From an uncultured Pseudomonadota bacterium (GTDB taxonomy: Bacteria > Pseudomonadota > Gammaproteobacteria > Steroidobacterales > Steroidobacteraceae), in NCBI GenBank assembly GCA_937920275.1, contig CALGVD010000129.1, positions 1 through 33,742 on the forward strand: a stretch of DNA of 33,742 nt. The letters run 5' to 3'. The notes under the pieces are model-generated. The model did no database searches, was not told the origin of the DNA, and saw only the letters and a program-made list of their open reading frames with translations. This document shows, piece after piece, positions 1 through 33,742 of this stretch. Positions within the stretch are counted from its first letter, which is position 1, and each line of letters opens with the position of its first letter. Made by a program: the position numbers and the translations under genes.

Positions 1-408
1 GACGAAGAGCGGATCATCGTCCCCATCGGTCGCCTGCGGCGGCCGCAAGTCCTCGACAGCGGGCGGCATCGGATCGAGCAGGAAGTTCTGGATGCGGATC
101 CGCGCTTCACGGACCCACTTGCCCTTCGGATGCGCGTCGATGAAGACGCGATACGCATCGGCGGTGTCGATCTCGGTGGCGACGCGCCAATCGCGTTGTT
201 CTTTGAGCTCGATCAGACGCCGCTGGGCGAGCGGGACATACTCACCGGCCGGATTGGCGGCGAGGTACCCCTCATAGGACTCGAGCGTGTCCGCCGCCTG
301 TGCAGTCCGCCACTCGCGCCGGTCGGTGCAAGCCGTGAGCGCCAGCAGCGCGAGGAACGCGAGGCAGAGGCGCGCAGAGCGGGCGTGGGCGTGGGTCTGA
401 GACATCAT
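1..408 (-). CDS. Lipoprotein with repeated helical motifs, partial (cut by window edge)
   Basis: An open frame of 136 codons starts at ATG 408 (or the adjacent ATG at 405) and runs off the left edge without a stop. The N-terminus has a basic stretch, a hydrophobic core and a lipobox Leu-Thr-Ala-Cys with the lipidated Cys at residue 27, so it is a predicted lipoprotein. After it come two similar segments of about 40 residues (near residues 38-70 and 75-107), each with an Asp-Thr, an aromatic-rich helix, a Pro-x-Gly turn and an Ala-Arg/Gln-Arg helix. They resemble degenerate TPR-like helical hairpins of envelope proteins. The start lies 30 nt after the stop of the YheT-like hydrolase, but the hexamer TAGAAT sits 5 nt upstream, so it may have its own promoter. 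I do not recognise a specific function. The lipoprotein call is firm; the repeat class is inferred. Confidence 0.7.
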   Translation of the reverse strand, partial: MMSQTHAHARSARLCLAFLALLALTACTDRREWRTAQAADTLESYEGYLAANPAGEYVPLAQRRLIELKEQRDWRVATEIDTADAYRVFIDAHPKGKWVREARIRIQNFLLDPMPPAVEDLRPPQATDGDDDPLFV

Positions 409-413
409 CCGTG

Positions 414-419
414 ATTCTA
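414..419 (-). promoter_or_regulatory. -10-like hexamer TAGAAT before the lipoprotein gene
   Basis: TAGAAT on the minus strand ends 5 nt before ATG 408 and 8 nt before ATG 405. A 4/6 match to the -35 consensus (ATGACC, 442-437) lies 17 nt upstream, within the end of the hydrolase gene. A transcript from here would be leaderless or nearly so. Confidence 0.4.
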
Positions 420-438
420 GGTCAATGGCGCTGTCAGG

Positions 439-1476
439 TCATGCCCGTGACGCCGGGACGGCAGCGGCGGCCAGTTCCGCCACCACGAACCGGTCTGCCC
501 AACCGGGCCCGGTGAGCGAATCGAAGAACCCGCAGTGTCCGCCGGTCGCGGTGGTCACCACCCGCAACGCCGCCGGTCGCGCCACGCGTACGAGGTCCGC
601 CGAGGGGATGATGGGGTCGTCGAGGGCGGCGACCAGGGTGGCGGGGACCTCGAGGCCAGCCAGCCGATCGCCCGTGATGGCATAGCCCTCGAAGTAGGCC
701 GCCACCTCCGCGTAGCCTGCATGCGAGAGCACCAGTTCACGGGTCATGCGCCGCAGGTCACCCGACCCCAACAGTTCGTCGAACTCGAACTCGCCGGGCC
801 ACGCGGCCTGCTTGCGCCGCAGTGAGCGGGTCCACTTATGGACGAAATAGCGCCGATAGAGCGCAAGACCGTTTTCGAGCGCGTCCATACAGGTCGCCGG
901 ATCGAGCACCGGGGAGATGCCGATCGCACGCTCGAGGCGTAAGCCCTCCTGCGGCGCAGCGGCCGCGACCCGCAGCATGAAGTTGCCGCCGAGCGAGAAC
1001 CCCGCGAGCGCCAACGGCTGCGCCGGCATCAATGATTGAATCCGTCGCACGGCACCGATCACCTCGGGGAGCTGACAGGAATGGAAAAGGTCCCGGTTGA
1101 GGTGGTGGGTGTCGCCATGGTCCCGCAGATTGAGACGGACCACATCGTGGCCCTGCTCGAAGAGCGTCTGCGCGAGCGAGAGCACATAGAGCGAGCGGGC
1201 GCTGCCCTCCCAACCATGCAGGAGCACGACCGTCGGTCGGCCCGGTGCGCGGCACCTCGCGCGGGCGGCGAAGGGCGCCGGGGAATGGAACGCCTGCAGA
1301 CGCACGCCGGCGCCGCAGTCGAGCAGCAGCTCTCGGCTCGCCGCCAGCATCGGCCTCGCCCGTCGCTCCACCAACGGTCGACGGCCCGGGAAGCTCGGCA
1401 GGATCGACTGCAGGTGTTCGCCGCGCAACCAACGCGGTGGCCGGAACTCGGTGGCGGAGGACATGGCGGAGGACAT
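439..1476 (-). CDS. yheT: YheT-type alpha/beta hydrolase
   Basis: A protein of 345 residues with the alpha/beta hydrolase fold of the YheT/UPF0017 family. The family N-terminal motif is present as Arg-Gly-Glu-His-Leu-Gln-Ser-Ile (residues 18-25). The oxyanion-loop motif LLHGWEG lies near 85-91 and the nucleophile elbow GFSLGG places the catalytic Ser at 161. An Asp pair at 286-287 and His314 (GGHCGF) complete a plausible Ser-Asp-His triad. There is no signal peptide, so it should be cytoplasmic. The natural substrate of this esterase-like family is not settled. The gene starts 13 nt after the permease stop and is the third gene of a minus-strand cluster with the ABC exporter. ATG 1476 is used; an in-frame ATG at 1464 is an alternative. 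Confidence 0.88.
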   Translation of the reverse strand: MSSAMSSATEFRPPRWLRGEHLQSILPSFPGRRPLVERRARPMLAASRELLLDCGAGVRLQAFHSPAPFAARARCRAPGRPTVVLLHGWEGSARSLYVLSLAQTLFEQGHDVVRLNLRDHGDTHHLNRDLFHSCQLPEVIGAVRRIQSLMPAQPLALAGFSLGGNFMLRVAAAAPQEGLRLERAIGISPVLDPATCMDALENGLALYRRYFVHKWTRSLRRKQAAWPGEFEFDELLGSGDLRRMTRELVLSHAGYAEVAAYFEGYAITGDRLAGLEVPATLVAALDDPIIPSADLVRVARPAALRVVTTATGGHCGFFDSLTGPGWADRFVVAELAAAAVPASRA

Positions 1477-1489
1477 GACCGAGGGCGCC

Positions 1490-2305
1490 TCAGTCCTTGA
1501 GACCCGTACCGCGGTCCATGAGCCTCAGCGCCACGAAGAACAACACGACCGCAGCGAGTGCCATGATGCCGAAGGCCCATCCGACCGCGACATCCGACCG
1601 GTCGAGGAAACCGAAGCGGAACGCGTTCACCATGTGCAGCACCGGGTTGGCGAAGGACAGCGTCCGCGCCCACTCCGGCAGCAGGTTGATGGAGTAGAAG
1701 ACGCCACCGAAATAGGTGAGCGGCGTGAGGATGAAGGTCGGTATCCAGTTGACCTGGTCGAAGTTGCGGGCGAACACCCCGTTGATGAAGCCCGCCAGCG
1801 AGAAGATGATGGCGGTGAGCAGCACCGCCACGATCGTGGCGATCAGGTGGTGGACCGGCAGGTGCGTGAAGAAGAGCGCGACCACGGCGACCGCACCGCC
1901 GACCAGCAACCCACGCAGCACACCGCCGCCCACATACCCGGCCACGATGATCCAGTTGGGCAGCGGAGCGACCATGATCTCCTCGAGGTAGCGGGCGAAC
2001 TTCGCGCTGAACACCGACGAGGAGACATTGGCGTAGGAGTTGGTGATCACCGCCATCATGATGAGACCGGGCGCGATGTACTGCATGTAATCGATGCCGT
2101 CCATCTGACCGATACGGCTGCCGATCAGGCTGCCGAAGATCACGAAGTAGAGCGCCGCGGTGACCGCCGACGGTACGATGGTCTGGCCCCAGATGCGCAG
2201 GATGCGACCCATCTCCCGCAGCACGATGGTCTGGAAGCCGATCCAGCGGATGCGCGCCCTCGACGGAGCGGCGACCTCGACGGCAGCGGACGGGAGCGCG
2301 CTCAC
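1490..2305 (-). CDS. yadH: ABC-2 type transporter permease (YadH-like)
   Basis: A protein of 271 residues with about six hydrophobic membrane segments and the ABC-2 permease layout. After a cytoplasmic N-terminus of about 35 residues come paired helices (about 39-65, 78-95, 118-145, 148-175 and 183-205) and a final helix near 240-262. The conserved loop LEEIMVAPLPNW (about 106-117) is typical of the YadH/NodJ group. It should form the membrane channel of an exporter with the ATPase encoded just upstream, whose stop overlaps this start by 4 nt (2302-2305). That overlap implies translational coupling. E. coli YadH is of similar length (256 aa). The substrate cannot be told from sequence. Confidence 0.92.
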   Translation of the reverse strand: MSALPSAAVEVAAPSRARIRWIGFQTIVLREMGRILRIWGQTIVPSAVTAALYFVIFGSLIGSRIGQMDGIDYMQYIAPGLIMMAVITNSYANVSSSVFSAKFARYLEEIMVAPLPNWIIVAGYVGGGVLRGLLVGGAVAVVALFFTHLPVHHLIATIVAVLLTAIIFSLAGFINGVFARNFDQVNWIPTFILTPLTYFGGVFYSINLLPEWARTLSFANPVLHMVNAFRFGFLDRSDVAVGWAFGIMALAAVVLFFVALRLMDRGTGLKD

Positions 2306-3225
2306 GGTGCGGCACCGGAGCGATCGACCAGTCGCATGAAGATCTCTTCGAGGCGATTGACCTTGTTGCGCATCGAGACCACCTGAACGCCCTCCGCCGA
2401 GAGACTCGCGAACAGCCCGTTCAGGTCCTGGTCTTTGGCGATCTCCACCTCAAGGGTCTGCGGATCGGCGAGCTGGAACTCGTGACCGGCGATCTGCGGT
2501 GCCATGGCGATCGGGGCACGCAAGCTGAGCACCAAGGTCTCGACATGCAGGCGCCGCAGCAGGCTGTCCATGCGATCGGCTTCGGCGATGCGCCCACGGT
2601 CGATGATGGCGATGTTGCGGCAGAGGTTCTCGGCTTCCTCGAGATAGTGCGTCGTGAGGATGATGGTGATGCCCTGCTCGTTGAGTCCGCGCAGGAAATC
2701 CCACATCGAGCGGCGGATCTCGATGTCGACGCCCGCCGTCGGCTCATCGAGGATGAGCAGCTTCGGCTCGTGCACCAGGGCGCGCGCGATCATCAGCCGG
2801 CGCTTCATGCCGCCCGATAGCGTGCGCGTCATGCTGCGCCGCTTGTCCCAGAGGGAGAGTTGCCGGAGATACTTCTCGGCGCGCTCGCGGGCGAGTGCGC
2901 GCGGGATGCCGTAGAAGCCGGCTTGGTTGACCACGATGGTCTCCGGCGTCTCGAACATGTTGAGGTTGAATTCCTGGGGCACGATACCGATGCAGGACTT
3001 GGCGCCCTCGAGATCGGTATCGAGGTCGTGGCCGAAGACCTGCACCGAGCCGGCGGTCTTGGTGACGAGCGAAGTGCAGATGCTGATGAGGGTGCTCTTG
3101 CCGGCGCCATTGGGCCCGAGCAACGCAAAAAAATCCCCTTCAGCCACCTGTAGGTCTATGCCCTGAAGGGCGTGGACTCCGTTGCGATACCGCTTGGAAA
3201 GGCCGTGGACCGAGAGCGCGTGCAT
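2302..3225 (-). CDS. yadG: ABC transporter ATP-binding protein (YadG-like)
   Basis: A 307-residue ABC ATPase. Walker A is GPNGAGKST (37-45), the Q-loop lies in IVPQEFNLN (about 81-89), the signature is LSGGMKRR (136-143), Walker B is LLILDEPTAG (156-165) and the switch His is 193. About 90 residues follow the nucleotide-binding domain, as in E. coli YadG (308 aa). It should power the YadH-like permease at the inner membrane. It is the first gene of the minus-strand cluster ATPase-permease-hydrolase. A hexamer TATCGT lies 8 nt before the ATG and no Shine-Dalgarno site is evident, which fits a transcript starting at or near the start codon. Confidence 0.94.
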   Translation of the reverse strand: MHALSVHGLSKRYRNGVHALQGIDLQVAEGDFFALLGPNGAGKSTLISICTSLVTKTAGSVQVFGHDLDTDLEGAKSCIGIVPQEFNLNMFETPETIVVNQAGFYGIPRALARERAEKYLRQLSLWDKRRSMTRTLSGGMKRRLMIARALVHEPKLLILDEPTAGVDIEIRRSMWDFLRGLNEQGITIILTTHYLEEAENLCRNIAIIDRGRIAEADRMDSLLRRLHVETLVLSLRAPIAMAPQIAGHEFQLADPQTLEVEIAKDQDLNGLFASLSAEGVQVVSMRNKVNRLEEIFMRLVDRSGAAP

Positions 3226-3233
3226 GACGTTTT

Positions 3234-3239
3234 ACGATA
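3234..3239 (-). promoter_or_regulatory. -10-like hexamer TATCGT before the yadG-like gene
   Basis: TATCGT on the minus strand ends 8 nt before ATG 3225. I find no convincing -35 hexamer at 16-18 nt. The same hexamer at the same distance precedes the GNAT gene at 15013. Confidence 0.35.
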
Positions 3240-3265
3240 GCACGACACCGGCCCGGACTGCGGGA

Positions 3266-3292
3266 CGATCGACGCGATCAACGCGATCGACG
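3266..3292. repeat. Three tandem 9-bp units at the end of the FlhD-like gene
   Basis: CGATCGACG, CGATCAACG and CGATCGACG follow each other without spacing. The middle unit differs by one base, and on the minus strand that base makes the TGA stop of the FlhD-like gene (3278-3280). Confidence 0.8.
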
Positions 3293-3982
3293 CGAGCCGG
3301 TCCGCACCGGCGCCGAAGGCGTACGCGCCACCGCCGCGAGCCGCTGTAGACCATGCAGGGTGTCCTGCCAGAGTGCCTCGGGATCGGTACGCCCAGCGGC
3401 CTGGAGACGCCCCCGCCAGTGCCGCGGTTCATCGCCCCAACGCAACGCAAGCCAATGTCCGGCGATCTCGGTGAGCGCATCGAGGTTCGGCAGCGTGAGG
3501 GTGCGGAATGCGGCACAGCCGGCCGGTGAGATCCCGAGCAGCAGGCTCGCCGCGGTGGGGGCGGTGCGACAAGTCTGCCAACAGAAGTGGCACAACAGTC
3601 TCGCGAATGCCCGACCTGCGGGCCGGGCGCACCATGAGACGACGCGATGCGGGTCATCGCTGACCGCCCAACTCGGCGAACGATGCGCGGTCAGGGCTGC
3701 ATCGATCGAGAGCTCGAACAACAGGAACGGCGCCTCGGCGACGCGCGCGAGCGCGGCCTCATCGAGCGCCAGCCAGTCGCTGCGCAGACCATCGACGGCG
3801 GCGAGACCGGACGAACGGCCATCGGCCAAGGCTTCGCGCAGCACACGCAGACCTCGCAGATTCATCTCAGCGACCAAGCGGAACGCTTCGGTGTCGACGG
3901 CCAAAGGAAAATCTTCGGCGGCCTCGTACGAGGCTCGCGGGACCGCATGCGGCACGGGCGGATTATTGTCGGCTTCCATCAT
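3278..3982 (-). CDS. Two-domain FlhD-like regulator (tandem FlhD)
   Basis: A 234-residue protein, exactly twice 117, the size of one FlhD. From memory of E. coli FlhD, residues about 140-183 align to it without gaps. The shared pattern includes Leu-Gly-Ile (149-151), Leu-Thr-Leu-Pro (162-165), Leu-x-Glu (170, 172) and a closing Arg-aromatic (181-182). The first half (about 36-94) gives a second, weaker match: Met-Asn-Leu (40-42) against FlhD Ile-Asn-Leu, an Ala-rich helix, then AEAPFLLFEL against the end of the FlhD core. I infer a fused FlhD dimer. The gene diverges from an FlhC-like gene, supporting a joint role. It is rich in Cys (118, 131, 134, 138, 156). GGGGAGGA abuts ATG 3982 and gives better spacing to ATG 3979. 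The stop lies in a 9-bp repeat array. The homology was judged by eye only. Confidence 0.62.
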   Translation of the reverse strand: MMEADNNPPVPHAVPRASYEAAEDFPLAVDTEAFRLVAEMNLRGLRVLREALADGRSSGLAAVDGLRSDWLALDEAALARVAEAPFLLFELSIDAALTAHRSPSWAVSDDPHRVVSWCARPAGRAFARLLCHFCWQTCRTAPTAASLLLGISPAGCAAFRTLTLPNLDALTEIAGHWLALRWGDEPRHWRGRLQAAGRTDPEALWQDTLHGLQRLAAVARTPSAPVRTGSRRSR

Positions 3983-4177
3983 TCCTCCCCATTCACGCCA
4001 TTAATGTGTCTCAAAAACGATTGGATTGCAGCCTGATATTTGCGATATTTTCATTGAAACACGCGTCTTCTCCGTCTGCGCACCGGATATCCGGCTTATG
4101 GTCAAAGAAGCGCGTGAGCCTCTTACATCGATGGATCCACCCACCGTCACCCCACCGCATCGCCCAAGGAGTCCCTC
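3983..4177. promoter_or_regulatory. Divergent control region of the FlhD-like and FlhC-like genes
   Basis: This 195-bp intergenic region is clearly richer in A+T than its surroundings near 4005-4060. It holds two GATATTT copies with a 9-bp period (4035-4041 and 4044-4050), a perfect 12-bp palindrome CCGGATATCCGG (4083-4094) and the FlhC-like ribosome site AAGGAG (4166-4171). I could not assign a convincing sigma-70 promoter in either direction. The AAATATCG read on the minus strand (4050-4043) resembles the core of the enterobacterial FlhD4C2 box. Confidence 0.5.
4083..4094. repeat. 12-bp perfect palindrome CCGGATATCCGG
   Basis: An uninterrupted palindrome 83 bp upstream of the FlhC-like start, between two divergent genes. 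It could be an operator; no binding protein is known from the sequence. Confidence 0.4.
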
Positions 4178-4756
4178 ATGCGCGTCACCGACGACCGTTA
4201 CAACCGCGACCGGTTGCGCCTCGAGATCGCCCTGCGTCTCATAGGCCACGAGGCGCGCACACAGACCATCCGTCGTTGGACGGGACTCAGCGACGATCGG
4301 ATACGCAAGCTGGTCCGTTCTTACATCCGCCCCGGCGCGGGAGTCCGACGGCATCGCGGAAAGTCACCGCAACAGGTCGGATTTTTTCTGCGTGGCGGCA
4401 GCGATGACGCCCATGCGCTCGCCGCGATGCTGCTGTTGTTCGGCGTGGTGCCGCCGAGGCCCGCCGCAGCACGGACGCCCGATGGTGCGCCGTCACCGCT
4501 GCCATCGCTCGCGAGGGGGCGGCAGATGTGCGAAGCCTACGAGACCTATCGGCGCGTGGTGCCGCAAGCGCGCATCGATTTCGAGCATGCCGTGTTCCTC
4601 GCCATCGCGCTGAATGCCGCCGATCAGATCCGCCTGCGGTGGTGCCACTCCTGCGATGCCGCGAACATCACCGAGCACAGCGCTCTGCGCGTCCCGCCCT
4701 GCCGAGCCTGCGGCGCAGCGTTGCGGGACACTGTTACAATGGGACCCGATCATTGA
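4178..4756 (+). CDS. FlhC-like zinc-binding transcriptional regulator
   Basis: A 192-residue protein, the same length as E. coli FlhC. Residues about 10-50 match the FlhC N-terminal helices: an amphipathic helix, Ala-Arg-x-Gln, then Thr-Gly-Leu-Ser-x-x-Arg-Ile-x-Lys-Leu against the FlhC helix-turn. The middle region has an FFLRGG strand and a long Ala/Leu helix (78-90), followed by a Tyr-rich segment around 121-124. Near the C-terminus CxxC-x15-CxxC (Cys156, 159, 175, 178) corresponds to the four-Cys zinc site of FlhC, with the shared Asn-x-Ile-Thr between the pairs. FlhC activates transcription with FlhD, and here a tandem FlhD-like protein is encoded divergently. AAGGAG lies 6 nt before the ATG, fixing the start. 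nudC follows 19 nt after the stop. Family membership is likely; the targets are unknown. Confidence 0.72.
   Translation: MRVTDDRYNRDRLRLEIALRLIGHEARTQTIRRWTGLSDDRIRKLVRSYIRPGAGVRRHRGKSPQQVGFFLRGGSDDAHALAAMLLLFGVVPPRPAAARTPDGAPSPLPSLARGRQMCEAYETYRRVVPQARIDFEHAVFLAIALNAADQIRLRWCHSCDAANITEHSALRVPPCRACGAALRDTVTMGPDH
4735..4740 (+). promoter_or_regulatory. Possible -10 hexamer TACAAT upstream of nudC
   Basis: TACAAT within the last codons of the FlhC-like gene, 35 nt before the nudC ATG. There is no clear -35 element, so it is only a candidate internal promoter. Confidence 0.25.
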
Positions 4757-4775
4757 ACTCTTGGGTCCGGGAGCC

Positions 4776-5744
4776 ATGCCGACCGCCACCCTCGTCGTCA
4801 GCCACAACTTCCTAGCCGGTCCGTACATCGACCGTCGCTCGGAGTCACGCGAGGAAGCCGACTGGCGTGCGGCAGCGGTGTCGGATCCGGGGACCCTCTT
4901 CCTGCTTGCGCGCGGCACCGCCCACCCCATCGGCGGGGAGCACCCGTCCGTCACCTTCGTGCGGGCGGATGACCCTGCGGTCCGCTCCGCAGCACTCGAG
5001 TCGTGGGTACTGCTCGGCTGGTACCGCGAGGCGCGTTGCGTGCTGGTGCAACTCGGCGAAGATGTGCCGCCGCCGCCCGGTGCGCGCTTCGAGGAATTAC
5101 GGCCCTTGGCGGCCCTGCTCGATGGCGAACAAGCGGGCCTCTTGGCCTACGCGCGGGCGCTCACCTATTGGCAACGGCGGCATCGGCACTGCGGCGTCTG
5201 CGGTGCGCCCTGCGAGCCGCAACGCGCCGGACATGTCATGCGCTGCAGCGACCCGACCTGCGCCACGGAGTCCTTTCCGCGCATCGACCCGGCGGTGATC
5301 GTGCTCGTCTCGGACGGCGAACGCGCGCTGCTCGGTCGTCAGGCGAGCTGGCCCGCCGGGCGTTATTCGACCGTCGCCGGTTTTGTGGAGCCCGGTGAGA
5401 GCCTCGAAGACACGATCGCCCGCGAGGTTCTCGAAGAGACCGGGGTCGTCATCCACGACACCTGCTACCACTCCTCGCAACCCTGGCCTTTTCCGTCGTC
5501 GCTGATGCTGGGCTTCACCGCGAGCGCGTCGCCGGACGCCCGACCGCGGCCGAGCGAAGAGCTCGAGGATGTGCGCTGGTTCAGCCGGGCCGCCATCGCC
5601 GCGGGCGAGATCCTGCTGCCCCCGCCCACCTCCATCTCGCATCGGCTGATCGCCCAATGGTTCGATGCGCAATGGTCCGAACCGCTCGCCGCGATCACAG
5701 CACGCAGCGGCCCTTGGTATGGCCGCGGAGGCGGCCCGCGTTGA
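4776..5744 (+). CDS. nudC: NAD+ diphosphatase NudC
   Basis: A 322-residue Nudix hydrolase that cleaves NAD(H) into AMP and NMN(H) and, in E. coli, removes NAD caps from RNA. A zinc ribbon uses Cys139, Cys142, Cys157 and Cys162. The Nudix box runs from Gly202 to about Val224, with Glu208 and REVLEETG (216-223). The NudC-specific motif SQPWPFPSS lies at 234-242. The N-terminal domain (about 1-130) is longer than in E. coli NudC (257 aa), as in many proteobacterial versions. The start at ATG 4776 was chosen because the protein then begins at a sensible point after the FlhC-like stop; GGGAG is only 2 nt before it, and TTG 4761 is an alternative. The stop overlaps the next start by 4 nt. Confidence 0.95.
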   Translation: MPTATLVVSHNFLAGPYIDRRSESREEADWRAAAVSDPGTLFLLARGTAHPIGGEHPSVTFVRADDPAVRSAALESWVLLGWYREARCVLVQLGEDVPPPPGARFEELRPLAALLDGEQAGLLAYARALTYWQRRHRHCGVCGAPCEPQRAGHVMRCSDPTCATESFPRIDPAVIVLVSDGERALLGRQASWPAGRYSTVAGFVEPGESLEDTIAREVLEETGVVIHDTCYHSSQPWPFPSSLMLGFTASASPDARPRPSEELEDVRWFSRAAIAAGEILLPPPTSISHRLIAQWFDAQWSEPLAAITARSGPWYGRGGGPR

Positions 5745-6343
5745 ACGCCCTCGAAGCACTGTTGCCGATCGCGCTCGGCGTGGCCTTGGCGGCAGCAGTG
5801 GGCCTGCGGGTGTTCCTGCCGCTCTGTGCGCTGTCCTTGGCGGGTTGGATGGGATGGGTCGAGCTGTCCGAGGGCTTCGCCTGGCTCGGCAACTGGCAGG
5901 CCCTGGTGATGCTGTCGGTCGCGGCCGTGGTCGAGATCGCGGCGTATTACCTGCCCGGCATCGACAACGCCTTGGATGCGATCGCGACCCCGGTCGCGAT
6001 CGGCGCCGGCACCCTCGCGACCGCCGCCGTCATCACCGACCTGCCTCCGCTCGTCAAATGGACCACCGCCGTGATCGCGGGCGGCGGCATGGCCGGGCTC
6101 ACCCAGGGCGTCACCTCGCTGCTGCGCCTCAAATCCACCGCCACCACCGGTGGCTTGGCGAACCCGATCCTCGCCACCGGCGAACTCGGCGGCGCAGCAC
6201 TGCTGAGCGCCGCGGCTCTGGCCGCACCGTTGCTGGCACTCGGGCTCGTGATGGCCAGCATCTGGTCGGCGACCCGTTGGCTGCGACGGCGCCTGCGGCG
6301 CCCTGTGGACCACGAGCCGATACCTCCCAGACCATTACAGTAG
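5741..6343 (+). CDS. DUF4126 family membrane protein
   Basis: A 200-residue membrane protein with about five hydrophobic segments (near 7-32, 44-62, 73-93, 98-120 and 145-172) and the DUF4126 opening motif Gly-Leu-Arg-Val-Phe-Leu-Pro-Leu. Its function is unknown. I place the start at TTG 5741, which overlaps the nudC stop by 4 nt (TTGA) and has GGAGG 9 nt upstream (5727-5731). ATG 5657 or 5672 would add a basic N-terminal extension overlapping nudC and seems less likely. The C-terminus is Arg-rich, so it is probably cytoplasmic. The spacing suggests cotranscription and translational coupling with nudC. Confidence 0.8.
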   Translation: MNALEALLPIALGVALAAAVGLRVFLPLCALSLAGWMGWVELSEGFAWLGNWQALVMLSVAAVVEIAAYYLPGIDNALDAIATPVAIGAGTLATAAVITDLPPLVKWTTAVIAGGGMAGLTQGVTSLLRLKSTATTGGLANPILATGELGGAALLSAAALAAPLLALGLVMASIWSATRWLRRRLRRPVDHEPIPPRPLQ

Positions 6344-6346
6344 AAT
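6341..6346 (+). promoter_or_regulatory. -10-like hexamer TAGAAT overlapping the DUF4126 stop codon
   Basis: The first three bases are the TAG stop of the DUF4126 gene. A promoter here would start tamA transcription about 32 nt before its ATG. No good -35 match was found. Confidence 0.35.
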
Positions 6347-6384
6347 CGGGACATCGCTACGGCCTAAAGGCTGCCCCGCCCCTG

Positions 6385-8199
6385 ATGTCCCGAGCCGCCT
6401 CGACCCTCCCCGTGCTGCTCGCCCTCGTCGCCCTGCTTTCGCCGGCGGCGCGGGCGGACATCGACATCCAAGTGAGCGGTGTCGACGAGGACATCCGGCG
6501 CAATGTGCTCGTGTTCCTCAGCCTTGAGCGCTACAAGACGCGCGACGATCTCGACGAAGCGCTGATCGGTCGACTCGGTGAGCGCGCTGAGCGCGAGGCG
6601 GCCTCGGCGCTGCGACCGTTCGGCTACTACACCCCACAAGTCAGCGCGGAAGTCGTCCGCACCGCACCGGGAGAATGGCGGGCGCGCATCGCCATCGAGC
6701 CGGGCGAGCCGGTGCTCCTCGAAGAGGTCCGGGTCGAGGTCAGCGGCGCAGGGCTCGAGCATCCCGCGTTCCGGACGCTGCTCGAGGAGCTGCCGCTGCG
6801 TCGCGGCGAGCGTCTCAACCATGCGGCCTACGATGGGCTGAAAGGCGAGCTGCGGCGTCTGGCGGCCACCCTCGGCTACGCCGAGGCGCGCCTGTCGGCC
6901 AACGAGATGCTGGTGGACCTCGAGAGCCGCACTGCACGCATCCATCTCGCGATGGAGACCGGACCTCGGTACTCGTTCGGTCCCACCACCATCACGCAAC
7001 GCTCGCTCGACGAGGATCTGCTGCGTCGTTACCTGCGCTTCCGCGAGTCCGCGCCCTACGATGCCACCGAACTGCTGCGCACGCAGTTCGCGCTCGATGA
7101 CAGCCAGTATTTTTCGACGGTAGAGGTGATCGCGGGTGAACCCGACCGTTCGACCCTGCTGATCCCGGTGTCCGTGCTCGCCGAGCCGAACCGTCGCAAC
7201 CGCTATTCGGTCGGTGTCGGATACGCGACCGACAGCAAGGCGCGCGGCACGCTCAGCTGGGAGAACCGACGCTTCAACGACCGCGGTCACCGGATGCGCG
7301 CCGAGCTCAAGGCTGCGCAGATCGAGCAGTCCTTCGAGGCACGCTATGTGATCCCCATCGGCGATCCGGCGCTCGAAAAGCTGTCCTTCGAGACCCGCTG
7401 GGCGCGCGACGACCGCGGCGATCTCGAGACGCGCACGCTGCGGTTCCAGCCGTCCGTCACGCATGTGCTCGGCGACTGGCAACGCGTGCTGTCCGCGTCG
7501 CTCTCGAACATCGAGACGATCACGGCGGCCACCCCCACGCAACCCTCCTCGCGGGACTCCAGCCTGCTCGTCATCCCGGCCATCAGCTACTCCTCTGTAC
7601 CGCGCGGTTACCTCGGCGAAGCGCTGTTCTCACGGACCTTCAACGCCGAGCTGCGGGGCTCCGCCGAAGCGCTCGGTGCGCCCACCGAGTTCCTGCAGTT
7701 GAAGGTCGAGGCGGAGAAGGTCTTCAATCTCGCGCCGAAGTGGAACACCTACCTGCGCGGCCAACTCGGCACCACCTGGGTGACCGAGACCGCCCTGCTC
7801 CCCGGTACCGAGCGTTTCTTCGCCGGCGGTGATCGCAGCGTGCGCGGTTTCGGCTACAACGACCTCTCCCCGCTCGATGCAGGCGGCGCAAAGATCGGCG
7901 GTCGCCACCTCTTCACCGGTTCCGCGGAGCTGATCCGCGACCTGCCGCGAAACCTCGCCCTTGCCGTGTTCGTGGATGTCGGCAATGCCTTCGACGATTT
8001 CGGCGATCCGCTCCAGTACTCGGCAGGGATCGGCCTGCGGTTCAGGCTGCCCGTGGTGAGCGTCGGCATCGACCTCGCGCAACCCCTGACCAACCCACGC
8101 TGCCGCAGCGCGACACCCGATCCACGCTGCCGGACAGAGCCAGGCTTCGACGCTCTGGACGGACCACGATTGCACCTCAATTTCTCACCCAAGCTATGA
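6385..8199 (+). CDS. tamA: Translocation and assembly module outer-membrane protein TamA
   Basis: A 604-residue Omp85-family protein. The N-terminus is a Sec signal peptide with cleavage likely after Ala-Arg-Ala (about residue 24). POTRA-type domains fill about 25-270, with a DUF-like first POTRA followed by two more. The beta-barrel domain (about 280-604) contains the Omp85 lid-loop motif Val-Arg-Gly-Phe within GGDRSVRGFGYNDLSP, and the chain ends in a strand with a terminal Leu. TamA works with TamB, encoded directly downstream with a 4-nt overlap, in outer-membrane protein assembly and possibly phospholipid transport. ATG 6385 was chosen because it starts directly at the signal peptide. 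A weak AAAGG lies 14 nt upstream. The upstream open frame reaches back into nudC but is not needed. Confidence 0.95.
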   Translation: MSRAASTLPVLLALVALLSPAARADIDIQVSGVDEDIRRNVLVFLSLERYKTRDDLDEALIGRLGERAEREAASALRPFGYYTPQVSAEVVRTAPGEWRARIAIEPGEPVLLEEVRVEVSGAGLEHPAFRTLLEELPLRRGERLNHAAYDGLKGELRRLAATLGYAEARLSANEMLVDLESRTARIHLAMETGPRYSFGPTTITQRSLDEDLLRRYLRFRESAPYDATELLRTQFALDDSQYFSTVEVIAGEPDRSTLLIPVSVLAEPNRRNRYSVGVGYATDSKARGTLSWENRRFNDRGHRMRAELKAAQIEQSFEARYVIPIGDPALEKLSFETRWARDDRGDLETRTLRFQPSVTHVLGDWQRVLSASLSNIETITAATPTQPSSRDSSLLVIPAISYSSVPRGYLGEALFSRTFNAELRGSAEALGAPTEFLQLKVEAEKVFNLAPKWNTYLRGQLGTTWVTETALLPGTERFFAGGDRSVRGFGYNDLSPLDAGGAKIGGRHLFTGSAELIRDLPRNLALAVFVDVGNAFDDFGDPLQYSAGIGLRFRLPVVSVGIDLAQPLTNPRCRSATPDPRCRTEPGFDALDGPRLHLNFSPKL

Positions 8200-11100
8200 C
8201 CATGAAAGTCCGCTGGCTGTTGCTGCCGATCGTGCTGCTGACGCTGACAGCGCTCGCCGCCCTCGCGGCGTTGGCCACCGTGATGCACTCGGAATCCGCG
8301 CTGCAGTTCATCGTGCGGCAGCTGCCCGAGCGCTTCGGCAGCATCGAGCGCTTGGTGGTGAAGGATGTCAGCGGCACGCTCGCCAAGGGCGTGCGCATCG
8401 GCAGTCTGGAAGTCGAGCACGACCTCGTGGGCATCCAGGTCACCGGGTTGGCGTTCCGCGTCGCGCCGCTGCCGCTCGTCTGGCAATCCATCGAGGTGCG
8501 CGGTTTCGACCTCCAGGAACTGCGCATCGAGCAACGGGTGCGCGACCGGCCGCCGCCCGACCGTACACCGCGGTTCCTGCCCGGCCTGCTCTCGATCTGG
8601 ACCGAGGACGCACGCATACACCGCACCGTCATCCAACCGGTCGAAGGCAAACCAGTCGAGCTGCGCGATGCGATCTTGAGCGGCACGCTCTACGGCAAAG
8701 TGGCGCGGATCCGGCGCGCGGAGCTCGCCCTCGCAGACCTGCAGGTGACCGCCCAAGGTCTGCTCACCGCAGACGATCCGCTCGATCTCGAGGGCTCAGC
8801 CACTGCGACGTTCACACCTGCCCAAGGGCCACGCTGGGTGATCGTCGCCAGCATCGACGGTGACCTCGCGGGCGCTGCCGTGACCGGCGGCATACGCGAG
8901 CCGTTCCGGGCGGAGTTGGACGATGCGCAGTTCCGCGCACTCGCACCCTGGGGCCTCACCGGCGAGGCGACGATCAGCGACCTCGATCTCGCCGAGTTCG
9001 GCGGTGGCTCAGCGCTCGGCATCCTCTCGGGCAGGCTGACGCTGCGGCTCGACCGGGACGCCTACCTTGCCCAAGGTAGACTCGACGCTGCAGGTCTCGG
9101 CATCGGCCCGGTCGATGTCGACATCGATGCGATGTACGCCGAACGCCAGGTCGCACTGCGCCGCGCCGACCTGCAACACCCCGCCTCCGGGATGCGTGCG
9201 AGCACGGCCGGCACCGTGACCCTCGCCGAGGGCGACACCCTCGTCGATCTGAAAGGGCGTTGGCAGGGCTTCCGTTGGCCCCTCACGGGACAGGCGGTAC
9301 CGATCGTCAAAAGTCCTGCCGGAGAATTCACGCTGGCGGGCGGAGGTCCTTGGTCGGTCACGAGCAGCGGTCGATTCGAGGTACCCGACCTGCCGCCGAT
9401 CGACGAGACGCTCGCCGGTACGCTCTATCCGGACAGGTTCGTCATCACGCGCAGCGAGATCCGTACGATGGACGCGCGGGCTGCGCTGGTCGGAGAGGTC
9501 AGTTGGCAGCCGCGCGAAGCGTGGCGGCTGAAGGGGCCGGTTCGGGGCCTCAACCTCGGCAAACTGCGCCCCGATCTGCCGGGGTCGCTCGATTTCACCG
9601 TCGACGCGCGCGGCACCGGTTTCGGTGCGACCCAGATCATCGATGTCGATGTCACCGCTCTTTCCGGCCGACTGCGCGGCACCGCAGCGAGGGGGAGCGG
9701 CAGTGTCCGCTACGCGCGGGACACGCTCACTTTCCGCAAGGTCGATGTCGCTGCAGGCGGCTTCCGCCTCGCGCTCGACGGCGAACTTTCCCCGCGCAGG
9801 CGCGATCTGCGGTTCCAGGTCGTGGCCAGCGACCTCGGCGTGCTCGCTGCCGGCGCGCGTGGCAGTCTGCGTGCCGAGGGCACGCTGCGGGGCACGCCCG
9901 CCGCCATGTCGGTACGCGCGGAAGCAACTGGTCGAAACCTCGACTATCAGGGGATCCGCGCCGTGACGCTCGACGCGGACATCGATGTCGATCCGAGCGG
10001 CGATCGCAACCGGCCGGCGCGCGCCAGCATCGTGGCCCGCGACATCGAGGCCTACGGGCAGACATTCAAAACACTGCGCTTCAACCTGAACGGACCGGTC
10101 GGCAACCATTCGCTCGCGCTCGATCTCGATGGGGAGAGTCTCGCGCTCGAAGCGCGCGGCACCGGTCGCATCGAAGGCGATCGTTGGCGGCAATCTTGGG
10201 ACGGCGCCGATGTCGATCTGCCGGCTGACATCACCTTGACCCTCAGTTCACCGCTGGCGTTGTCGTTGTCCCCGGGTCGCATCGAGGCGGAACCTTTCTG
10301 TATGCGCAGCCGCGACAGCCCACGCTGGGGCCAGGCCGTGACGCTATGCGCCGAAGGCGGTCTCGATCCCGCCGGCTGGCGCGCCAAAGGGAAGATCGAT
10401 GGACTGCCTCTGGCGAGCCTGCTCGACGCGCCTTCGCCGAAGGCCAGTTATACGGGTCGCATGGACGCCACGGTCGATCTGCGCGGCAGCGGCGAGGGTC
10501 CGCCGCTCGGTACGCTGCGCGTGACGCTCGAAGACGCTGCGTTGCGGTGGCAACGCGCGGGAGCGAAAGAGGACCTGATGGTGCTCGGAACCGGTCTGCT
10601 CACCGCTGAATCCACCGCAGCCGGCGTGGAAGGCGCGCTGCAGCTCGCAGCCGGCGAGCGCGGTAGCGTCGTGGGCACGCTGCAGACGACCCATGTCGCC
10701 GGGGACTGGCGTGCGATGCCGCTGCGCGCGACGCTCAAGGCCGACTCCACCGCGCTCGTACTGCTGCACCTGTATGTGCCCGAGATCGATCGCGCAGCAG
10801 GCGATCTGTCCTTAGACCTCGTCATCGGCGGCACCCTCGGTGCGCCGCTCGTCAACGGCGTCGCGCGGCTTGCGCGCGGCGAGCTCGACTTCTATCAGGT
10901 CAACCTCGCGCTGCGCGACCTCACCGCCGAAGCCCGCCTCATCGACAACGGCTTCGTGTTGAGATCCTCGGGCCGCGCGGGTGAAGGTCGTATCGCGGCC
11001 GACGCGGAGCTCGTCTGGCGCGATCGCGAACCGTACGGCGAGCTCAGCATCAAGGGCGATGACCTGTTGGTGGCGGATGTCCCGGAAGCGCGCATCACGG

Positions 11101-11963
11101 CCTCGCCCGACCTGCGGTTCCGGGTCGCGGGCCGCGACCTCTCGGCCACCGGCGTGGTCCGCATCCCCTACGCGCGCCTCGTGCCCGCCGATCTGACGGG
11201 TGCCGTTCTGTCCTCAGCAGATGAAGTGCTGGTCGGCGCGGAGCCTGTCGATCCCGAAAGCAGCTTCCGTGTCTCGAGCAACATCCGCTTGGTCCTCGGT
11301 GACAAGGTCACCCTCGACTCGTTCGGCTTGAGCGGACGGCTTGCGGGCACGCTCAATGTCATCACCCAGCCCGACGGCAACAGCCGCGGCTCAGGGGAGC
11401 TCGGCGTCGTCGAAGGCAAGTATGCGGCGCTCGGCCGCCGTCTCGACATCGAGCGCGGTCGGCTGGTCTTCACCGGCGGCGCACTCAACGACCCGGGCGT
11501 CGACATCCGTGCGACCAAAGAATTCCCGGATGTGAAGGCCGGCGTGAACGTCCGCGGTACGCTGCGCGCACCACGCATGACCTTCTTCGCCGAACCGTCG
11601 CTGCCGCAGTCACAGATCGTCTCGCTGTTGTTGGCGGGTGGCACGTTCGACAGTGCGCAAGGCGATGCGGCGAGCGCCGGCCGCAGCGCCCTGATCGCGC
11701 AGGGCGGCGCGATCCTCGCCCAGCAGCTCGGCCAACGGATCGGCATCGAGGATGTCGGCATCGAGCAGAACCTCGCCAACGAGGCCTCGCTGGTGCTCGG
11801 CAAGTATCTCTCGCCGAGGCTCTATGTCAGCTACGGCATCTCGCTCGCCGAGGCGATCAACACCTTCAAGATGCGCTACACCATCAACGACCGCTGGACC
11901 ATCAAGACCGAAGCCGGCAAGGAAGTCAGCGCGGACATCGTCTACACGGTCGAAAAGGACTGA
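8196..11963 (+). CDS. tamB: Translocation and assembly module inner-membrane protein TamB
   Basis: A 1255-residue member of the TamB/AsmA-like bridge-protein family. An N-terminal membrane anchor (about 6-30, rich in Leu and Ala) is followed by a very long run of short beta-strands, expected to form a periplasmic beta-taco groove. The conserved TamB (DUF490) domain occupies roughly the last 350 residues, including the GVDIRATKEF-PDVKAGVNVRG-like region and the final segment ending SADIVYTVEKD. E. coli TamB is 1259 residues. It starts at ATG 8196 within the tamA stop region (4-nt overlap), so the two are coupled. It should span from inner to outer membrane and contact TamA. No frameshift or truncation is seen. 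Confidence 0.95.
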   Translation: MTMKVRWLLLPIVLLTLTALAALAALATVMHSESALQFIVRQLPERFGSIERLVVKDVSGTLAKGVRIGSLEVEHDLVGIQVTGLAFRVAPLPLVWQSIEVRGFDLQELRIEQRVRDRPPPDRTPRFLPGLLSIWTEDARIHRTVIQPVEGKPVELRDAILSGTLYGKVARIRRAELALADLQVTAQGLLTADDPLDLEGSATATFTPAQGPRWVIVASIDGDLAGAAVTGGIREPFRAELDDAQFRALAPWGLTGEATISDLDLAEFGGGSALGILSGRLTLRLDRDAYLAQGRLDAAGLGIGPVDVDIDAMYAERQVALRRADLQHPASGMRASTAGTVTLAEGDTLVDLKGRWQGFRWPLTGQAVPIVKSPAGEFTLAGGGPWSVTSSGRFEVPDLPPIDETLAGTLYPDRFVITRSEIRTMDARAALVGEVSWQPREAWRLKGPVRGLNLGKLRPDLPGSLDFTVDARGTGFGATQIIDVDVTALSGRLRGTAARGSGSVRYARDTLTFRKVDVAAGGFRLALDGELSPRRRDLRFQVVASDLGVLAAGARGSLRAEGTLRGTPAAMSVRAEATGRNLDYQGIRAVTLDADIDVDPSGDRNRPARASIVARDIEAYGQTFKTLRFNLNGPVGNHSLALDLDGESLALEARGTGRIEGDRWRQSWDGADVDLPADITLTLSSPLALSLSPGRIEAEPFCMRSRDSPRWGQAVTLCAEGGLDPAGWRAKGKIDGLPLASLLDAPSPKASYTGRMDATVDLRGSGEGPPLGTLRVTLEDAALRWQRAGAKEDLMVLGTGLLTAESTAAGVEGALQLAAGERGSVVGTLQTTHVAGDWRAMPLRATLKADSTALVLLHLYVPEIDRAAGDLSLDLVIGGTLGAPLVNGVARLARGELDFYQVNLALRDLTAEARLIDNGFVLRSSGRAGEGRIAADAELVWRDREPYGELSIKGDDLLVADVPEARITASPDLRFRVAGRDLSATGVVRIPYARLVPADLTGAVLSSADEVLVGAEPVDPESSFRVSSNIRLVLGDKVTLDSFGLSGRLAGTLNVITQPDGNSRGSGELGVVEGKYAALGRRLDIERGRLVFTGGALNDPGVDIRATKEFPDVKAGVNVRGTLRAPRMTFFAEPSLPQSQIVSLLLAGGTFDSAQGDAASAGRSALIAQGGAILAQQLGQRIGIEDVGIEQNLANEASLVLGKYLSPRLYVSYGISLAEAINTFKMRYTINDRWTIKTEAGKEVSADIVYTVEKD

Positions 11964-11969
11964 CCCCCA

Positions 11970-12003
11970 GCCCCGGCGCACCACCCGCCCCGGCGCACCG
12001 CCG
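11970..12003. repeat. 17-bp tandem repeat, two copies, after tamB
   Basis: Two adjacent 17-bp units share their first 13 bases (GCCCCGGCGCACC) and match at 15 of 17 positions. They fill half of the 68-bp tamB-yjdF gap. No hairpin with a T-tract is visible there. Confidence 0.75.
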
Positions 12004-12018
12004 ACCCCTGCCGCAGGC

Positions 12019-12024
12019 TACACT
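12019..12024 (+). promoter_or_regulatory. -10-like hexamer TACACT before the yjdF-like gene
   Basis: TACACT ends 7 nt before ATG 12032. GTGGAGG fills the gap and directly touches the ATG, too close for normal Shine-Dalgarno use. Confidence 0.4.
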
Positions 12025-12031
12025 GTGGAGG

Positions 12032-12721
12032 ATGTCGCGGACCCGGCTCATCCAGACTCTGGCCGCAGCTTTCGCGCTGCTGTGGGTCGTACTTGCCCTA
12101 TCTCCTTTCGACCGCTCCGACTGGCTGCTCGAGAACGTGTTGACCGTGGTCGGCGTGGGAGTGCTGGTGGCGACCCGCCGAGTGCTGCCGTTGTCGAACG
12201 CGTCCTATGTCTCGATCTTCCTTTTCCTCTGCCTGCACACCATCGGCGCGCACTACACCTATTCTCTGGTGCCTTATGACGAGGCCTTCCGTGCCGTCAC
12301 CGGCCATCCGTTCGATGGATCGTCCGAGGGTGCCCGCAACCACTACGACCGGTTCGTGCACTTCGCCTACGGATCGCTTTTGATCCTGCCGCTACGCGAG
12401 CTCATGATGCGGCATGCCGGCGTCCGGGGTTTTTGGAGCTACTTCCTGCCGATCGACATCGTCCTGTCCACCTCGGCGCTCTACGAATTGATCGAGTGGG
12501 GCGCAGCTATCTTCTTCGGCGGCGATCTGGGCGCTGCATTCCTCGGCACCCAAGGCGACGGATGGGATGCCCACAAGGACATTGCACTCGGCGGGCTCGG
12601 CGGGCTCGTCGCGACGCTCGTCCTCTGGGCCACCCACCGGGTCACAGGACGGGACAGGACGCTCGATCGGCTGCCTCATGCAGGCGCGCCGCAGCAGTCG
12701 GATCCGGTGATCTTGAGATGA
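12032..12721 (+). CDS. yjdF: YjdF-like inner-membrane protein (DUF2238)
   Basis: A 229-residue polytopic membrane protein of the DUF2238/YjdF family. Hydrophobic segments lie near 6-24, 34-50, 56-78, 112-130, 135-155 and 185-202. Family motifs are visible as GAHYTYSLVPYD (about 72-83), NHYDRFVHFAYG (about 103-114), YELIEWGAA (about 151-159) and GTQGDGWDAHKD (about 172-183). These are conserved polar clusters beside membrane helices and suggest metal or ligand binding, but the function is unknown. The gene follows tamB by 68 nt and ends in a 4-nt overlap with the flavodoxin-fold gene, so those two are likely coupled. A -10-like hexamer just before the ATG suggests its own promoter. Confidence 0.88.
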   Translation: MSRTRLIQTLAAAFALLWVVLALSPFDRSDWLLENVLTVVGVGVLVATRRVLPLSNASYVSIFLFLCLHTIGAHYTYSLVPYDEAFRAVTGHPFDGSSEGARNHYDRFVHFAYGSLLILPLRELMMRHAGVRGFWSYFLPIDIVLSTSALYELIEWGAAIFFGGDLGAAFLGTQGDGWDAHKDIALGGLGGLVATLVLWATHRVTGRDRTLDRLPHAGAPQQSDPVILR

Positions 12722-13236
12722 TCGGGCCCGTGCGCATCCTCTTGGTCTACGGCGGTCAGCCGAACGGCCGCACCGAACAGCTTCGCCGCGAGGTCGTCGC
12801 GGGCATCGCGAAGGCTGCGCGAGCGGACGACGAGGGCGCAGCCGACGCGCCAGGCACGGTGCCAGGCACGGTGTATGAACTGCGTGAACGGCACGCGCTC
12901 CTCGCGACGGCCGATGACCTGTTGTGGGCGCAAGGCTTGCTGCTCGGGACGCCCGAGCACTTCGGCTACATGTCGGGCGCCCTCAAAGATTTCTTCGACC
13001 GCAGCTTCTATCCGGCTGAAGCGCGCACGGCCGGACTGCCGTACGGGCTGTTCGTCAGCGCAGGCAACGACGGGCGCGGCACGATCACGGCCGTGGAGCG
13101 GATCGTCGCGGGCTATGGTTGGCGGGCGATCGCGGATCCGGTGCGGGTCGTGGGCGACCCGGACGAGGCCGCGCTGGCGAGTTGCCGGGAACTCGGCGGG
13201 ACGCTCATCGCCGGCCTTGCAGCCGGGATCTTCTAG
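12718..13236 (+). CDS. Flavodoxin-fold NAD(P)H-dependent oxidoreductase
   Basis: A 172-residue flavodoxin-fold protein. It opens with a beta-strand and phosphate-loop region (RILLVYGGQPNGRTEQL, about 6-22) and contains the FMN-pocket motif GTPEHFGYMSGALKDFFDR (77-95), typical of small FMN-binding reductases. A further loop, FVSAGNDGRGT, follows. It should be a cytosolic FMN reductase or quinone/flavin oxidoreductase. ATG 12718 overlaps the yjdF-like stop by 4 nt, so translation is probably coupled. Residues 45-52 are a doubled Pro-Gly-Thr-Val caused by a 12-bp tandem duplication. The stop shares the palindrome CTAG with the stop of the converging gene on the other strand. The precise substrate is unknown. 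Confidence 0.82.
   Translation: MIGPVRILLVYGGQPNGRTEQLRREVVAGIAKAARADDEGAADAPGTVPGTVYELRERHALLATADDLLWAQGLLLGTPEHFGYMSGALKDFFDRSFYPAEARTAGLPYGLFVSAGNDGRGTITAVERIVAGYGWRAIADPVRVVGDPDEAALASCRELGGTLIAGLAAGIF
12849..12872 (+). repeat. 12-bp in-frame tandem duplication
   Basis: GCCAGGCACGGT occurs twice back to back inside the flavodoxin-fold gene and encodes a doubled Pro-Gly-Thr-Val in a surface-loop-like, low-complexity stretch. Confidence 0.85.
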
Positions 13237-13994
13237 CGACCCAAAGCGCGCTGCGCGGCCACATACCCCGGGGCCAATCGCAGCGAGCGCTCGAAGGACC
13301 TCTGGGCGGCGGCGGCGTCTCCGGCTTCGCGGGCGCAGCGGCCGACCCAGAAGTGGGCTTCCGCGGCGCCCCACTCGATCCCGCCGGCACCCCCCGCCCC
13401 GCCCGGCCCCGCGGCGTCGAAAGCGCCGGCGGCAGCCCGGAAGCGCGCACAAGCTTTGCCCTTGTCCCCCCCGACGAAGGCGGGGCGGAAATAGAGCCCG
13501 AAACCATCGACCAATTGCACCCGCGGATGACCGGGCTCGAGCGCAAGTGCCGCCTCGATCGCCTTACCGCTCCGTGACCCGTTGCGGATCGCACCGAGGC
13601 CACCGAGGTTGGCGAGATAGCCGTAACAGGCTGACTGGAGGGCGAACGCCTCGGCGAACTTCGGGTCGGCTTTCACCGCTGCCTCGGTCGCCGCGATACA
13701 CGCCGCACCGGTGCGCTCGGCGTCCTTGTCACGCTTGGCGCCGATCGCGCGCTGCAGCACCCGGAACTGCACGAAGGCTTGGGTATAGCGGTCCTGCGCC
13801 TTGGACGACGTTGCCAGGCCGGTCGCAGAGGCCGCGACGCGTGCGAGGGCTGCGTCGTCGCCGGCGAACCACGCGGTCTGCGCCTGCGCGGCGATCGCGC
13901 CGCGATCGGCCGCTTGGACGCTCGCCTGAGCGGCCGCGGGCAGCGCCACGGCCGCAAGCAGGCTCAAGCCGATCCACGGGACGATGGCCATCAT
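13233..13994 (-). CDS. Secreted tetratricopeptide-like repeat protein
   Basis: A 253-residue protein with an N-terminal signal peptide (hydrophobic 3-22, cleavage likely near Ala-Ala-Ala/Gln). The rest is Ala-rich helical repeats. The last repeat (about 215-250) has the TPR pattern with Trp/Gly/Ala, Ala-x-x-Ser-Phe-Glu-Arg-Ser-Leu-Arg-Leu-Ala-Pro-Gly-Tyr, and an earlier one covers KAIEAALALEPGHPRVQ. It is likely a periplasmic scaffold protein of unknown partner. A Gly/Ala-rich spacer (GPGGAGGAGG) lies near residue 197. It begins 27 nt after the stop of the lipoprotein methyltransferase, so the two probably form an operon. Its TAG stop overlaps the convergent flavodoxin-fold gene by 3-4 bp. 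AGGTGA precedes ATG 13994 by about 11 nt; ATG 13991 is also possible. Confidence 0.75.
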   Translation of the reverse strand: MMAIVPWIGLSLLAAVALPAAAQASVQAADRGAIAAQAQTAWFAGDDAALARVAASATGLATSSKAQDRYTQAFVQFRVLQRAIGAKRDKDAERTGAACIAATEAAVKADPKFAEAFALQSACYGYLANLGGLGAIRNGSRSGKAIEAALALEPGHPRVQLVDGFGLYFRPAFVGGDKGKACARFRAAAGAFDAAGPGGAGGAGGIEWGAAEAHFWVGRCAREAGDAAAAQRSFERSLRLAPGYVAAQRALGR

Positions 13995-14021
13995 GACGGA
14001 CGGGTCACCTGACAGTCCGCC

Positions 14022-14870
14022 TCACTTCGTGAAGCGCAGCGTCATGCGGTCCGACTCGCCGATCGCGTCGTACTTGCTGCGGTCGAAAGTCGGATCGGCG
14101 GGCTTGCCGGAACCGTAAGCCACCGTCGCCCGCGTGGGCGGCAGCGTCCAGACGCCGAACGGATGGTCTGCGGTGTCCTTCGGGTTGGCGTTGATGTCGG
14201 ACCGGGCGACGAGCTTGAGACCGGCGCGCTTCGCGGCATCGATCACGAACTGCTCGGTGACATAGCCCGAGGCGCCCTTGTCTTCGGGCGTGCCGGGCTT
14301 CGCGCGGTGCTGCTCCACGGCCAACGAGCCGCCCGGCTTGAGGGCGCGCGCGACCTGTGCGAAGTAACGATCGACCATCCCCTCCTGACGCATCCAGCCG
14401 TGGATGACGCGCGAGAGCAGGATGAAGTCGTGCTGGGACTCGGCGAGCGGGGGCGCCACCGGCCCCCAGTTCACGAGCTCGACCTTGCCAAAGACCGACG
14501 CGTCGGCGTAACGCGCGGCAAAGGCGTCGCGGCCCTGACGGGCGGCAGGCGTGAGGTTCGGATTGGTGAGGTCGGCCGCGGTCGCGGTGTAACGACCGCC
14601 GGTACGCGCCGCGTAAGGCGCCAGGATCTGTGTCCACCAGCCACCGCCCGGCTGGACCTCGAGGATGGAGGCGCCAGGCTTCAGGCCCCAGAACGCCAAG
14701 GACGGACCAGGTCGCCGCTCGGCATCGCGCTCTTTCTGCTCAGCGCTGCGCGAGCTGCTCGCGAGTACGGAATCGATCGCGGCACGGGACGGCTCAGGCT
14801 CACCCGTGGTCGCACACCCGGTCAGGAAAAAGGACAACGCGACGAGCGCCAAGGGACGGATTGCGGACAT
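14022..14870 (-). CDS. Lipoprotein with class I SAM-methyltransferase fold
   Basis: A 282-residue protein. A hydrophobic N-terminus ends in the lipobox Leu-Thr-Gly-Cys (16-19), so Cys19 should be lipidated and the protein exported. The mature part resembles predicted methyltransferases of the COG4798 group. Motif I is Ile-Leu-Glu-Val-Gln-Pro-Gly-Gly-Gly-Trp-Trp (69-79) instead of the usual GxGxG loop. Later core strands are visible: a DFILLSRVIHGW strand and helix, LKPGGSLAVEQHR, and GYVTEQFVIDAAKRAGLKLVAR. Start ATG 14870 is fixed by AAGGAG 6 nt upstream (14882-14877). It lies 27 nt upstream of the secreted repeat protein. Whether it still binds SAM outside the cytoplasm is unclear. Confidence 0.82.
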   Translation of the reverse strand: MSAIRPLALVALSFFLTGCATTGEPEPSRAAIDSVLASSSRSAEQKERDAERRPGPSLAFWGLKPGASILEVQPGGGWWTQILAPYAARTGGRYTATAADLTNPNLTPAARQGRDAFAARYADASVFGKVELVNWGPVAPPLAESQHDFILLSRVIHGWMRQEGMVDRYFAQVARALKPGGSLAVEQHRAKPGTPEDKGASGYVTEQFVIDAAKRAGLKLVARSDINANPKDTADHPFGVWTLPPTRATVAYGSGKPADPTFDRSKYDAIGESDRMTLRFTK

Positions 14871-14998
14871 GGGTGACTCCTTCGATGGGACACGAGATTC
14901 GGTTGCACAGAGGCTAGCAGAAGCGCACCGATCCGTGCAGCCGTTCGCTGCGGGGTCGCCAGGCGTTGCGAAGGACCACGCTGCTCCGTAAGGCCGGT

Positions 14999-15004
14999 TA
15001 TCGT
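14999..15004 (+). promoter_or_regulatory. -10-like hexamer TATCGT before the GNAT gene
   Basis: TATCGT ends 8 nt before ATG 15013, the same hexamer and spacing as for the yadG-like gene. No convincing -35 element is seen. The 142-bp gap 14871-15012 must hold promoters for both divergent genes. Confidence 0.35.
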
Positions 15005-15012
15005 ATGAGCCC

Positions 15013-15639
15013 ATGACTGTGCCTGCCCCATTCCACGGCGCCCCTCCTGACCCGATCGGTGAGGGCGATGCGGCGGCTCGGCCGCTCACGCTGCGCCCTG
15101 CACGCCGCGACGAAGCCAAAGCGTTGTCGGTCTTGGTCAATTCGGCCTATCGCGGCGATCCGAGCCGCGTCGGTTGGACGACCGAAGCGGATCTGCTCGG
15201 CGGCCAGCGGACCGACCCTGCGGCGCTTCGGGAATTCATGGCCGCCGGCGAGACCGCCCTCGACCGGGTGCTGCTGGTGTACGAGGGCACGGCAGGCGGG
15301 ACCGGCCTCGACAGACTGCCGGAAGCCTGCGTACAACTTGAACGGCGCGGCGACGACGCCTACCTCGGCATGCTCACGGTACAGCCGGTCCGGCAGGCCA
15401 GCGGCCTCGGAAAACGCTTGCTGGACGCTGCGGAGGGCTGGGCTGCGGCACGCTGGGGAACCCGCACGATCATCATGACCGTGATCACGCAGCGACCGGA
15501 ACTGATCGCCTGGTACGAACGGCGTGGTTACAACGCCACGGGGGAGACCGCGCCCTTCCCCTACGGCGATACCCGATTCGGCGAGCCGAAGCGGCCGGAC
15601 CTGCAGTTCATCGTGCTGCGCAAGCCGCTCGGCGGCTGA
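15013..15639 (+). CDS. GNAT family N-acetyltransferase
   Basis: A 208-residue protein with the GCN5-related acetyltransferase fold. After an N-terminal extension of about 24 residues, strand beta-1 (LTLRPARRDEAKAL) opens the domain. The acetyl-CoA motif A is LTVQPVRQASGLGKRLLDAAE (121-141), with the Gln128-x-x-Gly-x-Gly pyrophosphate loop. The C-terminal ELIAWYERRGYNATGET is the typical motif B ending in a Gly-Tyr. It should be cytosolic; the acceptor is unknown. The gene is the first of a plus-strand pair with the glycerophosphodiesterase (35-nt gap) and diverges from the lipoprotein methyltransferase. ATG 15013 has no clear Shine-Dalgarno site. Confidence 0.88.
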   Translation: MTVPAPFHGAPPDPIGEGDAAARPLTLRPARRDEAKALSVLVNSAYRGDPSRVGWTTEADLLGGQRTDPAALREFMAAGETALDRVLLVYEGTAGGTGLDRLPEACVQLERRGDDAYLGMLTVQPVRQASGLGKRLLDAAEGWAAARWGTRTIIMTVITQRPELIAWYERRGYNATGETAPFPYGDTRFGEPKRPDLQFIVLRKPLGG

Positions 15640-15661
15640 CGAGACTGTCACAGTCTGCCGG

Positions 15662-15667
15662 TAGAGT
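15662..15667 (+). promoter_or_regulatory. -10-like hexamer TAGAGT before the phosphodiesterase gene
   Basis: TAGAGT ends 7 nt before ATG 15675. The arrangement TA-A-GT-CCG---GG-ATG closely matches the one before the EamA gene at 27543. Confidence 0.4.
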
Positions 15668-15674
15668 CCGGTGG

Positions 15675-16838
15675 ATGTCCCAAGCGCGCGCGCCCGTGAC
15701 CACCGGCTGCCTGCTGCTCGCAGCGGCCTCGCTCGCTTTGGCGGCATCGCCGGGGACTGCGGCAAGGGCGGCGGACGGGCAGAATACCGTGATGACAGAT
15801 CGACCCCTGCGCGCACCGCTCGTCATCGCCCATCGCGGCGCCTCCGGGTACAGACCGGAACACACGCTCGAGTCCTATCGGCTCGCCATCGAGATGGGCG
15901 CCGATTTCATCGAACCCGATCTCGTCTCCACCCGCGACGGCCGTCTGGTCGCGCGGCACGAGCCCGACATCACAGAGACCACGGATGTCGCGCAGCGGCC
16001 CGAGTTCGCGGCTCGACGGCGGACGGTTCTGATCGACGGTGTCGAGCATGTCGGTTGGTTCACGGTGGACTTCACGCTCGAGGAGCTGCGTACGCTGCGT
16101 GCTGTGCAGCCGAGGCCGGGACGCTCCAAAGAATTCGACGGATTGTTCCAGATCCCGACCCTCGAGGAGATCATCGCGCTCGCCCGATCCGCCTCGGCGG
16201 CAGGCGGGAGGACGATCGGCATCTATCCCGAGACCAAGCATCCGACCTGGCACTGCGAGCAGGGTCTGCCGCTCGAACCGGCGCTGCTCGCGGCGCTTGC
16301 AGAGGCCGGCTGGACCTCCCGCGAAGCGCCGGTGTTCATCCAGTCCTTCGAGAGCGGCAACCTGCAGTGGTTACGGCAGAGAACGTCAATCAAGCTCGTG
16401 CAGTTGATCGCCGGCGCCGGCTTGCGCGAGGACGGTAGTGTGATTCCTTGGATGGTGCCGGCAGATGCACACCGCTGCGATATCTACCCGGTGGGCAGTC
16501 TGCCGGTCGATTTCGCGACGCCTGACGCCTTTGAACAGATCGCCCGTTATGCCGATGTAGTTGGCCCGTGGAAGCGCTGGTTGATCGGGGCCAAGCCCAG
16601 CGCCGATGACGACACTGAGCTCACGGCCACAGCATCGACGGGCTTCGTGAGGCTCGCCCATGAGGCAGGCCTGCTCGTGCATCCTTGGACCTTTCGCAAC
16701 GAACCCGGCGAATTGCTCAAGGACTATGCAGGAGATCCGCTCGCCGAGTATCAAGCGTTCGCGGCTCTCGGGGTGGATGGCGTGTTCAGTGATTTTCCCG
16801 ATACGGCGCGAGCGGGACTCGCTTTGGGATCACCCTGA
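15675..16838 (+). CDS. glpQ: Exported glycerophosphodiester phosphodiesterase
   Basis: A 387-residue GDPD-family enzyme that hydrolyses glycerophosphodiesters to glycerol-3-phosphate and an alcohol. A signal peptide spans about residues 1-33, with cleavage likely after Ala-Arg-Ala-Ala. The GDPD TIM-barrel signature HRGASGYRPEHT lies at 53-64, with catalytic His53 and Arg54. The metal ligands Glu80 and Asp82 are in DFIEPDLVSTRDG and His95 is in ARHEPDI. GIYPETKHP and HPWTFRNEPGE further match periplasmic GlpQ. The length is near that of E. coli GlpQ (358 aa). It should supply glycerol-3-phosphate in the periplasm. It starts 35 nt after the GNAT stop and ends just before a bidirectional terminator. 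Confidence 0.93.
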   Translation: MSQARAPVTTGCLLLAAASLALAASPGTAARAADGQNTVMTDRPLRAPLVIAHRGASGYRPEHTLESYRLAIEMGADFIEPDLVSTRDGRLVARHEPDITETTDVAQRPEFAARRRTVLIDGVEHVGWFTVDFTLEELRTLRAVQPRPGRSKEFDGLFQIPTLEEIIALARSASAAGGRTIGIYPETKHPTWHCEQGLPLEPALLAALAEAGWTSREAPVFIQSFESGNLQWLRQRTSIKLVQLIAGAGLREDGSVIPWMVPADAHRCDIYPVGSLPVDFATPDAFEQIARYADVVGPWKRWLIGAKPSADDDTELTATASTGFVRLAHEAGLLVHPWTFRNEPGELLKDYAGDPLAEYQAFAALGVDGVFSDFPDTARAGLALGSP

Positions 16839-16868
16839 GCAGATCTACCGATCGAATTTACCAAAGAA

Positions 16869-16892
16869 AAAGGGCCGGTTGACCGGCCCTTT
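16869..16892. terminator. Bidirectional rho-independent terminator
   Basis: A perfect 10-bp stem (AAAGGGCCGG with CCGGCCCTTT) has the 4-nt loop TTGA. It is followed by a T-rich tail on the minus strand (TTTTCTTTGG) and a shorter one on the plus strand. It lies between the convergent phosphodiesterase and TonB-dependent receptor genes. Confidence 0.92.
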
Positions 16893-16923
16893 CTCATGAC
16901 GCACGCCTCGTTAGGCAGCTGAC

Positions 16924-19386
16924 TCAGAACGAATAGGTCAGCTCCACCCCTAGGGTACGACCCTTGCGCAGCGCACCGAAGAATGCTCGCGGTGAACCAC
17001 CATCGGCACCGGCACCGATGAAGCCGGCCGGACCGCGCGGCGCGAACCCGTAGCGCAGATCGAACCAGCGCGTGGCAAGCGGGATGGTGTCTTCATCGGT
17101 GAGATTACGACCGTAGGCCATGACTGACCAGTTGTCGCTCTTCACACCGAGACGCAAGCCCAACATGTTGGCCTCACCGGTCTCGGCGAGGTTATGCACC
17201 TGTACGAACTTGCTGCCCTCATGCGTGTAGTTTCCTGAGACCAACAGCGACATATCACCCGCGATCGGTCGCTCATAGGTCAGCACCACGTTGCCCTGAG
17301 TTTTGGGGGTGAGCGGCAGCCGGTTGCCCGAGATATCGCACAACGGAGAACCAAAGAATGCCGGCTGGTAGGCGATACCGCCCGAATTCAGCACGTATTC
17401 GAGGTCGTCGCAACCTTCTTGGAATTCGGGATTGGTGTAGGAGAACGCCACGGTACCGGTCAGATTTTGGGTCAGCGCCGCCGTCAGCTCCATTTCAAAA
17501 CCCAGCGTCTCGGCGCTTGCTTGATTGACAGCGATGGAGGTCACCGCCGTGCCGCCACTGGCTGCCGGCAGAGCCTGGGTGACTTGCACATTCTTCGAGT
17601 CGATGAAATAGGCGGCTGCATTGAAGCGCACCCGACCATCGAGCAAGGTGCTCTTGAAGCCGATCTCAAGGTTGTCCGAAGTCTCCTGCTCGTAGGTAGG
17701 ACGGCCGATACCTGCGCCCGCCGAGCCGTTGATACCACCGGGACGTACACCTTGGGCGAGCACGCCATAGAGCAGAACGTCGTCGGAGAACTGGTAATCC
17801 ACGGTCAATCGCGCCGTCGTGTCCTTGTACTCACCGTCGATGAAGATCGTCGGCGCCCCCGTGCTGGCGAACTCCTGACGGGTCTTCACTTCTTCGAAGC
17901 GGCGCAACTCAACGCTCGCCGTCAACTGCTCCGTGATATCGAAGGACAACGACCCGAACAAGGCTTTGTTCTCGATACCGGTGATATTGGAATTGGCACT
18001 GATGACACCAAATTCCGGACTGGCGTAGGTCAGATCCTTTTCTTGATCTTCGATATCGTAGTAGTACGCGCCGACCAGATAACGCACTCGGGCTTCCTGC
18101 GGCGACTCAAGCTTGAGCTCCGTCGACCACTCGCGACGATCATTGCGATTGGTGTTCGCGAACAGCGGCTCGACGCTCGGCGGTCCGACGCGAATAAACG
18201 CCTGCGAGTGATCGCTGTCCGAACCGAAACGGTCATGGTTCAGCCGATAGCCGCTCATGGAGCGCAGCGTCCAACCCGTGCCGCCCATATCCCAATCCAG
18301 ACTCAAACTGGCAAAGGTCTCGCGGGCATCGACACCATCAAAGGCTGTACCGTCAGGAAAGCTGGTGTTGGGGAATGTGCTCGTGGGACCGATAGCGTCG
18401 GTGTTCAACCAGATGGAGTTGGGGAGCGCCGCGAGCTTGCCACAAAAATATTGGTTGGGATTGTTGACCGGCGCGAACTGACCGGAAGCCGGCGACGTCG
18501 CGGGCGCGCCCGTGGCTGCGCTCACACCCCGATAAGCGATGGAGCGGAATCCTGGCAGACAATTGTTGAGTTCAGCACCATGCAAGGTGAGCGCAAGCGG
18601 TCCGTCCTTTTGCTGTCGATAATTGACGAAAGCGCGGACTTCAAGATCATCGGTCGGCGTGAAGACGATGGTGGCATTCACCGACTGGTCTTCTTCATTA
18701 CCGACCAGCGCGCCGGTCGCGCGGTTGGTGTATTCGCCATCGTACTGGTTGTAACGCACACCGAAACGGGCCGACAGTACGCCATCGACGATAGGACCAT
18801 CCAAGTTGAGCGACACGCGACGCTCGCCGTGCTGACCCGCTGTGGCTTTGGCGATACCGCCCCATTCATCCTGTCGTGGGTCACGGGTGATGAAGTTGAT
18901 GGCGCCCGCATAGGTGTTGCGGCCATAGAGTGCGCTTTGCGGACCCTTGATGACCTCGACACGCTCGAGCATATCGAAGTCGATGGCCTGAATGTCGCCG
19001 TTGTAGTAGACGCCGTCGATGAAGTAGGCCGTGCCTGACTCGACGCCGAACTGCACGTTGGCGAGCACGTTGCCCTGGCCCCGGATGACGGGTCGGTCAT
19101 TTTGACGACCGAAGGCCTGCGAAAAACTCAAGCCCGGTGAAAAGTTGGCCAAAGAATTGACGTCGACGATGCCGCGCTCTTCGAGTGCCGTACTCGTGAA
19201 CGCCGTGACCGACACCGGCGCGGTCTGTAAAGATTCCTCCACCTTACGCGCGGTGACCACCACCTCTTCGAGGATCGGACCGAGTGCCTCGGCGGAGTTC
19301 GACTGTGCGAAGGTCGGTTGACCCGCCAGCGCAGCGACACCCATGGAAACGACCATCGCCCAAGGGGCGTTGTTGCGGTTGATCAT
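16924..19386 (-). CDS. TonB-dependent outer-membrane receptor
   Basis: An 820-residue TonB-dependent receptor for active uptake across the outer membrane. The signal peptide ends at about residue 27 (Thr-Phe-Ala/Gln). A TonB-box-like EEVVVTARK lies at 40-48. The plug domain covers about 50-170, with VIRGQGN and the conserved VEVIKGPQSALYGRNTYAGAIN block (143-164, shown in part). The remaining 650 residues form the beta-barrel, ending in the strand LGVELTYSF with C-terminal Phe. The style is that of receptors in sphingomonads and steroid or polymer degraders; the ligand cannot be told. Base composition looks less G+C-rich than in its neighbours. The gene ends at a bidirectional terminator. The 132-bp upstream gap follows acs, and no riboswitch or clear promoter was recognised. 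Confidence 0.93.
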   Translation of the reverse strand: MINRNNAPWAMVVSMGVAALAGQPTFAQSNSAEALGPILEEVVVTARKVEESLQTAPVSVTAFTSTALEERGIVDVNSLANFSPGLSFSQAFGRQNDRPVIRGQGNVLANVQFGVESGTAYFIDGVYYNGDIQAIDFDMLERVEVIKGPQSALYGRNTYAGAINFITRDPRQDEWGGIAKATAGQHGERRVSLNLDGPIVDGVLSARFGVRYNQYDGEYTNRATGALVGNEEDQSVNATIVFTPTDDLEVRAFVNYRQQKDGPLALTLHGAELNNCLPGFRSIAYRGVSAATGAPATSPASGQFAPVNNPNQYFCGKLAALPNSIWLNTDAIGPTSTFPNTSFPDGTAFDGVDARETFASLSLDWDMGGTGWTLRSMSGYRLNHDRFGSDSDHSQAFIRVGPPSVEPLFANTNRNDRREWSTELKLESPQEARVRYLVGAYYYDIEDQEKDLTYASPEFGVISANSNITGIENKALFGSLSFDITEQLTASVELRRFEEVKTRQEFASTGAPTIFIDGEYKDTTARLTVDYQFSDDVLLYGVLAQGVRPGGINGSAGAGIGRPTYEQETSDNLEIGFKSTLLDGRVRFNAAAYFIDSKNVQVTQALPAASGGTAVTSIAVNQASAETLGFEMELTAALTQNLTGTVAFSYTNPEFQEGCDDLEYVLNSGGIAYQPAFFGSPLCDISGNRLPLTPKTQGNVVLTYERPIAGDMSLLVSGNYTHEGSKFVQVHNLAETGEANMLGLRLGVKSDNWSVMAYGRNLTDEDTIPLATRWFDLRYGFAPRGPAGFIGAGADGGSPRAFFGALRKGRTLGVELTYSF

Positions 19387-19481
19387 CGTGTTACCTCTCC
19401 GTGACGGACGGCTCTTTGGCCGGTCGATTAGAAAATCACTCTAGGACAAAACCATACTGGAAACAGCACCAATGACCCCTT

Positions 19482-19508
19482 GTCGCAAAACCGCAACATA
19501 GTTGCGAC
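19482..19508 (-). terminator. Possible weak terminator or dyad after acs
   Basis: On the minus strand just after the acs stop there are two mutually exclusive dyads. One is CGCAAC-TAT-GTTGCG (19506-19492), followed by GTTTTG. The other is GTCGCAA...TTGCGAC (19508-19482). The stems are short and the T-run is only four, so termination is doubtful. Confidence 0.3.
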
Positions 19509-19518
19509 CATCCTGCGG

Positions 19519-21528
<2,010 letters not shown>

Positions 21529-21561
21529 GCGGGAGCTCCGTGCGGCAGCATGCGGCGATCG

Positions 21562-22503
21562 TCAAGCATAAGGATCGGGGTGATCGGCTGACAACCCTTT
21601 GAAACGCTTGTGTAGCCAAAGATATTGAGCCGGGATACGGCGCGCTTCCGCTTCGATCAGACGATGGTGGCGCAGCGTATCGGCCACCGCGTCGTCGGAC
21701 GGAAAATCCTCGAGCGCAGCGCCGATACGCACCACATAGCCCTCGTCGCCCGGCAACCGCTCCACGAAATAGGGCAGCACCACGGCGTCGGTCATGCGCG
21801 CGAGCCGCGAGGTCGCAGGATTGCTCGCGGCGGGCACATCGAAGAACGGCACCATCAGCGCGCCCTTGGCGCGGAACGCCTGGTCCGGTGCGTACCAGAC
21901 GGTGCCTCCCGCCTTCAGCACGCGCACCATGGCGCGGATATCGTCGCTCGCGACCATGCCCGCCGACACCGCGACCCGATAGCGGCGGAAAGCGGCGTCG
22001 ACCAGCAGGTTGCTGGAGGGCTTGTACACCGCATGCACGCGACGCGCGGCGGTGACGAACCGCGCGCCGAGCTCGAGGGTGGTGAAATGCGCGGCCAGCA
22101 GGATCACCCCACGCCCTGCCGACTGCCATCGATCGAGCTCGGCGAGGCCGTCGAAACGCACCAATTCGAGCAGCCGTGACGGTGGCGCGAACCAGGCGAG
22201 CGCGGTCTCGCCCAGACTGATGCCGGCCTCGCGGAAGTGCTGTGCGGCGAGCATCTCGCGCGTCTGCGCGTCGAGCTCCGGCAGACATAACGCCAGATTA
22301 CGACGCACCACCCGGCGCTGTGGGGACGGCAGGCGCCCTAGCGCACCGCCGAGCGCGGCGCCGATCCGCAACAGCGTCGGATAGCGTAGCCGCGCGAGGC
22401 AGCGCAGCAGGCCGAGCCCCAACCAGGCAGGCCAATACCAAGGCAGGAACGTTCGCCACGGCCAGCCCACCACCGCTGCGCCCTGCTCCTCTGCCCTGCT
22501 CAT
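21562..22503 (-). CDS. lpxL: Lipid A lauroyl acyltransferase LpxL (HtrB) family
   Basis: A 313-residue inner-membrane-anchored acyltransferase of the LpxL/LpxM family, adding a secondary acyl chain to lipid A from acyl-ACP. A hydrophobic anchor lies near residues 18-38. The catalytic HX4E motif is HFTTLE (His139, Glu144). Other family blocks are GGTVWYAPDQAF, VPFFDVPAASN and the near-C-terminal YLWLHKRFK. E. coli LpxL has 306 residues. Whether it acts as LpxL, LpxM or LpxP cannot be told from sequence. The gene sits between the 5'-nuclease gene (24-nt gap, containing a 14-bp duplication) and acs (33-nt gap). AAGG lies about 8 nt before ATG 22503. Confidence 0.92.
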   Translation of the reverse strand: MSRAEEQGAAVVGWPWRTFLPWYWPAWLGLGLLRCLARLRYPTLLRIGAALGGALGRLPSPQRRVVRRNLALCLPELDAQTREMLAAQHFREAGISLGETALAWFAPPSRLLELVRFDGLAELDRWQSAGRGVILLAAHFTTLELGARFVTAARRVHAVYKPSSNLLVDAAFRRYRVAVSAGMVASDDIRAMVRVLKAGGTVWYAPDQAFRAKGALMVPFFDVPAASNPATSRLARMTDAVVLPYFVERLPGDEGYVVRIGAALEDFPSDDAVADTLRHHRLIEAEARRIPAQYLWLHKRFKGLSADHPDPYA

Positions 22504-22504
22504 C

Positions 22505-22532
22505 GATGGGCCTTCACGGATGGGCCTTCACG
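22505..22532. repeat. Perfect 14-bp tandem duplication at the xni-lpxL junction
   Basis: GATGGGCCTTCACG occurs twice without spacing. On the minus strand the upstream copy contains the TGA stop of the nuclease gene and both copies contain AAGG; the copy nearer lpxL supplies its probable ribosome site. Confidence 0.9.
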
Positions 22533-23421
22533 CTGCGGCGAGCGCGGCCAACCGCTCACCCTGGCGGCGCAGCATCGGTCCGAAATTATGGCGATCGCAG
22601 AATTCACCGAGCGCCGTCAGGTCGGGCGCGCGTGGCTGCAACTGCGCGAGGCAGGCCTCGAGCGGCATGTCGAGGGCGATCGCGGTCAGGCGCCTCGCGA
22701 GGAAGGCGGCCTCGCGGTGTTCGGCGAGCCGCGCGCCCAACTTGCCGGCACCGCGGATCGGCAGGGCGGCGACCCCCTCGAGGTTGTCGTAGAGCTCCTC
22801 CAACGAGGCGAATTCTTTGAGAAGCGCCGCCGCCGTCTTGGGGCCGACCCCGGGGACGCCCTTGATGTTGTCGACGGCATCGCCCGTCAAGGCGAGATAG
22901 TCGGCATAGCGTTCGGGTACGACGCCGAAATGCGCCTCGATCTCGTGGTGGCGCAGGCGCAGGTTGTCGGTGTAGCTCCAGTAGACATCTCCCTCGCGCA
23001 CCAGCTGTGCGAGGTCTTTGTCGCGGGTCACGAGCGTGGCCGGCGATCCTTCGGCACGCAGCCGGGTGGCCAAGGTGCCGATGATGTCGTCGGCCTCATA
23101 CTCGCCGCTGCCGAAGTCGGCGACACCGATATGTCGGCAGAATTCACGGCAGCGTGCGAACTGCAGCTTCAGGTCCGCCGGCGCCGGCTCGCGGTTCGCC
23201 TTGTAGGAGGGATCGATGCGGTTTCGGAAGGAGGTCTCGAGGCTCTCGTCGAACGCGACCGCGATGTAGCGCGGCTTCGCCCGTTCGATCAGATCGCCCA
23301 AGAAGCGCGCGAAACCGAACAAGGCATGTGCCGGGTTGCCCTCGCGGTCGAGCATGTCGGGCGGCATGGAGTAGTACGCACGGAAGACATACACGGAGGC
23401 GTCGATGAGGTAGACCACCAC
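22528..23421 (-). CDS. xni: Stand-alone 5'-3' exonuclease (Pol I N-domain / Xni-like)
   Basis: A protein of about 297 residues homologous to the 5' nuclease domain of DNA polymerase I, without any polymerase domain. Recognisable blocks are YLIDASVYVFRAYYS (first Asp), AVAFDESLETSFRN, the arch motif Asp-Pro-Ser-Tyr-Lys-Ala-Asn-Arg, YEADDIIGTLA, VTRDKDLAQL and the metal plus helix-hairpin-helix segment LTGDAVDNIKGVPGVGPKTAA. It should act as a flap endonuclease or exonuclease like E. coli ExoIX (251 aa). There is no ATG; two consecutive GTG codons at 23421 and 23418 are the likely starts. TACAAT lies 3 or 6 nt upstream and no Shine-Dalgarno site is seen. The gene follows the outer-membrane barrel gene by 37 nt and precedes lpxL. 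Confidence 0.88.
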   Translation of the reverse strand: MVVYLIDASVYVFRAYYSMPPDMLDREGNPAHALFGFARFLGDLIERAKPRYIAVAFDESLETSFRNRIDPSYKANREPAPADLKLQFARCREFCRHIGVADFGSGEYEADDIIGTLATRLRAEGSPATLVTRDKDLAQLVREGDVYWSYTDNLRLRHHEIEAHFGVVPERYADYLALTGDAVDNIKGVPGVGPKTAAALLKEFASLEELYDNLEGVAALPIRGAGKLGARLAEHREAAFLARRLTAIALDMPLEACLAQLQPRAPDLTALGEFCDRHNFGPMLRRQGERLAALAAA

Positions 23422-23424
23422 CCG

Positions 23425-23430
23425 ATTGTA
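23425..23430 (-). promoter_or_regulatory. -10-like hexamer TACAAT before the xni-like gene
   Basis: TACAAT on the minus strand ends 6 nt before the second GTG (23418). With a normal -10 to +1 distance, the transcript would begin at that start codon. The -35 region is poor. Confidence 0.4.
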
Positions 23431-23458
23431 GCCGTCGGAGGGCCGGGTCGAGACCGCC

Positions 23459-24370
23459 TCAGTCGAAGAAGGTGTACTGCCATGCGATGCCGAGGGTGCG
23501 GAAGTCGCCTCCGACACGCACCACCGCGCCGTCGCTGTAGGTGAGCTTGATCGAGTGACCGCCCCCGAGCGCGCTCGAGACCGTGGCGCCCACCCTGAAA
23601 TTGCTTTGACGGTTGTCGTCGGCGACACCGTCGACCGAGGTCTCGCCGCCCGCGTACCAGGTGCTGCCGACTGCGGCCCAAGTACCGGGTCGCAGGGTGT
23701 AGCTCACCCCCGCATGGATGTTCAACACCGGCTTCTGGCTGCGACGACCGTCGCCCAAGAACTGGTCGTTGTCCCCGAACACCCACGCGCCCGCATGCAG
23801 ATCGAAGTGCCAGGGACCGCGTGGCCAAGTGAAGCCGACCTCGGGCTTGGCGGCCCAACGGTTCGAGCCGATGTTCACCAAGCGCGACGGCTCGTGTTGC
23901 CCGGTGGGCACCACCACCACGACACTCGCCCCCACGGTCGGCCGCCGCTGACGCGCCGCGAATTCGCGGGGCGCAAGCGCTTCACCCCCGACCAGCAGCG
24001 TGCCGAAACGCAGGCGCAGATCGCCCATCCCGGAGCGCTCGGCCGTGCGCCGGTCCTCGCCCACGTTGCCCGACGCCTCACCCCATTGGTAGGGCGCGGC
24101 AAGGGTCAGGCTCGCTTGCCGGCCACCGAGCGCGAATACCCGCCCGAAGGCGACGGACAGGGTGTCCACCTCGGCCTCGACATCGGTGAACGGCGCGGAC
24201 GAATCGAACACCACATCACCACGGGTGGCACCGTAGCCGAGCACAGCGAAGTTCGTGCCGACGGGGGCGGATGAATAGGCGCGCGGCTCGATCTCTTGCG
24301 CAGCCGAAACCGACGCCAGACAGGTCAGGGCCAGAAGCGCGACGCGGCGCATGAAGTCGGGGCGGTGCAT
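23459..24370 (-). CDS. Outer-membrane beta-barrel protein (phenol-degradation MetA-like family)
   Basis: A 303-residue exported protein. The signal peptide spans about 1-24, with cleavage near Ser-Ala-Ala/Gln. The mature chain is made of alternating amphipathic strands ending in an aromatic C-terminus (Trp-Gln-Tyr-Thr-Phe-Phe-Asp). Typical blocks of the family often annotated as MetA-pathway-of-phenol-degradation transporter are visible: RAYSSAPVGTNF, GDLRLRFGTLL, VPTGQHEPSRLVNIGSNRW, KPEVGF and LNIHAGVSYTL. The function of this family is poorly defined; the link to phenol is only the family name. Start ATG 24370 is fixed by GGAGG 7 nt upstream (24382-24378). An upstream in-frame ATG at 24433 lacks a site. 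It follows the MscS gene by 84 nt. Confidence 0.85.
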   Translation of the reverse strand: MHRPDFMRRVALLALTCLASVSAAQEIEPRAYSSAPVGTNFAVLGYGATRGDVVFDSSAPFTDVEAEVDTLSVAFGRVFALGGRQASLTLAAPYQWGEASGNVGEDRRTAERSGMGDLRLRFGTLLVGGEALAPREFAARQRRPTVGASVVVVVPTGQHEPSRLVNIGSNRWAAKPEVGFTWPRGPWHFDLHAGAWVFGDNDQFLGDGRRSQKPVLNIHAGVSYTLRPGTWAAVGSTWYAGGETSVDGVADDNRQSNFRVGATVSSALGGGHSIKLTYSDGAVVRVGGDFRTLGIAWQYTFFD

Positions 24371-24454
24371 GGAAAAACCTCCGGTCGGGAGACTCCCACG
24401 CACGGCGTCACCCCGCATTGACCCGGGGTGCAATACAGCGGTCTGCCGATCCGG

Positions 24455-25267
24455 TCAGCCTTGGACTTGGATCATCTTGGTCGCCGGCGTCGGAGCCGGC
24501 CAACCCGCCTCTTTCGCGACCCGCACCATCGCCTCGTTGATGTCGAAATACACCTGCCAGTAGTGGTCGGTGTGGCAGTACGGGCGGACCGCGATGACAT
24601 GCCCGAGCAGATTGGTCTCGAGCAAGCTCACCTCCGGCAGGGGTTCGCTCGAGACGTTCGCGACGGTCGCCACGGCCGTCCGTAGCCGGGTGATGGCCTC
24701 CAACGGATCGACGGCGCCCGCGACCTGCATGACCCGCTCGACGCGGCGCGTGGGACGAACCGAGTAGTTCATGATGTTGTCGCTGAAGATCTTGCCGTTG
24801 CCGACCAGCGTCAGCACGTTGTCCGGTGTGATGAGCGTGGTGCCGAAAAGACCGAGCTCATGCACCGTGCCGGTGATGCCAGCGACCTGCACGAAGTCGC
24901 CCACCTTGAAAGGACGCAGCACCAGCATGAACGCACCGGCGGCGAAGTTGCCGAGCATGCCGCTCCAGGCGGCACCGATGGCGATACCCGCACCCGCCAG
25001 CATCGCCGCGACCGAGGTCGTCTGGATGCCGAAGTAGCCGAGTATCCCGAGCACCAAGGCGATGTTGAGCGCCACGGCGACGATCGAACCCAGATACTTG
25101 GTGAGCGTCGGGTCGATCTCGTTGCGGTTCATCGCCGCCTGCAGCAGGCTCAACACCCGGCCGATCAACCATCTTCCGATCACCCAGAACGCGATCGCTG
25201 CGAGCACCTTGAGCGCCAACTCGGTGGCTGTGGTCCGCAGGAAAGTCTCGATCGATTGCGTGTCCAT
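24455..25267 (-). CDS. mscS: Small-conductance mechanosensitive channel (MscS family)
   Basis: A 270-residue MscS-type channel that opens under membrane tension to release osmolytes. Three membrane helices lie near 17-41, 58-80 and 85-117. The last is the Gly/Ala-rich pore helix, with the AGAGIAIGAAWSGMLGNFAAG pattern (91-111). The beta domain follows with RPFKVGDFV, GTVHELGLFGTTL and NGKIFSDNIMNYS, and an alpha/beta cytoplasmic domain ends near 260. E. coli MscS has 286 residues. The ribosome site GAGGAGG lies 8 nt before ATG 25267, and the gene begins 31 nt after the HNH endonuclease stop. Confidence 0.94.
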   Translation of the reverse strand: MDTQSIETFLRTTATELALKVLAAIAFWVIGRWLIGRVLSLLQAAMNRNEIDPTLTKYLGSIVAVALNIALVLGILGYFGIQTTSVAAMLAGAGIAIGAAWSGMLGNFAAGAFMLVLRPFKVGDFVQVAGITGTVHELGLFGTTLITPDNVLTLVGNGKIFSDNIMNYSVRPTRRVERVMQVAGAVDPLEAITRLRTAVATVANVSSEPLPEVSLLETNLLGHVIAVRPYCHTDHYWQVYFDINEAMVRVAKEAGWPAPTPATKMIQVQG

Positions 25268-25298
25268 CTATCCGCCTCCTCATCAGGCTCAGGCGAGC

Positions 25299-25952
25299 TC
25301 AGGCCATCAAGTGGGCGATACGCCCGTGCAGGGGGCTGCTACGCGGAAAATGCGCGAGCAGATACTCCATCTGGTCGGCGAGTACGCGCCTTCCTTTCAA
25401 AAAGATGTACTCGGCATAGGTCGGCGTGAACGGGACGGCGATCAGCTGCATCCGTGCCTGCTCAGGCGTACGCCAAGCCTTGAAGTTGTTGCAGCGCCGA
25501 CAAGCCGTGACCACATTGGACCAGGTGTCCCGGCCGCCCTGGCTGAACGGCCGCACATGGTCGCGCGACAGATCACGCTGGCCGAAGCGGCCGCCGCAAT
25601 AGAGACAAAGATGAGCATCGCGCCGGAACAGCGTCTCGTTGTTGAGCGGCGGGACGTAGTCCTTGCGCAAGTGACCGGGATTGCCGCTCTGGCCGACGGT
25701 GGCGACGATCGAGTGCACCTCGAGCAAGGTCCGCCGCCCGGTCAGCGCGTTGGTCCCGCCCTGCAGGCGGAAGATGGGGCTGCCACAGGTGTAGGCGACC
25801 TGCCCCTGATGGTGAAGCCGCGCAGCCTCGCGGTAGTCGATCCATTCGAGAGGCATGCCGGCGATATCCGTGCGCAATACCGGCTGTTGCAGGCTCACAC
25901 CCGCATGCGGTCGTGCGATCACGAGGAACTCTTCGTCGGATGCGGCGGTCAT
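25299..25952 (-). CDS. HNH endonuclease
   Basis: A 217-residue protein with a conserved N-terminal part (RTDIAGMPLEWIDYREAARL, about 27-46, and LLEVHSIVATVG) and a C-terminal HNH nuclease domain. The zinc Cys pairs are Cys116/Cys119 and Cys151/Cys154. The catalytic Asp-His is 131-132, the central Asn is 146 and the closing Cys-Asn-Asn-Phe-Lys follows. This is a widespread stand-alone chromosomal HNH family in proteobacteria, without a restriction partner here. The biological role is unknown. I chose ATG 25952; ATG 25997 would give 232 residues but overlaps the divergent gene. TATCTT lies 9 nt before the chosen ATG and no Shine-Dalgarno site is seen. Confidence 0.85.
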   Translation of the reverse strand: MTAASDEEFLVIARPHAGVSLQQPVLRTDIAGMPLEWIDYREAARLHHQGQVAYTCGSPIFRLQGGTNALTGRRTLLEVHSIVATVGQSGNPGHLRKDYVPPLNNETLFRRDAHLCLYCGGRFGQRDLSRDHVRPFSQGGRDTWSNVVTACRRCNNFKAWRTPEQARMQLIAVPFTPTYAEYIFLKGRRVLADQMEYLLAHFPRSSPLHGRIAHLMA

Positions 25953-25960
25953 CGGATGGA

Positions 25961-25967
25961 TAAGATA
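25961..25967. promoter_or_regulatory. Overlapping divergent -10-like hexamers
   Basis: TAAGAT on the plus strand (25961-25966) and TATCTT on the minus strand (25967-25962) overlap in the short gap between the HNH gene and the TraB/GumN-like gene. They lie 11 nt and 9 nt from the proposed starts. Confidence 0.3.
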
Positions 25968-25977
25968 CGGTACCGAA

Positions 25978-27003
25978 GTGACAACATTCAATGACATCTT
26001 CCGATCCCATCGAAGCGCACCCTGTCGCGCCTTGCTCGGCATACTCTGGGTCACCCTGCTGCTGCCGGCCGCCAGCGCGCAAACCCTGCCGGCTGAAGAG
26101 GCGGTCACTGAAGTCGAGACCATCGAAGAGGTCTTGGTCAGCGGCGAGCGATCCGGCCCCGGGCTCTGGAAGGTCCGCAAGGGCGAGCACACCCTCTATC
26201 TGCTCGCGACCATCGCCCCCGCTCCCAAGAAACTGCAGTGGCGATCGCAGGAAGTGGAGGCGGTGCTCGACCGCGCGCAAGTCTTCGTTCCGGCCCGACC
26301 AGAGGTCGATGCCGATATCGGGCCCATCAAGGCCGTGCAGCTTTACCTCCAGTTCCGCAAGCTGCGAGGCAACGCAGAAGGCGAGCGCCTCGAGACGGTG
26401 TTGCCGCCGCCCCTGTTCTCGCGCTTCGAAGCGTTGCGCACCAAGTACGCGCCGCGTGACCGCAGCATGCTCGAACGCCGACCGCTCCTCGCGGTGCTCG
26501 AGTTGCAACGGGCCGCCATCGACCGCAGTGGACTCAGCTTCAGCAACGCGGTCGCCCGCTCGGTCGAGAAGTCGGCACGAGAACGCAAGGTGAAGGTGCT
26601 GCGTGCTGAGGTCCGGGTCGAGGATGCCCGGGGGACGCTCGCCGAGATCGGACAGATCCCGCTCTCGGCGGAGATCGCCTGCATGGAGGCGGTCCTCGGC
26701 CGGCTGGAAACCGATCTCGCCCAATCACGCCAACGCGCGGAAGCTTGGGCGGTCGGCGACACCGGGGCACTGCGCACCAGTGCGGCCACCCAGGCCGCCG
26801 GCACCTGCCTCAATTCCTTGAGCAACAGTGCTCGAGTCGCATCGCTGCTGCGCGACTTCGAGACGGCGTGGCTCGGCACCGTGACGAACTCGCTCGAGCG
26901 CCATCCGGTGACGCTCGCGGTCACCGACATCGACGCTCTGCTGCGACCCGGCGGGATCCTCGCCAAACTGCGCGCCCGCGGCTACGAGATCGACGAGCCC
27001 TGA
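25978..27003 (+). CDS. TraB/GumN family protein, degenerate site
   Basis: A protein of about 341 residues. A hydrophobic signal segment (LLGILWVTLLLPAASAQ) near residues 19-35 predicts export. The rest follows the TraB/GumN (TIKI-like) layout: an opening strand GLWKVRKGEHTLYLLATIAPAPKKLQW, helices with the PPPLFSRFEAL pattern, and a closing RPGGILAKLRARGYEI. In canonical members the first motif contains Gly-Thr-Ile-His and the last contains Gly-x-x-His, both metal ligands. Here they read Ala-Thr-Ile-Ala and Val-Thr-Asp-Ile, so the metal site is absent. The start is uncertain: GTG 25978 is proposed, TTG 26032 is possible, and neither has a Shine-Dalgarno site. The gene diverges from the HNH gene. 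Confidence 0.7.
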   Translation: MTTFNDIFRSHRSAPCRALLGILWVTLLLPAASAQTLPAEEAVTEVETIEEVLVSGERSGPGLWKVRKGEHTLYLLATIAPAPKKLQWRSQEVEAVLDRAQVFVPARPEVDADIGPIKAVQLYLQFRKLRGNAEGERLETVLPPPLFSRFEALRTKYAPRDRSMLERRPLLAVLELQRAAIDRSGLSFSNAVARSVEKSARERKVKVLRAEVRVEDARGTLAEIGQIPLSAEIACMEAVLGRLETDLAQSRQRAEAWAVGDTGALRTSAATQAAGTCLNSLSNSARVASLLRDFETAWLGTVTNSLERHPVTLAVTDIDALLRPGGILAKLRARGYEIDEP

Positions 27004-27025
27004 AGCGAAAGCCCTGAAACGAAAA
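26998..27025 (+). repeat. 14-bp imperfect tandem duplication at the TraB/GumN-like stop
   Basis: CCCTGAAGCGAAAG is followed directly by CCCTGAAACGAAAA, 12 of 14 identical. The first copy contains the TGA stop. Confidence 0.75.
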
Positions 27026-27051
27026 GGGTGCGTCGGTCGCCCGGCGCACCC
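27026..27051 (-). terminator. Rho-independent terminator of the Gly-rich protein gene
   Basis: A 7-bp stem (GGGTGCG with CGCACCC) encloses a 12-nt loop. On the minus strand it is followed by TTTTCGTTTC. It lies 43 nt past the stop at 27095. Confidence 0.65.
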
Positions 27052-27094
27052 TCGTGCAGCACCCGTAGGCGCCGCGACAGCACTGGCCCGTAGG

Positions 27095-27376
27095 CTACTT
27101 CGCCATCGCCTTCTTGATGAAGCCGACGATCAGCATCAGGACCACGCCGCCGACACCGCTGCCACCCACGCCTGCGAGGATCCCGCCGAGGCCGCCGGCA
27201 TCCGCGCCGCCGCCGAGACCGAGCTGGCTGAGCAGCATCGCGCCGAGCGGACCGCCGATGATGCCGGCGATCGAGTTGCCGGTGGTGCCGAGGCTGAGGT
27301 TCTTGAAGATCGCACCGCCGATGTTACCGCCGACCGCGCCCGACACGAGCTGGATGATGAGACTGGTGATGTCCAT
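27095..27376 (-). CDS. Small Gly-rich membrane protein
   Basis: A 93-residue protein very rich in Gly, Ala, Leu and Ile. Hydrophobic segments near 5-25, 34-55 and 62-86 are separated by short polar turns, and the C-terminus is Lys-rich (FIKKAMAK), so it is probably an inner-membrane protein. The repeated Gly-Gly and Gly-x-x-x-Gly spacings resemble small glycine-zipper or transglycosylase-associated-type proteins, but I cannot assign a family. AGGGG lies 6 nt before ATG 27376 and a plausible terminator follows the stop, so it looks like a real single-gene transcription unit. It is convergent with the TraB/GumN-like gene. Codon use matches its neighbours. Confidence 0.72.
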
Positions 27377-27529
27377 AGCATTCCCCTGTAGATCTTAGTG
27401 TTTTCGTTGTTGCCCACCACGGCTTGACGCCGTGTGGTGGCGAACAGTTGATGCGTTCCGGAAAGCGCGCACAAGTGCCGAACGGCAGGGTAGCCCGCCT
27501 GCAGCCGAATCCCGGGCACCCCGCTCGCG

Positions 27530-27535
27530 TATAGT
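27530..27535 (+). promoter_or_regulatory. -10-like hexamer TATAGT before the first EamA gene
   Basis: TATAGT (5/6 to TATAAT) ends 7 nt before ATG 27543. There is no Shine-Dalgarno site and no good -35 element. Confidence 0.45.
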
Positions 27536-27542
27536 CCGCCGG

Positions 27543-28400
27543 ATGTCGGTCCGCAGCGCCAGCGGCGTCATGGCGATGTTCATCGCCGTCGCCGCCTTCT
27601 CGTTCATGGATGCGCTGCTGAAGACTTTCGCAGCGCATTATCCCCCTGCGCAAGTGACCTTTCTTCGAGCGGTCTCTTCGCTGCCTTTCGTGTTGCTGCC
27701 GTTGTGGTGGTCAGGCCGCTTGGGCGAACTGCGCCCGGTCCGACCGGCACTGCACCTGGTCCGCGCACTGCTCGGCATCCTCATGTTGCTGAGCTTCATC
27801 GCAGCGCTGCGCGACGCACCGCTCGCAGCCGTCTATTCGGTCTACATGGGTGCACCCCTCTTGATCGCAGCGTTCGCGGCGTGGTTCTTGGGCGAGCGGG
27901 TCGGCCTCGGCTGTTGGCTTGCGATCTTGGTCGGGCTCGCCGGCGTGCTCGTGATCCTGCAGCCCCGCCCCGACGGGATGTCCCCCACCGCCGGCCTTGC
28001 CGCGCTGCTCTCCGCCCTCTGTTACGCCGGTGCGGTCTTGGTCGCGCGGGTGCTGACCCGCACCGATACGACCGCCTCGGTGGTCTTCATGTTCCTCGCT
28101 TGGGTGGCGGTGATCTCGCTGGCGCTCGCCCTGCCCGGCTGGGCCCCGATCCTCACCGCCCACTGGCCCTTGATCGTAGCGACCGGTGCGCTCGGCGCCG
28201 TCGGACAGCACTACATCACCGTCGCCTTCAAGCACGCGCCGGCGGCGATCGTCGCGCCGGTCGAGTACACAGCCCTGATCTGGGGGCTCGGCATCGATTG
28301 GGTGGTCTGGTCGGTCGCACCTGATTCCACGATGCTGACGGGCGCAGTGCTCGTGATCCTCGCCGGCCTCTATGTCGTCGCGTGGCGCGAACGCGCATGA
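27543..28400 (+). CDS. EamA/DMT family transporter (first of a pair)
   Basis: A 285-residue membrane protein of the drug/metabolite transporter superfamily, with ten predicted helices in two EamA repeats (about 6-135 and 148-282). Markers of the first repeat are the opening helix with FSFMDALLKTFAAHYP, TFLRAVSSLPFVLLPLW and YMGAPLLIAAFAAWFLGERV (shown in part), with the usual Gly-Glu-Arg after helix 4. In the second half APVEYTALIWG replaces the common E-P-V-like segment. It should export or import small metabolites by an unknown coupling. ATG 27543 is preceded by TATAGT at 7 nt; ATG 27570 is an alternative. The stop overlaps the next start by 4 nt. Confidence 0.88.
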   Translation: MSVRSASGVMAMFIAVAAFSFMDALLKTFAAHYPPAQVTFLRAVSSLPFVLLPLWWSGRLGELRPVRPALHLVRALLGILMLLSFIAALRDAPLAAVYSVYMGAPLLIAAFAAWFLGERVGLGCWLAILVGLAGVLVILQPRPDGMSPTAGLAALLSALCYAGAVLVARVLTRTDTTASVVFMFLAWVAVISLALALPGWAPILTAHWPLIVATGALGAVGQHYITVAFKHAPAAIVAPVEYTALIWGLGIDWVVWSVAPDSTMLTGAVLVILAGLYVVAWRERA

Positions 28401-29302
28401 GCGCGCGCGACGCCGTGCACTGGAGCCTCTACGCGCGTCTCGTCGGCGTCGCGGCGTTGTGGGGTGGAACCTTCATCGCGGGGCGCATCGCAGCGCCGCA
28501 GCTGCCGCATTTCACGCTGGCCGCACTGCGATTCTGGATCGCGGCAGCCCTGCTGCTGCCGCTGCTGATGATCGTCGAACGCGGTCTGCCGCGGCTGCGC
28601 CCACGCGACTGGCTCTACACCGCATTGCTCGCACTCAGCGGACTCGTCGCCTACAACCTGCTGTTCCTCGGCGCACTCGAGCGCATCCCGGCAAGTCGCA
28701 CCGCATTGGTGGTGGCGCTGAACCCGATCATCACCGCGGTGGCGATGGCGTTGGTGTTCGGCGAACGGCTGGCCGCACACCGCTGGGTCGGCATCCTGCT
28801 CGCCCTGACCGGTGTCTGCCTCGTGCTCGCGCGGGGCGATCTCACATTGCTCTGGCAACGGGTCGGGATCGGCGAGTTGCTGATGCTCGGCGGCGCCCTT
28901 GGTTGGGCGTTCTACACCGTCGTCGGCCGTTTCGCGCTGCGCGGCGAAGGCGCGCCGTCTCCGCTCGCGATGACCACTGTCACGGCATTGTGGGGCGCAC
29001 TCATGCTGTCGCTCGGCATGCCGGCCGAGTGGTCGCGCTGGCAGTTCGACCAAGTGGGGTGGGAGGCCTGGGCGAGCATCTTCTTCTTGGGGGCGGGCGG
29101 CACTGCGCTCGCGTTCGTCTGGTACGCCCAAGGCTTGCAGGTGCTCGGCGCCGCACGCACTTCGGTGTTCAACAACCTGGTTCCGGTGTTCGGCGTCACC
29201 TTTGGCGCAGTGCTGCTCGGCGAGCCGATCCTCCCCTCGATGATCATCGGTGGGGTCGTGGCGCTGGCCGGCGTCTCGCTGACCAACTGGAACCGCGGGT
29301 AG
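28397..29302 (+). CDS. EamA/DMT family transporter (second of a pair)
   Basis: A 301-residue DMT-superfamily transporter with ten predicted helices in two EamA repeats. Markers are ALWGGTFIAGRIA near the start, TLAALRFWIAAALLLPLL, PIITAVAMALVFGERLAAHRW at the end of repeat one, and VFNNLVPVFGVTFGAVLLGEPI (shown in part) in repeat two. The ATGA overlap with the preceding EamA gene fixes ATG 28397 and implies translational coupling; GTG 28382 is less likely. The two proteins differ clearly in sequence, so this is not a recent duplication. Paired DMT genes can form heterodimers, but each of these is full length and could act alone. Confidence 0.88.
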   Translation: MSARDAVHWSLYARLVGVAALWGGTFIAGRIAAPQLPHFTLAALRFWIAAALLLPLLMIVERGLPRLRPRDWLYTALLALSGLVAYNLLFLGALERIPASRTALVVALNPIITAVAMALVFGERLAAHRWVGILLALTGVCLVLARGDLTLLWQRVGIGELLMLGGALGWAFYTVVGRFALRGEGAPSPLAMTTVTALWGALMLSLGMPAEWSRWQFDQVGWEAWASIFFLGAGGTALAFVWYAQGLQVLGAARTSVFNNLVPVFGVTFGAVLLGEPILPSMIIGGVVALAGVSLTNWNRG

Positions 29303-29523
29303 CGCCTTCGCATCGCCAACAGTCCGCCAGAATCAGCGACTTGCACACATAGCCGGAGAATCGGCGTCATCTTCCGGTCATAAAGTACCCCGAGAGGAAC
29401 CCTTGAACTTATCAAGTCACTGTTTTAATTGAGTATTCTTATCTACTGGTCAATCGTTGACCAAGCCAACGAGAATCTGCTGAAAATGCCTCTTTTTCCC
29501 ACTTGACCGATACGCTGTCCACA
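29303..29523. promoter_or_regulatory. A+T-rich region upstream of priA
   Basis: This 221-bp gap holds no gene that I can support. Bases 29400-29500 are markedly A+T-rich for this genome. It contains the dyads CTTGA-N5-TCAAG (29402-29416) and GGTCAA-TCG-TTGACC (29448-29462), with another TTGACC at 29503-29508. I could not settle on one promoter. Confidence 0.5.
29448..29462. repeat. Inverted repeat GGTCAA-TCG-TTGACC
   Basis: Perfect 6-bp arms with a 3-bp centre, 76 bp upstream of the proposed priA ATG. It has the size of a dimeric-repressor operator; the regulator is unknown. Confidence 0.45.
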
Positions 29524-29549
29524 ATGTTATCCACACGCTCTGTGGAAAG
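29515..29549. promoter_or_regulatory. Cluster of one perfect and two partial DnaA boxes at the 5' end of priA
   Basis: TTATCCACA at 29527-29535 is a perfect DnaA box (TTATNCACA). CTGTCCACA (29515-29523) and, on the other strand, CTTTCCACA (29549-29541) each match at 7 of 9 positions. The last two together also form the dyad TCCACA-N5-TGTGGA with the perfect box. Confidence 0.55.
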
Positions 29550-31833
29550 ATCCTCGACCCCCGAATCCTTGATTCTCGAGGTCGCCCTCGACACCCCGCT
29601 GCGGCAGGTTTTCGACTACCTGCCCGTGCTCGGCGAACCGCGACCGGAACCGGGGATGCGCGTGCTCGTCCCGTTCGGCAGACGCCAGTTGGTGGGCGTG
29701 ATTGTTTCGCTGAAGGACCGATCGGAGCGTGACACGGCCCAATTGAAGCGTGTGGTCCGGGCTATTGATCTGCTGCCGACCTTCGATCCGCCGCTCCTGA
29801 AGCTGCTGCGTTGGGCTGCCGACTATTACCATCATCCGCTCGGCGAGGCCTTGGCCACGGCGCTGCCGAAACTCGCCCGCGAAGGCGCTCCGCTGCAGGC
29901 GTCGATCGAATCCTGGCGACTCACCGCCCCGGGCGAAGCGGCGCTTACCGCCGGTGAGCCGCGTCGGGCGCCCCGCCAACGGGCGCTGCTCGAGGCCTTG
30001 GCGCAGCACCCCGGCGCCGGCGCCACGCTGGGTTCCGGCTCCACGCTGGGCATGGAAGCCGCCCGATTGGATGACGATCTACCGGGTTGGCGCGAGGCTG
30101 CCCGCGCGCTGCGCACTCGCGGATGGATCGAGCGTCTGAACGGACCGCGCGCGCCGGACGGTGCCCACGCGACAGCGTCGAGCGCCGACGCTGACGGCGG
30201 CGATGCCGCGGCCCGACCCCAGCCCACGCCGACCCCCGCACAACAGGCCGCGCTCGAAGCCATCCGCGTCCATCACCGCGGCGAGTACCGGGCTTGGCTG
30301 CTGCACGGCGTGACGGGCAGCGGCAAGACCGAGGTCTACCTGCGCCTCGCCGAAGATGCTTTGGCCGCAGGGCGCAGCGTGCTCGTCCTGGTGCCAGAGA
30401 TCGGGCTCACGCCGCAACTCGTCGGGCGGTTCGCCGCCCGGTTTGCAGGCACTTCGCTGGCGGTGCTGCATTCCGGGCTCACCGATAGCGCGCGCCTCGC
30501 CGCCTGGCGCCGCGCGCAGTCCGGCGAGGCGCGGCTCGTCATCGGCACCCGCTCGGCGATCTTCGCGCCGGTGCCGGCGCTCGGCCTGATCCTCGTCGAC
30601 GAAGAGCACGACGCTTCGTTCAAGCAACAAGAGGGTGGTTTCCGCTATTCCGCTCGCGATCTCGCGCTGGCACGGGCGCATGGCCTCGGCATCCCGGTGG
30701 TGCTCGGCTCGGCGACCCCGTCGCTCGAGACGCTGCACAACGCGGCCACAGGACGCATGACACGGCTGTCCCTTCCGGAGCGCGCGGCCGATGCCCGACC
30801 GCCGCGGTTGCGGCTCATCGACCTGCGCGAAGAGCGCGTGCACGCCGGGCTCGCGACCACCTCGGTGACGGCGATCGAGCGGCATCTTGCCGCCGCGGGA
30901 CAGGTGCTCGTCTACATTAACCGTCGCGGCTACGCACCCACGCTCGCCTGCACAGCCTGTGGTTGGGTCGCCCCCTGCAGCGCCTGCGATGCACGCATGA
31001 CCGTGTATCGCAACGCCTCCCGGCTGCGCTGTCACCACTGCGGCGCTGACCGCGAACTGCCGCAGCAATGTCCCACCTGCGGCTATGCGGTGAAGACCGT
31101 CGGCCAAGGCACGGAGCGCATCGAGGAGACGCTGGCAGAGACCTTTCCCGGGGTGTCGATCGCGCGGCTCGACCGCGATGTGGTGCGTCGCAGCGACCAG
31201 CTCGAGGCGGTGCTCGCACGCATGGCAGGCGGCGAGGCGCGCATCTTGGTGGGCACCCAGATGGTCACCAAAGGCCATGATTTCCCGGCGGTCACCCTCG
31301 CCGTGGTACTGAACGCCGATCAAGGGCTCTTCAATACCGACTTCCGCGCTGCCGAACGGCTCGCGCAGACCTTGGTGCAGGTCGCCGGCCGTGCGGGCCG
31401 CGGCGCACAGCCCGGCGAAGTGCTCATCCAGACCGAACACCCCGAGCATCCTTTGCTCTGCAGCCTGCTCGCCGGCGGCTATGAGGCGTTCGCCGAGGCC
31501 GCGCTCGCGGAACGACGCGATGCGGCGTGGCCGCCGTTCGCGCGTTTGGCGGCCTTGAGAGCCTCGGCTCCAGCAGCCGAGACGACGCTCGCCTTCCTCG
31601 ATGCCGCGCGTCGGGCGGCTGGCCGCCCCCCGCAAGGCCTGCGGCTGCTCGGCCCTGCGCCCGCAGCACTGGCACGCCGCGCCGATCGGCACCACGCGCA
31701 ATTGCTGCTCGATGCCACCGAACGCACGCTGTTGCACCGGTTCCTCGACGCCTGGTTGCCGCAGGTCGAGGCACTGCCCGAAGCGCGACGGGTACGCTGG
31801 GCGCTCGACGTCGACCCGCTCGAACTGTTCTAG
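29524..31833 (+). CDS. priA: Primosomal replication-restart helicase PriA
   Basis: A protein of about 769 residues that reloads the replicative helicase at stalled forks. The N-terminal DNA-binding domain (LILEVALDTPLRQVFDYLP onward) is followed by Walker A GVTGSGKT (about 262-269) and the DEEH box in VDEEHDASFKQQEG (about 358). The ARDLALARAH region and the eight-Cys zinc domain (four CxxC pairs, about 477-520) come next. Helicase motifs V and VI include GTQMVTKGHDFPAVTLAVVL and QVAGRAGRG. The start is uncertain: ATG 29524 is proposed, but TTG 29503, GTG 29542 or TTG 29569 are in frame and none has a Shine-Dalgarno site. The first codons include rare ones (TTA, AGA), hinting at a later start. 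The argS promoter hexamer overlaps the stop. Confidence 0.95.
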   Translation: MLSTRSVERSSTPESLILEVALDTPLRQVFDYLPVLGEPRPEPGMRVLVPFGRRQLVGVIVSLKDRSERDTAQLKRVVRAIDLLPTFDPPLLKLLRWAADYYHHPLGEALATALPKLAREGAPLQASIESWRLTAPGEAALTAGEPRRAPRQRALLEALAQHPGAGATLGSGSTLGMEAARLDDDLPGWREAARALRTRGWIERLNGPRAPDGAHATASSADADGGDAAARPQPTPTPAQQAALEAIRVHHRGEYRAWLLHGVTGSGKTEVYLRLAEDALAAGRSVLVLVPEIGLTPQLVGRFAARFAGTSLAVLHSGLTDSARLAAWRRAQSGEARLVIGTRSAIFAPVPALGLILVDEEHDASFKQQEGGFRYSARDLALARAHGLGIPVVLGSATPSLETLHNAATGRMTRLSLPERAADARPPRLRLIDLREERVHAGLATTSVTAIERHLAAAGQVLVYINRRGYAPTLACTACGWVAPCSACDARMTVYRNASRLRCHHCGADRELPQQCPTCGYAVKTVGQGTERIEETLAETFPGVSIARLDRDVVRRSDQLEAVLARMAGGEARILVGTQMVTKGHDFPAVTLAVVLNADQGLFNTDFRAAERLAQTLVQVAGRAGRGAQPGEVLIQTEHPEHPLLCSLLAGGYEAFAEAALAERRDAAWPPFARLAALRASAPAAETTLAFLDAARRAAGRPPQGLRLLGPAPAALARRADRHHAQLLLDATERTLLHRFLDAWLPQVEALPEARRVRWALDVDPLELF

Positions 31834-31836
31834 AAT
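31831..31836 (+). promoter_or_regulatory. -10-like hexamer TAGAAT overlapping the priA stop codon, before argS
   Basis: The TAG stop of priA forms the first half of TAGAAT, which ends 7 nt before the GTG start of argS. The -35 region is poor. Confidence 0.4.
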
Positions 31837-31843
31837 CGCACCC

Positions 31844-33622
31844 GTGAAAGACGACCTCCAACGCCTGCTGCTCGCAGCGGTCCGCTCCCTCGAAGGCAGC
31901 CTGCTGTCCGGCCCCATCGATCCGCAAGCCGTGGCGCTCGAGCGGTCCCGCGATGCGCAGCACGGCGATTTCGCCTCGAACGTCGCCATGCGTCTCGCCA
32001 AGGGAGCCGGTCTCAAGCCGCGCGAACTCGCCGAGCGCATCGTGGCGGCGCTGCCCGCCGACCCGCTCATCACACGCACCGAGATCGCCGGTGCCGGCTT
32101 CATCAATTTCACCTTGGCCCGCGACCTCTACGCGCGCGAACTCGCGCGGGTGCACGAACTCGGCGAAGCCTACGGACGCCACATGCCCGCGACGCAGCGC
32201 AAGGTGCTGCTCGAGTTCGTGTCGGCGAACCCCACCGGACCGATGCATGTCGGCCACGGTCGACAAGCCGCCTTCGGCGACGCGCTCGGCCACCTCCTCG
32301 CCGCCGCAGGCGATATCGTCACGCGCGAATACTATGTGAACGACGCAGGTCGCCAGACCGAGATCCTCGCGGTATCGGTGTGGGTGCGCTATCTGGAGCG
32401 TTGCGGCGAGGTGCTGCCCTTCCCGCAGAACGGATACCGAGGCGACTATCTGCTGCCGCTCGGCGCTGCGCTTCAGGCGCGTGTCGGGGAGGCGCTGCGC
32501 CATCCGGCGGCGGTCGTGCTCGCCGACCTGCCCGCCGACGCGGGCGCCGGCGGCGGCGACAAGGAAGCGTACATCGATGCGTTGATCGCCCGCTGCCGCG
32601 CGCTCATCGGCGAGGCCGCGTGGCAGGATCTGCTGCGCAGCAGCATCGATGCGATGATGGACGAGATCCGCGACGACCTCGCGGCGTTCGGCGTGCGCTT
32701 CGACCACTGGGTCTCGGAACGCGCGTTCGCCGAGAGCGGCGCCATCGACCGCGCGCTCGGCCGGCTGCGCGATCGTGGGCTGCTCTACACCCAGGACGGC
32801 GCCGAATGGTTCCGTGCCACACAGTTCGGCGACGACGAGGACCGCGTCGTGGTGCGCGACAACGGCGTGAAGACCTACTTCGCCTCCGACATCGCCTACC
32901 ACCTCGACAAACGCGAACGCGGCCACGACCAGCTCATCGATGTGCTCGGCGCCGACCACCACGGCTATGTCACGCGTGTGCGCGGTGGTCTCCAGGCCTT
33001 CGGACACCCCGGGGATTGCCTCGAGGCACCGCTCATCCAGCTGGTCGCCCTTTTCCGCAACGGCGTGAAAGTCTCGATGGGCAAGCGCGAGGCGAACTTC
33101 GTCACGCTGCGCCAGCTCCGCGAAGAGGTCGGTAACGACGCTTGCCGGATCTTCTTCCTGATGCGCAGCAACGACCAATCGCTCGATTTCGACCTCGAGC
33201 TCGCCAAGTCGAAATCCAACGAGAACCCGGTGTTCTATGTGCAGTACGCCCACGCGCGGGTCGCGAGCGTCATGAAAGAGCTCGCGGCGCGCGGGATCGG
33301 CTGGGACTCAGCACGCGCGCAAGCCACCGTGCTGGCACACGGTGCGGAACTGCTCTCCGGCGCCCACGCAGAGGCGATGTTGTCCGCCCTGTCACGCTAC
33401 CCGGAGGTCATCCGGCACGCCGCCGCCCAGCGTGCTCCTCACGCACTCGTGCACTACCTGCGCGAGCTCGCCACCACCCTGCACGCCTTCTACAACGCCG
33501 AACGGGTGCTGGTACCGGATGAGGCGCAGCGCGAGGCGCGCATCTACGCGCTGCTCGCGGTGCAGCAGGTGCTGCGCAACGGCCTGGCTGTCCTCGGCGC
33601 GTCCGCACCCGAAAGCATGTGA
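31844..33622 (+). CDS. argS: Arginyl-tRNA synthetase
   Basis: A 592-residue class I aminoacyl-tRNA synthetase charging tRNA-Arg. The N-terminal additional domain (about 1-110) includes the ERSRDAQHGDFASNVAMRLAK block. The catalytic core has SANPTGPMHVGHGRQ with the HIGH-type HVGH. The KMSKS equivalent is the degenerate VSMGKREANFVTL, as usual for many ArgRS, where the canonical Lys is displaced. GADHHGYVTRVRGGLQAFG and NPVFYVQYAHARVASV belong to the core and anticodon-binding parts, and the C-terminus is the DALR domain. The start is GTG 31844, 10 nt after the priA stop, with TAGAAT 7 nt upstream. The order priA-argS is conserved in many gammaproteobacteria. Confidence 0.97.
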   Translation: MKDDLQRLLLAAVRSLEGSLLSGPIDPQAVALERSRDAQHGDFASNVAMRLAKGAGLKPRELAERIVAALPADPLITRTEIAGAGFINFTLARDLYARELARVHELGEAYGRHMPATQRKVLLEFVSANPTGPMHVGHGRQAAFGDALGHLLAAAGDIVTREYYVNDAGRQTEILAVSVWVRYLERCGEVLPFPQNGYRGDYLLPLGAALQARVGEALRHPAAVVLADLPADAGAGGGDKEAYIDALIARCRALIGEAAWQDLLRSSIDAMMDEIRDDLAAFGVRFDHWVSERAFAESGAIDRALGRLRDRGLLYTQDGAEWFRATQFGDDEDRVVVRDNGVKTYFASDIAYHLDKRERGHDQLIDVLGADHHGYVTRVRGGLQAFGHPGDCLEAPLIQLVALFRNGVKVSMGKREANFVTLRQLREEVGNDACRIFFLMRSNDQSLDFDLELAKSKSNENPVFYVQYAHARVASVMKELAARGIGWDSARAQATVLAHGAELLSGAHAEAMLSALSRYPEVIRHAAAQRAPHALVHYLRELATTLHAFYNAERVLVPDEAQREARIYALLAVQQVLRNGLAVLGASAPESM

Positions 33623-33632
33623 GCCTCGTGAC

Positions 33633-33742
33633 ATGAACACACCCATCGGCCGTGACTTCAAACGCAGCAACGCCCGCACCGGTCTCAGCCAACGGCTGAC
33701 GCGGGAGCACTGGCAAGGCTTCGGTGTCGGCCTCACGCTCGG
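33633..33742 (+). CDS. Probable SPOR-domain / FtsN-like protein, partial (cut by window edge)
   Basis: Thirty-six codons are visible from ATG 33633, starting MNTPIGRDFKRSNAR and running off the right edge. A short basic N-terminus leads into a segment that begins to look hydrophobic (FGVGLTLG), as expected for a bitopic inner-membrane protein. In pseudomonads and relatives the gene after priA-argS is a SPOR-domain FtsN-like cell-division protein followed by hslVU, which is the main reason for the call. The start is 10 nt after the argS stop, so it is likely cotranscribed. The diagnostic C-terminal SPOR domain lies outside the window. Confidence 0.55.
   Translation, partial: MNTPIGRDFKRSNARTGLSQRLTREHWQGFGVGLTL

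Follow-up and report, generated by a model that had tools for sequence, protein, structure and literature searches.

A divergent gene pair encoding a tandem FlhD-like protein and an FlhC homologue recurs across Steroidobacterales, including genomes without FlgI

The window examined here is the whole 33,742-nt stretch of one contig from an uncultured member of the Steroidobacteraceae. As claimed in the first-pass annotation, it holds two divergent open reading frames, of 234 aa on the minus strand and 192 aa on the plus strand, with 195 nt between them. We refer to the two genes as D and C. They and their neighbors are as follows:

1490..2305, minus strand: ABC-2 type permease, downstream of the ATPase (Pfam ABC2_membrane)
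2302..3225, minus strand: ABC transporter ATPase, downstream of D (Pfam ABC_tran)
3278..3982, minus strand: D gene, 234-aa tandem FlhD-like protein (homologue alignment and family profile matches)
4178..4756, plus strand: C gene, 192-aa FlhC-like protein (A1 family profile against FlhC in the PDB; Pfam FlhC in family members)
4776..5744, plus strand: nudC-like NADH pyrophosphatase, after a 19-nt gap from C (Pfam NUDIX, NUDIX-like, Zn_ribbon_NUD)
5665..8199, plus strand: tamA-like outer-membrane protein, start uncertain (matched in 16/21 loci)
8196..11963, plus strand: tamB-like protein (matched in 16/21 loci)

In the window, the gene orders C-nudC-tamA-tamB and D-ABC-ABC are operon-like. Neighbors were compared over 21 loci, made up of 16 kb of the window and 20 fetched stretches, each 11-18 kb long. 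All 21 have a nudC gene downstream of C and in the same orientation, with its start within 200 nt in 16, and tblastn matched the ABC ATPase in 15 loci (directly after D in 12) and the permease in 13.

Within the family, an FlhC-like match was found in 96 of 100 genomes and an FlhD-like match in 86 (E <= 1, weak rows counted). Both genes are present in 98 of the fetched loci, and in 96 of these they are divergent, which bears out the divergence described from the window; the other two (L121 and L070) have both genes on one strand. The median gap between D and C in the 98 loci, after trimming of starts, is 107.5 nt. Six further loci have only one of the two genes within the fetched stretch. From 103 trimmed sequences of each kind we built an alignment of 93 FlhC-like sequences (A1) and one of 94 FlhD-like sequences (A2), leaving out fragments, frame-broken pieces, and some near-copies. 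The case for homology rests on profiles of these families because single-sequence searches of Pfam, NCBIfam, and the PDB were too weak to decide: For the 192-aa window protein alone, the FlhC model of Pfam gave E = 0.21 and that of NCBIfam 0.07, both short of the curated cut-off, and the 234-aa protein alone gave no FlhD match in Pfam or NCBIfam.

When the A1 profile was compared with PDB sequences, FlhC came out on top (8j56_C, 7.6e-14; 2avu_E, 8.7e-13), the match spanned profile positions 6-186 of 189, and the first match after FlhC had an E of 0.16. Of the 93 members, 83 matched Pfam FlhC (PF05280) at E <= 1, the best at 6e-11, and 55 matched NCBIfam FlhC at E <= 0.001, the best at 1.1e-9. 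The window C protein contains the motif CxxC-x15-CxxC, located as follows:

4643..4711, plus strand: four-Cys zinc site C156/C159/C175/C178 of the C protein (invariant in 93/93)

All four Cys are kept in every aligned homologue and, with R27, they are the only invariant columns of A1 (n = 93). On these sequence comparisons, C is homologous to FlhC and its zinc site is intact. The profile match and the conserved Cys thus confirm the initial description of an FlhC-like protein with this motif; failure of an FlhC profile to hit the partner had been named beforehand as a possible refutation, and the partner family does match FlhC.

For D, the A2 profile had three matches in the PDB up to E = 10, every one of them FlhD. 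Its N half matched 8j56_A (1.1e-8) and 5hxg_B (1.5e-4), both FlhD, and the C half matched the FlhD 1g8e_A (9.8e-5). Single A2 members matched less often: Pfam FlhD (PF05247) was reached by 29 of 94 at E <= 1 (best 1.4e-7) and NCBIfam FlhD by 9 of 94 at E <= 0.01. The halves are delimited as follows:

3665..3901, minus strand: N-terminal FlhD-like half, residues about 28-106 (hhalign against 21 single-domain FlhDs; keeps the FlhD Asn, N41)
3383..3607, minus strand: C-terminal FlhD-like half, residues about 126-200 (hhalign against FlhDs; keeps the LG core)

The 21 single-domain reference FlhDs comprise that of E. coli K-12, one SetD-like protein, one from a Methylomonas plasmid, and 18 from a class-wide scan; seven are classical and 14 are non-classical. 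Against all 21, hhalign gave a probability of 96.1% (E 3.5e-9) for the N half and 95.1% for the C half. By subset, the N half scored 94.6% against the classical and 94.9% against the non-classical FlhDs, whereas the C half scored 77.2% and 97.3% (E 2.2e-11), respectively. Column-shuffled controls (40 per half, 80 in total) reached at most 0.3% and 0.4% against FlhD, and the FlhC-like family, used as a control comparison, reached 2.6%. FlhDs that adjoin flhC-like genes outside the order match the D family profile in either half. It should be noted that the two halves are only weakly alike (12.5% by hhalign), so the evidence for a tandem is the match of each half to FlhD and not internal repetition. 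As judged from these profile matches, D combines two FlhD domains in a single chain. Together with the family-wide genome matches and the 96 of 98 divergent loci given above, the contrast between 95-97% for the halves and at most 0.4% for the shuffles places the D/C observation beyond chance.

The first-pass annotation had held that both halves resemble FlhD, and each does so separately; absence of an FlhD match, which would have refuted the idea, did not occur. It had also pointed to LGI and LTLP in the second half at FlhD spacing. The window D protein has LGI-x10-LTLP there, with spacing identical to that of E. coli FlhD (the K-12 sequence, from L194), so this detail is correct as well. Signature residues are divided between the halves. 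The Asn found in 18 of the 21 FlhDs corresponds to N41 of the N half, present in 94/94 A2 members, and the Gly of the LGI core (also 18 of 21) corresponds to G150 of the C half, present in 88/94. We infer that this complementary retention would fit two specialized halves, and the tandem D protein would offer a natural covalent FlhD pair in which to ask what each protomer does. Structure prediction gave no confirmation: AlphaFold models built from four-sequence alignments were poor (mean pLDDT 53 for D, and 47) and are not relied on here. Of the 196 matches (E <= 10) that Foldseek returned for the poor D model, not one reached E <= 0.001, and the best 50 do not include FlhD.

The textbook regulator of this type, tied to flagella, is FlhDC of E. 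coli, an FlhD4C2 complex and flagellar master activator. The window pair resembles it in that the C family consists of FlhC homologues with the zinc site and both D halves correspond to the FlhD domain. The differences are that D, at 234 aa, carries two domains per chain, unlike single-domain FlhD (about 100-120 aa); that E. coli flhDC is co-oriented, whereas the window-type pair is divergent; that the window proteins fall under the Pfam and NCBIfam cut-offs; and that the window-type pair is present in genomes without FlgI, which served as the sole marker for presence or absence of flagella. In the 100 family genomes, no FlhD above the Pfam cut-off was found, with a control in which E. coli passed and two unrelated controls matched below the cut-off.

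Across the order (Steroidobacterales), an FlhC-like gene was found at E <= 1e-20 in 117 of 147 genomes and in 102 of the 113 good ones. Thirty of the 147 had no match at this threshold; the 20 misses listed include every listed genome of f193 (nine, of 1.1-1.6 Mb) and of f194 (three). When 369 genomes from across the class were scanned, 19 matches reached E <= 1e-5; five of these, within the window's order, scored 197-234 bits and the other 14 scored at most 50.3 bits. In that scan only eight candidates were scored where the first look gave more, and its misses are no proof of absence. UBA964 is described as a freshwater genus placed in Steroidobacterales, Steroidobacteraceae (PMC10976687, PMC12697132). 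The MAG of the same name, from which locus L002 comes, is a close relative of the window, and by inference the window belongs there too.

Could the pair be a flagellar master regulator like its E. coli namesake? The homology to FlhD and FlhC invites the idea, and FlgI is encoded in 58 of the 100 family genomes, among them that of the window (G000:C38). The distribution of the pair argues otherwise. Among 70 good family genomes, 22 lack FlgI and 48 have it; an FlhC-like gene is present in all 22 of the former (weakest E 4.4e-15) and in 45 of the latter (weak or absent in G014, G019, and G096). An FlhD-like match (E <= 1) was found in 20 of the 22 genomes without FlgI, the exceptions being G008, where the pair lies near a contig end, and G058. 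Since every good genome without FlgI keeps the FlhC-like gene, the pair is not a switch dedicated to flagella. Among the neighbors of the pair in the 21 loci, that of the window included, no gene was recognized as flagellar, and in nine relatives (G011, G013, G020, G024, G044, G046, G083, G094, and G097) a FleQ-domain match lies about 10-16 kb from FlgI on the same contig, which suggests another flagellar regulator there. However, this domain (PF06490) also matches many response-regulator-like frames of about 210 codons and has matches in genomes that lack FlgI; in the window genome it has none. Overall, we consider a flagellar master role very improbable, and as a main role we rejected it on the 22 of 22 genomes without FlgI. 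The earlier statement that no flagellar gene is in view stands for the surroundings of the pair, where none was identified, but not for the genome as a whole, given its FlgI. Calling the regulator "rewired" is fair on the same evidence, and the genome survey that had been proposed found the pair widely kept, also without FlgI. A complex related to FlhDC, but with its FlhD pair fused, appears to be core to most of the order regardless of FlgI, so that its ancestral role and its link to conjugation activators become testable.

The closest known parallels are FlhCD-like activators of conjugation: AcaCD of IncA/C plasmids (PMC4207636) and SetCD of SXT/R391 elements (PMC4542580), both sources seen as excerpts. 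The same excerpts give a size of 22.8 kDa for AcaD. Plasmid pRA1 encodes a 202-aa protein ahead of, and co-oriented with, an FlhC-like gene; we infer from position and size that this is AcaD. Its halves scored 90.4 and 92.6% against FlhD in hhalign (no shuffled control) and 13.0 and 34.2% against the classical FlhDs alone, which suggests that AcaD, the controller of transfer of IncA/C resistance plasmids, is a tandem FlhD too. The portions available of PMC4207636 and PMC4542580 contain no tandem description of AcaD. AcaCD is heteromeric and, like the window pair, FlhCD-like and not flagellar, with an AcaD-position protein in pRA1 that looks tandem, but its genes are co-oriented and plasmid-borne, and AcaC falls in another part of the FlhC tree. 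SetCD is likewise FlhCD-like and not flagellar; the partner encoded in pR997, which we take to be an R391-type element, is instead a single FlhD of 99 aa, and again the genes are co-oriented. Hydrogenophaga and Polaromonas plasmids carry an FlhC-like gene with a hypothetical partner of 185-211 aa, the halves of which scored 60-83% against all or non-classical FlhDs and at most 1.5% against classical ones (no shuffled control). This double-length partner looks tandem, more weakly than the pRA1 protein, and these pairs differ from that of the window in being co-oriented, in having a relaxase-type gene (mobH or TraI-domain) after the FlhC-like gene, and in their very long tree branch. Where AcaCD and SetCD sit with conjugation genes, the window pair instead lies between an ABC exporter and nudC/tamAB, and tblastn of the window proteins against a plasmid collection gave no matches.

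Fusion itself is not unique, as the AcaD-position protein also looks tandem. What sets the window pair apart, on the comparisons made here, are its divergence, its chromosomal conservation across the order, and its independence of FlgI. The titles and abstract beginnings among the literature matches listed contain no description of fused, tandem, or divergent FlhD/FlhC forms, with subscription papers mostly outside the search. The initial claim that the arrangement is undescribed can be retained in part: The three features just named were not found in the literature searched, but a double-length FlhD is not peculiar to this pair, given the pRA1 protein.

The region between D and C holds two further features:

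4021..4049, plus strand: possible C-gene promoter, TTGGAT-N17-GATATT (overlaps the operator-like site)
4039..4059, no strand assigned: operator-like site, a degenerate form of the lineage's TTTGGGATATTT-N3-CCAAA dyad (unique in the window genome at <= 3 mismatches)

The canonical dyad is absent from the window genome at <= 2 mismatches. The degenerate site is common to L001 and L002, and its left half is canonical in L003, L006, L008, L009, and L010. Many D-C intergenic regions have a dyad of the form TTTGG[G/T]-N8-[C/A]CCAAA or related. Real and shuffled regions differed little in a generic inverted-repeat score (mean 6.8 versus 6.4), so we relied on motif-specific counts. One of three dyad patterns occurs in 55 of 81 core intergenic regions, compared with 1.2 on average and never more than 4 in 20 shuffles, and the other 26 lack the tested patterns. 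The core set is 96 regions minus 15 (14 from loci L064-L080, plus L014); L073-L075, which fall within the excluded range, are the sole copies found in three g16 genomes. The count is partly circular, as the patterns were defined on the same regions and near-copies are included. More telling is the search of whole genomes. There, TTTGGGATATTTNNNCCAAA at <= 2 mismatches turned up 14 times, spread over 13 of the 16 genomes scanned; each match lies between a D and a C gene, in one case of a secondary pair, against two matches for a reversed-pattern control; TTTTGGTGNATTTATACCAAA at <= 3 mismatches had nine matches in 8 of 10 genomes, seven between D and C, against none for the control. Of the 23 matches that the two scans gave together in 26 genomes, 21 lie between a D and a C gene; the exceptions, both to TTTTGGTGNATTTATACCAAA, are at G072:C11:920 and G041:C18:212685. 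A sequence TTGxxx-N17-GATATT that can be read as a C promoter overlapping the dyad occurs in 14 of the 81 core regions, the window and close relatives included; in the window it was not called by a strict consensus scan.

The near-unique position of the dyad suggests autoregulation, although there are no DNA-binding data, and its simplest reading, also an inference, is local control of the ABC exporter and nudC/tam units. A different view is that the dyad is merely the autoregulatory site of a global regulator, the true regulon of which uses degenerate chromosome-wide sites that pattern searches miss. A regulator kept so widely in the order would more typically be global than purely local, and one of the matches outside the pair (G072:C11:920-940, between two unclassified minus-strand ORFs) is a near-perfect dyad. 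With 21 of the 23 matches between D and C even when two to three mismatches were allowed, we find global control doubtful, while not dismissing it.

We think it probable, but not secure, that D and C are subunits of a non-flagellar FlhDC-type regulator that is D2C2, autoregulated through the dyad, and mainly local in output, and that secondary copies probably control transfer; the complex, its binding, and its targets are inferred. One tandem D chain would replace an FlhD dimer, giving a D2C2 complex with FlhD4C2 geometry (the stoichiometry is inferred). This complex would bind the intergenic dyad, which overlaps the putative C-gene -10 box, and from there might autoregulate the divergent D and C promoters. 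Its output would fall mainly on two operon-like units next to it, D with the ABC exporter and C with nudC (and tamAB). Several observations weigh against this scheme. The window's own dyad is degenerate, not all core regions have a tested pattern, and the generic inverted-repeat score hardly rises above that of shuffles; the D halves are weakly alike, the C half is less convincing against classical FlhDs, and the structure models are poor. The 30 genomes of the order without a match count against it as well. Local control in particular has to contend with nudC and tam being housekeeping neighbors, so that synteny may be inertia, and autoregulation with the chance that another factor binds the dyad.

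Some genomes have secondary copies of the pair, and a VirB4 homologue (Pfam CagE_TrbE_VirB) lies within 3 kb of the pair in at least 7 of 14 such loci fetched (L231, L233, L237, L238, L239, L241, and L243). This is based on 20 proteins chosen from 12 of the 14 loci plus others, mostly one or two per locus; as only one or two proteins were checked at each of the other seven loci, secretion genes are not excluded there. By analogy with AcaCD and SetCD, secondary copies beside VirB-type secretion genes probably control transfer. Two of the secretion-associated pairs share the operator type of the main pair of their host: L076 with L017 in G079 (TTTGGG...CCCAAA) and L067 with L030 in G086 (TTTGTG...TGTCAAA). 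The host operator type is missing in the other secretion-associated pairs looked at.

These two cases bear on whether the dyad belongs to an unrelated repressor, with the D/C complex acting elsewhere. Overlap with a possible -10 box is a repressor-like position, and FlhCD, SetCD, and AcaCD act in the -35 region, according to the part of PMC4542580 available. Yet the dyad stays with D and C beside secretion genes in both L076 and L067, and although inheritance along with the intergenic region could explain this, we regard an unrelated repressor as unlikely.

The direction of exchange with mobile elements was considered with an FlhC tree of 87 chosen rows, made by a quick method; its deep branches are long and poorly supported, and deep joins are unsafe. 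Twelve of the 16 rows marked secondary, plus L014, fall in a branch labeled 99 (starred) that is nested among chromosomal copies; L076 and three g16 copies lie outside it. The nesting suggests that the copies in this branch derive from the host copy. The reverse history, in which the order's ancestor domesticated an AcaCD/SetCD-type conjugation activator carried by a mobile element, could draw on the tandem FlhD form common to the pRA1 protein and, less clearly, the Hydrogenophaga and Polaromonas plasmid proteins, and on the VirB4 genes that adjoin secondary copies. The nesting points from host to element, with the caveat on deep branches, and AcaC joins SetC on an open branch away from the window clade, leaving domestication, in our judgment, decidedly unlikely. 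Returning to a host origin, a broader proposal is that most of the order has the pair as a core, non-flagellar regulator and that conjugative elements of the same hosts repeatedly took up copies to run transfer genes, in some cases keeping the host operator type, so that regulators of host and element can cross-talk. We offer this tentatively, as a possibility that would more readily prove wrong than right. Among the secondary loci, L243 has, after D, the order virB2/trbC, virB3, virB4, virB5-type, virB6/trbL, and L234 and L235 lie near TonB receptors.

Two plasmid proteins, encoded at the following loci, were considered as tandem or extended forms of FlhD:

L193:45679-46287, plasmid pRA1, protein in the position of AcaD (the FlhD-like partner in the AcaCD conjugation activator of IncA/C plasmids), 202 aa, annotated as hypothetical
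L190:2001-2477, Pseudomonas frederiksbergensis plasmid, hypothetical protein, 158 aa, upstream of an FlhC-like gene

Judged from its sequence, the pRA1 protein looks like a tandem FlhD, and profile comparison of each half with single-domain FlhDs gave probabilities of 90.4 and 92.6%. The P. frederiksbergensis protein, for which no profile test was made, is possibly another extended form.

In four of the fetched loci (L114, L117, L119, and L123), the common dyad type between the two genes is replaced by CCATATATGG and GGTCC...GGACC-type dyads, perhaps representing a different operator class. Of the two dyad types scanned for across 26 genomes, the second has a near-perfect copy outside the D/C pair in a relative's genome (G072:C11:920-940; L259), where it is flanked by two minus-strand ORFs and is a possible additional target.

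The record of a close relative (L001) is titled Klebsiella pneumoniae isolate AE-03may19-112, a label that appears to be wrong; it matches the window proteins at 94%.

Elsewhere, the window encodes:

16924-19386 (-), TonB-dependent receptor

Long window ORFs at 12875-13996 (+), 14022-15140 (-), and 28372-29352 (+) had no Pfam match at E<=1e-5. TonB-dependent receptors also lie close to two secondary tandem-FlhD/FlhC pairs of one genome (L234 and L235; G011), and VirB4-type secretion genes adjoin such pairs at L231, L233, L237, L238, L239, L241, and L243.
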